Assembly: GCA_035544215.1 (NCBI GenBank) | Contig: DATKHY010000006.1 | Coordinates: forward strand, 1-64,000 | From: Candidatus Binatia bacterium | GTDB taxonomy: Bacteria > Vulcanimicrobiota > Vulcanimicrobiia > Vulcanimicrobiales > Vulcanimicrobiaceae | Length of the DNA stretch: 64,000 nucleotides | Reading direction: 5' to 3' | Shown: piece after piece, positions 1 through 64,000 of the stretch | Position numbering within the stretch: the first letter of the stretch is position 1 | How the letters are laid out: each line of letters opens with the position of its first letter | Translations under genes and position numbers: made by a program | The notes under the pieces: model-generated | Told to the model about the DNA's origin: nothing | Database searches by the model: none | The model's input: the letters and a program-made list of their open reading frames with translations, nothing else

Positions 1-1
1 T

Positions 2-190
2 ACGGCCATCTTCGGGCATCTCGGCAAGCAGAGCCAGCGTCTCGTGGTCGGGGCCTATCTGAAGGGCCAGCTCGACATCTACCGCTACACTCCGACCACG
101 CTGACGTACTACTATAGCTTCAACAACGGCTTGGGCGGAGCTTCGCAAGACATCGAGGGTGCCGCCTACAGCCCGTCCTCGAAGAAGTAG
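2..190 (+). CDS. C-terminal part of a repeat-type lipoprotein (5' end outside window)
   Basis: An open frame enters from the left edge and ends at the TAG at 188-190, giving 62 residues. They closely match the C-terminus of the next gene: both read FGHLG-K/R-QSQRLVVG, then a D-I-Y block, then SFNNGLG, and both end in AAYSPSSKK. The two genes are therefore tandem paralogues. The missing N-terminus presumably holds a lipoprotein signal, as in the neighbour. The function is unknown; the fold is probably a beta-propeller-like repeat. Confidence 0.8.
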   Translation, partial: TAIFGHLGKQSQRLVVGAYLKGQLDIYRYTPTTLTYYYSFNNGLGGASQDIEGAAYSPSSKK

Positions 191-291
191 CAGTGAACCA
201 AACAACTCGATAGCGAGCATCCAAACGGGGTGGTTGGACTAGTGCCGGTCACCCTCTTTGCTTCTCGGCCATTGCATTGAAAGGAGCAACA

Positions 292-1347
292 ATGCGCGCG
301 TTCTCGGTTTCGTTCAGCATCGCCGTCGCCGCGGCGCTGCTCGCGAGTTGCGCGGGCGGTTCGATGAGCTCGTCGGTTCCGGGCGCGGATAGCGGTGCAG
401 CCAAATACCAAGCGCTGCGTCACGCGGGCGCGGTCAGCATCATTCCGCGTTCGACGTTACCGAAAGTACGGAAGGGCCTTCGTGGGCGAAGGGCGCCCGC
501 GGCGGCACTCAAAGGCATTTACGCCGCCGATTTTTATGCTAACACCATTTTAGGCTATCCGAAGAACAATGTCGCGAACGGCCCGCCGATCTGCTCTGAG
601 AGCGGCCCCACGAATGTCAACGACTTGGCGACCGATACTATCGGCAACCTGATGGTCCCTGCCGCCTTCGCGGGGGTCTTCGTCTACACTGGTCCGCAGA
701 TGTGCGGGCGGCTCATGGCGACGATCACCGATACGTACGGTCAAGCTTCGGATGCCGCCGCGGTCAACGCCGCGACCGGACCCATCGTCGTCGGCAACAT
801 CCTCGGCCCGGGCTACGTGGTGACCTGCACCGTGGCCAGCCTGAGCTGCGCGCAGCTTACGCCGAGCTCGCAAGGCATCGGCGAAGTCGCTGGCGTTGGG
901 ATGGACAAGAACGGCAACTGCTGGGCCGACGCCTATAACGCGGCGTTCACCGCGGTGGTGCTGACGTACTGGGCAGGCTGCAGCGGCACCGGCGTTGCCG
1001 CCACCGGCTTTCAAAACACCGGCTACGGCGGCGTCGACGTGGACAACTACGGCGATATCATAACGTTCAACTGGCGCGGCACGGCCGGCTCGGACCTCTG
1101 GGTCTACTCGGGATGCAATCCGGCATGCACGTCGGTCAGCGACGACTCGTTCAGCAACGGCCCGGCGATCTTCGGGCATCTGGGGCGCCAGAGTCAGCGT
1201 CTCGTCGTCGGCAACTATCTTGCGATACAGGTCGACATCTACGCGTACACGCCGACCTCCCTGACCTATCTCTACAGCTTCAATAATGGGTTAGGCCAGA
1301 GCGGCGACATCGAAGGCGCAGCCTACAGCCCGTCGTCAAAGAAGTAA
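292..1347 (+). CDS. Predicted surface lipoprotein with beta-propeller-like repeats
   Basis: This 351-residue protein starts with a type II signal peptide whose lipobox is LLASC, so it should be lipid-anchored outside the cytoplasm. The ATG at 292 is preferred over the TTG at 277 because AAGGAG lies at 281-286, five bases upstream. The body has loosely repeated blocks (for example GIYAADFYANTILGYP and GVGMDKNGNCWAD) like those of NHL or SMP-30 propellers, plus several cysteine pairs. No enzyme motif is recognisable. It is a tandem paralogue of the partial gene before it and ends three bases from the convergent phosphoesterase gene. Three propeller-type lipoproteins at 24.1-30.3 kb share the general plan. 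Confidence 0.75.
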   Translation: MRAFSVSFSIAVAAALLASCAGGSMSSSVPGADSGAAKYQALRHAGAVSIIPRSTLPKVRKGLRGRRAPAAALKGIYAADFYANTILGYPKNNVANGPPICSESGPTNVNDLATDTIGNLMVPAAFAGVFVYTGPQMCGRLMATITDTYGQASDAAAVNAATGPIVVGNILGPGYVVTCTVASLSCAQLTPSSQGIGEVAGVGMDKNGNCWADAYNAAFTAVVLTYWAGCSGTGVAATGFQNTGYGGVDVDNYGDIITFNWRGTAGSDLWVYSGCNPACTSVSDDSFSNGPAIFGHLGRQSQRLVVGNYLAIQVDIYAYTPTSLTYLYSFNNGLGQSGDIEGAAYSPSSKK

Positions 1348-1350
1348 AAG

Positions 1351-2694
1351 CTAGTCGTCGCCGATCATCGATTGCGGCTTGCCGCGCCAACGCGGCACGC
1401 CGCGATCTTGCCGGATCCAGAACGAGTCGGGCTTCGAGCCCGCAAACTTCTTGAACTTGCGCGGCTTCTGGCCGTAATCGAACGCGTCGCCCGCCGGATC
1501 GGCTGCGCGCGCGTCCGCTGCGGCCAGCGGCGCGAGGCCGTAGTTGTCCTCGATGAACTTGAGCACGCTCGCGGTCTCGTACTGATGGTGCGTTACGTAG
1601 CCCTGTTTGGCGTAGGGCGAGATCATGAGCAGCGGCACGCGAAAGCCGAGGCCGTAGGTATCGGCGTGGACGGGCTTCACTGGGTCGAACAGGCCGCCCC
1701 AGTCGTCCCACATCACGAAGATCGCCGTCGAGTTCCAGAACTTACTCTGCCCCACCGCGTTCACGAGCGAGGCGATCCAGGCCGGTCCGCCGCTCGCGTC
1801 GAGCCCGGGGTGATCCGAGTTCTCGAACGTCGGCGTGATCCACGTGACGTTGGCGAACGTTCCGGCGGCGATGTCCTTAAGGAACTGCGAGGGCGGATTG
1901 ATAACGTCCGACTTCCAGTCAGGCCCTCCGTAAACGCCTTTGTTGGCCTGATACGACGACCAGAGCCCGCCGTCGCCGTAGATCGAGCCAGTGTAGAAGC
2001 GCCACGTCACGCCGGCCGTGTCCGCCTCGCTGCCGATCGTAGGGATGTCGAAACACGTCGCGATGCTCGGGCCGTACGTCCGCTGCGCCGTCCACGTCGG
2101 GATCTTGTCCTGCTTTCCGCCTTCGCAGCCCCACGCGGTCGGCGGCAGGTCGGCGGCCTTGTCCGCATAGGCCGCGATCGCGAACTGATGCGAGATGAAG
2201 CTGCCGTCGAAGTTCGACGAGAACATCCGGTCGGCAAGCACGTACTGCTTCGCCATCTTCCAGTACGGGTCGATCTCCGTTTCAGGGACGTATGCGTACG
2301 CGAAATTTTGCGGGGCGCCGAAGCCGTGCAGCTCGTTGTTCCAACCGTCCATCTTGCAGTTGGTTCCCGGCAGCGTTCCCGTTCCGTCGCACGCGGCAAA
2401 GAACGCCGGCGAGAAGTGATCGATGTCCCACGCGGTGGAGAGGTCCGTCGCGTGCAGCACGATCTTGTTGCCCTTCGTGTCGAAGCCGTAGCTGCGCGTC
2501 TTCGCGCCCGGATATCCCATGAAGAGGTTGTTGAACGAGCGATTCTCTTGGATGATGAAGACGACGTGCTGAATCGGTGTCGTGCTCGCGCGCATCGCGT
2601 GCCGGACCGCGGGCGCGCCGGAGAGCGACCCGCCCGCGCCGCAACCGGCGAAGGCCAGCGCGAGTGCGGATAAAGCTGCGGTCCTAATAGCCAC
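1351..2694 (-). CDS. Secreted phosphoesterase lipoprotein (PF04185 family), paralogue 1
   Basis: This is a 447-residue member of the phosphoesterase family that includes bacterial phospholipase C and Francisella AcpA acid phosphatase. The start is a GTG, and the signal peptide ends in the lipobox FAGC. The family signature IIQENRSFNNLF supplies the metal-binding Glu-Asn. SFISHQ carries the expected nucleophilic serine, and WDDWGG gives the Asp-Asp metal ligands. It probably hydrolyses phosphate mono- or diesters outside the membrane; the substrate cannot be read from sequence. It is divergent from the next paralogue across 84 bases and is one of seven copies in 18 kb. Confidence 0.85.
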   Translation of the reverse strand: MAIRTAALSALALAFAGCGAGGSLSGAPAVRHAMRASTTPIQHVVFIIQENRSFNNLFMGYPGAKTRSYGFDTKGNKIVLHATDLSTAWDIDHFSPAFFAACDGTGTLPGTNCKMDGWNNELHGFGAPQNFAYAYVPETEIDPYWKMAKQYVLADRMFSSNFDGSFISHQFAIAAYADKAADLPPTAWGCEGGKQDKIPTWTAQRTYGPSIATCFDIPTIGSEADTAGVTWRFYTGSIYGDGGLWSSYQANKGVYGGPDWKSDVINPPSQFLKDIAAGTFANVTWITPTFENSDHPGLDASGGPAWIASLVNAVGQSKFWNSTAIFVMWDDWGGLFDPVKPVHADTYGLGFRVPLLMISPYAKQGYVTHHQYETASVLKFIEDNYGLAPLAAADARAADPAGDAFDYGQKPRKFKKFAGSKPDSFWIRQDRGVPRWRGKPQSMIGDD

Positions 2695-2778
2695 GCGCCA
2701 CTAGTTGGGCGCACCGGGTCGCAAACCTCCGGTTCGTCGGGAGGAAGCGCCTCGCGCCGCGGCATAGGCTGCTGAGCT

Positions 2779-4128
2779 ATGCCGAAACGTTCCGTTGCGC
2801 GCACCGTAGCCGTCGCGTTTGCGCTTGCTTTGCTCACCGCCTGCGGCGCGGGAACGCCGGCGGGGGTTTCGCCGTCGTTGTCGCAAGCAACAGCGCTGCG
2901 GGCGGCGCGGAGCGGCACCGGCGCCGGGAAGATCCAACACGTCGTCTTCATCGTCCAAGAGAACCGGAGTTTCGACAACCTCTTTCAAGGCTATCCCGGC
3001 GCGGACACGCAGTCGTGGGGCAAGAACTCGAAGGGCGACACGATTCAGCTGCGGCCTATGAGCCTCGCGCGCGCCTATGAGATCGATCACTCCGCGCACG
3101 CGATGTTCACCGCGTGCGACGGAACCGGCACCTTGCCGGGAACGAAATGCCGCATGGACTCCTTCGACAAGGAGCAGGCCTTCTTGGCGCCGCCCAACCC
3201 ACAGTTCGTCTACGTTCCGCACAACCAGTCGAAGCCGTACTTCGACATGGCGCACGAGTGGGTGCTCGCCGATCGCATGTTCCAGTCGCAGCTCGACGAG
3301 AGCTTCGTCGCACATCAGTACGTCATCGCCGCGCAGGCACAGTCGAGCGTGGATTTGCCCGACGGTAAGTGGGGCTGCGAAGGGGGATCGTCGGACATCG
3401 TCCAGATGATCACCGACTCGCGCGTGTACGGCGGATGGCAGCAGGCGTGCTTCGACTATCAGACGCTCGGCGACGAGCTAGACGGCGCGAAGCTGACGTG
3501 GCGATTCTACACCAGCAAGTACACGAGCCCCAACGGCGGCGAGTGGTCGGGATATCAGGCCGTCAAGCACATCTTCGACGGGCCCGACTGGTCGAACGTC
3601 ATCACGCCGCAGAAGAAGTTCCTCACGGACGTCGCCGCCGGCACGCTCGACAACTTCACGTGGATCACGCCGACGTGCAAGAACTCCGACCACATCGACT
3701 GCGGGAGCGCGACGGGTCCGTCGTGGGTGACGGCGCTCGTCAACGCCGTCGGCGAGAGCCAGTTCTGGGACAGCACCGCGATCTTCGTCATCTGGGACGA
3801 CTGGGGCGGCCTGTACGACCACGTCCCGCCGCCGTACCGAGGCTACGACGGCGTGGGCTTCCGCGTACCGATGCTGGTGATCTCGCCGTACGCGCGCAAG
3901 AACTTCGTGTCGCACAAACAGTACGAGACCGCCAGCGTGTTGCGCTTCGCCGAGAACCTCTTCAACTTGGGGCAGCTCTCGCAAGCGGATGCGCGGGCGA
4001 CGTCGCCCGCGCAGGATTGCTTCGATTTCACGAAGCCTCCGCGGGCGTTCGGGCCGATCAAGGCGCCGAAGGGAGCGCAGTATTTCTTGCATCAGGCGCC
4101 CGATTTTCGCATTCCCGATGAGCAGTAG
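2779..4128 (+). CDS. Secreted phosphoesterase lipoprotein (PF04185 family), paralogue 2
   Basis: This 449-residue lipoprotein has its signal cysteine at residue 22. Glu61-Asn62 lie in the signature IVQENRSFDNLF, a serine lies in DESFVAHQ, and Asp340-Asp341 lie in WDDWGG. These are the residues that bind metal and form the phospho-enzyme in AcpA. The block DGTGTLPGTKCRMD is shared with paralogues 3 and 4 and marks a closely related subgroup. The gene overlaps the following paralogue by 11 bases, so the two are almost certainly co-transcribed. Activity as a phosphatase or phospholipase C is inferred from the family. Confidence 0.87.
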   Translation: MPKRSVARTVAVAFALALLTACGAGTPAGVSPSLSQATALRAARSGTGAGKIQHVVFIVQENRSFDNLFQGYPGADTQSWGKNSKGDTIQLRPMSLARAYEIDHSAHAMFTACDGTGTLPGTKCRMDSFDKEQAFLAPPNPQFVYVPHNQSKPYFDMAHEWVLADRMFQSQLDESFVAHQYVIAAQAQSSVDLPDGKWGCEGGSSDIVQMITDSRVYGGWQQACFDYQTLGDELDGAKLTWRFYTSKYTSPNGGEWSGYQAVKHIFDGPDWSNVITPQKKFLTDVAAGTLDNFTWITPTCKNSDHIDCGSATGPSWVTALVNAVGESQFWDSTAIFVIWDDWGGLYDHVPPPYRGYDGVGFRVPMLVISPYARKNFVSHKQYETASVLRFAENLFNLGQLSQADARATSPAQDCFDFTKPPRAFGPIKAPKGAQYFLHQAPDFRIPDEQ

Positions 4129-5461
4129 CCGCATAGCCGCGCTCGCCGCGGCGTGCGTGCTGAGCGCGTGTTCCCTCGGCGGCACGGCGGTTCCGCTCGG
4201 CGAGGCGCAGATATTCGGGAGCCTGCGCGCGACCGGCGCGGGCAAGATTCGGCACGTCATCTACATCGTGCAGGAGAATCGCAGCTTCAACGACCTGTTC
4301 GAAGGCTATCCCGGCGCGTACACCGTCTCGAGCGGTAAGGATTCGCATGGCCGGACCGTCGTGCTACGCCCCTTGAGTCTCGCGTGGCGCTACGAGATCG
4401 ACCATTCCGCCAAGGCGATGTTCGCCGACTGCAACGGAACCGGGAAGCTTCCCGGCACCAAGTGCCGGATGGACGGATTCGATCGCGAGCAGACCTACGG
4501 CGCGCCGAAGAGCATCAAGTATCCGACGTACGTCTACGCGCCGCACAAAGAGACCAAGCCGTACTTCGACATGGCGCACGAGTGGGTGCTCGCCGATCGC
4601 ATGTTCCAGTCGCAGCTCGACGAGAGCTTCGTGGCGCACCAGTACATCATTGCCGCGCAGGCGCACTCCGCCGTCGACATCCCGTACGGTCCGTGGGGAT
4701 GCGTGCCTGGGCCGAGCAACAGCGTCAATACGATCTTGCACGATCGCACGTACGGTCCGCCGGAATCGGCGTGCTTCGACTATCAGACGCTGGGCGACGA
4801 GCTCGACAAGGCGGGGCTGTCGTGGCGCTTCTATTCGAGCTGGTACGGCAACCGTTCCAGCGGCGACGGCGCGATTTGGTCGAGCTATCAGGCCGTGAAA
4901 CATATCTACGAGGGGCCCGATTGGGCGAACATCGTCACCCCGCAGAGGCGATTCTTCAAAGACGTCGCCGCCGGGAAGCTCGCGAACTTCACGTGGATCA
5001 CTCCGGTCTGCGACGACTCGGATCACACGAACTGCGGGGGCGGATACGGACCATCGTGGGTCGCGGCGCTCGTCAACGCGATCGGCAAGAGCAAGTTCTG
5101 GGACTCGACCGTGATCTTCGTGCAGTGGGATGACTGGGGCGGATTGTACGATCCGGTTGCGCCGCCGTACAAAGACTACGACGGCCTGGGCTTCCGGGTT
5201 CCGTTGATCGCGATCTCCGCGTACGCTAAGCGCGACTACGTGTCGCACGAGCAGTACGAGACGGCCAGCGTGCTGCGCTTTGCGGAGGATCTCTTCGGTT
5301 TGGGGCAGCTTGCGAGAGCGGACCGGCGCGCCACGTCGCCGGCCGCCGACTTTTTCGACTTTTCGCAGAAACCGCGCACGTTCGTGCCGATCAAGGCGCC
5401 GCGCGGGCGCGGCTTTTTCCTTGCGCAGCCCCGCGATTATCGCGCGCCCGACTACGAATAA
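4118..5461 (+). CDS. Secreted phosphoesterase lipoprotein (PF04185 family), paralogue 3
   Basis: The frame is open further upstream, but the lipoprotein signal beginning MSSSRIAALAAACVLSAC fixes the start at the ATG at 4118, inside the last codons of paralogue 2. The 447-residue product keeps VQENRSFNDLF, DESFVAHQ and WDDWGG, so the metal site and nucleophile are intact. It closely resembles paralogue 2 over its whole length, which points to recent tandem duplication. A strong hairpin follows the stop and also serves the convergent S53 gene. Confidence 0.86.
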   Translation: MSSSRIAALAAACVLSACSLGGTAVPLGEAQIFGSLRATGAGKIRHVIYIVQENRSFNDLFEGYPGAYTVSSGKDSHGRTVVLRPLSLAWRYEIDHSAKAMFADCNGTGKLPGTKCRMDGFDREQTYGAPKSIKYPTYVYAPHKETKPYFDMAHEWVLADRMFQSQLDESFVAHQYIIAAQAHSAVDIPYGPWGCVPGPSNSVNTILHDRTYGPPESACFDYQTLGDELDKAGLSWRFYSSWYGNRSSGDGAIWSSYQAVKHIYEGPDWANIVTPQRRFFKDVAAGKLANFTWITPVCDDSDHTNCGGGYGPSWVAALVNAIGKSKFWDSTVIFVQWDDWGGLYDPVAPPYKDYDGLGFRVPLIAISAYAKRDYVSHEQYETASVLRFAEDLFGLGQLARADRRATSPAADFFDFSQKPRTFVPIKAPRGRGFFLAQPRDYRAPDYE

Positions 5462-5463
5462 CG

Positions 5464-5493
5464 ATGAGGCGGGCGCTTTGGCGCCCGCCTCAT
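5464..5493. terminator. Hairpin between convergent genes
   Basis: A perfect 13-base stem (ATGAGGCGGGCGC at 5464-5476 pairing with 5481-5493) encloses a TTTG loop. It lies between the stop of the phosphoesterase gene at 5461 and the convergent S53 stop at 5514. There is no clear T-run on either side, so it may end transcription weakly or protect both 3' ends. Confidence 0.6.
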
Positions 5494-5513
5494 GAGCTAT
5501 AAGCGCTCGCGAG

Positions 5514-6728
5514 TTAGAACGCGCCGATGCCCTTCGGGCTTCCCCAGCCGCCCGGACCGGAGTAGGTCTTGTCCTGATGCGTGCCCGCCGTGCAGAGGTA
5601 GCTTCCGCCGCACGACCCGTCGTTGCCGACGAGAATCGGGTGCAGGTCGCGGTTGCGGTGCCTACCGTTGAGCGACCAGAACTTCTTTCCCGCATCCTGC
5701 GAGCTCGCGTTGCCGGCGAGGCCGAAGATCGCGGCCGCCATCGGCGTCGCGGCGCTCGTGCCGCACACGCCGCCCCATCCGCCGTCATACTGATCGTAGA
5801 CGGAGACGCCCGGGCTGCATCCGGCTTCCGCCGAGACGTCCGAGTCGGTGCGCGACGTGCAGCTCGGATCGTGCTGCCATGACGGCTTGGTTTCGCCCGT
5901 GGCGCAACCGCCGCCGGCGCCGTTCCAGATCGTTTCGGTGTACGTCGAGCCGCTCTTCGCCAGCTGCGTGCCGCCGACCGAGACGACGGTGTCGAGCGCT
6001 TCCGGCGCGCCGTTCTGCCCGTAGCCGGCGTCGCCCGACCCGGCCGTGTAGACCACGCCCGGCTGATCGAAGTCCGAATTGGTGACGCAGCTGATCGAGC
6101 CGTAGCAGATCCAGCTGTTGCTGACGATGTGCGCTCCGAGCGTCACGGCCTCTAACTCTGCCGTGTCGAGGTCGGTCGAGCTCGAGCTGTTCGCCTCAAC
6201 GAGATAGATCGTGCAGAGCGGGCAGGTCGCTGAGACCATCTCGACGTCGAGTGCGATCTCAACCGACCAGCCGGTGTAGGTGGGATAGTTGCTCTGCTGT
6301 CCGCTCTGATTGTACTTCTTGAAGTTGGCCGTACCGAGTCCGAACGTGGTGCGATACGTCGAGAGGGACGTCGCCACGCTGGGATTGTCGCCCGCGTCGA
6401 TGATCGCGACGATCTGGCCCGATCCCTTGGTGATCGGCAGCTTATAGCGCGTCTGGAGATCGATCGGCGCCCAGCCGCAGGTCGCGCCGGTGCATTCCGG
6501 CTGGATTCCGCGCTGGGTGAGAGCGAGGCAGGTAGGCCGGCCGGTCACCTGTGGGCAAACAGGTCGCGCCTGGCCCTTGGCGAGCCAGTCCGGCACGATG
6601 CCGTGCGCTTGAGTCAGCGCAGATTGACCGGTTGAGCCGGCGGCCGGCATAGAAGAGCCGCCCGAACTACAAGCGGCGATGGCGAGCGCCGCGATCAGCG
6701 GCGCCACAAGTTTTATGGTTCCGTTCAC
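5514..6728 (-). CDS. S53 (sedolisin) family peptidase lipoprotein, copy A
   Basis: This 404-residue protein has a lipobox ending at Cys20 and a sedolisin catalytic domain from about residue 90. The active-site set is present: Glu157 and Asp161 (E-I-A-L-D), the oxyanion Asp233 in SGDAGYG and Ser325 in CGTSAATP. The C-terminus has a D-I/L...G...GWGSPKG calcium-site region. The roughly 70 residues between the lipid anchor and the catalytic domain are too short for the usual kumamolisin pro-domain. The GTG at 6728 is chosen over the ATG at 6746 because AAGGAG lies six bases before it, as in copies B and C. It is the last of four tandem copies. Confidence 0.88.
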   Translation of the reverse strand: MNGTIKLVAPLIAALAIAACSSGGSSMPAAGSTGQSALTQAHGIVPDWLAKGQARPVCPQVTGRPTCLALTQRGIQPECTGATCGWAPIDLQTRYKLPITKGSGQIVAIIDAGDNPSVATSLSTYRTTFGLGTANFKKYNQSGQQSNYPTYTGWSVEIALDVEMVSATCPLCTIYLVEANSSSSTDLDTAELEAVTLGAHIVSNSWICYGSISCVTNSDFDQPGVVYTAGSGDAGYGQNGAPEALDTVVSVGGTQLAKSGSTYTETIWNGAGGGCATGETKPSWQHDPSCTSRTDSDVSAEAGCSPGVSVYDQYDGGWGGVCGTSAATPMAAAIFGLAGNASSQDAGKKFWSLNGRHRNRDLHPILVGNDGSCGGSYLCTAGTHQDKTYSGPGGWGSPKGIGAF

Positions 6729-6828
6729 AAACTGCTCCTTATTCATCCGTGGGTTTGGGTAAAGGGCGTTGCCTTTGGCCGGCTTTCGAACCTGCCGCCC
6801 GCGTTGCTCCTGGTCATCGTCTCTAACG

Positions 6829-6861
6829 AAAAAAGAGGCGGGTGCATCGTGCACCCGCCTC
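6829..6861 (-). terminator. Rho-independent terminator after S53 copy B
   Basis: An 11-base perfect stem (6835-6845 with 6851-6861) is followed, reading the minus strand, by a run of T complementary to the A-run at 6829-6834. It lies 29 bases past the stop of copy B and upstream of copy A. This is the clearest intrinsic terminator in the window. Confidence 0.85.
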
Positions 6862-6889
6862 GAGGTTTTAGGAAAGGCTTCGCCGCGCT

Positions 6890-8107
6890 TTAGTACGCGC
6901 CGATGCCCTTCGGCGTTCCCCAGCCCGTCGGACCGGCGTAGGTCTTGAACTGACCCGTGCCGTCCGTGCAGAGGTAGCTCCCGCCGCACGAGCCGTCGTT
7001 GCCGGTCTTGATGTCGTGGAGGTCGCGCCGGAGCTTCCGGGCTCTCAGGGTCCAGAACCCCTTACCGCTCTGGCGCGTGCTGGCGTTGCCGGCGAGGCCG
7101 AAGACGGCGGCATTAAGCGGCGAAGCCGCGCTGGTGCCGCAGACGCCGGTCCAGCCGCCCGACAGCGTGTCGTACTCCGCCACGCCCGGCGAGCAGCCGG
7201 CCTCGGAGGAGACGTCGGAGTCGGTGCGCGACGTGCAGCCCGGATCGTGCTGCCACGACGGCTTGGTTTCGCCGGTGGCGCAACCGCCGCCGGCGCCGTT
7301 CCAGGCCGATTCGGTGTAGGTCGATCCGCTCTTGGCGAGTTGCGTGCCGCCGACCGAGATGACCGAGTCGAGGGCTTCCGGCGCGCCGTTCTGTCCGTAG
7401 CCGGCGTCACCCGACGCGGCGAGATATGCAACGCCCGACGTATCGAAGTCCGAATTGTTGACGCAATTGATCGAGCCGTAGCAGATCCAGCTGTTGCTGA
7501 TGATGTGCGCGCCCAGCTTCACGGCTTCGACCTCAGCCGTGTCGAGGTCGGTCGAGCTCGCGCTGTTCGCCTCGACGAGATAGATCGTGCAGAGCGGGCA
7601 GGCCGCCGAGACCATGTCGATGTCGAGATCGATCTCGAGGTGCCAGCCGGTGTACGTCGGATAGTTGCTCTGCTGTCCGTTTTGGTTGTACTTCTTGAAG
7701 CTGGCCGTTCCGAGGCCGAACTGCGTGCGATACTTCGCGAGGTCCGTCGCGGCGTCGGGATGATCGCCGGCGTCGACGATCGCCACGATCTGGCCGGATC
7801 CCTTGGTGATCGGCAGTTTGTAGACCGTTTCGAGATCCTTGGGCGTGAAGCCGCAGGTGCTCGAGGGACTGCACAGCGGTTGGGGTCCGTTCTTGATCAG
7901 CGCGAGGCAGGTCGGCTGTCCGACGACCTGCGGGCAAGCCGCGTGGGCTTCGTTCTTCGCAAGCCACTCCGGCATAACTCGGGCCTGCGTGAACACGGAT
8001 TGACCGGGCACAGCCGAGGTGCTCGGAATGTTCGAGCCGCCCGAGCTACAGGCAGCGATGGCGAGCGCCGCAATCAGCGGCGCCATGAGTTTTATGGTTC
8101 CGTTCAC
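6890..8107 (-). CDS. S53 (sedolisin) family peptidase lipoprotein, copy B
   Basis: This 405-residue paralogue of copy A begins at a GTG with AAGGAG five bases upstream. The signal MNGTIKLMAPLIAALAIAAC is nearly identical to that of copy A. The catalytic residues are kept: E-I-D-L-D for Glu and Asp, ASGDAGYG for the oxyanion Asp and CGTSAASP for Ser. It shares with copy A several cysteines absent from copies C and D, such as the one in WICYG and the C-S-P segment before the serine, so A and B form one subgroup. It probably acts as an acid-adapted, lipid-anchored endopeptidase outside the membrane. Confidence 0.88.
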   Translation of the reverse strand: MNGTIKLMAPLIAALAIAACSSGGSNIPSTSAVPGQSVFTQARVMPEWLAKNEAHAACPQVVGQPTCLALIKNGPQPLCSPSSTCGFTPKDLETVYKLPITKGSGQIVAIVDAGDHPDAATDLAKYRTQFGLGTASFKKYNQNGQQSNYPTYTGWHLEIDLDIDMVSAACPLCTIYLVEANSASSTDLDTAEVEAVKLGAHIISNSWICYGSINCVNNSDFDTSGVAYLAASGDAGYGQNGAPEALDSVISVGGTQLAKSGSTYTESAWNGAGGGCATGETKPSWQHDPGCTSRTDSDVSSEAGCSPGVAEYDTLSGGWTGVCGTSAASPLNAAVFGLAGNASTRQSGKGFWTLRARKLRRDLHDIKTGNDGSCGGSYLCTDGTGQFKTYAGPTGWGTPKGIGAY

Positions 8108-8186
8108 AAGTGCTCCTTAGTAGTTGGTGGGATCTGGGTCCGGCTTCTGTTCACCCTGAGAGTTTCCTGACCTGCCACTAAAGTAA

Positions 8187-8214
8187 GAGGGCCGACCGTT
8201 TTCGGTCGACCCTC
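8187..8214 (-). terminator. Hairpin after S53 copy C
   Basis: GAGGG-C-CGACC pairs with GGTCG-A-CCCTC around a short loop, giving ten base pairs with one mismatch. It sits 25 bases past the stop of copy C and before the leader of copy B. The T-rich tail is weak. Confidence 0.6.
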
Positions 8215-8238
8215 GTGGCCTACCAATTCTAGCGAGCG

Positions 8239-9426
8239 CTAGAACGCACCGATGCCGTTGGGTGAACCCCACCCGCCGGGGCCTGAGTAGGTCTTGTACT
8301 GTTTGGTCCCCGCGACGCAGAGGTAGCCGCCTGCGAGGCTCGGCGGGCAATGGATCACTCCGCCGAGCGTGATGTCGTGGAGGGTGTGCTTAAGCTTCCT
8401 GGCCGAGAGCGTCCAGAACGGCTTACCGCTCTGACGGCTGCTTGCGTTGCCCGCAAGGCCGTAGACGCCGCCCATCAGCGGCGAGGAGACGCTCGTGCCG
8501 CCGATGACGATCCAGCCGCCGTAGGCGGTATCGTATTCGGCGACGTTCGACGCAACCGCCGAGATGTCGTTGGCAGTGCGCTCGGTGCACTTCGGATCGT
8601 GCTGCCACGACGGCTTGGTCTCGACCGAGCAGCCGCCGCCGCTGAAGGGCCAGATCTGCTCCTTGTACGTCGAGCCTTGCTTCGAAAGCTCGGTTCCGCC
8701 GACGGAGACGACGGTGTCGTAGTCCATCGGGTCCTGCGTGCCGTAGCCGTTGTCGCCGGCGCTCGCGAGGTACGTTACGCCGGATGCGTTGAACGCGCTG
8801 CCCGACGAGCTTCCGCCGCCGCCGCCCCAGCTGTTGCTGATGACGTGCGCGCCGAGCTTGACGGCCTCTTTCTCGGCCGCGTAAAGATTGGTCGTCGTGT
8901 TGTCGTTGGCTTCGATCAGATAGATCGTGCAGAGCGGACACGACGCCGAGACCATCTCGATGTCGAGGTCTTCCTCGACGCCCCAGTTTTTATTGACCTG
9001 CGGGTAGTGACTCTGCTGGCCGCTCTGGTTGTATTTGGTAAAGCTGGCCGTTCCGAGCCCGAAGTTCGTGCGGTACTTCGCGAGATCGGATGCGGCGGTG
9101 GGATTGTCGAAGGCGTCGACGATCGCAACGATTTGGCCTGACCCCTTCGTGATCGGCAGCCGGTACGCCGTCTGGAAATCGACCGGCGCCAAGCCCGCCA
9201 CGCCGGGTTGAACCTTGTTCATCGCCAGGACATCGCAGTTCATGTAGCCGGGGCGCGTGTCCGCGCAGATGCGACGATAGCCGGCCGCCTCGAGGGTCGA
9301 GTTCTGTAGCGCGCTGCCGGTCTGGCCGCCGGTCGCGGGAACGCTGGACGATAATCCGCCCGCGTTGCACGCCGCGAGGGCGACCGCTATGACGAGCGGC
9401 GCCGCCAGTTTGATAGTTCCGTTCAC
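8239..9426 (-). CDS. S53 (sedolisin) family peptidase lipoprotein, copy C
   Basis: This 395-residue lipoprotein starts at a GTG with TAAGGAG in front and has the lipobox ALAAC. Glu and Asp lie in VEEDLDIEM, the oxyanion Asp in SAGDNGYG and the nucleophile in GGTSVSSP. A glycine-rich ISNSWGGGGG replaces the cysteine-bearing loop of copies A and B. The C-terminal calcium-site segment DITLGG and GWGSPNGIGAF are present. As in the other copies there is no large pro-domain. It and copy D form the second subgroup. Confidence 0.88.
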   Translation of the reverse strand: MNGTIKLAAPLVIAVALAACNAGGLSSSVPATGGQTGSALQNSTLEAAGYRRICADTRPGYMNCDVLAMNKVQPGVAGLAPVDFQTAYRLPITKGSGQIVAIVDAFDNPTAASDLAKYRTNFGLGTASFTKYNQSGQQSHYPQVNKNWGVEEDLDIEMVSASCPLCTIYLIEANDNTTTNLYAAEKEAVKLGAHVISNSWGGGGGSSSGSAFNASGVTYLASAGDNGYGTQDPMDYDTVVSVGGTELSKQGSTYKEQIWPFSGGGCSVETKPSWQHDPKCTERTANDISAVASNVAEYDTAYGGWIVIGGTSVSSPLMGGVYGLAGNASSRQSGKPFWTLSARKLKHTLHDITLGGVIHCPPSLAGGYLCVAGTKQYKTYSGPGGWGSPNGIGAF

Positions 9427-9520
9427 AATAGCTCCTTACTGTCTGTTCTTAAGTTTTCGGGGAAGGAGGCTTACCTTGCGAGTCGTCCGGCTACCTCCTC
9501 GCCTTACAAACGTAAGAAAG

Positions 9521-9546
9521 CGGGGCGGCGTTTTGGCGCCGCCCCG
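9521..9546 (-). terminator. Terminator-like hairpin after S53 copy D
   Basis: A ten-base perfect stem, CGGGGCGGCG with CGCCGCCCCG, encloses the loop TTTTGG. It lies 27 bases past the stop of copy D. On the minus strand it is followed by CTTTCTTAC, a moderately T-rich tail. Confidence 0.7.
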
Positions 9547-9573
9547 TCATCTCGAGCTCCGTTAACCTAGGTA

Positions 9574-10773
9574 CTAGAAGGCGCCAATGCCGTTGGGCGT
9601 GCCCCAGCCGGCCGGTCCCGAGTAGGTCTTGTACTCGCCCGTCCCCGCCACGCACAGGTAGCTGCCGGACAGGCTCGGCGGGCAATTGACGACGCCGCCC
9701 GAGTTGATGTAGTGCAGATACCTTCTGCGGTTCTTGCTGGTGAGAGTCCAGAACGGTTTGCCGCCCTGGTGCGAGCTTGCGTTGCCGGCCAGGCCGAACA
9801 CGCCGCCGAGCAGCGGCGACGAGACGCTGGTGCCGCCGATGACGATCCAGCCGCAGTATGGGAACGTGTCGTACTCGGCGACGTTCTCTGCCACCGCAGA
9901 GACGTCGTTACCGGTGCGCTCGCTGCATTTCGGATCGTGCTGCCACGAGGGCTTGGTCACGACCGAGCGGCCGGCGCCGCTGTCCGGCCAGACCTTTTCG
10001 GTGTACGTCGAGCCGACCTTGGAGAGCTGCGTGCCGCCCACCGACACGACCGTGTCGTAGTCGACGGGATCCTGCATGCCGTAACCGCCGTCGCCGGCGC
10101 TCGCGAGATACATCACGCCCTTCTTGGCGAAGTCGCCGTAGGACGCGCTTCCGCCGCCGCCGCCGTAACTGTTGCTGATGACGTGCGCGCCCATCTTCGC
10201 GGCCCGCGCGACGGCCGCATAGAGATCGTTGCCGTTGTTCGAGTTGGCCTCGAACAGCCAGATCGTGCAGAGCGGATTGGAGGCCGAGACCATGTCGACG
10301 TCGAGGTCGATCTCGACGCACCAGCCGAGATTGCTGCCCGCACACTTTGACGGGTAGTTCTTCTTTTGCCCCAACTGGTTGAACTTGCTGACCTTGGCCG
10401 CGCCGAGGCCGAAGTTCTTACGATAGACTTTGAGATCCGACGCGACGTTCGGGTTGTCGAACGCATCGACGATCGCGACGACCTGTCCCGCACCCTTTGT
10501 GATCGGCAGTTTGTAGGCCGCTTGGAAATCGGCCGGCGCGAGTCCGGGGACACCGGGCTCGGCGTTGGTCTTGAGCAGCACGTCGCAGTTCATGTAGCCG
10601 GGGCACGCGTCGGCGCACAGGCGTTTATAGCCGGTTGCTTCGAGGTGCGAGGACGGCAAGTGGCCGACGGATTGCGCGGCGGTGCCGGGCACGCCGAACG
10701 AGCCGCCGGCGTTGCACGCCGCGACTCCGAGCGCCACGAGAAGCGACGCCGCAAGTTTTGTGGGTCCGTTCAC
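9574..10773 (-). CDS. S53 (sedolisin) family peptidase lipoprotein, copy D
   Basis: The frame stays open far upstream, but that stretch is antisense to the phosphoesterase gene at 10870. The lipoprotein signal VNGPTKLAASLLVALGVAAC, matching the other copies, sets the start at the GTG at 10773 and gives 399 residues. Glu and Asp lie in VEIDLDVDM, the oxyanion Asp in SAGDGGYG and Ser in GGTSVSSP. One extra cysteine pair appears around SKCAGSNLGWC. The ribosome site here is weak (AGAAG), unlike the AAGGAG of the other copies, so expression may differ. Confidence 0.87.
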   Translation of the reverse strand: MNGPTKLAASLLVALGVAACNAGGSFGVPGTAAQSVGHLPSSHLEATGYKRLCADACPGYMNCDVLLKTNAEPGVPGLAPADFQAAYKLPITKGAGQVVAIVDAFDNPNVASDLKVYRKNFGLGAAKVSKFNQLGQKKNYPSKCAGSNLGWCVEIDLDVDMVSASNPLCTIWLFEANSNNGNDLYAAVARAAKMGAHVISNSYGGGGGSASYGDFAKKGVMYLASAGDGGYGMQDPVDYDTVVSVGGTQLSKVGSTYTEKVWPDSGAGRSVVTKPSWQHDPKCSERTGNDVSAVAENVAEYDTFPYCGWIVIGGTSVSSPLLGGVFGLAGNASSHQGGKPFWTLTSKNRRRYLHYINSGGVVNCPPSLSGSYLCVAGTGEYKTYSGPAGWGTPNGIGAF

Positions 10774-10869
10774 GAGAAGCTTCTTTTGCAAACGTTTCGC
10801 GAGGTCTGGGAAAGCGCTGGTTCCCGAAGGGAATCGGGCGGGCCTGGTGGCATTGCTGCGCGTATCGTG

Positions 10870-12213
10870 ATGCGGCGAATCAGCATGCTCGCGGCCTGCG
10901 CGGCCGCGGCCGTGAGCCTCGGCTCGTGTTCGATCGGATCGCCGGTCGCACCGGCGTTGCTGCCGCGCGCGGACGACGTGCTCGGCGCACTCGGCGGCAC
11001 CGGCGCCGGCAAGATCAAACACGTCGTCTGGATCGTGCAAGAGAACCGCAGCTTCGACGACATGTTCCAAGGCTATCCCGGTGCGGATACGCAATCGTGG
11101 GGCAAGACGTCCAAGGGACAGCGCATCAAACTCGCGCCGGTTAGTCTGGCGGCCCAGTACGAGATCGACCACTCGGCGCACGCAATGTTCGAAGCGTGCG
11201 ATGGAACGGGCAAGCTGCCGGGGACGAAGTGCCGCATGGACTCTTTCGACAAGGAGCAGACGTACGGCGGTCCGCGCAACGGACAATACGTCTACGTGCC
11301 GCATAGCGAGACGAAGCCGCTGTTCGACATGGCGCACGAATGGGTGTTGGCCGACCGGATGTTCGCGTCGCAGCTGGACGAGAGCTTCGTCGCGCATCAA
11401 TACATCATCGCGGCGCAGGCGCGTTCGAGCGTCAACGTTCCGGACTCGTTCTGGGGCTGCGAGGGATACCCGGGAGACGAGGTCGCGACGATCACGCACC
11501 AGCGGACGTACGGCGGGGCTCAGCAGCCATGCTTTAACTACAAGACGCTCGGCGACGAACTCGATGCCGCGGGGCTGCCGTGGCGCTTCTACACGAGCTC
11601 GTACCAGAAACCCGTGAGCGGCTTCTGGTCCGGCTATCAGGCGGTGCGACACATCTTCCACGGCCCAGACTGGCACAAAGACGTCATCATGCCGCAGAAG
11701 CGCTTCCTGAACGACGTCGCCGCCGGACGGCTCGCGAGCTTCACCTGGATCACGCCGCTCTGCCCGGACTCGGACCATCCCATCTGCGGCGGCGGCTACG
11801 GGCCGTCGTGGGTAACGTCGCTGGTCGACGCGATCGGCAAGAGCAAGTTCTGGAACAGCACCGCCATCTTCGTGCAGTGGGACGACTGGGGCGGCTTCTA
11901 CGATCACGTTCCGCCGCCGTATCGCGGCTACGATGGCCTTGGATTCCGCGTTGGGCTGCTGGTGATCTCGCCGTACGCACGCAAAGACCGCGTCATACAC
12001 ACCCAGTATGAGACGGCGAGCGTCTTGCGCTTCGCCGAAGACCTCTTCGGCTTAGCTCAGCTGACCGACGCCGACCATCGTGCGACGTCGCCCGCCGCCG
12101 ACTGCTTCGACTTCTCCGCACCGCCGCGCAAGTTCGTCCCGATCAACTCGCCCAAAGGACCGGACTTCTTTTTGACCCAGCCCAACGACGGCACGATCCC
12201 CGACGAACAGTAG
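10870..12213 (+). CDS. Secreted phosphoesterase lipoprotein (PF04185 family), paralogue 4
   Basis: This 447-residue lipoprotein has the signal MRRISMLAACAAAAVSLGSC. The signature IVQENRSFDDMF, the serine segment DESFVAHQ and WDDWGG are all intact. It is closest to paralogues 2 and 3 and shares DGTGKLPGTKCRMD and the ending IPDEQ with paralogue 2. It stands alone, divergent from S53 copy D across 96 bases. The S53 block therefore lies inside what was probably one phosphoesterase array. Confidence 0.86.
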   Translation: MRRISMLAACAAAAVSLGSCSIGSPVAPALLPRADDVLGALGGTGAGKIKHVVWIVQENRSFDDMFQGYPGADTQSWGKTSKGQRIKLAPVSLAAQYEIDHSAHAMFEACDGTGKLPGTKCRMDSFDKEQTYGGPRNGQYVYVPHSETKPLFDMAHEWVLADRMFASQLDESFVAHQYIIAAQARSSVNVPDSFWGCEGYPGDEVATITHQRTYGGAQQPCFNYKTLGDELDAAGLPWRFYTSSYQKPVSGFWSGYQAVRHIFHGPDWHKDVIMPQKRFLNDVAAGRLASFTWITPLCPDSDHPICGGGYGPSWVTSLVDAIGKSKFWNSTAIFVQWDDWGGFYDHVPPPYRGYDGLGFRVGLLVISPYARKDRVIHTQYETASVLRFAEDLFGLAQLTDADHRATSPAADCFDFSAPPRKFVPINSPKGPDFFLTQPNDGTIPDEQ

Positions 12214-12225
12214 TTTTCACCCCTT

Positions 12226-12367
12226 GTCATCCTGAGCGAAGCGAGCGCAGCGAGCGAAGTCGAAGGACGGGTTAGCCGCTGTCATCCTGAGCGAAGGCGC
12301 GCAGCGCCGAAGTCGAAGGACGGGTTAGCCGCGCAGTCCTGAGCGAGCGGAGCGAGCCGAAGGACGG
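12226..12367. repeat. REP-like repeat cluster, left arm (three units)
   Basis: Three head-to-tail units carry the core CCTGAGCGA...GTCGAAGGACG. They lie at 12226-12279, 12281-12332 and 12335-12367; the first two start GTCATCCTGAGCGAAG and end GGGTTAGCCGC. Each unit can fold on itself. The last two units reappear in inverted order at 12721-12807. Similar TCATCCTGAGCGAAG repeats are, from memory, common as dispersed elements in other bacterial genomes. This cluster fills the gap after paralogue 4. Confidence 0.85.
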
Positions 12368-12419
12368 TATGATGCGGTGACCCATAGTCAGTCGAGTCAT
12401 CGCCGCGCAGAGTGGCGGG

Positions 12420-12710
12420 ATGATGAAACTTTACTACTTCTACGTCCTACTGTGGAGATCGCTCGCTCTACACCGGAATTACAAAGGATCCGGAGGTTCG
12501 TGTGCCTCAACATCAGGAAGGCGGCCATCCGTGTTGCTACACGTTCACGCGTCGCCCGGTCAGCTGGTCCACTGTTTGGAACTCCACGGCGTTACCGACG
12601 CGATCGCTTTCGAGAAGGAGCTCAAGGGATGGTCGCGCGCCAAGAAGCTTGCATTCATCAGCTGGAACTTTTCGCTGGTGCACGAGCTTGCGAAGAGAAC
12701 GCGAAAGTAA
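12420..12710 (+). pseudogene. Frameshifted GIY-YIG (URI-type) endonuclease gene
   Basis: The N-terminus MMKLYYFYVLL and the C-terminus KELKGWSRAKKLAFI, which match small GIY-YIG proteins, are in one frame. The middle, YTGITKDPEVRVPQHQ...TFTRRPV with the conserved Y-T-G, is in the +1 frame. The frame changes near 12450 and changes back near 12560, so the outer frame stays open across a scrambled centre. The restored protein would be about 96 residues, the usual size. The shifts are not in long homopolymers. It is probably a decayed gene; two assembly errors are the alternative. Confidence 0.75.
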
Positions 12711-12720
12711 GACCTAAGTA

Positions 12721-12807
12721 CCGTCCTTCGGCTCGCTCCGCTCGCTCAGGACTGCGCGGCTAACCCGTCCTTCGACTTCGGCGCGCCGCACCTTCGCTCA
12801 GGATGAC
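12721..12807. repeat. REP-like repeat, right arm (inverted)
   Basis: This is the reverse complement of the last two left-arm units. Bases 12721-12753 mirror 12335-12367, and 12756-12807 mirror 12281-12332 except for a few bases in the central GC palindrome. It ends ten bases before the stop codon of the phosphoesterase gene at 12817. Confidence 0.85.
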
Positions 12808-12816
12808 ACCGAGAGG

Positions 12817-14310
12817 TTACTCGGTGTCGACGGGGAGGCCCGATGGTTTCTGCTTGAGGAAAAACGATTCCGAATATTTCGATCTGATCTTGTGAAACAG
12901 ACGCGGAGGCTGGCTGAAGTTGAAGGCATTGCCGATGCTAGCTGCGCGCACGTCCGGCGACGGCGGCAGCGTTCCGAGGCTCCAGTTGTCCTGGATGAAC
13001 TTGAGGACGCTCGCCGTCTCGTACTGCGTGTGCTCGACGTGTGGTTGGACGTACGGTGAAACGATCAGCAACGGCAATCGGAATCCCAGCCCGCCCTGAT
13101 TGTCTTGGAACGGCGGCTTGACGTGATCGTAGAAACCGCCCGGATCGTCCCACAGGATGACGATCGCAGAGGTGTCCCAGTACTTGCTCTGACCGATCGC
13201 ATTTACGACCGATGCAACCCATGATGGCCCGTCATCCTTCGGAATGGGTTTCTTGCTGACGATCTTGTATTCAGCGGGATGGTCGGAGTTGAATGCGTCC
13301 GGAGTGACCCATGCCACGGATGGAAGTTTGCCGTTCTTGATGTCGTTGAAGATAAAGTTCGGGCTCCTCGTGACGTTCGTCTGCCATTCCGGTCCCTCGC
13401 GAACGGCCTTGATCGCGTCGAACGCGCTCCAGATGCCGCCGTTCTTTTTTGGGGCGGTCGTATAATATTTCCACGAGATTTTGCTGGCGTCGAGCTGGTC
13501 GCGAATCGTCTCGTACGTGAAGCACGGAAACGGCCCTACGGCCTGATAGTATTTGCCGCTTGTGGTTATCAGCGATGTGACCGTTCCTGGGGGCGAGTCC
13601 TCGCAGCCCCACGGCATGTTGAACGGATTGTCGATGATGCTGTTGTCGCCGTAATACGAGGGATCGTAGTTGACGACGGTCCCGCCGGCGATCAGGTCTT
13701 GGTGCCCGGTGAAACTCTCGCTGCCCTGCGTGTCGAACATGTTATCTGCCAGCACGTATTGCTTGGCAATGTCCCAGTACGGCTTAATGTCGTTGGGATC
13801 GACGTACTGGTACGCGTACGTGCACTCTGCCTGCGGCCCCTTACCGGTCGCACCGAACTTGACGAGATCAAACCCGTCCATGCTCCCGTTGTCGAGCTCC
13901 GTGAGGTAGCCGCCATAGTGGTGGTCTAGGTCGTTGTCGTGACCGAAGTTGTTCGGTGGGAAACCGTCACCGACCAAGTTGACCTTGGTGAGCTGCACGG
14001 TCGTGGGGTACGTGATGACCGGTTGGCCTTTTCTCGCGCACGATTGCTGGATCGGGGCCGGCATCGCTGCCGCCTGTCCGCTCGTCGCGCCGTTCGCGCC
14101 CGGATACCTCGCGAAAAGATTATCGAAGCTACGGTTCTCCTGGATCACGACGATCACGTGCTGGATCGGAGTGCTTCCGCTGTGGCCGCGCGCTCCAGGG
14201 ATCAATGCGCCGCCCGCTCCGCGTGAAGATAAGCCTCCGCCACATGCTGCGACGGCTACGGCGGCGAACGCCAAGAGAGCGAACCAGCGGCTTGAAACGC
14301 GTGCCGGCAC
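12817..14310 (-). CDS. Secreted phosphoesterase lipoprotein (PF04185 family), paralogue 6
   Basis: The product has 497 residues, starts at the GTG at 14310 and has the lipobox VAAC. The start lies seven bases after the stop of paralogue 5, with GGAG inside the upstream gene's end. VIQENRSFDNLF, SESFTGHQ and WDDPGGFYDHV give the metal and nucleophile residues; note Pro in place of the Trp of WDDWGG. It belongs to a second subgroup, longer than paralogues 1-4, with an insert TSGQAAAMPAPIQQSC near residue 80. It is the last gene of the operon led by a type III polyketide synthase, so its substrate may be linked to that product. Confidence 0.86.
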   Translation of the reverse strand: MPARVSSRWFALLAFAAVAVAACGGGLSSRGAGGALIPGARGHSGSTPIQHVIVVIQENRSFDNLFARYPGANGATSGQAAAMPAPIQQSCARKGQPVITYPTTVQLTKVNLVGDGFPPNNFGHDNDLDHHYGGYLTELDNGSMDGFDLVKFGATGKGPQAECTYAYQYVDPNDIKPYWDIAKQYVLADNMFDTQGSESFTGHQDLIAGGTVVNYDPSYYGDNSIIDNPFNMPWGCEDSPPGTVTSLITTSGKYYQAVGPFPCFTYETIRDQLDASKISWKYYTTAPKKNGGIWSAFDAIKAVREGPEWQTNVTRSPNFIFNDIKNGKLPSVAWVTPDAFNSDHPAEYKIVSKKPIPKDDGPSWVASVVNAIGQSKYWDTSAIVILWDDPGGFYDHVKPPFQDNQGGLGFRLPLLIVSPYVQPHVEHTQYETASVLKFIQDNWSLGTLPPSPDVRAASIGNAFNFSQPPRLFHKIRSKYSESFFLKQKPSGLPVDTE

Positions 14311-14317
14311 GGCTGGA

Positions 14318-15799
14318 TTACTCCGTGTCGACGGGGAGACCAGACGGCCGTTGCTTGAGGAAGAACGACTCGGAGTGCGTCGACTGGATCTTGTGAAACG
14401 CGCGCGGCGGCTTGCTGAAGTCGAAGACGTTGCCGATGCTCGCGGCGCGGACGTCCGGCGTGGCGGGCAACGTTCCAAGGTTCCAGTTGTCCTGGATGAA
14501 CTTCAAAACGCTCGCGGACTCATACTGGGTGTGTTCGACGTGCGCCTGAACGTAAGGCGAGACTATGAGCATCGGGATGCGGAAGCCGAGACCGCCCTGG
14601 TTGTCCAAGAACGGCGGCTTGACGTGGTCGTAGAAACCGCCCGGGTCGTCCCACAGGACTACGATGGCGGACGAGTTCCAGTACTTCTTGCTCGTGCCGA
14701 TCGCGTTCACGACCGATGCGACCCATGAAGGGCCGTTATCGACCGGAACCAACTTTCTCCCCACGTGCATGTACTCGGCCGGATGATCGGAGTTGTAGGC
14801 GTCCGGCGTGATCCACGCGACGGAAGGCAGCTTGCCGTTCTTGATGTCGTTGAAGATGACGTTTGGGTTCGTCGTAACGTTCGTGTGCCACTCCGAGCCT
14901 TCCCTGACTTTTTTGATCGCGTCGAACGCGCTCCAGATGCCCGCGCCGCCCTTGTTCGACCCGACGGTGTAGTACTTCCACGAGATCTTGGCGGCGTCGA
15001 GCTGATCGCGGACAGTACCGTACTTGAGGCACGGAAACGGTCCGGCGCCCATGAGGTATTGGCCGCCGGTCGTTATGAGCGTCGTCACCGTACCCGGCGG
15101 CGCGTCGCAGCCCCACGGCATGTTGAAGGGATTGTCGATAATGCTGTTATCGCCGTATTTTGAAATCTTGTAGTTGACGGCCGTGCCGCCGGCGATCAGG
15201 TCTTGATGTCCGGTGAAGCTCGAGCTGCCCTGCGTGTCGAACATCTCGTCGGCCAGTACGTACTGGTTTGCGATGTCCCAGTACGGCTTGACGTCGTTGG
15301 GATCGACGTATTGATATGCATAAGTGCACTCGGCCTGCGGCCCGCTACCGTCGGCGCCGAAGAGCGCGAGGTCGTACCCATCCATGTTGCCGTTGTCGTA
15401 TTCGGCGAGGAAGCCCCCGTAGATGTGATCGAGGTCGTTGTCCGCTCCGAAGTTGTTCTTGAATCCGGCTCCGACCAAGGACACCTTGGTGAGCTGCACA
15501 GTCGTGGGGTACGTGATGACCGGTTGGCCTTTTCTCGCACACGACTGCTGGATCGGCGTGGGCATCGGCGCCGCCTGACCGCTGGTCGCGCCGTTTGCGC
15601 CGGGATAGGTCGCGAAGAGGTTGTCGAAGCTGCGGTTTTCTTGGATCACGACGATCACGTGCCGGATCTTCGTGCTTCCGCTATGCCCGCGCACACCAGG
15701 AATCAATCCGCTGCCGGCTCCGCCTGAAGAAAAGCCCCCGCCGCACGCCGCGATGGCCGCGCCCGCGAAGAGCACGAGCGCCCACAACCGCGGGCTCAC
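14318..15799 (-). CDS. Secreted phosphoesterase lipoprotein (PF04185 family), paralogue 5
   Basis: This 493-residue lipoprotein (lipobox IAAC) starts at a GTG that overlaps the TGA of the sulfotransferase gene by four bases, so the two are translationally coupled. VIQENRSFDNLF, SSSFTGHQ and WDDPGGFYDHV are kept. It is closely similar to paralogue 6 and both end in SGLPVDTE, so they are tandem duplicates. Its place between a sulfotransferase and another phosphoesterase suggests extracellular phosphate-ester or phospholipid cleavage tied to the operon's product. Confidence 0.87.
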   Translation of the reverse strand: MSPRLWALVLFAGAAIAACGGGFSSGGAGSGLIPGVRGHSGSTKIRHVIVVIQENRSFDNLFATYPGANGATSGQAAPMPTPIQQSCARKGQPVITYPTTVQLTKVSLVGAGFKNNFGADNDLDHIYGGFLAEYDNGNMDGYDLALFGADGSGPQAECTYAYQYVDPNDVKPYWDIANQYVLADEMFDTQGSSSFTGHQDLIAGGTAVNYKISKYGDNSIIDNPFNMPWGCDAPPGTVTTLITTGGQYLMGAGPFPCLKYGTVRDQLDAAKISWKYYTVGSNKGGAGIWSAFDAIKKVREGSEWHTNVTTNPNVIFNDIKNGKLPSVAWITPDAYNSDHPAEYMHVGRKLVPVDNGPSWVASVVNAIGTSKKYWNSSAIVVLWDDPGGFYDHVKPPFLDNQGGLGFRIPMLIVSPYVQAHVEHTQYESASVLKFIQDNWNLGTLPATPDVRAASIGNVFDFSKPPRAFHKIQSTHSESFFLKQRPSGLPVDTE

Positions 15800-16947
15800 G
15801 AGACGGCCACCTTCTGCGCGATGGCGTCGACGTCGTAGCCGAACTTCGAGGCGACGCCGGACGTCGCCGAGACGATCGCGGACATCTGGGCCGCGTCGAA
15901 CTTCGGCTTGTAGTAATCCGGGAACGAGAGCTTCTGTCCGTACGCCTCGCGCGTCGCGGCGAAGCTCTGCGGGTCGAGCTCGGCGTGAGCGATGATGCGG
16001 TCGATGGTCGGGAGCGAGTCGGCGCAGAGGTCCTCATAGCGCACGGTGCACACGCGCCGCGCCAGCTCGGGATCGCTCTCGAGCTGGCGCGCGACGAAGC
16101 CATAGACGTAGGCCCAGTAGCGCGCCCGCGACTCGGCGACATGCCCGGAATCGAAGAGCGCCCGGATTTCCTTGAGTTCCTCGGGATTCCCGACGTTGGC
16201 CATCACCTGGTGCGGGCCAAACTCGTGGTGTCCGGTGAGCTCGATGATCTCGATCTGGCGTGGGTCGCTCTGCTCGAGCTCGGCCCAGATGCGGTCCTGC
16301 TTGATCAGCGACGCGACGTGGTCCACCGGATTGCGGATGTAGAGGAGGAAGCGCGCGTCGGGGAAGAGCTTGCGCAGGTACTGCATGCGCACGACGCACA
16401 TGATCGCCTTGCTCACGTAGCGCGTGCGCCCTCGCACCAGCGCGAGCTTGCGCAGATGTTCGTCGTAGAAGCGTTCGAACGAGCGGTTCGACGTGGTGCC
16501 GTCGAGCACGCTGTAGTTCGCCTCGTCGTGGATGTGGGGGAAGAAGTGCTCCCACAGGATCTCCTCGCCCATCTCGGCGCTGTCGCGCGTCACCTCGATC
16601 CGATCGCGATGGATGCGCGGAACCGGCTTGCGCATAGCGTCGACGGGGATGCGCGGGAAGACCTTGTTCCACACGTACGGCATGTAAGGCATCAGGAAGT
16701 CGGCGTACTTGTGCGTCACGACGTCCGGATGCTCGCTGAGCATCTGCAGCGTAATCGTCGTGCCGGCCCGCGGAAGGCCGCAGATATAGACCGGGCGATC
16801 CACCTTTGTCGCCGCGAGCCGTCCGCGCAGGAAGCCGGATTCGAGGTTACCCAGGCCGACGAAGAACGGCGCGCCGGCGTGTACGGTGCGGACGCTCCAA
16901 TAGAACGGCGCAGGCACGGAGAACTTCTGCGGTGTCGATGTACTCAT
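15796..16947 (-). CDS. PAPS-dependent sulfotransferase
   Basis: This 383-residue protein has the 5'-phosphosulfate loop GLPRAGTT near residue 60 and the 3'-phosphate-binding segment LLYIRNPVDHVASL near residue 205. Both are hallmarks of 3'-phosphoadenylylsulfate-using sulfotransferases. There is no signal peptide, so it acts in the cytoplasm. GGGAGCT directly precedes the ATG at 16947. It lies 20 bases after the type III polyketide synthase and overlaps the next gene by four bases. The natural inference is that it sulfates a hydroxyl of the polyketide; the acceptor cannot be read from the sequence. Confidence 0.85.
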   Translation of the reverse strand: MSTSTPQKFSVPAPFYWSVRTVHAGAPFFVGLGNLESGFLRGRLAATKVDRPVYICGLPRAGTTITLQMLSEHPDVVTHKYADFLMPYMPYVWNKVFPRIPVDAMRKPVPRIHRDRIEVTRDSAEMGEEILWEHFFPHIHDEANYSVLDGTTSNRSFERFYDEHLRKLALVRGRTRYVSKAIMCVVRMQYLRKLFPDARFLLYIRNPVDHVASLIKQDRIWAELEQSDPRQIEIIELTGHHEFGPHQVMANVGNPEELKEIRALFDSGHVAESRARYWAYVYGFVARQLESDPELARRVCTVRYEDLCADSLPTIDRIIAHAELDPQSFAATREAYGQKLSFPDYYKPKFDAAQMSAIVSATSGVASKFGYDVDAIAQKVAVS

Positions 16948-16967
16948 AGCTCCCGTCGATTGTGACG

Positions 16968-18215
16968 CTATAGTTTTTCGAAAAGGGCGCCGATCACGGT
17001 TAAACCCGGACCGAATGCCATGCTCAGGACCTTCGCTCCCCGAGGGATAGCCTGGGATTCCACGATCAGCTTCCAGATGTGCGGCGCCGTCGCGGAGGCC
17101 ATGTTTCCGTTTTCGAACAAGACTTTCCGGCTCAGCTCGATCTGCGACTCCTCGATCCCGAGACGGCTGCGGATCTGGTTGAGGATCGCCGGTCCGCCCG
17201 GGTGAATCGCGAAGACCATCCCCGCCTTTTCGCGCTCGAAGTCGAGGCCGACCTGGCCGCAGATCGATTCGACGAAGTCCTTGATCGAGTCGCGGATCAT
17301 GAACGGCACTCGCTTCGAGAGCGACATGTCGAACTGCAGGGGACCGGGCCGCAGCGTCATCTCGGGCAGCGAGTCCGGCAGAATGTACTCGTCGATCGCC
17401 AGAATGCGCAGCCCGCTCTTACCGCTCTTCGCGAACTCCGACTGCGGATATGCCGCGTACTTGATGAAACCGTCCGCGAACAGCGTGGACGTCACGAAGT
17501 TGTCGGGCTCGTCGCCGAGCAAATCGAAGTGCAGCGAGAGAAACTCGGTGTGAACGAGGTCGACGCGCCTCTTGCGCTTCGGCAGCGAGACGTGCGAGGA
17601 GCCAACGAGCCCTACGGCCGTGCGGATCGCCGGGAACGCGCCGTAACACCCCATGTGATACGAGTGCGTGACTCCGACGCCGAGCCAGCCGCGGCGCGAC
17701 AGGAAACTCTGCACCGGGCTGGGCGAGAGATATCCCGAGCAGCTCACGTGGATGACGTCGTCGGGCGGAGGCGCGGCCTCGTCGCGATAGACCCGAGCGA
17801 ACACGTCGTACGCGATCTCCTCGAAGAGGCTCATGCGCGCGTCGAGCGGCTCGCCGGTGCCGGTGCGCAGGTTTCCGAACCGCCGGATGGGCTCGTATTC
17901 GTTGTCGGGATCCGGCGTGACGAAGCGCGACGTCAACACGCTGACCTGCCTCTGCGCGATGTGCTCGGACGACGCGCCGTAGCGCGCCATGCGTTCCTGC
18001 AGCGTGTGCGCGATGCGGTCGCGCTCCGCAGCCGACGTCACGCCGCGCGACGCGCACTGCGCGAGCGTCATGAAGTGCGCCTGGATGACCTTCAGCTCGT
18101 CTTGCGCGCGCGGACTCGTAACGCCGATCGTTTCGAAATCGGACAGAACGACCGGAACGGCCGCGAGGCGCGGCCGTGCAGCGATCATCCCAGACACTTT
18201 CTCTAGCGTGCGCAT
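16968..18215 (-). CDS. Type III polyketide synthase (chalcone/stilbene synthase family)
   Basis: This 415-residue enzyme carries the full catalytic triad: Cys190 in HMGCYGAF, His338 in IHPGGPAIL and Asn371 in ENGNMASA. The C-terminal FGPGLTV loop is also present. The His-Asn distance of 33 equals that of plant chalcone synthase. Such enzymes condense an acyl-CoA with several malonyl-CoA units into pyrones, resorcinols or phloroglucinols. The 101 bases upstream should hold the operon promoter, but I see no convincing one. The start at 18215 lacks a good ribosome site; the ATG at 18188 is an alternative. It heads a four-gene operon. Confidence 0.92.
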   Translation of the reverse strand: MRTLEKVSGMIAARPRLAAVPVVLSDFETIGVTSPRAQDELKVIQAHFMTLAQCASRGVTSAAERDRIAHTLQERMARYGASSEHIAQRQVSVLTSRFVTPDPDNEYEPIRRFGNLRTGTGEPLDARMSLFEEIAYDVFARVYRDEAAPPPDDVIHVSCSGYLSPSPVQSFLSRRGWLGVGVTHSYHMGCYGAFPAIRTAVGLVGSSHVSLPKRKRRVDLVHTEFLSLHFDLLGDEPDNFVTSTLFADGFIKYAAYPQSEFAKSGKSGLRILAIDEYILPDSLPEMTLRPGPLQFDMSLSKRVPFMIRDSIKDFVESICGQVGLDFEREKAGMVFAIHPGGPAILNQIRSRLGIEESQIELSRKVLFENGNMASATAPHIWKLIVESQAIPRGAKVLSMAFGPGLTVIGALFEKL

Positions 18216-18316
18216 ATCGAACCAAGTCCGGCGTTCGCCAAACGCGGCGCCGTTCCATTCGAGCCGAGAGTGTTATGCGTTGTCGTTTTCAAGACCATCG
18301 GTAATCGTGGTTATTT

Positions 18317-19651
18317 TTACTCGTCATCCACCGGTAGATTCGAGGGCGACTGGTTAAGAAAATATACTTTAGAGTACTTTCCCGCAATGGGGACGTACTG
18401 CCGCGGTTGTTGCGTAAAGTCAAAAAAATCGTTAACGAAATCGGGGGAGGTTGCGTCGGTCGTGCCCAGGCGGGGCAGGTTCCAGTTGTCCTCGACGAAG
18501 CGCACGATGCTGCCGAGCTCGTAGCGGTTGTGCGATATGTAGCCGCGCTTCGCGAACGGCGAGACGACGATCATTGGAACCCGGAAGCCCAGCCCGCCGA
18601 AGCGGTGGCGTCCCGGCGGCGGAACGTGGTCGTACCAGCCGCCCCAGTCGTCCCACACGATGACGATCGCGGTGGTCTGCCACGCGGGGCTCTCGCCGAT
18701 CGCGTTGACCACCTGCGCGATCCACGACGGCCCCGTGTCGCTGTTGTCCCCGGGGTGATCGGAGTTTTGGTAATCGGGGATCACCCACGACACGGCCGGA
18801 AGCGTGTTGCGTGAGATGTCGGTGAACACCTTGGTTTCAGGCGAGGCCTGATTCGTGTTCCACTCCGAGCCGTAGCGGACGGCTTTGATCGCGTCGAACG
18901 CATTCCAAAGATCTCCGCCGAAGCTTTGTCCCACGGTCGGCGCGTAGTAGCGCCACGACAGTTGTTTCGCATCGAGCACGTCGCGCAGCGTCGAATACGT
19001 GAGGCACGGGAACGGACCTTGGTCGTGATACTGCTGCCACTGGTTGTTGGCGGTGATCAGCGACGTCCTCGTGCCGGGCGGGGCGTCGCAGCCCCACGGC
19101 GCCGACGACGGGAAGTCGATGATGTTGTGCTGGCTATCGACCTCCGTTCCGCCGCGGATCAGATCTTGGTGGGCCGTGAAGCTGCCGCTGCCCTCGGTCT
19201 GGAACGTGTGGTCGGCGAGTACGTAGCGCTTGGCCAGGTCCCAATAAGGCTTGATCTGCGCGGGCTTGACGTATGCGTAGACGTACGTGCCGGGGATCTT
19301 GCCGATCGGTACGAGGTCGAAGTGGTTCATGCGCCCGTGGTTGTAGTCTTGCACCCAGGGCGCGTAACCGTTGTGGGGCGAGACCGGGCTCTCGAGATTG
19401 CTCTCGTGCAGCCGGAGCGTGCCGTTGTGCGTCTTGCCGACGGTCGTCCCGTCCGCTCCCGGAAAGGTCGCGAAGAGATTGTCGAACGTGCGGTTCTCCT
19501 GAATGAGGATGACTATGTGGGTGAAGTACTTCCCCTTCTTAGCCGGCGGCGGGGGCGAGAAGGGGGCGGGAGGGGTCGCGCCGCCGCCGCCGCCCCCACA
19601 GCTGCTGAGGACGACGGACAGCAGCGCGCTAATAAGAAGAACGGCTCGCAT
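18317..19651 (-). CDS. Secreted phosphoesterase lipoprotein (PF04185 family), paralogue 7
   Basis: The product has 444 residues from the ATG at 19651, with the signal MRAVLLISALLSVVLSSC and then a glycine and proline-rich linker. An ATG at 19687 is possible but has no usable spacing to a ribosome site. LIQENRTFDNLF, GSFTAHQ and WDDWGG supply the expected catalytic residues. It is the most diverged of the seven and lies behind the promoter side of the polyketide synthase operon, in the same direction but 101 bases apart. Read-through into the operon is possible. Confidence 0.86.
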   Translation of the reverse strand: MRAVLLISALLSVVLSSCGGGGGGATPPAPFSPPPPAKKGKYFTHIVILIQENRTFDNLFATFPGADGTTVGKTHNGTLRLHESNLESPVSPHNGYAPWVQDYNHGRMNHFDLVPIGKIPGTYVYAYVKPAQIKPYWDLAKRYVLADHTFQTEGSGSFTAHQDLIRGGTEVDSQHNIIDFPSSAPWGCDAPPGTRTSLITANNQWQQYHDQGPFPCLTYSTLRDVLDAKQLSWRYYAPTVGQSFGGDLWNAFDAIKAVRYGSEWNTNQASPETKVFTDISRNTLPAVSWVIPDYQNSDHPGDNSDTGPSWIAQVVNAIGESPAWQTTAIVIVWDDWGGWYDHVPPPGRHRFGGLGFRVPMIVVSPFAKRGYISHNRYELGSIVRFVEDNWNLPRLGTTDATSPDFVNDFFDFTQQPRQYVPIAGKYSKVYFLNQSPSNLPVDDE

Positions 19652-19713
19652 ACTGGCCTTTAGTGTATCATCGGGCGCGGGCGCCATCCCTTCCCTGACG
19701 GGCGGTCGCTAAA

Positions 19714-20667
19714 GTGCCGATCCGGCCCGCGACTCCCGAGAGCATCACTCGGGCCGTGGCGCTCCTGCGCAGCGGCGGGGTCGTCGCGCTGCCTACCGAG
19801 ACCGTCTACGGGCTCGGTGCGCTCGTCTGGGACGCCGCCGCGGTCGCGCGGATCTTCGAGATCAAGCGCCGCCCCGCGTTCGACCCGTTGATCGTCCACA
19901 TCGGCGACCGCGAGGCGCTCGAGCGCGTCGCCGCCCGTGTGCCGAAGGCCGCTGAGACCCTAATCGGGCGCTTCTGGCCTGGGCCACTGACGATCGTGCT
20001 TCCGAAGCGGCCGCGCGTCCCAGCCCTGGTTACCGCGGGGCTCTCGACCGTGGCGGTCCGCATGCCGTCGCATCCGGTCGCGCGCGCGCTGCTGCGCGGC
20101 CTCGGCGAGCCGCTGGCGGCCCCCAGCGCCAACGCGTTCGGCGGGCTCAGCCCGACGCGCGCCGCCCACGTCGCGGAGGCGCTCGGGGCCAATGTCGACC
20201 TGATCCTCGACGGCGGCGCGACCCATTATGGCATTGAGTCTACGATCGTGGCGGTCGAGCCAGCGCCGGTGCTGCTGCGCCCCGGCGCGGTTGCGGCCGA
20301 GGAGATCGAGGCGACGATCGGGCCGCTCGCCCGGGGCGCGCCTCCGGGTCCGGCCTCGGCGCCCGGTCAACTGCCGGTCCACTACGCGCCGCGGACGCCG
20401 CTGCGCGTAGTGGACCCGGCCGAAGTCCCGCCGGCGGAGCGCGCCGCGGCCGGCGCGCTGGCATTTCACGAGCCGTTCGAAGGCTACGCGTCGGTCCGCG
20501 TGCTCTCGCGGCGCGGGGATCTGCGCGAGGCTGCGGCCGCCTTCTTCGAGGCGCTCCACGAGCTCGACGCGCTTGGGCTCGAGCGCATCGACGCGCAGCC
20601 GATGGAAGAGCGCGGGTTGGGCCTCGCGATGATGGACCGGCTGCGCCGCGCCGCGGCCGGTCACTAA
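19714..20667 (+). CDS. tsaC: L-threonylcarbamoyladenylate synthase (Sua5/YrdC/TsaC)
   Basis: This 317-residue protein makes threonylcarbamoyl-AMP from threonine, bicarbonate and ATP for the t6A37 modification of tRNA. The YrdC domain fills the first 200 residues, with ALPTETVYGLG, FWPGPLTIVL and PSANAFGGLSPT. A smaller Sua5 C-terminal domain follows after a linker (LPVHYAPRTPL), so it is the long Sua5 form. The start is a GTG at 19714. It is followed 53 bases later by an S41 protease gene in the same direction. Confidence 0.93.
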   Translation: MPIRPATPESITRAVALLRSGGVVALPTETVYGLGALVWDAAAVARIFEIKRRPAFDPLIVHIGDREALERVAARVPKAAETLIGRFWPGPLTIVLPKRPRVPALVTAGLSTVAVRMPSHPVARALLRGLGEPLAAPSANAFGGLSPTRAAHVAEALGANVDLILDGGATHYGIESTIVAVEPAPVLLRPGAVAAEEIEATIGPLARGAPPGPASAPGQLPVHYAPRTPLRVVDPAEVPPAERAAAGALAFHEPFEGYASVRVLSRRGDLREAAAAFFEALHELDALGLERIDAQPMEERGLGLAMMDRLRRAAAGH

Positions 20668-20720
20668 AAACAAATCTGGGTCGCTATGCGTTCTGCGTAT
20701 GGGGAACGAAAGAGAGGATC

Positions 20721-22055
20721 ATGATGACGAGTCCCAAGCTTTTCGCGCGCGCCGCCGCGGCATCTGTGCTGGCCGCGATTCTGTGCGCGGGATCGACGCC
20801 CGCCGCTACCGCGCTGTCCTACCAGGTCGCCGCCGACGTCGGGGAGAGCTATCGTCTCCTTACGACGACGTACTACGACGCGGTCGATCCGCAGGTGCTG
20901 CTCGCGGCGGCGAGCGACGCGCTCGCGAGCGCCGCACGCAAGCACGGCGCGACGATAGCGCCGCCGTCGCTGCGCGTCGAGCCGGAGCGTGAAGCCACGC
21001 TGGACGCACTCGACGACGCCATCGTCGCGAGCGCGAAGGCCGCGCACGCGACGGCGAGCGATTTCGCCTATGCGACGATCGACGCGATGGCGAAGGCGAC
21101 CAACGATCGCTACACGCAGTTCTTCACGCCGGCCGAGTTCAGGGCGTTTAACCAGGCCTTGGATCCGGAACGCATCGGCGGGATCGGCGTCATGATCGAA
21201 CCAGATCCCCTATCGGGCTCCGTTCGCATCTCGTACGTGGTGCCGGCCACGCCGGCCGAACGCGCCGGTCTACACGTGGGCGACGTCATCACGACGGTGA
21301 ACGGAACGCCGACGAAGGGTCTCAACGTCGAAGGCGTTAGCGGGCTGCTGCGCGGCAAGCCGGGGACGGTCGTCGCGGTCGCCCTGCAGCGCGACGGATC
21401 GCCGCTGGCGATGTCGATCATGCGCGACAACGTGCAGCCGCCGACGGTCGTCTACAAGATGCTGCCTGGTGACATCGGTTGGGTGTGGATCCTCGCGTTC
21501 GGCAAGGCGACGCCGAGCGAGTTCGATGCAGCGATCTCGCGTCTCAATTATCAAGGCGCGAAGGCACTCGTGCTCGACCTGCGCAACGACGGAGGCGGCT
21601 ACGTGGACTCGGCGCTCGACATCAGCTCGCGCTTCATCGCGAATAAGGCACTGGTCACCGTGGAAGCGCGGGGACAGATGGCGCGCACGTACGACGCCGA
21701 CGGCAGCCCCTCGATCAACTTGCCGGTCACCGTTCTCGTGAACCAGTACACGGCGTCGGCGTCGGAGATCACGGCCGCCGCGCTGCAGGACGACGGCATC
21801 GCGACGCTGGTGGGCTCCAAGACGTTCGGGAAGGGCGTGATGCAGACGCTGACGCAACTGCCCGACGGAGCGGCAATCAAGATCACGACCGCACACTATC
21901 TGACGCCGAACCGTCGCGACATCAACCTGCGCGGCATCGACCCCGACGTCCGCGTCGACGAGAACAAGGACGCGCGCTTCGGCGAGGCGGACAAGGACGC
22001 GCAGTTGCGCGTGGCGATCGACTTGCTGCAGAAGAAGATCGCGGCGCGAAACTAA
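20721..22055 (+). CDS. S41 family C-terminal processing peptidase
   Basis: This 444-residue exported protease has an N-terminal signal ending near AATA, a PDZ domain at about 150-230 (GGIGVMIE to the VVAV strand) and the S41 catalytic core. Serine lies in YTASASEI and lysine in KTFGKGVMQ, the Ser-Lys pair of CtpA-type enzymes. Such proteases trim or degrade periplasmic or surface proteins. AGAGGATC precedes the ATG at 20721, and a second ATG follows at once. The tRNA-Val gene begins one base after its stop codon. Confidence 0.92.
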   Translation: MMTSPKLFARAAAASVLAAILCAGSTPAATALSYQVAADVGESYRLLTTTYYDAVDPQVLLAAASDALASAARKHGATIAPPSLRVEPEREATLDALDDAIVASAKAAHATASDFAYATIDAMAKATNDRYTQFFTPAEFRAFNQALDPERIGGIGVMIEPDPLSGSVRISYVVPATPAERAGLHVGDVITTVNGTPTKGLNVEGVSGLLRGKPGTVVAVALQRDGSPLAMSIMRDNVQPPTVVYKMLPGDIGWVWILAFGKATPSEFDAAISRLNYQGAKALVLDLRNDGGGYVDSALDISSRFIANKALVTVEARGQMARTYDADGSPSINLPVTVLVNQYTASASEITAAALQDDGIATLVGSKTFGKGVMQTLTQLPDGAAIKITTAHYLTPNRRDINLRGIDPDVRVDENKDARFGEADKDAQLRVAIDLLQKKIAARN

Positions 22056-22056
22056 G

Positions 22057-22129
22057 GGGCGATTAGCTCAGCTGGGAGAGCGCCTCCCTTACAAGGAGGA
22101 AGTCGGCGGTTCGAGCCCGTCATCGCCCA
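22057..22129 (+). tRNA. tRNA-Val (anticodon UAC)
   Basis: A full cloverleaf can be drawn. The acceptor stem is GGGCGAT with ATCGCCC (seven perfect pairs), the D stem GCTC/GAGC and the anticodon stem CCTCC/GGAGG. The loop CTTACAA reads TAC at 22090-22092. The five-base variable region is AAGTC and the T arm GGCGG-TTCGAGC-CCGTC. The discriminator base is A and no CCA is encoded. Confidence 0.97.
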
Positions 22130-22133
22130 TTTG

Positions 22134-22253
22134 TCATCCGGGCCGCAAAGGGAACGCAATACCCTGGTGATCGACCGCCCAAAACAGGTAGGCGGCCACC
22201 GCCGCAAGCGCCGCGAACCAGAGTGCGCTGACGATCAGGAACCTTTGGTCCAC
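22134..22253 (-). CDS. Possible 39-residue single-span membrane peptide
   Basis: A GTG frame of 39 codons encodes VDQRFLIVS, a hydrophobic stretch rich in Ala, Leu and Trp, and then a short polar tail. The hydrophobic core is about 20 residues, enough for one membrane helix. There is no good ribosome site at the usual distance; AAGGAAAC lies about 25 bases upstream. It faces the tRNA-Val gene. Support is composition and length only. Confidence 0.3.
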   Translation of the reverse strand: MDQRFLIVSALWFAALAAVAAYLFWAVDHQGIAFPLRPG

Positions 22254-22492
22254 AACCGGAGCGATTCGCCCAAGGTTTCCTTACTCCGTGCTCGATGCGG
22301 GAATGCTACATCAGGCCGCGGTAGCGGCGCCGGCCTGCCCCTAGCGGATCCCGATGATTAAAATGTTCGAACTGTATCAGCCGGTGTGAGGGTCTGTGTG
22401 CGTGCGTACGATTGCCGCTACCTTCGGCCAAGCGTAGAGTGAGGTGGGCTGCTCTTAACACTACCATCTCGTAAGGCTCAGGAGGTGTCCCA
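22254..22492. other. Intergenic stretch before the TadG-like gene
   Basis: Apart from the possible 39-residue peptide, the 363 bases between tRNA-Val and the TadG-like gene show no convincing gene. The AGGAGG ribosome site just before 22493 belongs to the next gene. A promoter for it should lie here, but I see no clear -35/-10 pair. Confidence 0.5.
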
Positions 22493-23689
22493 ATGCGTAC
22501 GCACGAGGGACAAAAAGGTCAAGTCCTACCCCTCATCGCGCTTTGTCTGGCGGCGCTGATGGGTTTCGCCGGGATCGCGGTCGACGTCGGATACCTCGAG
22601 TACCGCCAACAGACGCAGCAAACGGCGACCGACGCGGCGGCGGCCGCCGGCGCGGAGGCGCTTCTGCGCGCGGGCTGCCCGAATCAGACCGCGGCGGCTA
22701 GCGCCGCGTACGCAAACGCGGCGAACAACGGTTACGCCAACGGCGGCAACAACACCGTGACGCCCAACAACCCGCCGCTGAGCGGGCCCTTCGCCAGCAA
22801 CCCGTGCGCCGTTTCGGTGACGATCAACACGAAGATCAATGCGACGTTCTTCTCCAAGCTGTTCGGTTACACGAACGGCATGCCCGAATCGACGCTGGCG
22901 GTCGCGGAAGTATCGTCGACGGGTTCGGGCTGCATATTCCTGCTCAGTATGACCATTGTTCAAAACTTCAACGGCGCGAACATCAACGCATCGCAGTGCG
23001 GCCTACTCATCAACGACACAGCGAACTTCACCGGCGCGAAAATGAACGTATACAACGTCGGCTACGCCGGGCCGGCGCCCAACGAGGGCGGTGCGAGCTT
23101 TACTGAAGGCGTGCCGGCGCCGATGCTGCCCGTAGCGGATCCGTGCCCCGAAATCACAGGCTGCGCCTATCTCACCGCTAACCCGCCCTCGACGAGCAGC
23201 TGTCAAACTTTCGACGGCAACGGGTACAACGGCGCGATCAACCCGGGCTGCTACAACACACTCTCGTTGAGCGGTGCGACGGTTACCATGAACCCCGGAA
23301 CGTATGTCCTCAACGGAAGCAGCAACTTCAACAACGCCAACATCACCGGCAACGGCATCACGATGTACGTGACTGCGAAAGGGCAGGCGCCCAACCTCAA
23401 CAGCATCGCGGCCGCGACGATGACGCCGCCGACCACCGGAGGCGCGCAGGGCGTCTTGTACTATCAGGTGCCGAGCAACGCGAGCAACCCGAACTTTAAC
23501 GGCGCGAGCGGCCACTACAGCGGTCTGATCTATGCGCCGGGCGCGACCGCCGCTAACGTCAACGGATCGCAGGGAACTTACTTAGTCTTGGTCCTTGGAG
23601 GCGCGAACCTCAACGGCGGCAACGCGCTCGACCTCGCGACTCCCCCGCCCGGGCAGTCGCTGATCAAACAAGCGGTCGTGGCGCAATAA
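22493..23689 (+). CDS. TadE/TadG-like exported protein with Asn/Gly-rich C-terminal region
   Basis: Residues 1-60 match the TadG N-terminal module: a short basic start, GQVLPLIALCLAALMGFAGI as the membrane helix, then DVGYLEYRQQTQQTATDAAA. In Tad/Flp pilus systems this anchors the protein with its bulk outside. The remaining 340 residues are rich in Asn, Gly and Ser, with repeated short strands such as NFNGANINAS and NFTGAKMNVY. These suggest a beta-solenoid. CAGGAGG lies well placed before the ATG. No other tad genes are nearby, so a pilus role is uncertain. Confidence 0.75.
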   Translation: MRTHEGQKGQVLPLIALCLAALMGFAGIAVDVGYLEYRQQTQQTATDAAAAAGAEALLRAGCPNQTAAASAAYANAANNGYANGGNNTVTPNNPPLSGPFASNPCAVSVTINTKINATFFSKLFGYTNGMPESTLAVAEVSSTGSGCIFLLSMTIVQNFNGANINASQCGLLINDTANFTGAKMNVYNVGYAGPAPNEGGASFTEGVPAPMLPVADPCPEITGCAYLTANPPSTSSCQTFDGNGYNGAINPGCYNTLSLSGATVTMNPGTYVLNGSSNFNNANITGNGITMYVTAKGQAPNLNSIAAATMTPPTTGGAQGVLYYQVPSNASNPNFNGASGHYSGLIYAPGATAANVNGSQGTYLVLVLGGANLNGGNALDLATPPPGQSLIKQAVVAQ

Positions 23690-23770
23690 TGCCTAGACAT
23701 TTACGCGTACGGCCGCGGCCGAGTGAGGTAACGCCGCTTGCGACGCGATATCATTTCGCTAGACTCGGTG

Positions 23771-23799
23771 TTGACCCGCAGGGCAACGCTGGGAATGAT
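23771..23799 (+). promoter_or_regulatory. Sigma-70-type promoter for the small lipoprotein gene
   Basis: TTGACC at 23771-23776 and AATGAT at 23794-23799 are separated by 17 bases, matching the -35 and -10 consensus at five and four of six positions. The predicted transcript would start near 23806 and run into the AGGAGG at 23819 and the GTG at 23834. Confidence 0.5.
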
Positions 23800-23833
23800 T
23801 TCCCAAAGATTTGCTTCCAGGAGGCACGACCCT

Positions 23834-23950
23834 GTGGTCAAATTTTCTGCACCTGCACGGTATTTGCTTGGCCAAGTTGGCGCGGTTGCCGCCGCTTGTA
23901 TGATCAGCGGCTGTAGTTCGCCGCTGGCACGCCGGGGGCGTCGCAAATAA
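23834..23950 (+). CDS. 38-residue lipoprotein, entericidin-like in size
   Basis: A GTG frame has AGGAGG at 23819-23824, nine bases upstream. It encodes a basic start (VVKFSAPARYLL), a hydrophobic stretch and the lipobox MISGC. A mature tail of only twelve residues, CSSPLARRGRRK, follows. After lipidation the product would be a very short, strongly basic lipid-anchored peptide. A promoter lies upstream and two hairpins follow, so it forms a complete small transcription unit. Size and layout recall entericidins, but sequence similarity is not claimed. An ATG at 23796 in the same frame is the alternative start. Confidence 0.5.
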   Translation: MVKFSAPARYLLGQVGAVAAACMISGCSSPLARRGRRK

Positions 23951-23960
23951 ACAAATAACG

Positions 23961-24027
23961 TCTAACGTCTTCGTTCGTTAGACAAGAAGACACGGGGATC
24001 GGTGAAGTTCGATCCCCGTGTGCTTTT
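23961..24027 (+). terminator. Double hairpin ending in a T-run
   Basis: A first hairpin pairs TCTAACG (23961-23967) with CGTTAGA (23976-23982). A second, stronger one pairs CACGGGGATC (23991-24000) with GATCCCCGTG (24011-24020) and is followed by TGCTTTT. It lies 10-77 bases past the small lipoprotein stop and upstream of the next gene, so it should separate the two units. Confidence 0.8.
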
Positions 24028-24119
24028 GCCGCGCATCACTTTGCTAGCTTCGAGCGAAGGAGCCGTGCGGGCGCTCATTAAAAGACTCCGAGCACTCGCC
24101 GCCCGACCTCGGAGGATAC

Positions 24120-25085
24120 ATGACAATCGCGCGGTTCCGCCGCTGTGCGCTGGCGCTTTATGCGACGTTGACCCTTGCCGGGTGCGGCGGAACGCCGATG
24201 CTCCCGCTGGGAACGGGAGCTCTTTCTCCGGTCGCGCGCAATGCGATGCCCGCTTGGATGGCACCTCAAGCCAAGAGCGGCGATCTGCTCTACCTCTCGA
24301 ACATCGCGAGCGGCAGCGTCGACGTATTTTCCTATCCGCAGCTTCGTCAGGTTGGGAAGCTCACCGGCTTCGGTGCGCCGCGCAGCGAGTGCGTCGACCG
24401 CAAGGGCGACGTCTGGATCGCCGACGTTCAAGGCTATGACGTCATCGAGTATCCACACGGCGCCACGAAACCAATTGTCGCCCTGAGCACGCCCGGCGCT
24501 CCGCACGGCTGCTCCGTCAACCCCAAGTCGGGCGATCTCGCGGTGACGGGCGGCGTCGGCGGCGTCATCCTCGCCGTCTACCATCGTACCAAACACGGCA
24601 TTTGGCTCGATCCGAAGGAGTACACCGACTCGTCGATTCGCAGCGTCGCCTTCTGCGGCTACGACGCGCAAGGCAATCTCTTCGTGGACGGCCTCGATAA
24701 GACGAAGGGGGGCACGTTCCGCTTGGCCGAGCTGCCGAACCACGCAACGGCCTTGGTAGATCTCTCGGTGAATCAGAGTATCGCCGGGGCTGGGCAGGTG
24801 CAGTGGGACGGATCGGCGCTCGCCGTCGGCGACACGGGCGTGACGCCGTCCGTCGTCTACCAATTCTCAGTGAGCGGCAGCATGGCGACGCGCATCGGCT
24901 CGACGTCGCTCGGCCAGTCGAAGAGCATTCGCCAGTTCTGGATCGACCGCGCGCGCGTGATTGGGCCGGACTTCGATGCGGACGTCGGCGTGTGGAATTA
25001 CCCGGCCGGCGGCTCGCCGGTCAAGCGGATCGGCGCGGTGCGCGGCTACGGGTCCGCAATCAGCCTCGCGGCCGGCTCGAAGTGA
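24120..25085 (+). CDS. Propeller-type lipoprotein, copy 1 of the oxidase array
   Basis: This 321-residue lipoprotein has the lipobox TLAGC and CGGAGG just before its ATG. The body has repeated motifs typical of NHL-like propellers: DLLYLSNIASGSVDVFSYP, GDVWIADVQGYDVIEY, GDLAVTGG and VQWDGSALAVGD. A cysteine in each of three blades is also found in its two paralogues downstream. It lies 14 bases before a multicopper oxidase gene and is probably co-transcribed with it. It may hold the oxidase or its substrate at the cell surface; this is inferred from context only. Confidence 0.75.
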   Translation: MTIARFRRCALALYATLTLAGCGGTPMLPLGTGALSPVARNAMPAWMAPQAKSGDLLYLSNIASGSVDVFSYPQLRQVGKLTGFGAPRSECVDRKGDVWIADVQGYDVIEYPHGATKPIVALSTPGAPHGCSVNPKSGDLAVTGGVGGVILAVYHRTKHGIWLDPKEYTDSSIRSVAFCGYDAQGNLFVDGLDKTKGGTFRLAELPNHATALVDLSVNQSIAGAGQVQWDGSALAVGDTGVTPSVVYQFSVSGSMATRIGSTSLGQSKSIRQFWIDRARVIGPDFDADVGVWNYPAGGSPVKRIGAVRGYGSAISLAAGSK

Positions 25086-25099
25086 AAGGGAGCCTCCCG

Positions 25100-26683
25100 A
25101 TGCTCCGTCGCTTACTCGCCTTCGCAATCGCGTTCGCTTGGGTCGTCGGCTGCGGCGGACAGTCGAGCGCGCCAGTCAATCCACCCGGAATCGCGCCCGA
25201 AGGCGCGCGTGCCGGTGCGGGCATGGCTCCGGACAAGAACGTGAACGAGCTGCCGGAGCCTCCGGTGGTGCGATCGATCGACGGCGTCGCGAAGGTCTCG
25301 CTGATCGTCAACTTCAGCGGCGCGACCCACTTTCCGGAGTTCGTGTACAACGGCATGAACAACGTCGCGCCGACGATCCGGGTCGATCCCGGCGATGCGA
25401 TCGTGCTCGACGTCACCAACGATCTACCGCCCGGTCCGGGCGACAAGTTCGATGTCAACATTCACTTTCACGGAATCGGCTCATCGCCGAACGCGCCGGG
25501 CGACGACGTGCTGGGAACGCTCGCGCGGTCCGGCCAGAAACTGCATTACGTAGTCCACATACCAAAGAACCAGGAGCCCGGGCTCTACTGGTATCACCCG
25601 CACGTGCACGGCGAGACGGCCTATCAAGTCGGATCGGGCGGAATGTCGGGAGCGATCATCGTCAACGGTCTGGAGCACCACCTGCCCGGATTGGCCAAGA
25701 TGCGAGAGCGGGTCATCATCGTGCGTGCGATCGGCATCGGCACCCTAGCTCGCCGCGACGGGGACGAGACAATGGCGGATGGCGGCGACATGAGCGGCAT
25801 GTCCGAGGAGCGCGTTCGACCTCAGGCGATCAACAGCGAGCCGTGCGGATCGGACCTGGGCCTTCTAACGACGCTGAACGGAGCCTATCACCCCGTCATC
25901 ACCATCGCGCCGGGGGAGAAGCAGTTCTTCCGCGTGATTAATGCTACGGCGCACAAGACGCTCAAGCTCGACTACGGCGGCGAGATGGAACTCATCGCGA
26001 TCGACGGCTTCGCACTGGACACATGGCCCGGCAATCCGCCGACCAAGTTGGTGAAGACGATCGTCATGCCGCCGGCCGCGCGTGCGGAGTTCGTCGTCAC
26101 CGGTCGCCCCAGCGGCTTCGGGACGTTCCAGACGCTCTGCTTCGACTCGGGCCTTACCGGAGATCACGATCCGCAGCTCGCATTGGCGCGGCTGCGCTGG
26201 CCAGGCAGGCCGGATTACCGGCCGGCATTCGTCGGCAGGCTGACTGTCGGCGCACCCCTGCCGCAAAACGTCTACACCACCAAGCTCCCGCCGATTGCGG
26301 CCAAGCGCACTGCCATCTTCACCGAGGGTCCGACGCACTTCTTCATCAACGGCAGGATGTTCACGATGAGCGAGCCGCCGCTGTTCGTCGTGCACGTCGG
26401 GACTGTCGAGGAATGGCACATCGTCAACAAGACGCGAGAAGTGCACGACTTCCACATCCATCAGATACACTTCTTGGTCAAGGAGATCAACGGCGTCAAG
26501 CTACTGCATCCCTATTGGGCCGATAGTCAGTTGATTCCGCATCGCCAAAAGGACGGCTCGCCTGGGACGCTCTTGTTGATCATGAACTTCCGCGATCCGG
26601 TCATCAAGGGTACGTTCGTTTTTCACTGCCACATCCTCGATCACGAAGACCTGGGGATGATGGCGAAGATGCAAGCGATTTAA
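25100..26683 (+). CDS. Multicopper oxidase lipoprotein, copy 1
   Basis: This 527-residue oxidase starts at the ATG at 25100, with AAAGGGAG upstream, and has the lipobox VVGC. All four copper motifs are present: HFHG at 122-125, HPHVH at 166-170, HDFHIHQIH near 450 and HCHILDHEDLGM at 509-520. The type 1 and trinuclear centres should therefore be complete. It would oxidise phenols, metals or similar donors with reduction of oxygen to water, on the outside of the membrane. Loops of Met, Gly and Asp near residue 230 (MADGGDMSGM) could bind copper. It sits between two related propeller lipoproteins. Confidence 0.92.
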   Translation: MLRRLLAFAIAFAWVVGCGGQSSAPVNPPGIAPEGARAGAGMAPDKNVNELPEPPVVRSIDGVAKVSLIVNFSGATHFPEFVYNGMNNVAPTIRVDPGDAIVLDVTNDLPPGPGDKFDVNIHFHGIGSSPNAPGDDVLGTLARSGQKLHYVVHIPKNQEPGLYWYHPHVHGETAYQVGSGGMSGAIIVNGLEHHLPGLAKMRERVIIVRAIGIGTLARRDGDETMADGGDMSGMSEERVRPQAINSEPCGSDLGLLTTLNGAYHPVITIAPGEKQFFRVINATAHKTLKLDYGGEMELIAIDGFALDTWPGNPPTKLVKTIVMPPAARAEFVVTGRPSGFGTFQTLCFDSGLTGDHDPQLALARLRWPGRPDYRPAFVGRLTVGAPLPQNVYTTKLPPIAAKRTAIFTEGPTHFFINGRMFTMSEPPLFVVHVGTVEEWHIVNKTREVHDFHIHQIHFLVKEINGVKLLHPYWADSQLIPHRQKDGSPGTLLLIMNFRDPVIKGTFVFHCHILDHEDLGMMAKMQAI

Positions 26684-26693
26684 CGTGCGTGCC

Positions 26694-27686
26694 ATGAGCT
26701 TGAAACGAACCGCGCGGTTTGCGGCCGTCGCGATACTCGCGGCGGGCTGCGCCGGGCCGGTGGCGCCGGTGCAGGAGCCTCCGGCGCGGGTTCGCCCCGC
26801 TTTCCGCTTTGATCCGACGGGTTCATGGATGGCGCCGGCGGCGAGCGCGCAAGACCTGATCTACGTTTCGGATACGAACGGCAAGGTCTGGGTTTTCTCC
26901 TATCCCGGCGAAAAGCAAGTCGGCCTGCTCCGGGGCTTCAAGTCGCCCGCGGGCGTGTGCTCCGACGCATCGACGGGAGACGTGTACGTCGTCGACACGA
27001 CCAACTTAGACGTGTTCAAGTACAAACACGGCGGGACCAAACCGATCAAAACGCTGAGTGTCTTCGGCTATTTCCCGTTCGGCTGCGCGGTCGATCCGGC
27101 CACGCACGACGTTGCCGTAGCGAACGTTTCGGCCAATCCGAGCGGCCCCGGGAGCCTATCGATCTTCCGGCCCGGCGCCTTTTTCCCGAGCGATTACACG
27201 AATCCGGCATTCAACGCGTACTTTTTCTGCAGCTTTGACGGTCAAGGCAACGTCCTGCTCGACGGCGCCGATTCAGGCAGCTCTCACGCGCTGTTCGGTA
27301 AATGGCGCAAAGGGTCGACGGCGATTACGACGGTGACGCTCGACAAGACGATCGGGTATCCCGGCGGCGTCCAGTGGGACGGCGCGTACATGGCCGTTGC
27401 GGATACGATGAGCCGCAAACTCTATCGTTTCAAAATTGTCGGACCGCACGGCAGATCCGCCGGCTCCGTGCGCTTCAAAGTCGAGCGCAGCACGCTGCTG
27501 CATGGGTTTTGGGTCCAGGGGCAAACCATCGTGATGCCTTACGGGACGGTATCGCGCCTGGTGCGCATGGTCGGGCGTTGGCCCTACCCGGCCGGGGGCG
27601 CGCCGAGTAGATCCATCGGGATAGCGCACGCCGTGGAGCTGGTCGGCGTCACGGTCAGCCTCGCAAAAAAAAGCACGATCTACTAA
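26694..27686 (+). CDS. Propeller-type lipoprotein, copy 2 of the oxidase array
   Basis: This 330-residue protein has the lipobox LAAGC and the same blade motifs as copy 1: DLIYVSDTNGKVWVFSYP, GDVYVVDTTNLDVFKY, FPFGCAVDP and VQWDGAYMAVAD. The ATG at 26694 is used here; a GTG at 26685 is equally possible, and neither has a clear ribosome site. It begins 10 bases after the first oxidase and ends 11 bases before the second, so the array is very likely one transcript. Function unknown. Confidence 0.75.
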   Translation: MSLKRTARFAAVAILAAGCAGPVAPVQEPPARVRPAFRFDPTGSWMAPAASAQDLIYVSDTNGKVWVFSYPGEKQVGLLRGFKSPAGVCSDASTGDVYVVDTTNLDVFKYKHGGTKPIKTLSVFGYFPFGCAVDPATHDVAVANVSANPSGPGSLSIFRPGAFFPSDYTNPAFNAYFFCSFDGQGNVLLDGADSGSSHALFGKWRKGSTAITTVTLDKTIGYPGGVQWDGAYMAVADTMSRKLYRFKIVGPHGRSAGSVRFKVERSTLLHGFWVQGQTIVMPYGTVSRLVRMVGRWPYPAGGAPSRSIGIAHAVELVGVTVSLAKKSTIY

Positions 27687-27697
27687 GGAGCTTCACG

Positions 27698-29245
27698 ATG
27701 CTACGGCGCGTTCTGATGATTACGATTTCGGTTGCGTTGCTCGCCGGATGCGGCGGCCAGTCCAGCGCTCCAATGGGTCAGATGATGCCGGGCGCCCCGC
27801 TGGCCGGCGCGCCGGTTGCCATCCTACAGCCGAATACGAATAAAGAGCTGCCGGAGCCGCCGGTCGTCAACTCGGTACATGGCGTCGCGAGAGTCTCGCT
27901 GATCGTCAACTTGAGCAGGCACACCGGTTTTCCGCAGTTTACGTACAAAGGCTTCAACGAAACCGCCCCTACGATCCGCGTGAACCCGGGCGACACGATC
28001 GCCATCGATGAGACCGACTACCTGCCGCCCAGCGCCGGCGACAAGTACGACATCAATATCCACTTTCACGGCATGGGCTCGACACCGCACGCCCCGGGCG
28101 ACGACGTGCTGGGAACGCTGGCGCGCTCGGGCCAGAGCCTTCACTACGTCGTGCACATCCCCAAGAGTCAAGAGCCCGGGCTGTACTGGTATCATCCGCA
28201 CGTGCACGGCGTGGTCAACTATCAGGTTGGCGAGGGCGGGATGTCCGGTGCGATCATCGTCAACGGCCTCGAGCGTCACTTCCCGCCCCTGGCGAAGATG
28301 AATCAGCGCGTGATCGTCGTCCGGGATACCGGCACTGGCGAACCGGCAGGAGGCTTCGATGCCATGGGCATGGAGCGCTTTGCGCCAAACGTCATCAACA
28401 ACGAGCCGTGCGGCCCCGAGGTGGGGCTGATCACGATGATCAACGGCGTCTATCAGCCGTACATCACGATCGCGCCCGGCGAAAAGCAGTTCTGGCGCGT
28501 GATCAACGCGAGCGGTCATAAGACGCTCAAGCTCGCCGTCGACGGATCTCAACTCAAAGTGTACGCGATCGACGGCTTCGCCCTGGATACGCAACCTGGC
28601 ACGAAGCCGTTCACCGAGCCCTACGCGATCATTCCGCCGGCTGCGCGCCTCGAGTTCGTCGTCACCGGTCCGCGAAACCCGTTGGCGAAGTTTCGCACGT
28701 TATGCTACGACACTGGGCCGGGCGGGGACCGCGATCCCGCACTCGTCCTCGCGCGGCTGAAGCAGCCGCGCCACGCGCCGAACGAGATGTCCGGGATGGG
28801 CCCAAACGCGCCGCCGGAACCGTTGCCGAGCAACGCTTATACGACGCCGCTTCCGCCGATTGCGGCCAAGCGCACCGTCACGTTCAGCGAAGGGAACAAT
28901 CATTTCTTCATCGACGGCAGGATCTTTCAGATGCAAGAGCCGCCCGCGGTCGTCGTGCACGTCGGCACCGTCGAGGAGTGGCATATCGTGAACATCACCG
29001 AGGAGGTCCACGACTTTCACATTCACCAGATACACTTTCTCGTCAAGGAGATCGATGGCGTCAAGCTGGCGCATCCCTATTGGGCCGACACCCAGTTGAT
29101 CCCGCATCGCGCTAACGGCAAGCCCGGAACGCTCACTCTCTTGATGGATTTTCGCGACCCGATCATTAAAGGGACCTTCGTCTTCCACTGCCACATCCTC
29201 GATCACGAAGATCGCGGCATGATGGCGAAGATCCAGGCTATTTAA
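27698..29245 (+). CDS. Multicopper oxidase lipoprotein, copy 2
   Basis: This 515-residue paralogue of copy 1 has the lipobox LLAGC and a strong AAGGAG site. HFHGMG, HPHVHG, HDFHIHQIH and HCHILDHEDRGM give a full copper set. It shares long identical stretches with copy 1, such as LPPIAAKRT and HVGTVEEWHIVN, so the pair arose by duplication together with the lipoprotein gene between them. A Met-rich N-terminal stretch (MGQMMPG) after the lipid anchor may help copper capture. Substrate unknown. Confidence 0.92.
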   Translation: MLRRVLMITISVALLAGCGGQSSAPMGQMMPGAPLAGAPVAILQPNTNKELPEPPVVNSVHGVARVSLIVNLSRHTGFPQFTYKGFNETAPTIRVNPGDTIAIDETDYLPPSAGDKYDINIHFHGMGSTPHAPGDDVLGTLARSGQSLHYVVHIPKSQEPGLYWYHPHVHGVVNYQVGEGGMSGAIIVNGLERHFPPLAKMNQRVIVVRDTGTGEPAGGFDAMGMERFAPNVINNEPCGPEVGLITMINGVYQPYITIAPGEKQFWRVINASGHKTLKLAVDGSQLKVYAIDGFALDTQPGTKPFTEPYAIIPPAARLEFVVTGPRNPLAKFRTLCYDTGPGGDRDPALVLARLKQPRHAPNEMSGMGPNAPPEPLPSNAYTTPLPPIAAKRTVTFSEGNNHFFIDGRIFQMQEPPAVVVHVGTVEEWHIVNITEEVHDFHIHQIHFLVKEIDGVKLAHPYWADTQLIPHRANGKPGTLTLLMDFRDPIIKGTFVFHCHILDHEDRGMMAKIQAI

Positions 29246-29254
29246 GAGGGCGAG

Positions 29255-30253
29255 GTGGATACTGTGCGTTTCGTTCGTGCCGGCGTGATCGTTGCTGCAC
29301 TTGCAACGGCTGCCGGCTGCGCCGGCTCACAAGTTCCCGGCGGAACTCAGGCGGAGATGCCGAGCGTGCCCGGCGTAAGCGTGCGTTCTCACGGGGGTTC
29401 CTGGACATCACCGGCCGCGCAAAGCGGAGACCTGCTCTACGTGTCGGACACCGCTGGCCGTGTCTACGTGTACTCCTATCCGGCCGGCGAACACGTAGGA
29501 ACGCTAACCGGCTTCAAGGGGCCCGAGGGTCTGTGCTCCGATTCAGCCGGTAACGTCTACGTGATCGACACGCCCGCGGTCGCCGTGTTCAAATACGCGC
29601 ACGGCGGCGCCAAGCCGGTCGCAAAGCTCCATGTCTTCGGATACTATCCCGAAGGCTGTTCGGTCGATCCCATTACCGGAGATCTCGCCGTTGCGGACTA
29701 CGCCAGCAATCCGCAGCTCGGCCCGGGCGCCGTTACGATATTCAAAAACGGCAAGGGCATGGGGAAGAGTTACCAAGACTCCAGTTTCGGCGAATATTTC
29801 TTCTGCAGCTACGACGCGAAGGGCAACTTGTACGCTGACGGAACGAACGTGGGCACAACCCAAACAGAGCTTGGGGAGTTGCCGCACGGCAGCACGTCGT
29901 TTACGAACATCACGCTCGATAAGAATGTCGGACCCTATCCCTTGGCCGTGCAGTGGGACGGCAAATACGTGGCGCTGCAGACCTCGACCCGAGCGTTGTA
30001 TCGCATTAAGGTGAGCGGGTCCACTGGAAACATCGTTCAGACGACACTGTTCGAGGGCGACCACAGCGACCTCGTGGCGCAGTTTTGGATCGCCGGCCGC
30101 ACGATCGTCATCCCATATGGAAGCGGGCGCAGGGTCGTCAAGAAGGTCGGATTCTGGCCGTACCCCGACGGGGGTGTAGGCTCGAAGAGCATCCAGGCTC
30201 CGCATCTCACCGCCGAACTTTTCGGTACGACGCTCAGCGTCGCGCGGAAGTAG
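29255..30253 (+). CDS. Propeller-type lipoprotein, copy 3 of the oxidase array
   Basis: This 332-residue lipoprotein (lipobox AAGC) shares with copies 1 and 2 DLLYVSDTAGRVYVYSYP, GNVYVIDTPAVAVFKY, YPEGCSVDP, GDLAVADY and VQWDGKYVAL. It begins at a GTG at 29255; another GTG at 29264 could be used. It closes the array of three lipoproteins and two oxidases. The stop lies 17 bases from a convergent lipoprotein gene, with no clear terminator between them. Confidence 0.75.
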   Translation: MDTVRFVRAGVIVAALATAAGCAGSQVPGGTQAEMPSVPGVSVRSHGGSWTSPAAQSGDLLYVSDTAGRVYVYSYPAGEHVGTLTGFKGPEGLCSDSAGNVYVIDTPAVAVFKYAHGGAKPVAKLHVFGYYPEGCSVDPITGDLAVADYASNPQLGPGAVTIFKNGKGMGKSYQDSSFGEYFFCSYDAKGNLYADGTNVGTTQTELGELPHGSTSFTNITLDKNVGPYPLAVQWDGKYVALQTSTRALYRIKVSGSTGNIVQTTLFEGDHSDLVAQFWIAGRTIVIPYGSGRRVVKKVGFWPYPDGGVGSKSIQAPHLTAELFGTTLSVARK

Positions 30254-30270
30254 GCGCGCTGCGCGAACGC

Positions 30271-31509
30271 TCAGGGCGAGAGGCGGAACACCGTTCCGTA
30301 GCCTTGCTGACAATATTGATAACGGCACCACGAGCCGCCCATGTACGTAGTGCCATATAGCGTGCCGTTTAGGTAAGCCAAACCCGCAAACGGCATTGAT
30401 CCGTCCGGCACTCCTTTAAAGCGATAAAGAACCTGCAGCCGGCCAGGGGCCGTCAGTGCATAAACAACGCCGTACCCGTAGCCACCACCCACCGTGGTAC
30501 CGTAGAGCGCTCCGTTCACCGTGATCAACGAGCCTAACGGTTCGCTGCCGTTGCGTCCGTCAAAGCTTTGGAGGATGTGCTCTTCGCCGTGGATTGTGAC
30601 CGAATAGAGCGCCCCGTGGCGACGCGTACCGCCTTGCTGCAACGTGCCGTAAAGAACTCCATGCACGGTTACGAGCCCAGTCGGAACTATAGCGTCGAGT
30701 CCCGTACAGTTAAAACTGTAGAGAACGCGCTCTCTTCCGGAAAGGGTGATCTCGAAAACCGTGCCCCAGTTGCATGTGCCCCCAGCCTGCGTCGTACCGT
30801 AGAGCCCGCCGTTCAGAAATACGAGATTTCCCGTCGGGAAGGCCCCGTCCGGCTTACCCGTGAACCGGTGGAGCACTCTTTCTTTTCCCGAAGAACTCAT
30901 GGAATACACGGTGCCGCATCCACGCGGATCGATCGAGCATTTCATTCCGCCGGAACTGGTTGTGCCGTAAAGAGTGCCGTTGACATTGATGACGGACCCG
31001 TCGGGATGAGCACCGTCCGGAGCGCCAGTGAACCGGTACGCAACCCGTTCGGTCCCAGACGGGGTGATCGAAAAAATCGTACCGCATCCGCCGGGGTTCT
31101 TCTTGCAAGCGGTGCCGCCCAAACTCGTCGTCCCATAAAAGAGGGATTTCGCCGCTGTTAACTCGGCCAAAGGCTTGACGCCGTCAGGCAGCCCCCGGAA
31201 ACGGTAAAGCACCCTCTCTTTACCCGTCGTCGAAATCACAAAGACCGTGCCGCAGAGACAGCGGGAGCCCCCGACGGAAGTCGTGCCGAAAAGCGATCCG
31301 TTGTACGCGATAAGCCGCGCTGCGGGCAGCTGACCATCAGGTTTGCCCTTGAAGCTGTAAAGGGAGCTATACCCGCCGAGCGGCTGGGTCAACGATGAAG
31401 AGGAAGAATACAAAGCAGGCGCTGCGCGAAACGGTTGCGATCCGCCACAACCCACGAGGATTGCTGCAGCGGCGGCGATGCAAAAGGCGTAGCGAGCCGG
31501 GGTTCTCAT
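30271..31509 (-). CDS. GloVer-repeat lipoprotein
   Basis: This 412-residue protein has the lipobox ILVGC and about eight repeats of roughly 45 residues. Each runs GKPDG...P, then NG-x-LYGTT-x-GG, then GTVF-x-I-x-x-G-x-E-R-V-L-Y-x-F. This is the Gloeo/Verruco (TIGR03803-type) tandem repeat, thought to form a beta-propeller on the outer surface. No catalytic residues are evident. It is transcribed opposite to both neighbours, with its own 101-base upstream region shared with the crotonase gene. Confidence 0.85.
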   Translation of the reverse strand: MRTPARYAFCIAAAAAILVGCGGSQPFRAAPALYSSSSSLTQPLGGYSSLYSFKGKPDGQLPAARLIAYNGSLFGTTSVGGSRCLCGTVFVISTTGKERVLYRFRGLPDGVKPLAELTAAKSLFYGTTSLGGTACKKNPGGCGTIFSITPSGTERVAYRFTGAPDGAHPDGSVINVNGTLYGTTSSGGMKCSIDPRGCGTVYSMSSSGKERVLHRFTGKPDGAFPTGNLVFLNGGLYGTTQAGGTCNWGTVFEITLSGRERVLYSFNCTGLDAIVPTGLVTVHGVLYGTLQQGGTRRHGALYSVTIHGEEHILQSFDGRNGSEPLGSLITVNGALYGTTVGGGYGYGVVYALTAPGRLQVLYRFKGVPDGSMPFAGLAYLNGTLYGTTYMGGSWCRYQYCQQGYGTVFRLSP

Positions 31510-31610
31510 GGCCAGGACATTCGGCCCCGCCGGTTACGGTTCCACTCGATGCAGGCCGTCCTGTCCTGACGCCTAATAACGTCGCCTTCCCGACGCGATA
31601 GGTCTCAAGA

Positions 31611-32384
31611 ATGCTGAATCTGCAAAACGTAACGGTCGAGCGCGAGGGCGACGTCGCGGTGATCTCGCTGAATCGTCCCGAGAAGCGCAACGCGCTCTCG
31701 TTGCAGATGATGCGCGAGCTCGACGGCGCGCTGGCCGAGGTCGGGCGCGAGCCGGAGACCCGAGTCGTGATCCTACGCGGCGAGGGCGCGGCGTTTAGCG
31801 CCGGCCACGACCTGCGCGAGCTCGTCGACCGCGACGTCGAGACCTATCAAACCATCTTCGAGGCCTGCGTCGCGCTGATGGCACGGATCGTAGCGATTCC
31901 GCAGCCAGTGATTGCCGAGGTCGCCAAGATCGCGACGGCTGCGGGATGCCAGCTTGTCGCGGCGTGCGACCTGGCCGTCGCGTCCACCGAGGCGACCTTC
32001 GCCACGCCGGGCGTGCGCATCGGCCTCTTCTGCAGCACGCCGATGGTCGCGCTCTCGCGCGCCATCGGGCGCAAGCGCGCGATGGAGATGCTGCTCACCG
32101 GAGATCCGATCGACGCGCCGACCGCTCTGGCGTGGGGCTTGGTCAACCGCGTCGTCGCGCTGGACCGGCTGCATGCGGAAGCGCTCGCGCTCGCGCGCAA
32201 GATCGCGGCCTCGAGCAAGACCGTCGTCGGCATCGGCAAGGCCGCGTTCTACAAGCAGATCGATCTCGATCAAGACAGCGCCTACGACTATACGAAAGAC
32301 GTCATGATCTCCAATGCGCAGGAGCCGGACGCGCACGAAGGCATCACCGCATTTCTCGAAAGGCGCCGGCCGGAGTGGCGTTGA
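31611..32384 (+). CDS. Enoyl-CoA hydratase/isomerase family protein (ECHDC3-like)
   Basis: This 257-residue crotonase-fold protein has the CoA and oxyanion-hole segments RPEKRNALS, FSAGHDL and ATAAGCQLVAA. The two glutamates of true enoyl-CoA hydratase are not at the expected places: the region around the second reads FATPGVRIGLFCSTP. It therefore resembles the ECHDC3 branch, whose reaction is unclear. It is probably a cytoplasmic acyl-CoA enzyme, but hydration should not be assumed. A terminator-like hairpin lies downstream. Confidence 0.85.
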   Translation: MLNLQNVTVEREGDVAVISLNRPEKRNALSLQMMRELDGALAEVGREPETRVVILRGEGAAFSAGHDLRELVDRDVETYQTIFEACVALMARIVAIPQPVIAEVAKIATAAGCQLVAACDLAVASTEATFATPGVRIGLFCSTPMVALSRAIGRKRAMEMLLTGDPIDAPTALAWGLVNRVVALDRLHAEALALARKIAASSKTVVGIGKAAFYKQIDLDQDSAYDYTKDVMISNAQEPDAHEGITAFLERRRPEWR

Positions 32385-32507
32385 ATGGCCGCCATCCGCG
32401 ACGCTCGCGCTCGTGGGCAGCGAGCGACGCGCGCAACCCACAAGCGTCGCCCACACCCGGTATGCGTGGCCCGACAAAAAGGGACTCGCGCATACGCGAC
32501 GGCAGGG

Positions 32508-32528
32508 GGGCTCGCCTACGGCGAGCCC
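32508..32528 (+). terminator. Terminator-like hairpin after the crotonase gene
   Basis: GGGCTCGCC (32508-32516) pairs with GGCGAGCCC (32520-32528) around a TAC loop, followed by TTCTG. It lies in the 209-base gap before the DUF5693 gene. The T-run is short. Confidence 0.55.
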
Positions 32529-32593
32529 TTCTGTGATACCCGGCACGCGCGCGGCAGAAAAATACCGCCGCTGAAGCGAACTACAGGCGACTC

Positions 32594-34591
32594 GTGACCT
32601 TCCTTACGCCGCGAACGCGCTATGCCGCCATCGTCTTGCTCGTTGCCCTGATCGCCGCGCTGGCCGTGGCGGTCTTCCGCGCGCGTGTCGAGTCGCACGC
32701 CAACCGCGTCGAGCTGGCAATGGATTTCACGGATTTCGACGCGCTCGCGCGCTCGTACGACTACAACCCGGCCGCCTTCCTGATCGGCTTGCGTCGTGCC
32801 GGTCTGACGTCGCTCGCGCTGACGGAAGAGCTCGGGAGCAACGTCGGCTACGACGGCAAGGCGTACGCGACCACCGGCGCCGCGCTGCTCAATCAGGCGC
32901 GCATCAGCCCAATCTCGGATCCGCTGCTCGCTAGCCTCGTCCGCGCGCACCGGCTCGACCGTGGGGCGATCTATCTGCTGGTCACGGACGCGTCCACGTA
33001 TCACCGCTATCGCACGCAGCTGGCGCTGCACTTCATGCCCAAGAGCGTGCGGCTCCTGCGCGCGACGCGCCCGTGGCTGATCGAGGTGCACACGCAGATC
33101 GATTACTTCAACGCCATCGCGCTGGGCATCCCGACCGATCAGATCGAGCTGGCGCGCCGGCTCGGGCTGCTGGTCGTTCCGCGCTTTCAGAACGACGAGC
33201 GCTTTGCGTTTCCGCAGATCGACGGCCTGTTCCGCGACGTGCTGCGTTACGATCCCAAGGTCTCGACCGTCATCTTCTTCGGCCTCGCCAACCAAGTCGT
33301 CGGCTATCCCGATCACCTTGCGGACACCGCCGATGCGTTCAAGCGGCACGCCTTCAACCTCGGCTCGATCGAGACGTACGACCCGATCCAAGTGCAGAAG
33401 GGCAACGACACGCTCGCCAAGCTGATCCCGGGGCGGACCGTGCGGGTGCAGGCGATCGCCAAGACCGAGCTCGACAAGCTCAAGCTCGACGAGGTCGTGG
33501 CGCGCTACGTCCTCGGCGTGCGCGAGCGTAACGTCCGCGTCGTCTACCTACGCCCGTGGGGGCATCAAGACGGTAATCTCTCGATCGAGGCGACCAACGT
33601 AGAGATGGTTAAAGCCATCGCCGACCAGCTCAAGGCCGCGGGCTTCCGCCTCGGGCGCGCGACGCCGATCCCCTTCTACCACGGGAACAATCGCGCGCTG
33701 GTCGGCATCGCGGCGCTCGCGGTACCGTCGATCTTCGTCCTGCTGCTCGAGGCGTTCGGCTGGTACCGGCGCCGCCTCGCCGCCGCCGCGTACGGCCTCA
33801 CGATCCTGCTCTATCTCGCCGGCGTACTCTCGCATCACGACGCTTTCGCGCGCTCCGTCATCGCGCTCGCCGGCGCGCTGCTGTTCGCGACCGCGGCGCT
33901 GCTCTCTCTCGTTCCCGCCTGGAACGAGACTCCGGCCCAGCGTACCGGCGCGCAGATCGTGCGCAGTTTGGGGTGGACGCTGCTCGCGACCGGCGTCGCG
34001 CTCCTCGGCGCGCTGGTCGTCGTCGGCATCATGAGCTTCCCGCTCGCAATGGAGGAGATCGAGCGTTTTCGCGGCGTGCGGCTCGTGCTCGGCCTGCCGC
34101 CGCTCATCGCGCTCGCGCTCTACCTCTTCGACAAGCGCTTCGGCTCCGGCGTCGAGCGTGCACGCGACGTCTTCCTCTCGCCCGTGCTGGCGTACCAGCT
34201 GCTCGCGGGGATCGTCATCGTCGCGGCAGGGGCGCTCATGCTCGTCCGCAGCGGCAACGACAGCGACGTCTCGCCGTCGTCGTTCGAGCTGGCGCTGCGC
34301 CATTCGCTCACCGCGGTGCTCAGCGTGCGCCCGCGTTTCAAGGAGTTCCTCATCGGCTTTCCGGCGATCATGTTGCTGCCGGCGCTTCTGCCGCGGCACC
34401 GCCGCGCGATCGGCTGGCTCCTCGCGCTCGCGATCGGCGTCGGCGTCGGCGACGTGATCGACACGTTCTCGCACTTGCACACGTCGCTCGAGGTCTCGAT
34501 CCTCCGAGTGATCAACGGACTCGTGCTCGGAGCGATCATCGGCATCGTCGCGATCTGGGTCTACCGGCGCTTTCCATCGACCGCACCCTGA
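32594..34591 (+). CDS. DUF5693 family membrane protein
   Basis: This 665-residue protein has one N-terminal membrane helix, an extracytoplasmic domain to about residue 350 (with FMPKSVRLL and VVYLRPWGH) and then about eight predicted membrane helices. It fits DUF5693, a family of unknown function often found beside csaB, as here. The start is a GTG at 32594. The stop TGA overlaps the csaB ATG by one base, so the two are coupled. A role in cell-surface polymer assembly or anchoring is inferred from that pairing. Confidence 0.8.
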   Translation: MTFLTPRTRYAAIVLLVALIAALAVAVFRARVESHANRVELAMDFTDFDALARSYDYNPAAFLIGLRRAGLTSLALTEELGSNVGYDGKAYATTGAALLNQARISPISDPLLASLVRAHRLDRGAIYLLVTDASTYHRYRTQLALHFMPKSVRLLRATRPWLIEVHTQIDYFNAIALGIPTDQIELARRLGLLVVPRFQNDERFAFPQIDGLFRDVLRYDPKVSTVIFFGLANQVVGYPDHLADTADAFKRHAFNLGSIETYDPIQVQKGNDTLAKLIPGRTVRVQAIAKTELDKLKLDEVVARYVLGVRERNVRVVYLRPWGHQDGNLSIEATNVEMVKAIADQLKAAGFRLGRATPIPFYHGNNRALVGIAALAVPSIFVLLLEAFGWYRRRLAAAAYGLTILLYLAGVLSHHDAFARSVIALAGALLFATAALLSLVPAWNETPAQRTGAQIVRSLGWTLLATGVALLGALVVVGIMSFPLAMEEIERFRGVRLVLGLPPLIALALYLFDKRFGSGVERARDVFLSPVLAYQLLAGIVIVAAGALMLVRSGNDSDVSPSSFELALRHSLTAVLSVRPRFKEFLIGFPAIMLLPALLPRHRRAIGWLLALAIGVGVGDVIDTFSHLHTSLEVSILRVINGLVLGAIIGIVAIWVYRRFPSTAP

Positions 34592-35674
34592 TGGCGCGCG
34601 TGTTGCTGTCGGGCTATTACGGCTTCGGAAACCTCGGCGACGAGGCGCTGCTCGACGTATTCGTGACGCAGATGCGGCGCCGCTTTCCGTCCTCGCGGGT
34701 CGAGGTGCTGTCCGCCACGCCGAAGACGACGTCGGATGCGTATCGCGTCGAGGCGACGCCGCGCTGGGACTGGCGCGCCGTTCGTGCCGCGATCGCGCGC
34801 GCCGACGTCGTGCTTTCGGGCGCCGGGGGTCTCTTGCAAAACGGGACGAGCCTGCGCAGCCTGCTCTACTACGCCGCGATCCTGCGCGAGGCGATTCGCG
34901 CGCGCCGCAAGACGATGGTGTTCGCGCAATCAGTCGGACCGCTGGATTTCTGGGGGAGGCTGGTCGTGCGGCACTTCTGCAAAGGCCTCGACCGAGCGAC
35001 GGTGCGCGACGAGCGCTCGCGCCGGCTGCTGCACGAGCTGGTCCCGCGCGCGCCTGTGGAGCTAACGGCTGATCCCGTCTTTCTGTACGACGCGCAGGAC
35101 GATCGGAGCGACCTCGCGGCGGAAGGGCTCGGGCCCGAGAGCGGAGCCTACGCGGTGATCAGCGTGCGCAAGGCCTCGGGTTTCCGCGACGGCGCGGCGG
35201 TGTTGACGCGCGCGATCGACCGTCTCGCGCAGCGGCACGCGATTCGCAGCGCGTTCGTGCCGCTCGGCGGCGCCGCGGACGCCGCCGCCTCGACCGACGT
35301 CATCCGGGCGTGCGCCTCGAGCCCCGTGCTCTTGCCGGACTGCACGCTGGCCAAGGCGGCGTCGATCGTGCGCGGCGCGAGCGTCGTCATCGGAATGCGG
35401 CTGCACTCGCTCGTGCTCGCAGCTCGTTATGGCGTCCCGTTTCTGGCGATGGCGTACGATCCGAAGGTGTCCGCGCTCTGCAAAGAGCTCGAGTATCCGC
35501 TTCAGCCGCTGTGGACGGCCGGGCAGCCGCGGCTCGACGACGCCGCGGTCGACGCGCTGGTCGATCGGCTTGTCCAGGAGCGCGACGCGCTCTCCGCCCA
35601 GCTGCAGCGGCGGCGCGAAGCCGTGCAAACCGCCGCGGCGCGCAACTTCGACGTGCTCGGGGAACTGATGGGCG

Positions 35675-35682
<8 letters not shown>
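34591..35682 (+). CDS. csaB: Polysaccharide pyruvyl transferase CsaB
   Basis: This 363-residue enzyme begins LLSGYYGFGNLGDEALL, the CsaB signature. GAGGLLQ follows near residue 75, and GMRLHSLVLAARYGVP lies near residue 270. CsaB adds ketal-linked pyruvate from phosphoenolpyruvate to a wall polysaccharide, which in Gram-positive bacteria and relatives is the ligand for SLH-domain proteins. The frame is open far upstream, but that part is antisense-like within DUF5693; the ATG at 34591 is the true start. It overlaps ileS by eight bases. No SLH protein lies in this window. Confidence 0.9.
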
Positions 35683-40398
<4,716 letters not shown>

Positions 40399-40418
<20 letters not shown>

Positions 40419-40887
40419 CAAGGCTGGAAAGCAGCAGCAAACCCACACCGACCGTGATGCACGAGTCGCCGAGGTTGAAGATGTTCGGCCAAATGCGATA
40501 GAAGTCGATGAAGTCGATGACGTAGCCGAAGTGCAGCCGATCGACGATGTTGCCGATCGCGCCCCCGACGATCATGCCGAACGCGACGCGCACCGTCCGC
40601 GACCGTGCGGCCGCGTCGCGAAAGCTGAACCAGAACAGCACGAGCACGACGATGGCCATGCCGATCAGGATCACGGCGTTGTTTCCGAACAGGCCGAACG
40701 CGCCGTGGATGTTGCGTTCGTACGTCCACCGCAAGAAATTCGGAATGACCGTGCGGCACGCCGGAAAGTCCGGGACGCAGTGCGTTGCGATCCAGCGCTT
40801 GGAAAGCTGGTCGGCCCACAGCACGACGATCGCGACGCCCGCGATGACGAAGGTGTTGATTACGCTAGAGGTTTGGTTGCGGGACAA
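40399..40887 (-). CDS. lspA: Lipoprotein signal peptidase (signal peptidase II)
   Basis: This membrane protease of about 162 residues removes the signal peptide from lipid-modified prolipoproteins. There are four predicted helices. The two catalytic aspartates lie in GNIVDRL and FNLGDS, and VIDFIDF is typical. The TTG at 40887 has AGGATGG eleven bases upstream; an ATG at 40923 is possible but lies deeper in ccdA. The next gene overlaps its end by 20 bases. With lgt nearby it would process the many lipoproteins of this window. Confidence 0.93.
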
Positions 40888-41596
40888 ACTGATAAAACCA
40901 TCCTGCGACGTTGAGGAATGCATTGTTGACGAGAACGAGGCCGACGACGATCAAGAACGCGCCGGCGGCGAACTCGATCGCGGCGAGGGAGCGTTTGATC
41001 CGGTTGAGCCAGGGCAGCACGACGCCGATCGCACCGGCCGTCGCCAGAAACGGCAGCGCGAGCCCGAGGCAGTAGAAGGAGAGCAGCAGCCCCGCCTGAC
41101 CGCTGTGCTGCTGCGACGCAATTGCCAAGATGCCGGCGAGGATCGGCCCGATGCACGGCGACCATCCGGCAGCGAAGGCCATGCCGACGAGCCCCGACGT
41201 CCAGAGGGTTGCGCGGCCGCGTACGACGTGCACGCGGGCGTCACGCATGAGCAGCGGGATGCGCAGCATGCCCATCATGTGGAGTCCGAGGATGACCACG
41301 ACTACGCCGCCGATCTGCGCGATCAGGACGCGATTCTGGTCGAGCGCGCCTCCGATCGCACTGGCGCTCAGCCCAAGTGCGACAAAAATCACGCTGAAGC
41401 CGAGCACGAACGCGATCGCGTGCAGCATCGTCTGCGTGCGCGCCGGCGCCGTCGGCCGCGCCTTCAGATCCTCCAGGCTCTCACCGGTAAGCAGGGAGAG
41501 GTAGGCCGGCACGAGCGGGAGGACGCACGGCGACACGAAGGAAACGAGGCCCGCTAGGAAGGCGATGCCGGCGGTAATGTGTGTCGTCGCGCTCAT
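40865..41596 (-). CDS. ccdA: CcdA-type thiol-disulfide transporter
   Basis: This 243-residue protein of six predicted helices belongs to the CcdA/DsbD transmembrane family. Cysteines in FVSPCVLPLVPAY and GWSPCIGPIL form the redox pair that passes electrons from thioredoxin across the membrane. It may serve cytochrome c maturation or the reduction of exported disulfides. The many cysteine-rich exported proteins here make the latter plausible, though that is inference. It is divergent from lgt with 19 bases between the starts and overlaps lspA. Confidence 0.93.
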   Translation of the reverse strand: MSATTHITAGIAFLAGLVSFVSPCVLPLVPAYLSLLTGESLEDLKARPTAPARTQTMLHAIAFVLGFSVIFVALGLSASAIGGALDQNRVLIAQIGGVVVVILGLHMMGMLRIPLLMRDARVHVVRGRATLWTSGLVGMAFAAGWSPCIGPILAGILAIASQQHSGQAGLLLSFYCLGLALPFLATAGAIGVVLPWLNRIKRSLAAIEFAAGAFLIVVGLVLVNNAFLNVAGWFYQFVPQPNL

Positions 41597-41615
41597 CGGT
41601 TACGTCAGGTTAGGA

Positions 41616-42467
41616 ATGCAGCACTGGTTCACCTATCCAAACATCGATCCCGTCGCGATTCATCTCGGGCCGCTGAAAGTCCATTGGTACGGCATCGCCT
41701 ATCTGGTGGCTTTCGTCTGCGTCTATCTCTGGATGAGCCGCCCTGCCGGGCGGCTGCGGCTGGGCCTGACACGGGACCAGATCCAGGACTTCCTGTTCTA
41801 CGCGCTGATCGGCGTGCTGGTCGGGGGCCGGACCTTCTTCGTGATCAACGACATCATCAGCATGCACGACGCGTCGTACTACTTCTCCAATCCGATCAAC
41901 TTCATCGCGGTCTGGAACGGAGGCATGGCTTTCCACGGTGGGCTAATCGGCGTGGTCGTGGCGATGTGGCTCTTCGTCCGCAAACACCCCGGGCTGAAGT
42001 ACGTGGTGGTCGGCGACGAGGTGGTGATGATGCTGCCCGTCGGCATCGCGCTGGTTCGGATCGTCAATTTCATCAACGACGAGTTGTGGGGCGACGTCTG
42101 CGTGCCGGACCATCCCTGGTGCATGATCTTTCCCACAGCACCGCTGGTCAACGGCGCGCAGGCCTATCGCTATCCGTCGCAGCTCATGGAAGGGATACTC
42201 GACATTCTGACGCTGCCGATACTGCTACTCGTCTATCGCCTCAAACCGAAAGACGGCGTCGTCGCGTGGACCTGGTTCACGCTCTACGGGATCACGCGCT
42301 CGATTGCCGAGATGTGGCGACAGACGGCGTTTAGCTGGATGGGCCTCACCGGCGGTCAGCTCTACGCGCTGCCGATGATCCTGCTCGGCGTGATCGGCAT
42401 CGTCTATTGCGCGACGCGCGGCACGCGCACCGACGTGCGGGTGGCGGCTCGCCCGTCTCCCGGATGA
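41616..42467 (+). CDS. lgt: Prolipoprotein diacylglyceryl transferase
   Basis: This 283-residue membrane enzyme transfers diacylglycerol from phosphatidylglycerol to the lipobox cysteine. The signature appears as NFINDELWG, preceded by GGLIGVVVA and followed by YPSQLMEG. The start is the ATG at 41616, preceded by TTAGGA. It overlaps yggS by four bases (ATGA). Lgt and LspA, the first two steps of lipoprotein maturation, are thus within 1 kb of each other, with ccdA between. Confidence 0.95.
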   Translation: MQHWFTYPNIDPVAIHLGPLKVHWYGIAYLVAFVCVYLWMSRPAGRLRLGLTRDQIQDFLFYALIGVLVGGRTFFVINDIISMHDASYYFSNPINFIAVWNGGMAFHGGLIGVVVAMWLFVRKHPGLKYVVVGDEVVMMLPVGIALVRIVNFINDELWGDVCVPDHPWCMIFPTAPLVNGAQAYRYPSQLMEGILDILTLPILLLVYRLKPKDGVVAWTWFTLYGITRSIAEMWRQTAFSWMGLTGGQLYALPMILLGVIGIVYCATRGTRTDVRVAARPSPG

Positions 42468-43144
42468 GCGAGGGCGCCGCCGAACGCTATCATCGGCTGC
42501 GAGGTGAGATCGACCGGGAGCTGCGCGGGTGCGGACGCGATCCCGGCGGCGTCACGCTGGTGGGCGTCGGTAAGGGCCAGCCGGTCGAGGCGCTGACCGC
42601 GGTGATCGCGGCCGGCCTGAAGGACCTTGGCGAGAACTACCTGCAGGAGGCGCGCCGGACTTTTGCGGCGGTGCCGCCGGTGCGCAAGCATTTCGTCGGC
42701 CACGTACAGACCAACAAGGCGAGCGGAATCGCTGCGGCGTTCGACGTGGTGCAGAGCGTGGACCGGCCAGAGGCCGGCGTCGAGCTCGCCAAGGCGGCGC
42801 AGCGGCTGGGAAAGCGTCTGCCAGTGCTGCTACAGGTCAACGTCTCGCCGACTGAGCGCTTCGGTTGCGCGCCGGCCAACGCGCCGCGGCTGGCCGAGAC
42901 GCTCCGCGGCCTGGCGTCGCTGAGGCTCGAGGGCGTGATGGCGATCGGGCCGCTTGACGCGGATCGCGCGGATATCGAGCGCGCTTTCGAGCTCGCCGCC
43001 AAGACGTTGGCCTCCGTAGGTGGAAGTACGCTTTCAATTGGCATGTCGGGCGATTGGCGTGAAGCTTTGCGGGCGGGCTCAACGATGCTGCGCATCGGCG
43101 AGGCGCTTTTCGGCCCACGACAGGTCAAGGGGAGGCAGGCATGA
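42464..43144 (+). CDS. yggS: YggS/PROSC family PLP-binding protein
   Basis: This 226-residue single-domain TIM barrel binds pyridoxal phosphate. The Schiff-base lysine lies in LVGVGKGQP, then come LGENYLQEA, HFVGHVQTNK and a final GSTMLRIGEALFG. The family controls free PLP levels and has no known catalytic activity. In Gram-positive bacteria and relatives it sits directly before sepF, as here, with an ATGA overlap on both sides. Confidence 0.93.
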   Translation: MSEGAAERYHRLRGEIDRELRGCGRDPGGVTLVGVGKGQPVEALTAVIAAGLKDLGENYLQEARRTFAAVPPVRKHFVGHVQTNKASGIAAAFDVVQSVDRPEAGVELAKAAQRLGKRLPVLLQVNVSPTERFGCAPANAPRLAETLRGLASLRLEGVMAIGPLDADRADIERAFELAAKTLASVGGSTLSIGMSGDWREALRAGSTMLRIGEALFGPRQVKGRQA

Positions 43145-43554
43145 GCGTGTTCAGCAAGATCGGATCGTTCTTTTCGATCCGAGACGACGAGGAAGAGTTT
43201 TACGGCGACGAGGTCGCATCGGGACGAGTCGTCCCGCTTTCCAGCGCGGGACGCCGCGGCGGGACGCAAGTGAGCGTCTATTCGCCGCGCAGCTATCAGG
43301 ACGTCGTCGAGATCGCCGACTCGTTGCGCAACCGGCAAGTCGTCATCGTGAACTTGCAGAACGCCGATCGAACGCTCTTGCAGCGGGTCGTGGACTTCAC
43401 GTCCGGCGTGGCGTACACTATCGACGGCAAGATCCAGAAACTCGCGGAGTCGATCTATCTGGTCGTTCCCGCCGGGATCGTGGTCAACGCCGCGGGCCTG
43501 CGCGAGTCGATGATGGCCGACGGCACTTTCGATTTCATGGCAAATAGAACGTAG
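43141..43554 (+). CDS. sepF: Cell division protein SepF
   Basis: This 137-residue protein has an N-terminal amphipathic membrane-binding segment (MSVFSKIGSFFSI). After an acidic linker, the SepF fold runs from about residue 45 with VVIVNLQN, VVDFTSGVAYTIDGKI and IYLVVP. SepF links FtsZ filaments to the membrane in bacteria that lack FtsA or use both. Its presence with DivIVA supports a Gram-positive-like division system. It overlaps yggS and lies 11 bases before divIVA. Confidence 0.95.
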   Translation: MSVFSKIGSFFSIRDDEEEFYGDEVASGRVVPLSSAGRRGGTQVSVYSPRSYQDVVEIADSLRNRQVVIVNLQNADRTLLQRVVDFTSGVAYTIDGKIQKLAESIYLVVPAGIVVNAAGLRESMMADGTFDFMANRT

Positions 43555-43565
43555 GACGGGGAGCG

Positions 43566-44114
43566 ATGGAAAAGATTACACCGGTCGACATTCAGCACAA
43601 GAGCTTCAAGAAGGCGCTCCAAGGCTATGACCGTACGGACGTCGACCAGTTTCTCGACGAGATCATCGAGACGCTCGAGGACGAGGCGCAGCAGCGCGCC
43701 GCGCTCGAGGCGGAGATCGCAGACTTAAAGGAGCGCATCAGCCACTTCAAGGCGATGGAAGAATCGCTGCAAAACACGCTCGTGCTCGCGCAGCGGACCG
43801 CTGACGAGGTCAAGGCGTCTGCGCACAAGGAGGCCGACCTCATTCGCGAACAAGCTCGGCTGGCGGGCGAACGCGAGATCGCCGGCTACAACGATGCCAT
43901 CGCCGAGGTGCGCCGCGAGCATCAGCGGACGGTCGAGGCAGCGGAGAAGGCGCGCGGCGAGCTGCGCAGCCTCATCATGACGCATCTGGCGCTGCTCGAG
44001 CGGGCCGAAGGCGCGGCCGGCAACGGCGAGCCGCAGAGCCCCTCCACCGTCGAGAGCAACGCGATCGAAGAGTCGCCGCCCAAGGCCGACACGACCCGCA
44101 TCACGGTTTATTAA
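43566..44114 (+). CDS. divIVA: DivIVA domain protein
   Basis: This 182-residue protein starts MEKITPVDIQHKSFKKALQG followed by YDRTDVDQFLDE, the DivIVA membrane-curvature module. A coiled coil follows from about residue 35 to 145 and then a variable Ser/Pro-rich tail. It marks negatively curved membrane at septum or poles and recruits partners. The ATG has GGACGGGGAGCG upstream. leuB begins two bases after its stop, an unusual pairing of division and leucine synthesis. Confidence 0.93.
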   Translation: MEKITPVDIQHKSFKKALQGYDRTDVDQFLDEIIETLEDEAQQRAALEAEIADLKERISHFKAMEESLQNTLVLAQRTADEVKASAHKEADLIREQARLAGEREIAGYNDAIAEVRREHQRTVEAAEKARGELRSLIMTHLALLERAEGAAGNGEPQSPSTVESNAIEESPPKADTTRITVY

Positions 44115-44116
44115 TA

Positions 44117-45181
44117 GTGCGGGTTGCCGTGCTCCCCGGGGACGGCATCGGCCCCGAGGTCACGCACGCCGCAGCGACCGTCCTGAACCACGTGCGGCCC
44201 GACGTGCAGTGCGTCGAGGCCGCGGTGGGCGGGGCCGCGCTCGGGCGCGGCCTGCCGGCGCTACCGCCCGAGGCGCGCGAGCTCTGCGACTCGAGCGACG
44301 CGATTTTGTTCGGCAGCGTCGGGCTTCCTGAATACGAGGGCAAGCCGCTGCCGGAGCGGCCGGAGTACGCTTTGTTCTTGCTGCGGCGCGACTACGAGCT
44401 GTACGCGAACCTGCGTCCCGTCAAAGTGTTCCCGGGTTTGGAAGAAGCCTCGTCGCTGCGCGCGGAAATTGTGCGCGGTCTCGACCTGCTCGTGATCCGC
44501 GAGCTCACCGGCGGAATCTACTACGGCCGGCCCAAGGAGCAGCGCCGCGTCGACGGCGTCGACGAGGCGGTCGATACGATGATCTACCGCGCCCCGGAGA
44601 TCGAACGGATCGCGCACGTCGCGTTTGCGTGTGCGCGCTCGCGCCGCAAGCACCTTACGTCCGTCGACAAGCAGAACATTCTCGAGACGTCGCGGCTCTG
44701 GCGGCGCGTCGTCAACGAGGTGGCGCGCGAGTATCCCGACGTCGCGGTCGAGCACCTGCTCGTCGACAACGCCGCGATGCAGTTGGTGCATCGGCCCGGC
44801 GCGTTCGACGTGATCCTCACGGAGAACATGTTCGGCGACATCTTGTCCGACGAGGCGGCGATCCTCACGGGATCGATCGGCACGCTTCCGAGCGCGAGCT
44901 TGGGCACGCGCCGGAACGAAGGCCGTCAGTTCGGCCTGTACGAGCCGATCGGCGGAACGGCGCCGGACATCGCAGGAAAAGATGTGGCGAACCCAACGGC
45001 GGCGATCCTCTCCGCCGCGATGCTGCTGCGCCATTCGCTCGGCGACGAACGGGCGGCGGAGCGCATCGAGCGCGCGGTCGAGCGGACCTACGCCGACGGC
45101 CTGCGCACGGCGGAGCTGGCGCGCGATGAGCCGGCGCTCTCGACGGGCGCTTTCGCCGCGGCCGTTATCACGCGGCTCTAG
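44117..45181 (+). CDS. leuB: 3-isopropylmalate dehydrogenase
   Basis: This 354-residue enzyme oxidises and decarboxylates 3-isopropylmalate with NAD in leucine synthesis. LPGDGIGPE opens the fold. RELTGGIYYG, VDKQNILETS, TENMFGDILSDE and the final GTAPDIAGKDVANP are the substrate and cofactor motifs that separate LeuB from isocitrate dehydrogenase. The start is a GTG two bases after divIVA. The stop TAG overlaps the convergent dehydrogenase stop within CTAG. No other leu genes are in the window. Confidence 0.95.
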   Translation: MRVAVLPGDGIGPEVTHAAATVLNHVRPDVQCVEAAVGGAALGRGLPALPPEARELCDSSDAILFGSVGLPEYEGKPLPERPEYALFLLRRDYELYANLRPVKVFPGLEEASSLRAEIVRGLDLLVIRELTGGIYYGRPKEQRRVDGVDEAVDTMIYRAPEIERIAHVAFACARSRRKHLTSVDKQNILETSRLWRRVVNEVAREYPDVAVEHLLVDNAAMQLVHRPGAFDVILTENMFGDILSDEAAILTGSIGTLPSASLGTRRNEGRQFGLYEPIGGTAPDIAGKDVANPTAAILSAAMLLRHSLGDERAAERIERAVERTYADGLRTAELARDEPALSTGAFAAAVITRL

Positions 45182-46158
45182 GCTTCGTCTCCCTCGATCA
45201 CGTTGATCACCACTTTGCCGCTCGCGTGGCCTTCCTCGACGTACGCGACCGCCCGAGCCACGTCGTCTAGGGCATAGCGCCGGTCGACCACGGGCCTCAG
45301 TTTTCCGCTCTCCGTGAGGTCCCGGATCGCTTCGAGGTCGTCCTCGCGGAATCGCGCAGAGAGGGCGACGAACCTTCTACCGCGCGCGAGCGATGCGAGC
45401 ACGGGCTTGATCATCAGCGCGAGCATGCCCAGCGAGGTGATCCGGCCGGGCGCGCCCACGGTCACGCACGTGCCGCCGGGCTTCAGCACGCGGCGATACG
45501 CCGATAGCGCGTGGTTTGCGACGCCGTCGAAGATCAAATCGTAGCGTGCCGAGTCTAGCGTGAAATCCTCGCGCGCATAATCTTTAACGCGATCGGCGCC
45601 GATCGATCCGACCATGTCGACGTTGCGCGTGCCGCATACGGCGGTGACCTCCGCGCCGTACGCCTTCGCGATCTGCACCGCGAACGTGCCGACGCCTCCC
45701 GAGGCGCCGTTGATTAGCACGCGGAGACCCGGCGCGATGCCGCCTTGTTTCAGCCCCTGCAGCGCGATGGAGGCGGCGAACGGAATACAGGCGGCGTGTT
45801 CGAACGTGACGTTACGCGGCTTGAGGGCGACTCTCGACGCCTTCGCGCAGGCGTACTCCGCGAAGGCTCCCAGACACGTGCCGAAAACGGCGTCGCCGCG
45901 CTTAAAGCGCGTGACGTTCTTGCCGATCGCCGCGACCTCGCCGGCCACGTCGCGACCCGGCCGTATCTTCGGCTTGCGCACACCGCACATCATCCGCAGA
46001 ATAAAGGGGCTGCCGCGCATGACGCGCCAGTCGAACGCATTGACTGCGGCCGCGCGCACGCGGATCAGGACGCCGTCGTCGCCCGGGATCGGCAGTTCGA
46101 CGTCGCGTACCTGCAGAACGTCGGGCCCACCATATCCCGTGTAGACGGCGGACTTCAC
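45178..46158 (-). CDS. Zinc-independent MDR-family NAD(P) oxidoreductase
   Basis: This 326-residue medium-chain dehydrogenase/reductase has the Rossmann segment GASGGVGTFAVQIAKAYGA and a GroES-like N-terminus with RPGRDVAGEVAAIG. The structural zinc cysteines are missing, so it resembles quinone oxidoreductases. A GTG start overlaps the TGA of the small lipoprotein gene by four bases. The substrate is unknown; NAD(P)H-dependent reduction of quinones or enones is the usual activity of this branch. Confidence 0.87.
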   Translation of the reverse strand: MKSAVYTGYGGPDVLQVRDVELPIPGDDGVLIRVRAAAVNAFDWRVMRGSPFILRMMCGVRKPKIRPGRDVAGEVAAIGKNVTRFKRGDAVFGTCLGAFAEYACAKASRVALKPRNVTFEHAACIPFAASIALQGLKQGGIAPGLRVLINGASGGVGTFAVQIAKAYGAEVTAVCGTRNVDMVGSIGADRVKDYAREDFTLDSARYDLIFDGVANHALSAYRRVLKPGGTCVTVGAPGRITSLGMLALMIKPVLASLARGRRFVALSARFREDDLEAIRDLTESGKLRPVVDRRYALDDVARAVAYVEEGHASGKVVINVIEGDEA

Positions 46159-46514
46159 ACGCGGGTCATCTCGTCGGCGACGCGACGGCCGATGAAGTCG
46201 ATGAAGTGCAGGTGCAGGAGCGCGTGCTCGTGCGGGTGCTCGGCGATCCAGGCGGAGCGCCAGCGCACCAGCGAGTCACGCTTGAGCGCGGCGACGGCGT
46301 CGTCGTCCATCCCGATGTACTCCTGCAAATCCACGCTGATGACGAGCGTGTCGTCGCGCCGCAGATCGAAGCCCATCACGACGTCGGGATAGCGGCGCTT
46401 CAGCTGCGCGAGGTCGTTCAGCTCCGCCTGATGCACGCGCTGCTCCGGCGTCGGCCCGCAGGCCGCGAGCAGCGCGGCCAGCGCGATTCCCACGAGGTAA
46501 CGCACGTCGGTCAC
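46155..46514 (-). CDS. Small lipoprotein of unknown function
   Basis: This 119-residue protein has the signal VRYLVGIALAALLAAC and no known domain. The mature part is rich in Asp, Arg and His and ends HALLHLHFIDFIGRRV. A GTG at 46514 is used, with a GTG at 46505 as an alternative. It is coupled by a four-base overlap to the oxidoreductase gene. It is divergent from the flagellar genes across 44 bases, which must hold both promoters. Confidence 0.65.
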   Translation of the reverse strand: MTDVRYLVGIALAALLAACGPTPEQRVHQAELNDLAQLKRRYPDVVMGFDLRRDDTLVISVDLQEYIGMDDDAVAALKRDSLVRWRSAWIAEHPHEHALLHLHFIDFIGRRVADEMTRV

Positions 46515-46558
46515 GGTGTGGAAACGATTCGGCTACGCCGTTCCGCTACCATGCGGGC

Positions 46559-47116
46559 ATGGACGGAATTGCTTGGGCCGCCAGCGCCATGGTCGCGGCG
46601 CGGACGCGCCTAGAGATCGCTACGGAAAATCTCGCCAACGTTTCGACCGACGGTTTTCGCCGCTCGGCGGCGCACGGTTTTCTCACCGCGCTAGGCGTGA
46701 AGGTCGAGCGGCAGACGGGCGGCGACCGCGGCGCGCTGCGGCATACCGGGCGCGACCTCGACCTCGCGATCGTCGGCGACGGAGCATTTCGCGTGCGTGA
46801 CGCCTCCGGCGGCGTGCGCGAGACGCGGGCCGGTGCATTCGTCCGGCAGAGCGACGGTACGCTACGCGACGGTCGGGGCGGCACCCTACTCGGCGCGCGT
46901 GCCGCGTTCCGCGGCTCCCGCTTCGATGCGCACGCTCTGGGGCTCCCGGCGTCAAGCCGCGTTGCGAGCGGGTACCTCGAAACATCCGGAGTCGACGCGA
47001 TCGCCGAGATGATCGACGTACTCGCGGCGGAGCGCTCCTTCGAGAGCGCGCAGAAGGCTGTGACGGCGATCGACGCGTCACGGCAGAAATCTTCCGACGC
47101 CGCGCGCGTCAAGTAG
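46559..47116 (+). CDS. FlgF-like flagellar basal-body rod protein (short)
   Basis: This 185-residue protein has the N-terminal rod motif ENLANVSTDGFRR and the C-terminal helix IAEMIDVLAAERSFESAQK. Both ends form the coiled core of rod proteins. The central domain is short compared with FlgG, so it is FlgF-like or another proximal-rod protein. It is eight bases before flgG. No flagellin, motor or export genes are in the window, so whether a full flagellum is made cannot be judged here. Confidence 0.8.
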   Translation: MDGIAWAASAMVAARTRLEIATENLANVSTDGFRRSAAHGFLTALGVKVERQTGGDRGALRHTGRDLDLAIVGDGAFRVRDASGGVRETRAGAFVRQSDGTLRDGRGGTLLGARAAFRGSRFDAHALGLPASSRVASGYLETSGVDAIAEMIDVLAAERSFESAQKAVTAIDASRQKSSDAARVK

Positions 47117-47124
47117 CGGCGGCT

Positions 47125-47853
47125 ATGGATCGCGCGCTCTTCGCAGCCGCCAGCGGCATGGCGGCGCAACAACGCAACCTCGATACGATCGCGGATAACC
47201 TTGCCAACGCCGAAGTCGTCGGGTTCAAGGGCTCGGCGCAGACCTTCGCCGAGTTGATCGCACCGGGCCAGGCCGGCATCGGCACCGTGGCGCTCGGCAC
47301 GCGCGTGCTGTTCAATCAGGGCAAGCTCGCACGCAGCCCGGGTGCCTTCGACTTGGCCATCGACGGCCCCGGATTCTTCACGCTGTTGGACGACCACGGG
47401 CGCCGGCGCTACTCGCGCGACGGCGAGTTCTCACGCGGAGCCGACGGTTCACTGCACAACTCGCAGGGCTTGTCGCTGGCAGGAGTTCGAATTCCCGCCG
47501 ACGCGGTCAGCGCGACGGTCGCCGCGGACGGAACGGTCGAGATCGCAGCTCCCGCAGGTAAGCGCACCGTCGGGCGCGTTCGCCTCGCGGAGTTTCCGGC
47601 GCCGGAGGCGCTGCGCGACGCCGGCGGCGGCGCGTTCGAGGCGACGACCGCTGCCGGTAGCCGGCGCGACGTCGTACCGGGCTCCGCCGACGGGCCGAAG
47701 CTGCGCTTTGGCATGCTCGAACAATCCAACGTCACGATCATCGACGCGATGATGCAGATCCTAACCGCGCAGCGCGCCTACGAGGCGAATGCCAAGGGCG
47801 TGCAGGCGGCGGATGAAATGCTGCGCATCGCGAACAACTTGCAACGTGGGTAG
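47125..47853 (+). CDS. flgG: Flagellar distal rod protein FlgG
   Basis: This 242-residue protein has DNLANAEVVGFKGS at the N-terminus, AIDGPGFFTLLDD in the middle and EQSNVTIIDAMMQILTAQRA followed by YEANAKGVQAADEMLRIANN at the C-terminus, all typical of FlgG. Its last 65 bases recur, diverged, at 49033-49097, downstream of an inserted hydrolase gene. The present 3' end may therefore be foreign or the original may have been displaced. The hydrolase start codon overlaps its last eight bases. Confidence 0.9.
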   Translation: MDRALFAAASGMAAQQRNLDTIADNLANAEVVGFKGSAQTFAELIAPGQAGIGTVALGTRVLFNQGKLARSPGAFDLAIDGPGFFTLLDDHGRRRYSRDGEFSRGADGSLHNSQGLSLAGVRIPADAVSATVAADGTVEIAAPAGKRTVGRVRLAEFPAPEALRDAGGGAFEATTAAGSRRDVVPGSADGPKLRFGMLEQSNVTIIDAMMQILTAQRAYEANAKGVQAADEMLRIANNLQRG

Positions 47854-47855
47854 CG
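47791..47855 (+). repeat. Direct repeat, flgG 3' end, copy 1
   Basis: These 65 bases, starting GCCAAGGG and ending GTGGGTAGCG, match 49033-49097 at 55 positions. All differences but one codon are synonymous, and 19 of 20 residues agree. It includes the flgG stop codon and the GTG that starts the hydrolase frame. Confidence 0.85.
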
Positions 47856-48808
47856 ACGAAGACGATGCGATCGCGGAAAGACCGTGTAAAGCGTTTAGGA
47901 TTGTAGCGTTCGTATTATGCGAAGCCGCTTTTTTGGCGTTGGCGATGCCGGCTCAGGCGCTGCCCGCGACCGGCGACTTTGCCGGCCCCGTTGACATTGG
48001 CGACCATCGTAAAATCTATCTCGAATGCAGCGGACAGGGATCGCCGACCCTCGTTCTCATCTCGGGCAAAGGCAATCGCGCCGACACCTGGAGCACGGCA
48101 GCGCCGGATGTACCCGGTCCAACCGTGTTCCCGACGGTAGCAAAGTTCACGAGGGTCTGCGCTTATGACCGGCCCGGAACCGTCGGCGCGCTGGCTTCCG
48201 AGCCCAGCCGAAGCGATCCGGTGCCGTTGCCCGTTACAACGGCCGCGGGTGCGGCGGATCTACAAGCCCTTTTGACCGCGGCCAAGGTGCCGGGCCCCTA
48301 CGTCCTCGTCGGGCATTCGATGGGGGGTCTGATCGCCGGGCTCGTCGCCAGTGAGCACGGCGACGATGTCGCGGGCCTTGTCCTCGAGGATGCGCTCTCT
48401 GAAGACCTATACGGCGGCTTGACGGCCAATCAGCGAGCGGTGTTCGAGAAACTTAATGGCGCCCCCGAAAACTACGACAATGTGAAGAGCTTCGAGGAGA
48501 TTCGGGCTGCCCCGCCGGTGCGGCCGATGCCTGTTGTCGTGCTCACTGCACGCCTGCCGCAGCTTTCGCCGGAGGTCATCGCTTCGGGACAGTTACCGCC
48601 CGAGGTGACGCCGGCGTTTGCCGATGCGCTCTGCGTGGCGCAGATGCAGACCCAAGACCATCTTGCTGCTCTCTTTCCTGGTGGCAGGCACATCATGGTC
48701 GCGAACAGCACGCACTACATCCACGTCGATCGGCCGCAGGTGGTAATCGACGCGATCCGCGATGTGGTCGACGCCGTGGGGGCGGGAAAGACAAGCCTGC
48801 GTATGTGA
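47846..48808 (+). CDS. Exported alpha/beta hydrolase, inserted in the flagellar operon
   Basis: This 320-residue alpha/beta-hydrolase has a hydrophobic segment at about 17-38 that looks like a signal peptide (cleavage near AQALP). Ser158 lies in the nucleophile elbow GHSMGG, and there is a late His in NSTHYIHVD. The GTG at 47846 is the same codon position at which the FlgJ-like gene starts in the second repeat copy, so its start appears to have been acquired at the insertion point. The gene looks less GC-rich than its neighbours. It interrupts flgG and the FlgJ-like gene and has no evident flagellar role; esterase or lipase activity is likely. Confidence 0.75.
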   Translation: MGSDEDDAIAERPCKAFRIVAFVLCEAAFLALAMPAQALPATGDFAGPVDIGDHRKIYLECSGQGSPTLVLISGKGNRADTWSTAAPDVPGPTVFPTVAKFTRVCAYDRPGTVGALASEPSRSDPVPLPVTTAAGAADLQALLTAAKVPGPYVLVGHSMGGLIAGLVASEHGDDVAGLVLEDALSEDLYGGLTANQRAVFEKLNGAPENYDNVKSFEEIRAAPPVRPMPVVVLTARLPQLSPEVIASGQLPPEVTPAFADALCVAQMQTQDHLAALFPGGRHIMVANSTHYIHVDRPQVVIDAIRDVVDAVGAGKTSLRM

Positions 48809-49032
48809 GGTTCGGGAATTCGTCCCCACCTCGAAGCCGATATCGCCCTGCACCGTGATCTCGTGCGGATCCAAACGTCAAGACGTGCCCCGGGGGGCTT
48901 CCACCGTTCTTTTTGCCGTAACGCCCGGATGGCGTCCCGGTAACATTGGAGTGATACCCTCCTGGCATGGATCGTATCCTTACCGTGCGTCCTTCCGTCA
49001 AAAACGGTAGCCGTCTGCTTTTCATATGCACC

Positions 49033-49095
49033 GCCAAGGGTGTGCAGGCGGCCGGCGAGATGCTGCGGATCGCCAACAACCTGCAGCGTGGATAG
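49033..49095 (+). pseudogene. Orphan 3' fragment of flgG
   Basis: In frame, these bases encode AKGVQAAGEMLRIANNLQRG and a stop, 19 of 20 residues identical to the end of FlgG. Homology stops sharply at 49033; the preceding bases do not resemble flgG. The 224 bases between the hydrolase stop and this fragment contain no gene I recognise. The fragment still overlaps the start of the next gene, as a true flgG end would. Confidence 0.85.
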
Positions 49096-49279
49096 CGTAA
49101 CGGCTCGCCACGCCGCGGAGCTATTCGAGGCGATGCTGCTCGCGCCCGTGCTGCGGCCCATGATCGCGGGCGCCGGCACGCTGGGCGACTACGAGCTCGA
49201 CTCGCTGGCTCGCGAGATTGCAAGCCGCGACCAACGCTTCGCAGCGCTGCTCGCCGAGAGGCTGGAAAACGCGCCGTGA
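49088..49279 (+). CDS. Short FlgJ-like rod-binding protein
   Basis: This 63-residue protein contains ARHAAELFEAMLLAPVLRPM, which fits the rod-binding domain found at the N-terminus of FlgJ, and then a helical stretch to LLAERLENAP. There is no muramidase domain, as in many bacteria with a stand-alone rod-binding protein. The GTG at 49088 overlaps the orphan flgG end by eight bases, and its stop overlaps the sigma factor start by four. It probably capped the rod in the original operon. Confidence 0.6.
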   Translation: MDSVTARHAAELFEAMLLAPVLRPMIAGAGTLGDYELDSLAREIASRDQRFAALLAERLENAP

Positions 49280-49965
49280 GCGACGCCGACGAGCGCGAGG
49301 AGCGCGTGCGCACGTTGTTGCCGTTGACGCGCAGGCTCGCGCGGCGGCTCAAACGCCTCGTGCCGAATCTCGATATGGACGATCTGGTCGGCGACGGCTG
49401 CGTCGGCATGATCCGCGCCGTAGATTCCTTCGATCCGATGCGTGGGCCGCGCCTCGAGGAATACGCGCGACGCTTGATCGCGGGCGCGATGCTGAACGGC
49501 ATCCGGCGCATGGATCCCGTCTCGGAGCGCGCGCGCCGCATCGTTCGCGACGGCGAGAATCAGCGATACGCGATCGCGGCCGAGCGCGGCGACGTGCCGA
49601 GCGCGCAGGAGATGGATGTTCGCTGCCCCGGGTACCGGCGCGCGGTCGCGGCGGCATATCGCGGGCAGCCGCTTTCGTTAGATGCGCCGCTTCCGGTCGG
49701 CGAGTCACTCGCGGGCGATTGGAGCGACGATCCGGGCCGCGTTGTCGAGCACCGCTCCGAAAGCGAACGGCTCGCCGCCCTCGTCGACGGTTTGCCGCCG
49801 CGGCAACGCCAGGTCGTGCTGCTACACTATTACAACGGCAAGTCGCTGCGCGCGATCGGCAGGCAGCTCGCCATCTCGCCGCAGCGCGCGTCGCAGCTTC
49901 ACACGAGCGCGATCGCCGGGCTCAAGCGATTGTCCGAGCGTCAGACGTATGCTGCGCCGCATTGA
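49276..49965 (+). CDS. FliA-like (sigma-28 family) sigma factor
   Basis: This 229-residue sigma factor has region 2 at about 30-60 (DLVGDGCVGMIRAVDSFDP), a region 3 stretch and region 4 at about 170-220 (LPPRQRQVVLLHY and an HTH IGRQLAISPQRASQ). There is no region 1.1. Its position after rod genes suggests the flagellar sigma factor, though the region 3 spacing is unusual and related general-stress factors are not excluded. The GTG start overlaps the FlgJ-like stop by four bases. Confidence 0.75.
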   Translation: MSDADEREERVRTLLPLTRRLARRLKRLVPNLDMDDLVGDGCVGMIRAVDSFDPMRGPRLEEYARRLIAGAMLNGIRRMDPVSERARRIVRDGENQRYAIAAERGDVPSAQEMDVRCPGYRRAVAAAYRGQPLSLDAPLPVGESLAGDWSDDPGRVVEHRSESERLAALVDGLPPRQRQVVLLHYYNGKSLRAIGRQLAISPQRASQLHTSAIAGLKRLSERQTYAAPH

Positions 49966-50257
49966 ACCCGAGGAGGGCGCCGCCGCCCTACCTCTCCACG
50001 TAGGCCCGAGCCGCTCCGAGGCGATCGTCGCGGCCGTTCCCGAGGCGGAGCTCGAGACCGCACTGCTGCCGTACGATCATCCGCGCTGGGTGAAGGACGC
50101 GTTGGCGGTGTCGCAGCGGGCGAGGGAGCTTCTCGCCAAGCTGCGTCCCGTCGCTCTGAAGGTATTTTCTTTTTGGGATCATCGCATTCGCTCGATCGTG
50201 ATCGGGGATCGCCGGGTCCAGGTCGATCCGAGCGGGTGTTACCGCGCCGATGCATAG
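49949..50257 (+). CDS. Unknown 102-residue protein
   Basis: The ATG at 49949 lies within the last codons of the sigma-factor gene, a 17-base overlap that suggests coupling. The product is acidic at the start, with a helical middle (ALAVSQRARELLAKL) and the ending DRRVQVDPSGCYRADA. No signal, membrane segment or known motif is seen. It is probably part of the flagellar operon by position only. Confidence 0.55.
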   Translation: MLRRIEPEEGAAALPLHVGPSRSEAIVAAVPEAELETALLPYDHPRWVKDALAVSQRARELLAKLRPVALKVFSFWDHRIRSIVIGDRRVQVDPSGCYRADA

Positions 50258-50269
50258 GCGCCCGCTCTC

Positions 50270-50374
50270 TTAGCGAAGGTGCGCCGCGAGGGCGATCGCG
50301 ACGGTGCCCATGCCGAAGAAAACGAAATAAATCAGCCCTCGGGCGAACGCAAGCACGTCATGCACATCGTTCAT
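50270..50374 (-). CDS. Possible 34-residue membrane peptide
   Basis: An ATG frame encodes MNDVHDVLAFARGLIYFVFF and continues into a Gly/Ala-rich hydrophobic end, closing with a stop. The hydrophobic part could span the membrane once. It lies downstream of gpmI in the same direction, with a 63-base gap. The ribosome site is weak (GAGAG about ten bases upstream). Confidence 0.4.
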   Translation of the reverse strand: MNDVHDVLAFARGLIYFVFFGMGTVAIALAAHLR

Positions 50375-50437
50375 ATCCGCATGCTCTCACGCGATGCTGA
50401 TAGCGGGCGTAAGGGCCGCTGTGATTCGCCTGAATTT

Positions 50438-51988
50438 TTAACTAAACGTGAAAAGATTCTTGCCGGTCATACGTTCGGGGATCGGCAACCCCATGAGTGT
50501 GAGCAGCGTCGGTGCCACGTCGCCGAGCTTGCCGCCCGAGGCGAGACTGCCGCGCAGACCGTTTGCGATGATGACCAGGGGCACCGGATTGGTCGAGTGC
50601 GCGGTGATCGGATTGCCGTCGGCGTCGATCTTCTCCTCGGCGTTGCCGTGGTCGGCGGTGATCGCCAACAGGCCGTTCGCGCGCAACGTCGCGTCGACTA
50701 GGCGCGCGAGGCACTCGTCGACGACCTCCACCGCCGCGATCGTCGGCTGCCAATTGCCCGTGTGTCCGACCATGTCGGGATTCGCATAGTTCATGATGAT
50801 TGTGTCGTACTTGCCGGTCTCGATCGCCTTGACGGCGGAGTCGGTGATCTCGCGCGCTCGCATTGCCGGCGCCAGGTCGTACGTAGCCACCGAGCGGTCG
50901 GAGGGAATCAGCTCGCGGTCCTCGCCCTCGAATTGATCTTCGCGGCCGCCGTTGAAGAAGTAGGTAACGTGTGCGTACTTCTCGGTCTCCGCGAGCCGCA
51001 GCTGACGCAGTCCCTCCCCCGCGACGACCTCGCCGAACGTATCGTACTGCGGGCGCGCTCCGAACAGCACCGGGTTGGTAAACTCTTCGTCGTACTTCGT
51101 CATCGTCGCGAAGAACGGATTGTCGTAGCGCTTCGACGCAAAGACTCCAAAGCCGTCGTCGTAATACAGCGACGTGCCGGCGTTGAATGCCGTCGTGAGC
51201 TGCCGCGCGCGGTCCGGACGGAAGTTGAAGAAGACGAAGGCGTCGCCGTCCTCGATCGGACGCGTTGGCCCAACGACGGCCGGTTGAACGAACTCGTCGT
51301 CCTCGCCGCGCGCGTACGCGCCGAGCACAGCACTCCGCGCGTCGTCCGCGCTGTGGCCGGCGCGGCCAAAGGCCAACAAGTCGTAGGCGCTCCACGTGCG
51401 CTCCCAGCGGCGATCGCGGTCCATCGCGTAGTAGCGTCCGGTAACGCTCGCGATCGAGCCGGCGCGCCCGGTCGCGGCGAGCTTCGCCTCGAGCTGCTCA
51501 ACGTAGGTTAGGGCCGAGCGCGGCGGCGTGTCGCGTCCGTCGAGGAAGCAGTGGATCGCCATCGGCACGCCCGCGGCGACCGCGGCATCGACGAGCGCGA
51601 AGAGATGCTCGATCGAGCTGTGCACGCATCCGTCGGAGAGCAGACCCATGAAGTGCAGCGTCGCGCCCGTCACGGCGACGTGAGCGATCGCGGCTCGCAG
51701 CGTCTCATTGTCGCCGAACTCGCCCGAGCGGATCGCGGCGTCGATCATGGTGACGCCCTGCGGGACGACGCGACCGCTGCCGAGGTTCATGTGGCCCACC
51801 TCGCTGTTGCCCATGACGCCTTTTGGGAGGCCGACCGCCTCGCCCGAGGCTTGCAGCGTCGTGTGGGGCCAACGCTCCAGGAGCGCGCGCCAGTGCGGAA
51901 GCGCAGCCGCCGCGATGGCGTTGCCTTGCGCGGACTCGCGACAACCCCAGCCATCCAGCACCGCGAGGATGACCGGTCTGTACTTCAT
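50438..51988 (-). CDS. gpmI: Cofactor-independent phosphoglycerate mutase
   Basis: This 516-residue enzyme converts 3- to 2-phosphoglycerate using two Mn ions. LAVLDGWG supplies the first metal Asp, VMGNSEVGH holds the phospho-serine, and FLDGRDTPP and ITADHGNAEEK hold further ligands. The ATG at 51988 overlaps the tpiA stop by four bases. It is the last enzyme of the glycolytic operon; enolase is not present in this window. Confidence 0.97.
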   Translation of the reverse strand: MKYRPVILAVLDGWGCRESAQGNAIAAAALPHWRALLERWPHTTLQASGEAVGLPKGVMGNSEVGHMNLGSGRVVPQGVTMIDAAIRSGEFGDNETLRAAIAHVAVTGATLHFMGLLSDGCVHSSIEHLFALVDAAVAAGVPMAIHCFLDGRDTPPRSALTYVEQLEAKLAATGRAGSIASVTGRYYAMDRDRRWERTWSAYDLLAFGRAGHSADDARSAVLGAYARGEDDEFVQPAVVGPTRPIEDGDAFVFFNFRPDRARQLTTAFNAGTSLYYDDGFGVFASKRYDNPFFATMTKYDEEFTNPVLFGARPQYDTFGEVVAGEGLRQLRLAETEKYAHVTYFFNGGREDQFEGEDRELIPSDRSVATYDLAPAMRAREITDSAVKAIETGKYDTIIMNYANPDMVGHTGNWQPTIAAVEVVDECLARLVDATLRANGLLAITADHGNAEEKIDADGNPITAHSTNPVPLVIIANGLRGSLASGGKLGDVAPTLLTLMGLPIPERMTGKNLFTFS

Positions 51989-52728
51989 GCGGCGTTGGTG
52001 ATGATGGCCGCGAAACCGATCGCGTCGAGCGACGCACCGCCGACGAGGCCGCCGTTGATATTTGGCTCCCGCATGTAGGCGGCGACGTTGTCGGCGTTCA
52101 TGCTTCCGCCGTAGAGGATCGGCGTTTCGTCGAGGCCGCGCAGGCACGCGCGAATCGTCGCCATAACGCGATCGGCCTCTTGGGCGTCGCAGTTGCGGCC
52201 CGAGCCGATGGCCCAGATCGGCTCGTATGCGATGACGATGCGGAAGAGCTGGTCCTCTGCGACGCCGTCGAGCGCCGCAAGTGTCTGCGACATCACCCGC
52301 TCGTCGGTCGCGCCCGCGTTGCGCTCGTCGAGCGTCTCGCCGACGGCGACGATCGGCGTCAGGCCCTGCTCGAGCGCCGTGTGCACCTTCAGGTTCACGG
52401 TGCGATCCGTCTCGCTGCAGTACGCGCGCCGCTCGGAGTGGCCGAGGATGACGTGTGAGACGCCGAACTCGCGCAGCATAGGGGCGCTGATCTCGCCGGT
52501 AAACGCGCCCTCGAGCTCCCAATGCATCGTTTGCGCGCCCAAGCGGATGCGCGTGCCGCGCAGCAGCGACGACGCGGTCGGGATCGATACGAACGGCGGA
52601 GCGACGACGATCTCGACGCTCTCCGGGAGCGCCTCCGTCTCCGGCAGGAAGAGGCCGAGAAACGCGGCCGTCTCCGCCGCCGTTTTATGCATCTTCCAGT
52701 TGCCGGCGACGATCGTCCTAACGCTCAA
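51985..52728 (-). CDS. tpiA: Triosephosphate isomerase
   Basis: This 247-residue TIM-barrel enzyme has Lys in AGNWKMHK, His in LGHSERR and the catalytic Glu in IAYEPIWAIG. The start is a TTG at 52728, with GGGAG nine bases upstream. An earlier TTG at 52737 abuts the same GGGAG and is unlikely. It overlaps the end of pgk by 11 bases and the start of gpmI by four. Confidence 0.96.
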   Translation of the reverse strand: MSVRTIVAGNWKMHKTAAETAAFLGLFLPETEALPESVEIVVAPPFVSIPTASSLLRGTRIRLGAQTMHWELEGAFTGEISAPMLREFGVSHVILGHSERRAYCSETDRTVNLKVHTALEQGLTPIVAVGETLDERNAGATDERVMSQTLAALDGVAEDQLFRIVIAYEPIWAIGSGRNCDAQEADRVMATIRACLRGLDETPILYGGSMNADNVAAYMREPNINGGLVGGASLDAIGFAAIITNAA

Positions 52729-53902
52729 GTGCTGCAACTCCCGGAAGCGTTTTGCCTTCGAGGTACTCCAGCGTCGCGCCGCCCCCCGTGGAGATGAACG
52801 TCACCTTGGATGCGAAGCCGAGTAGGTGCGCCGCCGCCGCGGCGTCGCCCCCGCCGACCACGCTCGTGGCACCCGCGGCCGTCGCGCGCGCGATCGCGTC
52901 CCCCACGGCTTGCGTGCCGTGCCGGTACGCCGGATTCTCGTAGACGCCCATCGGGCCGTTGAAGACGATCGTCTTGGCGCGCTCGATCGTCGCCGCGTAC
53001 GCCTGCGCGGTAGCCGGTCCGATGTCGAGGATCATCTCGTCCCCGACGTCGGCGATCGCAACGACGCGCGCCAACGCCGCGGCCGCATCGATGGCCGGTG
53101 CGACGACAGCATCGCCAGGAAGCTGCAGCTCGACGCCGCGTTCCTTCGCGAGCGCGAGAAACTGCCGCGCCGGCTCGAGGTCGTTGTCGCGCAACGAGCA
53201 CCCCACCGCGACGCCCGACGCCGCCAGCAGCGTGTTGGCCATTCCCCCGCCGATGCAAAACGCGTCGACCAGCTCCGTCAGGTGCTGCAGGAGGCCGAGC
53301 TTATCTTTGATCTTCGCGCCGCCGATCGCGCACACGAACGGCTTGCGCGGGGTTTCGATCAGCGGCGCCAGGGCCGACAGCTCGGCCTCCATCAAGAACC
53401 CCGCCGCGTTGGGGAGCATGCGCGCGAGCGCCTCGGTCGAGGCGTGCGCGCGGTGCGCGCTCGCGAACGCGTCGTCGACGTAATAATCGCCGAGGCTCGC
53501 GAGTTGCCGCGCGAACTCCTCATCGTCCCGCTCTTCCTCGGGATGGAAGCGCAGGTTCTCGAGCAGCAGCACGTCGCCGTCGCGCAACTCGGCGACCGCG
53601 CGCTCCGTCGCCTCTCCGACGGCATCTTCGGCAAACGCGACGCGCACGCCGAGCCGATCCGAGAGCGCCTGCGCCACCGGCCGCAGCGAAAGGCGCGGAT
53701 CCGGCCTGCCGTCGGGTCTTCCCAGGTGCGAGAGTACGATCGTGCGAGCGCGGTGCTCGTGCAGCCAGCGTAGCGTCGGAATCGCCGCGTCGACGCGACC
53801 GAAGTCGAGGATGTTGCCGTCGGAGAGCGGTACGTTGAGATCCTCGCGCACCAGGACGCGCTTGCCCCGAACGTCGAGCTCTTCGAGCCGTCGAAAGCTC
53901 AC
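52718..53902 (-). CDS. pgk: Phosphoglycerate kinase
   Basis: This 394-residue two-domain kinase makes ATP from 1,3-bisphosphoglycerate. VREDLNVPL, SHLGRPDGR and ENLRFHPEE mark the N-domain. The nucleotide-binding FVCAIGGAKIKDKL and GGGDAAAAA mark the C-domain. The GTG at 53902 is chosen because it lies 15 bases after gap and starts the conserved fold. An open frame reaching further upstream overlaps gap and is not needed. Confidence 0.97.
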   Translation of the reverse strand: MSFRRLEELDVRGKRVLVREDLNVPLSDGNILDFGRVDAAIPTLRWLHEHRARTIVLSHLGRPDGRPDPRLSLRPVAQALSDRLGVRVAFAEDAVGEATERAVAELRDGDVLLLENLRFHPEEERDDEEFARQLASLGDYYVDDAFASAHRAHASTEALARMLPNAAGFLMEAELSALAPLIETPRKPFVCAIGGAKIKDKLGLLQHLTELVDAFCIGGGMANTLLAASGVAVGCSLRDNDLEPARQFLALAKERGVELQLPGDAVVAPAIDAAAALARVVAIADVGDEMILDIGPATAQAYAATIERAKTIVFNGPMGVYENPAYRHGTQAVGDAIARATAAGATSVVGGGDAAAAAHLLGFASKVTFISTGGGATLEYLEGKTLPGVAALER

Positions 53903-53916
53903 GCTCGAAGCGGCGC

Positions 53917-54930
53917 TCAGGCTTTCGCGGGAATGGTCGTGAGCACCATTGCGGTCAGCTCCGCGAGCCGGCACGAATATCCCCACTCGTTGTCGTACCA
54001 CGCGGCGATCTGCACGAGGTCGCCATTGGCATTCGTGAGCTTGGAGTCAATGATGGAGCTGTACGGATTCTTCTTGAAGTCGCTGGACACGAGTTCTTGC
54101 TCGGTGTACGCGACGTACTTGCTCAACTCGCCCTGCGCGGCGCCGCGCAGGATCGCGTTGAGGTCCTCTTTGGTCGTCGGCTTCTTGGTCTGCGCGACCA
54201 GATAGATCATCGAAACCGTCGGCGTCGGCACGCGCAACGCGAAACCGTCGAACGTCCCCTTGACCTCGGGGATCGTCAGGTAGAGGGCCTTCGCCGCGCC
54301 GGTCGAGGTCGGTATGATGTTCGTGGCGGCGTTGCGTGCGCGGCGGGGATCCTTATGCGGCCCGTCGAGCACATTCTGATCGTTCGTGTACGAGTGGATC
54401 GTCGTCATGAAGCCCCGCACCCACCCCAGCGAGTCGACCACCGGTTTCACGGCGGTCGCCAGGCAGTTCGTGGTGCACGAAGCGTTCGAGATGACGTCGT
54501 GCTTTTCGGGGTCGTAGCTCCGGTGATTGACGCCGAGCACGATCGTGATGTCCTCGCCGCTCGCGGGCGCCGAGATGATCACCTTCTTAGCGCCGCCGCT
54601 GTCGATGTGGACGCGCGCCTTCTCCGCGTTCGTGAAGAGCCCGGTCGACTCGATCACGACGTCGACGCCCAGATCGCGCCACGGCAGCCGGGCAGGGTCG
54701 CGCTCGGCGAAGACCTTGATTCGCCGGTCGTCAATCGTGAGGGTGCCGTCCTGCCCCGCCACGTTGCCCTCGTACGCCCCGTAGTTGCTGTCGTACTTGA
54801 AGAGGTGCGCGCACTGCTGCGCGTCGATCAAGTCGTTGACCGCCACGATTTCGATCTCGGGATGGCGCTCGACGACCGCCTTGGTGAAGCTTCTTCCGAT
54901 GCGGCCGAAGCCGTTGATCCCAATGCGCAT
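53917..54930 (-). CDS. gap: Glyceraldehyde-3-phosphate dehydrogenase
   Basis: This 337-residue enzyme has the NAD-binding start RIGINGFGRIGR and the catalytic Cys in SNASCTTNCLA. The His lies in MTTIHSYTNDQ, and the C-terminal WYDNEWGYS is present. Asp in AVNDLID favours NAD over NADP. It lies eight bases after whiA, the arrangement known from Actinobacteria (whiA-gap-pgk-tpi). Confidence 0.97.
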   Translation of the reverse strand: MRIGINGFGRIGRSFTKAVVERHPEIEIVAVNDLIDAQQCAHLFKYDSNYGAYEGNVAGQDGTLTIDDRRIKVFAERDPARLPWRDLGVDVVIESTGLFTNAEKARVHIDSGGAKKVIISAPASGEDITIVLGVNHRSYDPEKHDVISNASCTTNCLATAVKPVVDSLGWVRGFMTTIHSYTNDQNVLDGPHKDPRRARNAATNIIPTSTGAAKALYLTIPEVKGTFDGFALRVPTPTVSMIYLVAQTKKPTTKEDLNAILRGAAQGELSKYVAYTEQELVSSDFKKNPYSSIIDSKLTNANGDLVQIAAWYDNEWGYSCRLAELTAMVLTTIPAKA

Positions 54931-54938
54931 GAGCGCGT

Positions 54939-55805
54939 TTACCTGGCCGGTTTCGCGCTCCCCTGCACGCCGCGGAGGTAGTCGGCCAGCCGGTTGAGTG
55001 CCCCAAGCCGTCCGCTCACGGTCGGCTTTGCGATCGGCGGATTGCAGCGGCGGCCCAGCTCCGCGAGCGACTCGTCCGGATACAAGAGCCGAAGCTCGGC
55101 GACTTCCCGCAGTGCGGGCGTCAGCCGCGGAAGCCCGTATGCGCTCTGAAGATATTCGATCACCTGGCGATGCGCGGCGGCCGCTTCCGCGGAACGCTGC
55201 AGGTTCGCGGCCTCGGTGTTGACGAGGCGGTGGATGCGATTCTTCGTCTCGCGCAGCGCGCGCACGTCTTCGAGCGCGAGCACGGCGCCGAACGCGCCGA
55301 TGCGCGTGAGCAGCTCGACGATGGCGTCGAAGTCCTTGAAGTACAGCACGGCGCGTCCCTTGCGCCGCGTCTCCTTGGGCACCGCACCGGCGCTGCGCAG
55401 CATCCAGCCTAGTCGTTCCGCTATCTCGTAGCTACGCGCCACGAACTCGAGATGGTAGCCGCGCACGCCCGCGGCGAGCGAGCCGCACGCAAGAAACGCC
55501 GCACGAACCTCGATCAGACGGTCGCAGCGATGCACTGGCTTCGGCGGCGGGGTTGCGAGGCGCTCCGGCAGCGCGATCGCGAACGTCGGAAGCCGTTGGA
55601 GGCGTGTCGGCGCGCGCGTCTCGATCGGATGCGACTTCCGCTCGTCGAGCAGCGACCAGAAGAGCCGCGCGACCGCGTTGCGATGCGTGACGAACTGGCC
55701 GTCCGATCTCCCGTAGAGCGCGAGCCCCGCGAGGAGTGCGTGACGGCAATGCGCCTCGTGCGGCAGATCGCGCGCGAGCGCATCCTTTGTATCCGCGGAG
55801 ATCAC
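54939..55805 (-). CDS. whiA: WhiA sporulation/cell-division DNA-binding protein
   Basis: This 288-residue protein has the WhiA layout: an N-terminal LAGLIDADG-like domain (HALLAGLALYGRSDG and later RAAFLACGSLA) and a C-terminal HTH domain with NTEAANLQRS and PTVSGRLGALNRLADYL. WhiA regulates division or sporulation genes in Actinobacteria and affects division in Bacillus. The GTG at 55805 overlaps the S4 gene stop by four bases. Here it leads the glycolytic genes, so it may also affect their expression. Confidence 0.92.
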   Translation of the reverse strand: MISADTKDALARDLPHEAHCRHALLAGLALYGRSDGQFVTHRNAVARLFWSLLDERKSHPIETRAPTRLQRLPTFAIALPERLATPPPKPVHRCDRLIEVRAAFLACGSLAAGVRGYHLEFVARSYEIAERLGWMLRSAGAVPKETRRKGRAVLYFKDFDAIVELLTRIGAFGAVLALEDVRALRETKNRIHRLVNTEAANLQRSAEAAAAHRQVIEYLQSAYGLPRLTPALREVAELRLLYPDESLAELGRRCNPPIAKPTVSGRLGALNRLADYLRGVQGSAKPAR

Positions 55806-56074
55806 AGCCACTCCGCCTCGTCTCTTCGCGTAGCGAGGATCTCGTAGAGCGAATCGCCGCGCACCGCCGGCGTCACGCGCAAGGGCACCTCGAGCACGCG
55901 AACGGTGACGAACCTGGTGGCGTAGTGTATCTCCAGCTCGTCGCCGGGCTTGACCTGATAGCCAGGCTTCAGCACCTTTCCGTCCTTCGTGATGCGCCCG
56001 TGCTCGAGCGCCTCGTGCGCTTCGCTGCGCCGCTTGGCCAGCCGCGAAACCTTCATGAATTTGTCCAACCGCAC
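55802..56074 (-). CDS. S4-domain RNA-binding protein (HslR/YabO type)
   Basis: This 90-residue protein begins VRLDKFMKVSRLAKRRSEAH with GRITKDGKVLKPGYQVKPG, the S4 RNA-binding fold. Small stand-alone S4 proteins bind stalled 50S subunits with peptidyl-tRNA and help recycle them. The GTG at 56074 has GAGG seven bases upstream. It is the first gene of the whiA-glycolysis operon. The region upstream is shared with the divergent padR promoter. Confidence 0.88.
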   Translation of the reverse strand: MRLDKFMKVSRLAKRRSEAHEALEHGRITKDGKVLKPGYQVKPGDELEIHYATRFVTVRVLEVPLRVTPAVRGDSLYEILATRRDEAEWL

Positions 56075-56122
56075 CGGGGCGCCTCATTCAACACGCCGAG
56101 CCCAAGACGCTCGTTCAGGATA

Positions 56123-56160
56123 TTGACAGTATCTCGATATATCGCTTAGTATCGCGATAT
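56123..56160 (+). promoter_or_regulatory. padR promoter with overlapping palindromes (probable operator)
   Basis: TTGACA at 56123-56128 and TAGTAT at 56147-56152 are 18 bases apart. CGATATATCG (56135-56144) fills the spacer, and TATCGCGATA (56150-56159) overlaps the -10. Both are perfect AT-rich palindromes that stand out in GC-rich DNA. A PadR dimer bound here would block polymerase, so autorepression of the padR-MATE operon is likely. Confidence 0.7.
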
Positions 56161-56176
56161 TGAAGGGAGGAGAAGC

Positions 56177-56692
56177 ATGGATATCGGTTTTTGGGGTGAC
56201 CCGCGCTCGGGCCGGTGGGGTATGTACGGTCACGGCCATCCGAGGCACGGCCGGCGCCTGAAGCGCGGCCTGCTCAAGTTTGCGCTGCTCAAGCTCCTGG
56301 CGGAGATGCCGCGTCACGGCTACGACCTGATGCGGGCCTTTCGCGAGAAGGGCTGGGGCGCGGGAGCCGGCTCGATCTACCCAATCCTGAGCGCCCTGGA
56401 GGCGGCCGGCCTGATCGTCGGACGCGACGAAGGCGAGAGGCGGACGTACGAGATCTCCGAGAAGGGCCGGCGTTTGCTCGAGGAGCATGCGAAGGACCTC
56501 GGGCGGCTTTTCGACGACGACGAGGACGGCGGGTCCGAGGCCGAGACGGACGGGCTGCGCGAGGCCGCCGGCCGGCTCATGCAGTCGATCGCGCAACTTG
56601 GGTCGACTTCGAAACCCGAAACAATCGGACGCGTTTGTGAGTTGCTCAACGAGACTCGCAAACGCATCTACGAAATACTGGCGCAGGAGTAG
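56177..56692 (+). CDS. PadR-family transcriptional regulator
   Basis: This 171-residue protein has the PadR winged-helix domain at about 25-105: LLKFALLKLLAEMPRHGYDL, GSIYPILSALEAAGLI and ERRTYEISEKG. An acidic stretch and a C-terminal helix for dimer formation follow. GGGAGGAG precedes the ATG. PadR regulators usually repress a neighbouring transporter until a toxic ligand binds. Here the MATE exporter follows after 14 bases, so drug-induced release of self-repression is the simple model. Confidence 0.92.
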   Translation: MDIGFWGDPRSGRWGMYGHGHPRHGRRLKRGLLKFALLKLLAEMPRHGYDLMRAFREKGWGAGAGSIYPILSALEAAGLIVGRDEGERRTYEISEKGRRLLEEHAKDLGRLFDDDEDGGSEAETDGLREAAGRLMQSIAQLGSTSKPETIGRVCELLNETRKRIYEILAQE

Positions 56693-56706
56693 AGGGATTT
56701 GAGGTA

Positions 56707-58098
56707 ATGGCGCAGGCGCGCGCGGTACAACGCCGCGGAGTCAACGTGTTCGAGGAGGGCAAGCCGATGTGGCAGATCCTCCTCGTTTTTCTCGTGCCGC
56801 TGATGCTCAGCAACATCTTGCAGTCGGCGTCGCAGACGATGGCGAGCATCTGGATCGGTCGGCTGATCTCCACGCAGGCGCTGGGGGCGATCTCGGCCGT
56901 CTTCCCGATCGTTTTTCTGCTATTCTCGTTCGTGTTCGGCGTCTCGAGCGGTGCCAGCGTTCTGATTGGCCAAGCGTTCGGCGCCGGCGATCAGCACAAG
57001 GTGAAGAGGATCGCGGGAACGGTGATCGGCGCCGGGCTCTATTTAGGAATCATCGTCGCGATCGTCGGCTTCTTCGGTTCGCCGACGATCCTGGGGTGGC
57101 TGCGAACACCGCCGGACATCATCGCGCAATCGGACGCGTACGCGCGCGTGCTCTTCCTGACGATGCCGATCTTCTTCGTCTATTTCGTCTACGCGACGAT
57201 CCTGCGCGGCACGGGCGATTCCACGACGCCCTTCTACGCGCTGATCGTTTCGGCGGTGCTCGCCATCGTCGTGACGCCGCTCTTCATCGTCGGCGTCTTC
57301 GGGCTGCCGAAGCTCGGCGTCGTCAGCGCCGCGGTGGCGGGCCTGATCGCCAACTCGGCGGCGCTCGCGTGGCTGCTGTACTATCTCGCGCGCCGCGATC
57401 ACCTGCTGAAGTTCGACCGCGAGATGCTGGAAGACATGCACCTCGACTGGGGCATCCTGCGTTCGGTCCTGCGGATCGGCGTGCCGACGGGGATCCAAGT
57501 GATGATGGTCTCGCTGGCGGAGATCGCGGTCATCTCGTTCGTAAACCGGTTCGGTTCGAGCGCGACGGCCGCGTACGGCGCGGTCAATCAGGTCGTCGGC
57601 TACGTCCAGTTTCCTGCGATCTCGATCGGCATCTCGGCCTCTATCTTCGGAGCCCAGTGCATCGGCGCTCGGCGCGAAGACAAGCTGGGAAGCGTCATAC
57701 GCTCGGCCGTCGGCCTGAACTACGTTATTGGCGGAATCATCATCGGCCTCTGCTACATCTTCGCGTGGCAGATCCTTGGCTGGTTCATCACGGACCCGAA
57801 CACGCTCAAGATTGCGCACGAGCTCCTCATGATCACGCTGTGGAGCTACCTCCTATTCGGTAACTCGGCCGTCCTCAGCGGCGTGATGCGCGGGAGCGGC
57901 ACCGTGCTCTGGCCGACGATCAACGCCATTTTCGCGATCTGGGGCGTCGAGGTTCCGGCCGCGTACATCTTGATGCGGTACGTTGGGCTCGACGGAGTCT
58001 GGCTCGGTTATCCGATTGCCTATTGCGTCGTGCTCGCGCTGCAGTTCAGCTACTACCAGTTCGTCTGGAAAAAGAAAACCCACGAACGGCTGGTCTAG
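56707..58098 (+). CDS. MATE-family multidrug exporter
   Basis: This 463-residue protein has twelve predicted helices in two related halves. It starts MWQILLVFLVPLMLSNILQ after a short cytoplasmic lead, with SASQTMASIWIGRLI in helix 2 and SSGASVLIGQAFGAGD. It fits the DinF/NorM-like MATE group, which expels cationic or hydrophobic compounds with H+ or Na+ coupling. It is co-transcribed with padR. The substrate is unknown. Confidence 0.92.
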   Translation: MAQARAVQRRGVNVFEEGKPMWQILLVFLVPLMLSNILQSASQTMASIWIGRLISTQALGAISAVFPIVFLLFSFVFGVSSGASVLIGQAFGAGDQHKVKRIAGTVIGAGLYLGIIVAIVGFFGSPTILGWLRTPPDIIAQSDAYARVLFLTMPIFFVYFVYATILRGTGDSTTPFYALIVSAVLAIVVTPLFIVGVFGLPKLGVVSAAVAGLIANSAALAWLLYYLARRDHLLKFDREMLEDMHLDWGILRSVLRIGVPTGIQVMMVSLAEIAVISFVNRFGSSATAAYGAVNQVVGYVQFPAISIGISASIFGAQCIGARREDKLGSVIRSAVGLNYVIGGIIIGLCYIFAWQILGWFITDPNTLKIAHELLMITLWSYLLFGNSAVLSGVMRGSGTVLWPTINAIFAIWGVEVPAAYILMRYVGLDGVWLGYPIAYCVVLALQFSYYQFVWKKKTHERLV

Positions 58099-58105
58099 GA
58101 GCGCG

Positions 58106-58840
58106 TCAGGCGGGCCGTTCGGTTCGCACGTATTCCAGGTAGTGCGCGATTAAGTCGGCCCGCGATTCGCCGTGCATCAGCGCCACGACGTGGATCGCGA
58201 GCTCGATGCCGGACGTCAGCCCTCCCGCGGTCTTGAACTTGCCCTCTTCGACGTAGCGCGGTCCGCGGACGACGGTGACTTTGGGAAACGTCGCGGCGAA
58301 ATCGTCGTAGTAGTCGTGGTGGGTCGTCGCGCGCTTCCCGTCGAGCAATCCCGTGCCGGCTAAGACGTAGGCCCCCGTGCAGACCGACATCACGACCTCG
58401 GCCGCGCGCGACATCTCACGAATCCATTCCAGCTTCGCCGGAGAATGCTTCGACTGCGCGCCCATGACGATCGCGCCGGGCGCGGGCGCGGTGGCGAACG
58501 TGTAGTCCGGCAGGATCGTTACGCCGCGCCCGGCTTTAACGGGCTCGAGCGTGTCGCTGACCAAATACGGCGCGTAGAGCGGACGCGCGCCGGTGTCCTT
58601 TCCCAGGAAGTTGTCCGCTCCGTTCGGCGGCGGACCGCCGGTCTTCGATCCATAGGTGTCGCCGAAGACCTCATACGGTCCCGCGATGTCGATTAGGTTT
58701 GAGACCGGGCCGACGACGAACGCGACGCGGACCGCCGCCGGGGAGTACCCCGAATCCTGTGATTGCGCGATGGCCGCGCGCGGAAGTATCGCGCCGGCTA
58801 TCGTCGTGCCGGCGACCACGAGGGCGTCCTTGCGATTCAT
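58106..58840 (-). CDS. Exported DJ-1/PfpI-family protein
   Basis: This 244-residue protein has an N-terminal signal (MNRKDALVVAGTTIAGAILP, then A-I-A-Q) with no lipobox. The DJ-1/PfpI domain has the nucleophile elbow MSVCTGAYVLAGTGLLDGK and a following TTHHDYYDDF. The Cys and His resemble those of isonitrile hydratase and AraC-linked GATase1 domains. The ATG at 58840 fits the signal; an ATG at 58879 would only lengthen it. Export is unusual for this family. It is convergent with the MATE gene. Confidence 0.82.
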   Translation of the reverse strand: MNRKDALVVAGTTIAGAILPRAAIAQSQDSGYSPAAVRVAFVVGPVSNLIDIAGPYEVFGDTYGSKTGGPPPNGADNFLGKDTGARPLYAPYLVSDTLEPVKAGRGVTILPDYTFATAPAPGAIVMGAQSKHSPAKLEWIREMSRAAEVVMSVCTGAYVLAGTGLLDGKRATTHHDYYDDFAATFPKVTVVRGPRYVEEGKFKTAGGLTSGIELAIHVVALMHGESRADLIAHYLEYVRTERPA

Positions 58841-58909
58841 CGGCGCGATGATATCAAATGTGCCGCTGCGCGGCTTCAAGAGATATCAAATCGGCCGCCC
58901 GAGCGGCGG

Positions 58910-59308
58910 TCAGCGGCGCTTCTTAGCCTTCGGCGTGACGCACGTGCCGGTCGCCCGGCACACGACGACCGGCATTTCGAGCGCGTCGGCGGCGCTGTCG
59001 CCGAGGTCCGGGCGCGCCGCGATGACCTTGCGCGCCTCGAACTCCATGCGGCGCGACGTCCTGCCGATTTTGACGACACGTCCTTGCGCCTCGATGAAGT
59101 CGCCGGCGTAGACGGGCGCGACGAACTCGACGCTGTCGTAGGAAGCGAAGAGTCCCTCGTCGCCGTCGAGGCGGATCAGTAGCTCGGTCGCCACGTCGCC
59201 GAAGAGCGCGAGGATTCGAGCGCCGTCCACGAGCGCGCCGCCGTAGTGCGCGTCGTGGAGCCCCATGCGCACGCGCAGGACCGCCGTCAGGCCTTCGCCA
59301 GTTCCCAT
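58910..59308 (-). CDS. Hotdog-fold CoA enzyme, Kal-like (3-aminobutyryl-CoA ammonia-lyase type)
   Basis: This 132-residue protein contains the block [20 protein letters not shown] followed by DVATELLIR. It also has [19 protein letters not shown] and [11 protein letters not shown], which match the 3-aminobutyryl-CoA ammonia-lyase group of hotdog proteins. GGAGGAGCT just before the ATG at 59308 decides the start and gives a 22-base overlap with mazG. The lysine fermentation genes that usually go with Kal are not seen here. The acyl-CoA substrate is therefore uncertain. Confidence 0.8.
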
Positions 59309-60477
59309 AGCTCCTCCAGCTCGTCGAGCGACAGATCGGCGAGGCTCTTCCCGTCGGCGCCGGCGCGCTCTTCCATGAAGGCAAAGCGGCGATAAAACTT
59401 CTCGTTGGCTCCGCGCAGCGCGGTCTCGGCGTCGATCCCCAACGCCCGCGACAGGTTGACGAGGGTGAAGAAGACGTCGCCGAGCTCCTCGCGCACGCGC
59501 TGGTCGTCCTGTGGCTGGCGGCGCGCCTCCGCGAGCTCGCCCAGCTCTTCCGAGAGTTTGTCGAGCACGCCGTGCGCGTTCGGCCAATCGAAGCCGACGC
59601 GAGCCGCCTTTTCCTGCATCCGCTGGCCGCGCTGCAGCGCCCCGAGGTGCTTCGGGATTCCGTCCAAGCGGCTCTTGCGCCGCTGTCCGGTTTTTTCGAG
59701 CGCCTTGAGTCGCTCCCAGTTGCGCCATTGCGCGTCTACATCTTCGATCACGGCATCACCGAAGACGTGCGGATGGCGCCGGACCATCTTATTAGAGAGC
59801 GCGTCGACGACATCGGCGATGCTGAACTTCCCGACCTCGGTCGCGATCTGCGCGTGAAAGAGCACCTGCAGCAGCAGGTCGCCGAGCTCTTCGCATAGCC
59901 CCTCGAGCTGCGACATTTCGATCGCCTCGACGACTTCGAACGTCTCCTCGACGAGGTATGGAACGAGGGTGCGGTGCGTCTGCTCCCGATCCCACGGGCA
60001 GCCGAGCCGCAGCCGCGCCATGATTTCTACGAGGTCGTCCCAGGAGTAATGCGCCGATTGCGGCGGGAGCGGCACGAGCGGCATCGCGATCGAAGCGGAG
60101 AGCGTCGCGCGCGGTACGCCGGGCACGATCTCCGTCGTGGCGCCGCGGGCGTCCAAAGCGCGCAGCAGCGCGGGGAGGCCGGGAAAATCCGACAGCGGAT
60201 TGCCGAGGACGCCGAGACCGAGCGGGCCGTCGCGTACCGACGGGTCGTCGAGACGCTGCGTAAAGCGCGTGATCTCGTCGGCGCTGCCGCGCACGAGCAG
60301 CGCCGGATCGTCCACCATGCCGCGGACTATGGCGACGCCGTTGCGTTCGAGATAGGACGTCAGATCCGGCGGCGCGAGCAGCGCGACGGCTCTCCCGATC
60401 TCCCGCAGCCCGTCGAGGCTGCCGATGGTCAGCAGTCGTGGGTCCCCCGGGCCCAGACCCGCGATGCGAATCAGCAT
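59287..60477 (-). CDS. mazG: MazG nucleoside triphosphate pyrophosphohydrolase with N-terminal methylase-like domain
   Basis: This 396-residue protein has two MazG domains: [20 protein letters not shown] with [14 protein letters not shown], and [12 protein letters not shown] with [13 protein letters not shown]. The EExxE...ExxD metal ligands are intact. About 125 residues at the start ([16 protein letters not shown]) resemble the tetrapyrrole methylase domain of Bacillus YabN. MazG hydrolyses non-canonical and excess NTPs. In Bacillus the gene also lies downstream of mfd. The Kal-like gene overlaps its end. Confidence 0.93.
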
Positions 60478-60490
60478 CTCACCGCAGTTT

Positions 60491-60515
60491 CGGGGGCGTC
60501 ATCGGGACGCCCCCG
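60491..60515 (-). terminator. Hairpin between the foldase gene and mazG
   Basis: CGGGGGCGTC (60491-60500) pairs perfectly with GACGCCCCCG (60506-60515) around ATCGG. It lies 20 bases past the stop of the foldase gene. There is no T-run, so it may attenuate or stabilise the transcript rather than end it. Confidence 0.5.
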
Positions 60516-60535
60516 CTAGCCGCCGTGCGGCGACT

Positions 60536-61489
60536 CTATTGCGTGCTGCTGGGTGCGGGCGACGCGGCCGCAGCGGAGGCCGTGACCGCCGGCGCCGGCG
60601 TCGGCGTTGGGAAGACTCCGGCGAACTGCGGATCGTTCGTGATGATGACCGCTTTTTGCTGAAGGCTCTGCAGGAACGGCTGCATCAGCGGTGCTTCCTT
60701 TTGTTGACGCAGTCCGAGCAGCATCTTCGGCGTCGCGTCAGCGAGCGTCGCCTTCACGCCGGGCGTGCGCTTTTCGACCTGAATGATATGGTAGCCGAAG
60801 GGCGATTTAATCGGCGGGCTAATCACGCCGATCGGCGCTGAGAAGGCGTACTTGTCGAACGCCGGCACCATCTGCCCCTTGCGGAACGTGCCGAGGTCGC
60901 CGCCCTTGTCCTTGCTTCCGGGATCGGTCGAATATTTCTGCGCGAGCGTCGCGAAGCTCTGTCCGGCCTTGAGGTCGGCTTCGATCTGGTTCGCCAGAGC
61001 GAGGCTGGGGACGAGGATGTGGCGCGCCGTTACCGTCGGCGGCGTGTCGTACGAGGCGTGATCCTTCGCGAACGTGGCCTTGAGCTCGGCGGGCGTGATC
61101 GTGATCTCTTTTTGGAGCGCCTTATCCAGGATCAACTGCTCGCGCAACGCGGCGCGCACGTCAGTCTCGGTGAGATTGCGCGACTTCAGCATCTCGTCCC
61201 AAGAGGAACCCGGGAAGGCAGCCTTGATCTGATCCTCGCGGTCGTTGATCTCGGCGTCGCTGACGACGATGTTATTGTTCTTCGCGTATTGTTCGATCAG
61301 CATCTCCTGCACCATCTGCTGCAGGACGCCGCGCGACATCGGGCTCGTCTCCAGGCGGTTGTTAAACTGGGCTCGGGTGATCGGTTCGCCGTTCACCGTT
61401 GCGACCGTGCCGCCGCCCGAGCACGCCGCAAGGGACGTGCCCATCAGAAGGGCGGCGAGGCCCACGGTAATGCGTTGGGCTTTCGACAT
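60536..61489 (-). CDS. PpiC-type peptidyl-prolyl isomerase lipoprotein (PrsA/SurA-like)
   Basis: This 317-residue lipoprotein has the lipobox SLAAC. A SurA-like N-terminal helical region follows (VNGEPITRAQFNNRL and QMVQEMLIEQYA), then a rotamase domain at about 150-250 with ARHILV, FATLAQKYSTDP, DLGTFRKGQMVPAFDKYAFS and FGYHIIQVEKR. The tail is rich in Ala, Pro and Thr. The ATG at 61489 has GGAG five bases upstream; the adjacent ATG at 61492 is too close. It should help exported proteins fold, which suits the many secreted enzymes here. Confidence 0.92.
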   Translation of the reverse strand: MSKAQRITVGLAALLMGTSLAACSGGGTVATVNGEPITRAQFNNRLETSPMSRGVLQQMVQEMLIEQYAKNNNIVVSDAEINDREDQIKAAFPGSSWDEMLKSRNLTETDVRAALREQLILDKALQKEITITPAELKATFAKDHASYDTPPTVTARHILVPSLALANQIEADLKAGQSFATLAQKYSTDPGSKDKGGDLGTFRKGQMVPAFDKYAFSAPIGVISPPIKSPFGYHIIQVEKRTPGVKATLADATPKMLLGLRQQKEAPLMQPFLQSLQQKAVIITNDPQFAGVFPTPTPAPAVTASAAAASPAPSSTQ

Positions 61490-61522
61490 CATAGCTCCGT
61501 AGGAAAGTTGAGTGCGTAGGAA

Positions 61523-61541
61523 GCGGGGCCGATGGCCCCGC
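61523..61541 (-). terminator. Short GC hairpin before the foldase gene
   Basis: GCGGGGCC (61523-61530) pairs with GGCCCCGC (61534-61541) around GAT. It lies between the PP2C-like fragment and the foldase gene. There is no T-run. Confidence 0.4.
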
Positions 61542-61580
61542 GTTACGGCGGCCTGGTTCGCGCGCGGCATCTCAGGTCCT

Positions 61581-61829
61581 CTAACGAGGGCCCCGCAGGT
61601 TCCGGGGGCCGCCTGTGAGGGCGATGATTAGGATCGCCAGGTCGTCGCGCCCGCGGCGGGCGCCGAGTATCCGGTTCCCGATCGCGGCCGCTGGGTGACC
61701 GGGGCGCACGGCGCCTTGCAGCGAGGAAACGACGTCCAGGCGTTCGGTCGCCCACCGGCGCAGCGCTGCAGTCAGCTCGCAGATCTGGGCTAAATCGCTT
61801 CGAGCAGCTGCCGCAAAAGAGGCATCCAA
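61581..61829 (-). pseudogene. Possible C-terminal fragment of a PP2C/SpoIIE-type phosphatase
   Basis: A frame of 82 codons begins at a TTG inside the last codons of mfd (40-base overlap). It ends in HPAAAIGNRILGARRGRDDL followed by AILIIALTG. That ending resembles the last strand of SpoIIE/RsbU-type phosphatases, where an Asp-Asp pair binds metal. The rest of such a domain is missing. It may be a decayed gene remnant or a small regulatory protein. The similarity is judged by eye. Confidence 0.35.
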
Positions 61830-64000
61830 CTCGTCGAGGAGCTCTTGTGCCCACCGCGGGGCGACGGCAGATCCACGACGATGCGTCCTTCGCCGAAACC
61901 AAACCGGTTCTTCGTGAGCGCGGCAAACTTGGGAACGGCCGAGGGATCGAGCTCAAACCCGGAGCCGATGCCGAACGTTAGCCGATGATCGTCGACGACG
62001 ACCCGCGTGACGTGCTTCTTCAGGGCGACTGCGCGCAACTTGGTCAGCTCGACGAGATTGCGCAGCGGTTCGGGGAAGGCTCCGAAACGATCGCGCACCC
62101 CGGCCTCGACCTCCTCGACCTCCGCCTCCGTGCGAGCCTTGGCCAGCTGCTGGTAGACGGCGATCTTCTGCGAAACCTGCGAGATGTATTCGTTGGGAAT
62201 GAAGGCGCTGATCTTGACGTCGATAACCGCCTCCTGCCGTTCCTCGAGTGAGGCCGGGGCGCCGCGCCGCTCGGCGATCGCCTCCGCGAGCAGCTCGCAG
62301 TACGTCTCGAAGCCGACCGACGCGATGAAGCCCGACTGGGCCGATCCGAGCAGGTTGCCGGCCCCGCGAATCTCGAGATCGCGCATGGCGATCTGCAGTC
62401 CCGAGCCGAGGTGCGCGAACTCGCGAATCGCCTCGAGTCGCGCCTTGGCCTCCTCCGTGAGCGCCTTGTGCCCCTGGTAGAGCAGATAGCAATACGCCTG
62501 ATGATTCGACCGTCCTACGCGACCGCGCAGCTGGTAGAGCTGCGCGAGACCGAAACGATCCGCGTCGTTGACGATCATCGTGTTGACGTTGGGAATGTCG
62601 ATGCCGTTCTCAATGATCGTCGTCGCCACCAGGACGTCGATTTCGCCGTCGATGAAGCGCTCCATGACCGGCTCGAGCTCGGTCTCGCGCATCTGGCCGT
62701 GGCCGACGGCGATGCGGGCGTGCGGGACGAGCTGCTGGAGCGCGTTGCGAACGGCGTAGATCGACTCGATCCGATTGTGGAGGTAGTAGACTTGGCCGCC
62801 GCGGTCGAGCTCGGCGCCGATCGCGCGCTGCACCACGGCGTCGCTGGCCGGAACCACCATCGTCTTGATCGACATGCGGTTCTTCGGCGCGGTCTGGATG
62901 AGCGACAGGTCGCGAACGCCCATCAGCGACATGTGCAGCGTTCGCGGGATCGGAGTCGCCGAAAGCGTCAGGACGTCGACGCTGGCGCGATACTCCTTGA
63001 GCCGTTCCTTGTGCATGACGCCGAAGCGTTGCTCCTCGTCGATCACGATCAGGCCGAGATCGGCGAACGCGACGTCCTTCTGCAGCAGCCGATGCGTGCC
63101 GATGATCACGTCGACCTTGCCCTCGGCGAGGTCACGTAAGATGCGCTTCTGGTCGGCCTTGGGCGTGAACCGCGAGAGTTCTTCCACGCGCACTGGAAAA
63201 GCGCCGAATCGCGCGCCGAACGTGCGAAAGTGCTGGTCGGCCAGCAGCGTCGTCGGCACGAGAACCGCCACCTGTTTCTTGTCGGCGATGGCCTTGAACG
63301 CCGCGCGCATCGCGACCTCGGTCTTTCCGTAGCCGACGTCGCCGCAGATCAGGCGATCCATCGGCCGCGCGCGCTCCATGTCGGACTTCGTTGTGTCGAC
63401 GGCCTTCTGCTGGTCCGGCGTCGGCTCGTACGGGAACGCCTCCTCCATTTCGTTCTGCCACGTGGTGTCAGGTCCGAAGGCGAACCCGCGCGACAGCTCG
63501 CGTTCTGCGTAGAGCGCGACGAGCTCGTCGGCGATCTTCGACAGCGATTCGGAGACGCGCGCTTTCGTGCGCGCCCAGTCGGCGCCGCCCATCTTCGAAA
63601 GGCGCGCCGCGTGCCCTTCGGCGGCCGAATACTTCGCCACCTGATGCATCTGAGTGACGGGCACGAGCATCCGGTCGCTGCCCGCATAGCGCAGATCGAG
63701 GTAGTCCTGGGTCGCGCCGAGGATCGTCTCGGGGCGTAGGCCCAGATACTGGCCGACTCCGTGCACGGCGTGCACGACGTAGTCGCCGACTCGAAGGTCG
63801 GCCAGTGTGACCGGCACGCCTTCCTTGAGTGCGCGCATCTTGACGCGCTTGGGCGGCGCGCCGAAGATCTCGCGATCTCCGAGCACTCGTAAGTGGACCT
63901 GGGGAATCCTAAAGCCCGACTCGATCGATCCGTGATCGACGTGCACGGCGCGCCCGGGTTCGATGCCGGCTGCGCGCAGCACGTCGATGGTACGCGAAAC
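61790..64000 (-). CDS. mfd: Transcription-repair coupling factor Mfd (N-terminus outside window)
   Basis: The 736 residues seen cover the RNA-polymerase-interacting domain (DLRVGDYVVHAVHGVGQYLG) and the helicase core: Walker A GDVGYGKTEVAMRAA, DEEQ box VIDEEQRFGV, LSATPIPRT and GRVGRSNHQAYCYLL. The TRCF C-terminal domain is also present. Mfd removes RNA polymerase stalled at lesions and recruits UvrA. The frame is open to the window edge, so the UvrB-like N-terminal part of about 400 residues is cut off by the window, not by mutation. Confidence 0.96.
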   Translation of the reverse strand, partial: VSRTIDVLRAAGIEPGRAVHVDHGSIESGFRIPQVHLRVLGDREIFGAPPKRVKMRALKEGVPVTLADLRVGDYVVHAVHGVGQYLGLRPETILGATQDYLDLRYAGSDRMLVPVTQMHQVAKYSAAEGHAARLSKMGGADWARTKARVSESLSKIADELVALYAERELSRGFAFGPDTTWQNEMEEAFPYEPTPDQQKAVDTTKSDMERARPMDRLICGDVGYGKTEVAMRAAFKAIADKKQVAVLVPTTLLADQHFRTFGARFGAFPVRVEELSRFTPKADQKRILRDLAEGKVDVIIGTHRLLQKDVAFADLGLIVIDEEQRFGVMHKERLKEYRASVDVLTLSATPIPRTLHMSLMGVRDLSLIQTAPKNRMSIKTMVVPASDAVVQRAIGAELDRGGQVYYLHNRIESIYAVRNALQQLVPHARIAVGHGQMRETELEPVMERFIDGEIDVLVATTIIENGIDIPNVNTMIVNDADRFGLAQLYQLRGRVGRSNHQAYCYLLYQGHKALTEEAKARLEAIREFAHLGSGLQIAMRDLEIRGAGNLLGSAQSGFIASVGFETYCELLAEAIAERRGAPASLEERQEAVIDVKISAFIPNEYISQVSQKIAVYQQLAKARTEAEVEEVEAGVRDRFGAFPEPLRNLVELTKLRAVALKKHVTRVVVDDHRLTFGIGSGFELDPSAVPKFAALTKNRFGFGEGRIVVDLPSPRGGHKSSSTSWMPLLRQLLEAI

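Follow-up and report, generated by a model that had tools for sequence, protein, structure and literature searches.

Does the small GIY-YIG nuclease gene that lies between inverted repeat arms in the window (the whole 64,000-nt stretch of DNA analysed here, C6:1-64000 of the 3.23-Mb, nine-contig genome G000) form a mobile unit together with these repeats? A preliminary description had likened the arrangement to RAYT/REP units and had given the arms as 87 bases long. The inverted arms are real, although we measured 93 nt (left arm, 12277-12369, + strand; right arm, 12719-12811, - strand), with 96% complementarity and 349 nt between them. The repeat units on the left do recur inverted on the right: each arm holds two tandem units (on the left, outer at about 12280-12323 and inner at about 12334-12367; on the right, inner and outer inverted), and a third unit, GTCATCCTGAGCG..GTCGAAGGACG, lies outermost on the left, outside the arm (12226-12270, +; core listed as 12231-12266). 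All of this sits in a 603-bp gap (12214-12816) that separates the stop codons of two convergent open reading frames outside the element (10366-12213, +, and 12817-14478, -), which, from their sequence, we read as phosphoesterase-like. On the same kind of reading, positions 3000-18000 of the window appear to contain phosphoesterase-like and S53-peptidase-like paralogues arranged in arrays, and one 2.3-kb stretch has 24-34 matches in each of 18 congeneric genomes. No Rfam family matched the window locus at E 0.1, and PADLOC defence models gave weak matches only, 'homing endonuclease' among them.

The gene between the arms (12420-12710, +) has GIY-YIG homology, as described, but this copy is not intact. 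Its open 96-aa frame gave no Pfam match at E 0.01, and homology to an intact copy elsewhere in the genome is split over two different frames (12445-12564 and 12549-12704), which indicates two frameshifts that scramble the catalytic part and that may represent either decay or draft-assembly errors. The intact copy (G000:C3:617994-618281) encodes 96 aa, scores 55.6 bits against Pfam GIY-YIG, and is flanked by arms of the same kind and orientation as those in the window (617851-617942, +, and 618293-618387, -). Broken copies were also seen at two other loci, L039 and L042, each with a stop. The window arm has 57 matches in the genome, and a looser repeat pattern has 124. When 97 listed units were entered, neighbours within 300 bp were tandem in 19 cases, had tags outward in four and were opposite in five, so that solitary arms are common. 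There are also four gene-less arm pairs, 25-45 bp apart, two of which (C5 end and C9 end) may be one place; the end of C5 and the start of C9 carry a near-identical repeat region, and these contigs may adjoin.

Relatives of the intact protein were found in 89 of the 149 genomes of the phylum. We fetched 90 loci, leaving out the weakest matches and the window's two own fragments, and scored inverted repeats between the 350 bp upstream and the 350 bp downstream of each gene. A family cut-off of at least 65 bits retained 56 loci in 49 genomes, of which 49 loci were assessable (at least 100 bp on both sides). Inverted arms scored at least 30 at 46 of these 49 family loci (the other three being L054, L066, and L080) and at least 40 at 40 of them, while shuffled flanks of phylum loci reached a maximum of 27. 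A chance origin of the arms was rejected, since shuffled flanks score no more than 27-28 and family arms in the phylum mostly score 40-244. Below 65 bits, 34 loci were fetched and 33 were assessable, five of which scored at least 30; three of these five (L095, L105, and L110) fall in the same family by tree position.

In a tree of 183 rows, which had few columns, moderate support and many open forks, 26 of 26 assessable arm-less loci of the phylum grouped in one clade (support 90), whereas the remaining clades contained 127 loci with arms and 20 without (of 147). The family of the intact gene lies outside the arm-less clade, which we infer to be UPF0213-like, the tree itself holding no UPF0213 reference. 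Arms are thus not a feature of GIY-YIG genes in general, none of the 26 phylum loci in this related clade having them. Another GIY-YIG gene in the window genome, the third, belongs to the arm-less clade (G000:C7:693134-693346) and has one lone repeat unit adjoining.

In the phylum, the arm consensus is TGTCAYYCYGAGC..TCGARGGRY, mostly forward upstream of the gene and inverted downstream. At least ten copies of the pattern GTCAYYCYGAGCN{2,30}TCGARGG were present in 46 of 49 genomes with the gene versus 20 of 100 without it (median copies 65 versus 0), so that the repeats do not occur everywhere regardless of the gene; the reversed reading of this pattern was present in none of the 149 genomes. 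Within the family of the window genome, the corresponding fractions were 46 of 49 and 20 of 50, kinship being uncorrected both here and across the 149 genomes. Some of the gene-less genomes with at least ten repeats are incomplete, and others may have lost the gene in the past. Private variants were also found: GTCACCCCGAGTA..TATCGAGGGG occurs in all ten genomes of a single genus, two genes of which are flanked by arms of this type, and, at one or two copies, in three of the other 139 genomes, while GTCACGCTGAGC..TCGAAGCG has 82 copies in G118, whose own gene has those arms, 36 in G095, and 16 in G077. In genus g11, GAGTA-type repeats have an inner part that is free to vary yet self-complementary (e.g., CTGCCGAAGGCAG, GTTGCGAAGCAAC), which suggests that the hairpin is under selection or is kept up by mutation.

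The association extends across phyla. We took the best 80 of at least 572 relatives, picked by protein similarity alone (broader alignment, genome contigs); their record titles name Alpha-, Beta-, and Gammaproteobacteria, Bacteroidota, Nitrospirae, Armatimonadota, Anaerolineae, and Patescibacteria, among others. Inverted arms scored at least 30 at 67 of these best 80 loci and at least 40 at 55, with no such score at 64 loci shifted by 1000 bp or in 400 shuffles; arms are therefore regular at other GIY-YIG loci, both here and in the phylum. One AT-rich match, L139, is apparently unrelated to these repeats. A blind scan for any perfect hairpin within 200 bp (stem at least 7, loop 3-9), which made no use of the tag, returned 178 hairpins at the best 80 of at least 572 loci versus 23 at 65 shifted controls. 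The triplet beside the stem was GTC in 121 of the 178 hairpins, and the opposite tail was CCA in 117. Tagged hairpins on both sides of the gene were found at 40 of the 80 loci and at none of the 65 controls. General genome background was accordingly rejected as the source of the arms (shifted controls 0 of 64; paired tagged hairpins 0 of 65).

These features recall a known group of repeats. Di Nocera (2013; PMC3733652), in the parts of that paper drawn on here, sorts REPs into two large superfamilies, GTAG and CGTC. Repeats of the CGTC superfamily (neisserial dRS3 and rickettsial RPE-4/RPE-6 among them) carry CGTC or TGTC as their tag, have an 8-9 bp stem starting with AT and a CCA tail, and mostly form inverted dimers; the superfamily 'apparently lack[s] a dedicated transposase', and a search for transposase genes at these repeats gave fortuitous associations only (PMC3733652). 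GIY-YIG is not mentioned in that work (no occurrence of 'giy'). The arms of the best 80 of at least 572 relatives fit this description in GTC tag, AT stem start, CCA tail, and inverted dimers; furthermore, Azospirillum lipoferum, Sinorhizobium meliloti, Novosphingobium aromaticivorans, and Neisseria, named there for CGTC repeats, also carry GIY-YIG loci (same species or genera).

Measured against the same description, the window units begin with TGTCAT and so have the tag and the AT start in common with the CGTC repeats, whereas their stem is broken or imperfect and the CCA tail is absent; we therefore regard the window repeat as a relative or variant of CGTC REPs. In the window's phylum, the perfect-hairpin scan found hardly any tagged hairpins, and at none of 53 loci were they on both sides, because stems there are imperfect, and the phylum stems were therefore assessed by a covariation count. 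In window-type repeats, the 4-nt outer stem shows covariation, with seven perfectly paired types (TTCT, TCCT, CCCT, TGGT, TCCC, CGCT, and CCCC), and 116 unique units had a mean of 2.54 of 4 positions paired versus at most 2.41 in shuffles. Single window units folded no better than shuffles.

Nucleases and repeats correspond to each other. Among 14 genomes of Bradyrhizobium and relatives, we found 64 GIY-YIG matches (3-8 per genome), fetched 30 loci, and detected a tagged hairpin at 26. Different nucleases within one genome never had the same 7-nt stem (0 of 15 pairs), whereas nucleases of different genomes did so in 22 of 34 pairs at an identity of at least 75%, in 11 of 163 pairs at 55-75%, and in 2 of 113 pairs below 55%. 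The Mantel correlation between nuclease and stem was 0.52, a value not reached in any of 2000 permutations. G166 and G167 each have three such nucleases with three stems, the set being identical in both. Stems of the Bradyrhizobium-type nuclease-repeat pairs include ATCGCCC, ATGGCCG, and GTCCCTG. The GTCCCTG repeat has 107, 103, and 75 copies in three genomes that share one nuclease lineage of that stem; of the others, six have 3-11 copies and five have none. As arms descend with the gene, this correspondence is one of paired lineages, which is compatible with recognition of the repeat by the nuclease and is no proof of it.

Empty sites, the search for which had been proposed with the preliminary description, were found at two places. 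For the window site, we compared six of eight fetched regions (G050 and G048 were left out). The stops of the convergent neighbours, 603 bp apart in the window, are separated by 0, 2, 3, and 20 bp in the congeneric genomes G037, G038, G044, and G043, respectively, with no repeats at these four sites; the near-abutting stops identify the window unit as an insertion. G040 has a related, internally deleted element at this site, and G052 has a different arrangement. In Azospirillum lipoferum 4B, an element lies between sufB and sufC that is absent in the five other Azospirillum records compared, with sequence divergence over some 40-50 bp. At neither the Azospirillum nor the window site did we see a clean target duplication, the relatives having diverged.

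Deletion derivatives accompany full elements. Sinorhizobium Ak57 has, beside a full copy, a derivative that keeps the 3' end of the gene, while Sinorhizobium K101 has a single fused repeat at its site. The chromosome of Sphingomonas sp. IC081 contains 14 exact units of one pattern, which form seven inverted pairs: two full elements of 379 bp with an open GIY-YIG frame, and five deletion derivatives of 129-141 bp in which the middle is missing and both ends, those of the gene included, are retained. The presence of both gene ends and of the outer flanks of the full copies shows that these gene-less pairs arose from the full element. The IC081 elements also have sequence in common outside the repeats, for about 57 bp at one side and several tens of bp at the other, so that the repeats are not always the ends; the left flank of one full element (L275) contains about four tandem half-repeats, GTCATTCCCGCCCCCTCTTC. 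In Novosphingobium capsulatum, a single full element is accompanied by ten or more pairs whose spacing is almost constant (62-64 bp) and whose interior is not evidently gene-derived.

A comparison of flanks that was meant to reveal different insertion sites showed instead that many copies are orthologous, several of them flipped. The cassette has opposite orientations between species at orthologous sites in L052 versus L057/L086, L044 versus L047, and L037 versus L039; further pairs of this kind are L046 versus L050, L059 versus L060, and L069 versus L072, only one flank being comparable in some pairs. It thus seems that the cassette flips in place between its inverted arms.

GIY-YIG is the sole Pfam domain of the protein, apart from a weak T5orf172 match in 3 of 10 sequences. 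Invariant residues include V6, Y7, G19, R27, H31, and E65, and the C-terminal part is rich in lysine. An AlphaFold2 model (mean pLDDT 81, pTM 0.73) has UPF0213, Slx1, and UvrC domains as its nearest folds (one match under E 0.001), with I-TevI among the weaker structure matches. UPF0213 (PDB 1zg2, 1ywl) and Slx1, with which it has the catalytic fold in common, are closest by sequence profile and fold; the UPF0213-like clade of the same phylum differs from the armed family in its lack of arms (0 of 26). The gene is under purifying selection: dN/dS is mostly 0.06-0.16 in close orthologous pairs, and pN is lower than pS in 1711 of 1711 gene pairs.

We consider it likely, at roughly 70%, that the GIY-YIG gene and the inverted palindromes flanking it form one mobile unit, the arms elsewhere being its non-autonomous offspring. 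On our best reading, it is a transposon-like element with a GIY-YIG nuclease as its sole enzyme, which works in a REP/RAYT-like manner by unrelated catalysis. The unit would disperse at a low rate within a genome and leave as its offspring isolated units, arms in tandem, and inverted pairs that lack the gene, the arms being mobilised in trans. The nuclease would recognise its own lineage's GTC-tagged palindrome, probably in the form of a hairpin or cruciform that replication exposes, and would cut at both arms; because GIY-YIG enzymes hydrolyse and do not join, host repair or annealing would be needed to capture the released or copied segment at another place. It is the class of the enzyme that suggests cutting at palindromes and capture by host repair as the way in which the nuclease would mobilise the repeats and the unit would integrate. 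Internal deletion would yield MITE-like derivatives, and the inverted arms would allow the cassette to flip in place. The many elements at orthologous sites under purifying selection point to slow movement or to a domesticated gene, and we expect the unit to move slowly and to be partly domesticated. RAYTs likewise move slowly and are partly domesticated.

Alternatively, the nuclease may be a domesticated caretaker that cuts or trims repeat hairpins for the host, with the arms as its binding or control sites and their spread a matter of the past. The usual count of a single copy per genome (56 loci in 49 genomes), orthologous retention, low dN/dS, and the structure-selective enzymes among its relatives all fit such a role; we nevertheless hold it to be unlikely in view of the 3-8 GIY-YIG matches in each of the 14 Bradyrhizobium-type genomes, the deletion derivatives in IC081, and the broken copies (the window; L039 and L042). 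Decidedly improbable, in our view, is a homing endonuclease whose target is a gene-less repeat pair made by other means, into which, once the pair is cut, the gene is copied via homologous arms. GIY-YIG is a homing-endonuclease fold, I-TevI being among the weaker structure matches, the gene is central in an inverted pair, gene-less pairs exist, and the single fused repeat at the K101 site would fit homing or deletion; however, the empty sites of the window locus hold no repeat, and the gene-less pairs in IC081, with both gene ends and the outer flanks of the full copies, derive from the full element. That another transposase makes the repeats, and that the small gene rides in them or collects beside them, is very doubtful indeed: 20 of the 100 genomes in which no gene was detected do have at least ten repeats, and the nuclease as mover of the repeats is what we infer, but the association is found again in many lineages and phyla whose arm sequences differ, arms are present at 0 of 26 loci of the related GIY-YIG clade in the window's phylum, the gene is under purifying selection, and PMC3733652, in the parts drawn on, reports only fortuitous transposase associations at CGTC repeats.

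The reading of gene and arms as one mobile unit invites comparison with known systems. RAYT genes encode a small nuclease between inverted palindromic repeats, have many gene-less copies of these repeats, occur mostly once per genome, and are under purifying selection. The GIY-YIG unit has the same layout as REP/RAYT (TnpA-REP) and REPINs, with the gene between inverted repeats and gene-less pairs elsewhere. The likeness drawn in the preliminary description therefore holds as an analogy in layout and fails as membership, since the enzyme of REP/RAYT is a Y1/HUH transposase, to which the GIY-YIG hydrolase is unrelated; the tag, too, is GTAG there and GTC here. GIY-YIG homing endonucleases of the I-TevI type are likewise selfish GIY-YIG genes, whereas the unit described here is free-standing and intergenic, occupies various sites without intron or intein, and has its own arms and deletion derivatives. 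IS elements with MITEs also combine an autonomous element with internal-deletion derivatives (five of the seven elements in IC081), but the GIY-YIG unit lacks a transposase, a target duplication was not seen, and its palindromic units also occur singly.

To our knowledge, no class of mobile element uses a GIY-YIG nuclease alone; as mobile elements are classed by their enzyme, the unit would constitute a new class, although, classed by layout, it may count as a variant of the REP/RAYT kind. Within the open-licence PMC literature (preprints lying outside this scope), including the parts of PMC9465073 drawn on, we found no paper that joins GIY-YIG with palindromic repeats. We lean towards the wider view that such a GIY-YIG-only class of elements, each nuclease recognising its own palindromic repeat, gave rise to the CGTC REP superfamily (dRS3 and rickettsial RPE included) and continues to spread it in many phyla. 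Rickettsia and Wolbachia have such repeats and may have lost the gene. The gene of about 95 codons is a concrete candidate enzyme for CGTC REPs that can be tested on oligonucleotides. If this view is correct, (i) a GIY-YIG-only class would join the known chemistries of mobile elements; (ii) the origin of some of the most widespread intergenic repeats would be explained; and (iii) many natural nuclease-repeat pairs would be available for studies of specificity.

Matches were also found in phage and plasmid records. Distant matches (less than 60% identity) occurred in 23 of 50,697 phage records. In a plasmid collection, 35 records had a match; ten of the 12 examined scored at least 34, and the loci L133 and L135 had no inverted repeat. 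On a plasmid of Planktothrix agardhii (L125), the GIY-YIG gene and palindromic repeats lie between an MmeI-like restriction gene and DISARM drmA.

What the first reader, a model, noticed from the sequence alone, without database searches (positions are those of the whole stretch)
12817..18215. Operon of type III polyketide synthase, sulfotransferase and two lipoprotein phosphoesterases
Four minus-strand genes are packed with gaps or overlaps of 20, -4 and 7 bases. The synthase keeps Cys190, His338 and Asn371, the sulfotransferase keeps both PAPS-binding motifs, and the two phosphoesterases keep their metal residues. I know of no described pathway with this gene order. A reasonable model is a sulfated alkylpyrone or alkylresorcinol lipid, with the outer-face phosphoesterases cleaving phospholipid or a phosphate ester linked to it. 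Phenolic lipids are known to replace phospholipids in Azotobacter cysts.
Basis: partly seen in the sequence, partly recalled or inferred. Interest (0 to 1): 0.85.

Follow-up and report, generated by a model that had tools for sequence, protein, structure and literature searches.

The report
Sulfated phenolic-lipid operon with lipoprotein phosphoesterases
An uncultured soil bacterium carries a conserved gene pair that probably makes a fatty phenol or pyrone and adds sulfate to it; such pairs are known elsewhere, and the neighbouring phosphoesterases belong to an unusually large family of about 50 genes in this genome and are a looser attachment.

Summary
In detail: four minus-strand genes at 12817-18215 with gaps of 20, -4 and 7 bases and intact catalytic residues. 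The host is a member of Candidatus Eremiobacterota (Vulcanimicrobiota). The type III synthase belongs to the Azotobacter ArsB/ArsC family. It and the PAPS-type sulfotransferase form a strict unit: of 148 genomes of the phylum, 19 have both, adjacent, and none has only one. The phosphoesterases are different. In four genomes of two sister genera the downstream slot holds another lipoprotein, a methyltransferase or a regulator. The own genome has 51 matches to this phosphoesterase family. The residue that sets ring closure in ArsB (Trp) and ArsC (Gly) is Leu in every copy from this phylum, so resorcinol versus pyrone cannot be read off. A sulfated alkylresorcinol operon (adp, Streptomyces) is already published, so 'no described pathway' is only partly right. 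Best reading: the pair makes a sulfated long-chain resorcinol or pyrone lipid; in this genus, co-expressed lipoprotein phosphoesterases act outside the cytoplasm, role unproven. A new variant of a known kind, of moderate interest.

The parts
16968..18215 (-). type III polyketide synthase, ArsB/ArsC family (415 aa); Cys190-His338-Asn371; Leu288 at the ring-closure position
15796..16947 (-). PAPS-dependent sulfotransferase (383 aa), PF13469; strictly linked to the synthase
14318..15799 (-). PE1: lipoprotein phosphoesterase PF04185 (AcpA-like, Ser nucleophile); GTG start overlaps the sulfotransferase stop by 4 nt
12817..14310 (-). PE2: lipoprotein phosphoesterase PF04185, recent duplicate of PE1 (81% identical)
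18317..19687 (-).
18216..18316 (-). PE0-synthase gap with a conserved TAACC-N2-GATTA block just after the PE0 stop (18302-18313), possible promoter element; only 2 exact copies in the genome

Best explanation
The synthase extends a long-chain acyl starter with malonyl-CoA to a tri- or tetraketide and closes it to an alkylpyrone or alkylresorcinol (inferred from the ArsB/ArsC family). The sulfotransferase then moves sulfate from PAPS to the ring hydroxyl, giving an amphiphilic, negatively charged sulfated lipid that ends up in the cell envelope (inferred). The synthase-sulfotransferase pair is the core unit (shown by co-occurrence and adjacency). In the window's genus, lipoprotein phosphoesterases of the acid phosphatase/phospholipase C family are encoded with it, mostly translationally coupled; they sit on the outer side of the cytoplasmic membrane or in the outer membrane, where they probably cleave phosphate esters, perhaps of phospholipids (inferred). 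They are accessory, not part of the core pathway.
For: Synthase and sulfotransferase both present and adjacent in 19 of 148 genomes, one without the other in none. Same chromosomal place, beside divergent Sua5/YrdC and S41 peptidase genes, in three genera. Synthase best PDB matches are ArsC wild type and G284W (3vs8/3vs9, E about 1e-90) and its triad is intact. Sulfotransferase motifs conserved; the weak model's best matches are PAPS sulfotransferases. APS kinase overlaps an ATP-sulfurylase-like gene at C3:337 kb, so PAPS can be made. In G082 an ICMT-family gene overlaps the sulfotransferase end by 4 nt, and its relatives sit beside the other type III synthases of this phylum. Published precedent: adp operon, sulfated adipostatins (PMC12135136). 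In all 14 genus members readable past the sulfotransferase, the next gene is a co-directional PF04185 gene; its start overlaps or nearly touches the sulfotransferase stop in most.
Against: No product or substrate has been measured. Leu288 matches neither the Trp of ArsB nor the Gly of ArsC. No fatty-acid synthase gene beside the pair, unlike the ars operon. The sulfotransferase's closest relatives found outside the phylum (42% identity, Rhodobacterales plasmids) sit beside arylsulfotransferases and not beside a synthase, so this sulfotransferase family is not tied to type III synthases in general. The downstream phosphoesterase is replaced in sister genera.
Confidence: 0.65

Rival explanations
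1. The phosphoesterases are mandatory partners: they work on the same lipid, for example removing phospholipid so that the sulfated lipid can replace it, or cleaving a phosphate-linked precursor.
For: PE0 orthologues lie next to the synthase in all 15 genus members, and in genus g14 other co-directional PF04185 genes lie upstream; most synthase-linked copies fall in one subfamily that holds only 9 of 47 own copies. The downstream copy is close to or overlaps the sulfotransferase in the genus. Phenolic lipids replace phospholipids in Azotobacter cysts (title and abstract of PMC4824345).
Against: G082 has no phosphoesterase near the pair and G111 only one on the other strand from a different subfamily. 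The downstream gene in the genus comes from different subclades (turnover). About 50 copies per genome occur in many tandem arrays unrelated to the pair; genera g26, g29 and g32 have 42-62 first-look candidates without the pair.
Confidence: 0.2
2. The phosphoesterases are general phosphorus scavengers of acid, phosphorus-poor soil that spread by tandem duplication and happen to sit in this operon in one genus.
For: 51 matches in the genome; 46 of 47 copies examined keep catalytic residues and 38 of 47 have a lipobox; PE1/PE2 are a duplication confined to the window's closest relatives; arrays such as C7:184-193 kb with 7 copies.
Against: Co-directional flanking copies, mostly tightly coupled, persist over a whole genus.
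Confidence: 0.4
3. The sulfotransferase acts not on the synthase product but on a separate acceptor (glycolipid, peptide tyrosine, polysaccharide), or uses sulfonation to activate a leaving group as in curacin and olefin synthases.
For: Fold matches include tyrosylprotein sulfotransferases, mycobacterial Stf proteins and the CurM/Ols domains (low-confidence model); relatives on plasmids occur without a synthase.
Against: Perfect co-occurrence and adjacency with the synthase; ring products of type III synthases carry no beta-hydroxyl to be eliminated (general knowledge).
Confidence: 0.2

Closest known systems
adp operon of Streptomyces davaonensis (adpPKS-adpST-adpP1-P3; sulfated adipostatins; PMC12135136)
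   Same: type III synthase and PAPS sulfotransferase in one operon; expected product a sulfated long-chain resorcinol-type lipid
Azotobacter vinelandii ArsB/ArsC (ars operon; alkylresorcinols and alkylpyrones of cysts)
   Same: same synthase family (about 40% identity), same catalytic triad
   Different: Leu at the ring-closure position instead of Trp/Gly; no fatty-acid synthase genes adjacent; sulfotransferase added
AcpA acid phosphatase / phosphocholine-specific phospholipase C family (PF04185)
   Same: metal-binding and nucleophile residues conserved
   Different: predicted membrane lipoproteins; far below NCBIfam cut-offs for both named families; about 50 copies in one genome
srsB/bpsB-type methyltransferase next to a type III synthase
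   Same: G082 carries such an ICMT gene in the same operon; the own genome has the ordinary pair at C1:137.8-139.1 kb
   Different: not present in the window's operon

Membership tests
ArsB/ArsC-type type III polyketide synthase | Cys-His-Asn catalytic triad | tested here: met
   Cys190, His338, Asn371, invariant in all Eremiobacterota copies
ArsB/ArsC-type type III polyketide synthase | groups with ArsB/ArsC rather than with the other type III synthases | tested here: inconclusive
   best PDB match 3vs8/3vs9 at E 1e-90, next 3e-16; in the tree it is a monophyletic lineage inside the set collected with this query, which has few members of other type III groups
ArsB/ArsC-type type III polyketide synthase | Trp (resorcinol) or Gly (pyrone) at ArsB281/ArsC284 | tested here: not met
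   Leu288 or its equivalent in the Eremiobacterota copies aligned; rule from PMC6274091
adp-type sulfated alkylresorcinol operon | type III synthase adjacent to a PAPS sulfotransferase | tested here: met
   19 of 19 genomes
adp-type sulfated alkylresorcinol operon | dedicated PAPS cassette in the operon | tested here: not met
   single APS kinase at C3:337 kb, operon on C6
adp-type sulfated alkylresorcinol operon | sulfated resorcinol product | not testable with these tools
   needs chemistry
PAPS-dependent sulfotransferase (PF13469) | 5'-PSB and 3'-PB motifs, family score above cut-off | tested here: met
   82.5 bits against cut-off 27; motifs invariant or nearly so
PF04185 phosphoesterase | E-N, Ser/Thr nucleophile, D-H, D-D metal residues | tested here: met
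   all three operon copies; 46 of 47 own copies, two of these with a conservative Asp/Glu change
phosphocholine-specific phospholipase C (TIGR03396) | score above the curated cut-off | tested here: not met
   100-120 bits against 580
Burkholderia-type acid phosphatase (TIGR03397) | score above the curated cut-off | tested here: not met
   122-150 bits against 363
ars operon of Azotobacter | type I fatty-acid synthase genes beside the synthases | tested here: not met
   neighbours are phosphoesterases, sulfotransferase, YrdC, S41 peptidase

The most novel reading that the evidence does not exclude
A phosphorus-sparing envelope switch: lipoprotein phospholipases outside the cytoplasm strip phosphate head groups from phospholipids while the coupled synthase-sulfotransferase pair supplies a sulfated phenolic lipid as the new negatively charged membrane lipid, with a Leu-type ring-closure mode that differs from both ArsB and ArsC.
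Probability: 0.1. Interest if true: 0.75.

Novelty: new variant of a known kind. Interest (0 to 1): 0.42.

Why it matters
It predicts a sulfated phenolic lipid in a mostly uncultured soil phylum from a perfectly linked gene pair, and offers a natural Leu variant at the residue that decides resorcinol versus pyrone in this synthase family. The side result, about 50 mostly intact phosphoesterases, most of them predicted lipoproteins, in a 3.2 Mb genome, raises a question about phosphorus use in soil.

Tried and rejected
Other synthase-sulfotransferase pairs outside the phylum: none among 67 outgroup synthase loci by 5'-PSB motif; only one weak partial match among 21 whole outgroup genomes with the sulfotransferase profile; none in viral contigs. 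An arylsulfotransferase partner in Eremiobacterota, suggested by the Rhodobacterales neighbours: absent from 12 genomes. A regulon for the TAACC-N2-GATTA motif: only 2 exact copies in the genome. Sigma-70 promoter scan: nothing found. Short upstream ORF in the PE0-synthase gap: not conserved in length (read by eye). A protein alignment with wrong coordinates failed and was replaced by the script. Literature on polyketides or phosphatases in Eremiobacterota: nothing relevant seen among the listed titles.

Full report
The synthase (16968-18215), sulfotransferase (15796-16947) and two PF04185 phosphoesterases (14318-15799, 12817-14310) lie on the minus strand with gaps of 20, -4 and 7 bases. Pfam assigns the expected families.

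The host belongs to Candidatus Eremiobacterota (Vulcanimicrobiota in NCBI). The closest synthase, 93% identical, is from a MAG of that name. The window lies in a 9-contig, 3.23 Mb genome, 97% complete.

The core of the feature is the synthase-sulfotransferase pair. In 148 genomes drawn from the phylum, 19 carry a close homologue of the synthase and the same 19 carry the sulfotransferase; in all 19 the two lie side by side (G081 is cut by a contig end inside the sulfotransferase). They span three genera (g1, g14, g22) and sit at the same place, beside divergent YrdC and S41-peptidase genes. Gaps between the two genes are 5-26 nt, with 54 nt in G106.

The synthase is of the ArsB/ArsC kind: PDB entries 3vs8 and 3vs9 match at E about 1e-90 and the next at 3e-16. 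The Eremiobacterota synthases form one clade with a long stem. In Azotobacter, Trp281 in ArsB favours resorcinols and Gly284 in ArsC favours pyrones (PMC6274091). The aligned residue is Leu288 in the window and Leu in every Eremiobacterota copy aligned; nearly all other collected members have Trp, Azotobacter ArsC has Gly, four Burkholderiaceae have Glu and one Beijerinckia paralogue has Leu. So the ring type cannot be predicted.

The sulfotransferase is conserved: the window's copy is 63-90% identical to 15 orthologues. A model with low mean confidence (pLDDT 66.6) matches mycobacterial STF9 and tyrosylprotein sulfotransferases; this supports the fold class only. APS kinase (L180:4046-4657) overlaps a 381-aa gene at L180:4654-5799 that I read as ATP sulfurylase from its sequence, without a profile search.

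The phosphoesterases need a different reading. The genome has 51 PF04185 matches, 7 of them in this window; only 2 of 14 well-known control genomes have any. Of 47 own copies examined, 46 keep the catalytic residues, two of them with a conservative Asp/Glu change (44 have Ser and 2 Thr as nucleophile), and 38 have a lipobox. Other genera of the family show similar expansions without the pair (first-look candidates: g26 49, g29 42, g32 62).

Even so, the association within the genus is real. All 15 genus members whose locus was read, the window included, have a PE0-like copy just upstream of the synthase on the same strand, and all 14 with sequence past the sulfotransferase have a co-directional PF04185 gene next. 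Its start overlaps or nearly touches the sulfotransferase stop in most of the sequences read (GTGA, ATGA, TAATG, TAGTG); in L005 and L006 a gap of about 20 bases with a GGAGGAG-like ribosome site separates them. The downstream copies come from different subclades, which means replacement over time. PE1 and PE2 are a recent duplication (81% identical).

In the sister genera the downstream slot differs. G054 and G106 have a small lipoprotein without Pfam match, G082 an ICMT methyltransferase (E 5e-21), and G111 a GGDEF/TPR regulator. G082 also keeps a second ICMT copy beside its other type III synthase. Related ICMT genes lie in most loci of the other type III synthases of the phylum that were fetched. 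By established knowledge of SrsB and BpsB such enzymes methylate alkylresorcinols or alkylpyrones, which supports a lipid product of this kind.

Outside the phylum, the best sulfotransferase relative found is on a Paroceanicella plasmid (42% over 339 residues). It and three other Rhodobacterales relatives sit next to arylsulfotransferase-family genes, not next to a synthase. Twelve Eremiobacterota genomes lack that family, so here the sulfate ester is more likely an end product than a donor.

Compared with what is known, the pair works like adpPKS-adpST of Streptomyces davaonensis, which makes mono- and di-sulfated adipostatins (PMC12135136). It lacks the PAPS cassette of that operon. I therefore class it as a new variant of a known kind. 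The phosphoesterase link, and any role in replacing phospholipids, remains an untested idea.

Shown here: gene content, conservation, linkage, residue states, paralogue numbers. Inferred: product class, sulfation of that product, envelope location of the lipid, and any role of the phosphoesterases.

Noticed in passing
whole genome G000; window 1408-2640, 2788-4122, 4118-5428, 10857-12213 besides PE0-PE2: 51 PF04185 phosphoesterase matches in a 3.2 Mb genome, many in tandem arrays (for example C7:184-193 kb, 7 copies); one apparently dead copy at C3:437.7 kb. Related genera also show large expansions.
   Followed up: partly
window 5517-10653, minus strand: Four tandem secreted subtilase/sedolisin-like proteins (two are 54-56% identical to a third), recurring beside the phosphoesterases in relatives.
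   Followed up: no
L151:9847-11156 (G000 C1:137.8-139.1 kb): A second type III synthase with an ICMT methyltransferase directly behind it, an ordinary bpsA-bpsB-like pair common in the phylum.
   Followed up: partly
L142:12140-12709: In G082 an ICMT methyltransferase overlaps the sulfotransferase stop by 4 nt; the genome has a second copy beside its other synthase.
   Followed up: yes
L183, L184, L185, L187: Rhodobacterales plasmids pair a related PAPS sulfotransferase with a PF14269 arylsulfotransferase (family tested in two of the four, annotation in the others), suggesting a two-step sulfate relay.
   Followed up: partly
window 18302-18313: Conserved TAACC-N2-GATTA block just after the PE0 stop codon in genus members; the only other exact copy in the genome is at C1:20923, about 1.5 kb from another phosphoesterase gene.
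   Followed up: partly
L140:12199-12723 and L141:8174-8794: Small lipoproteins of alike sequence without any Pfam match behind the sulfotransferase in genus g14.
   Followed up: no
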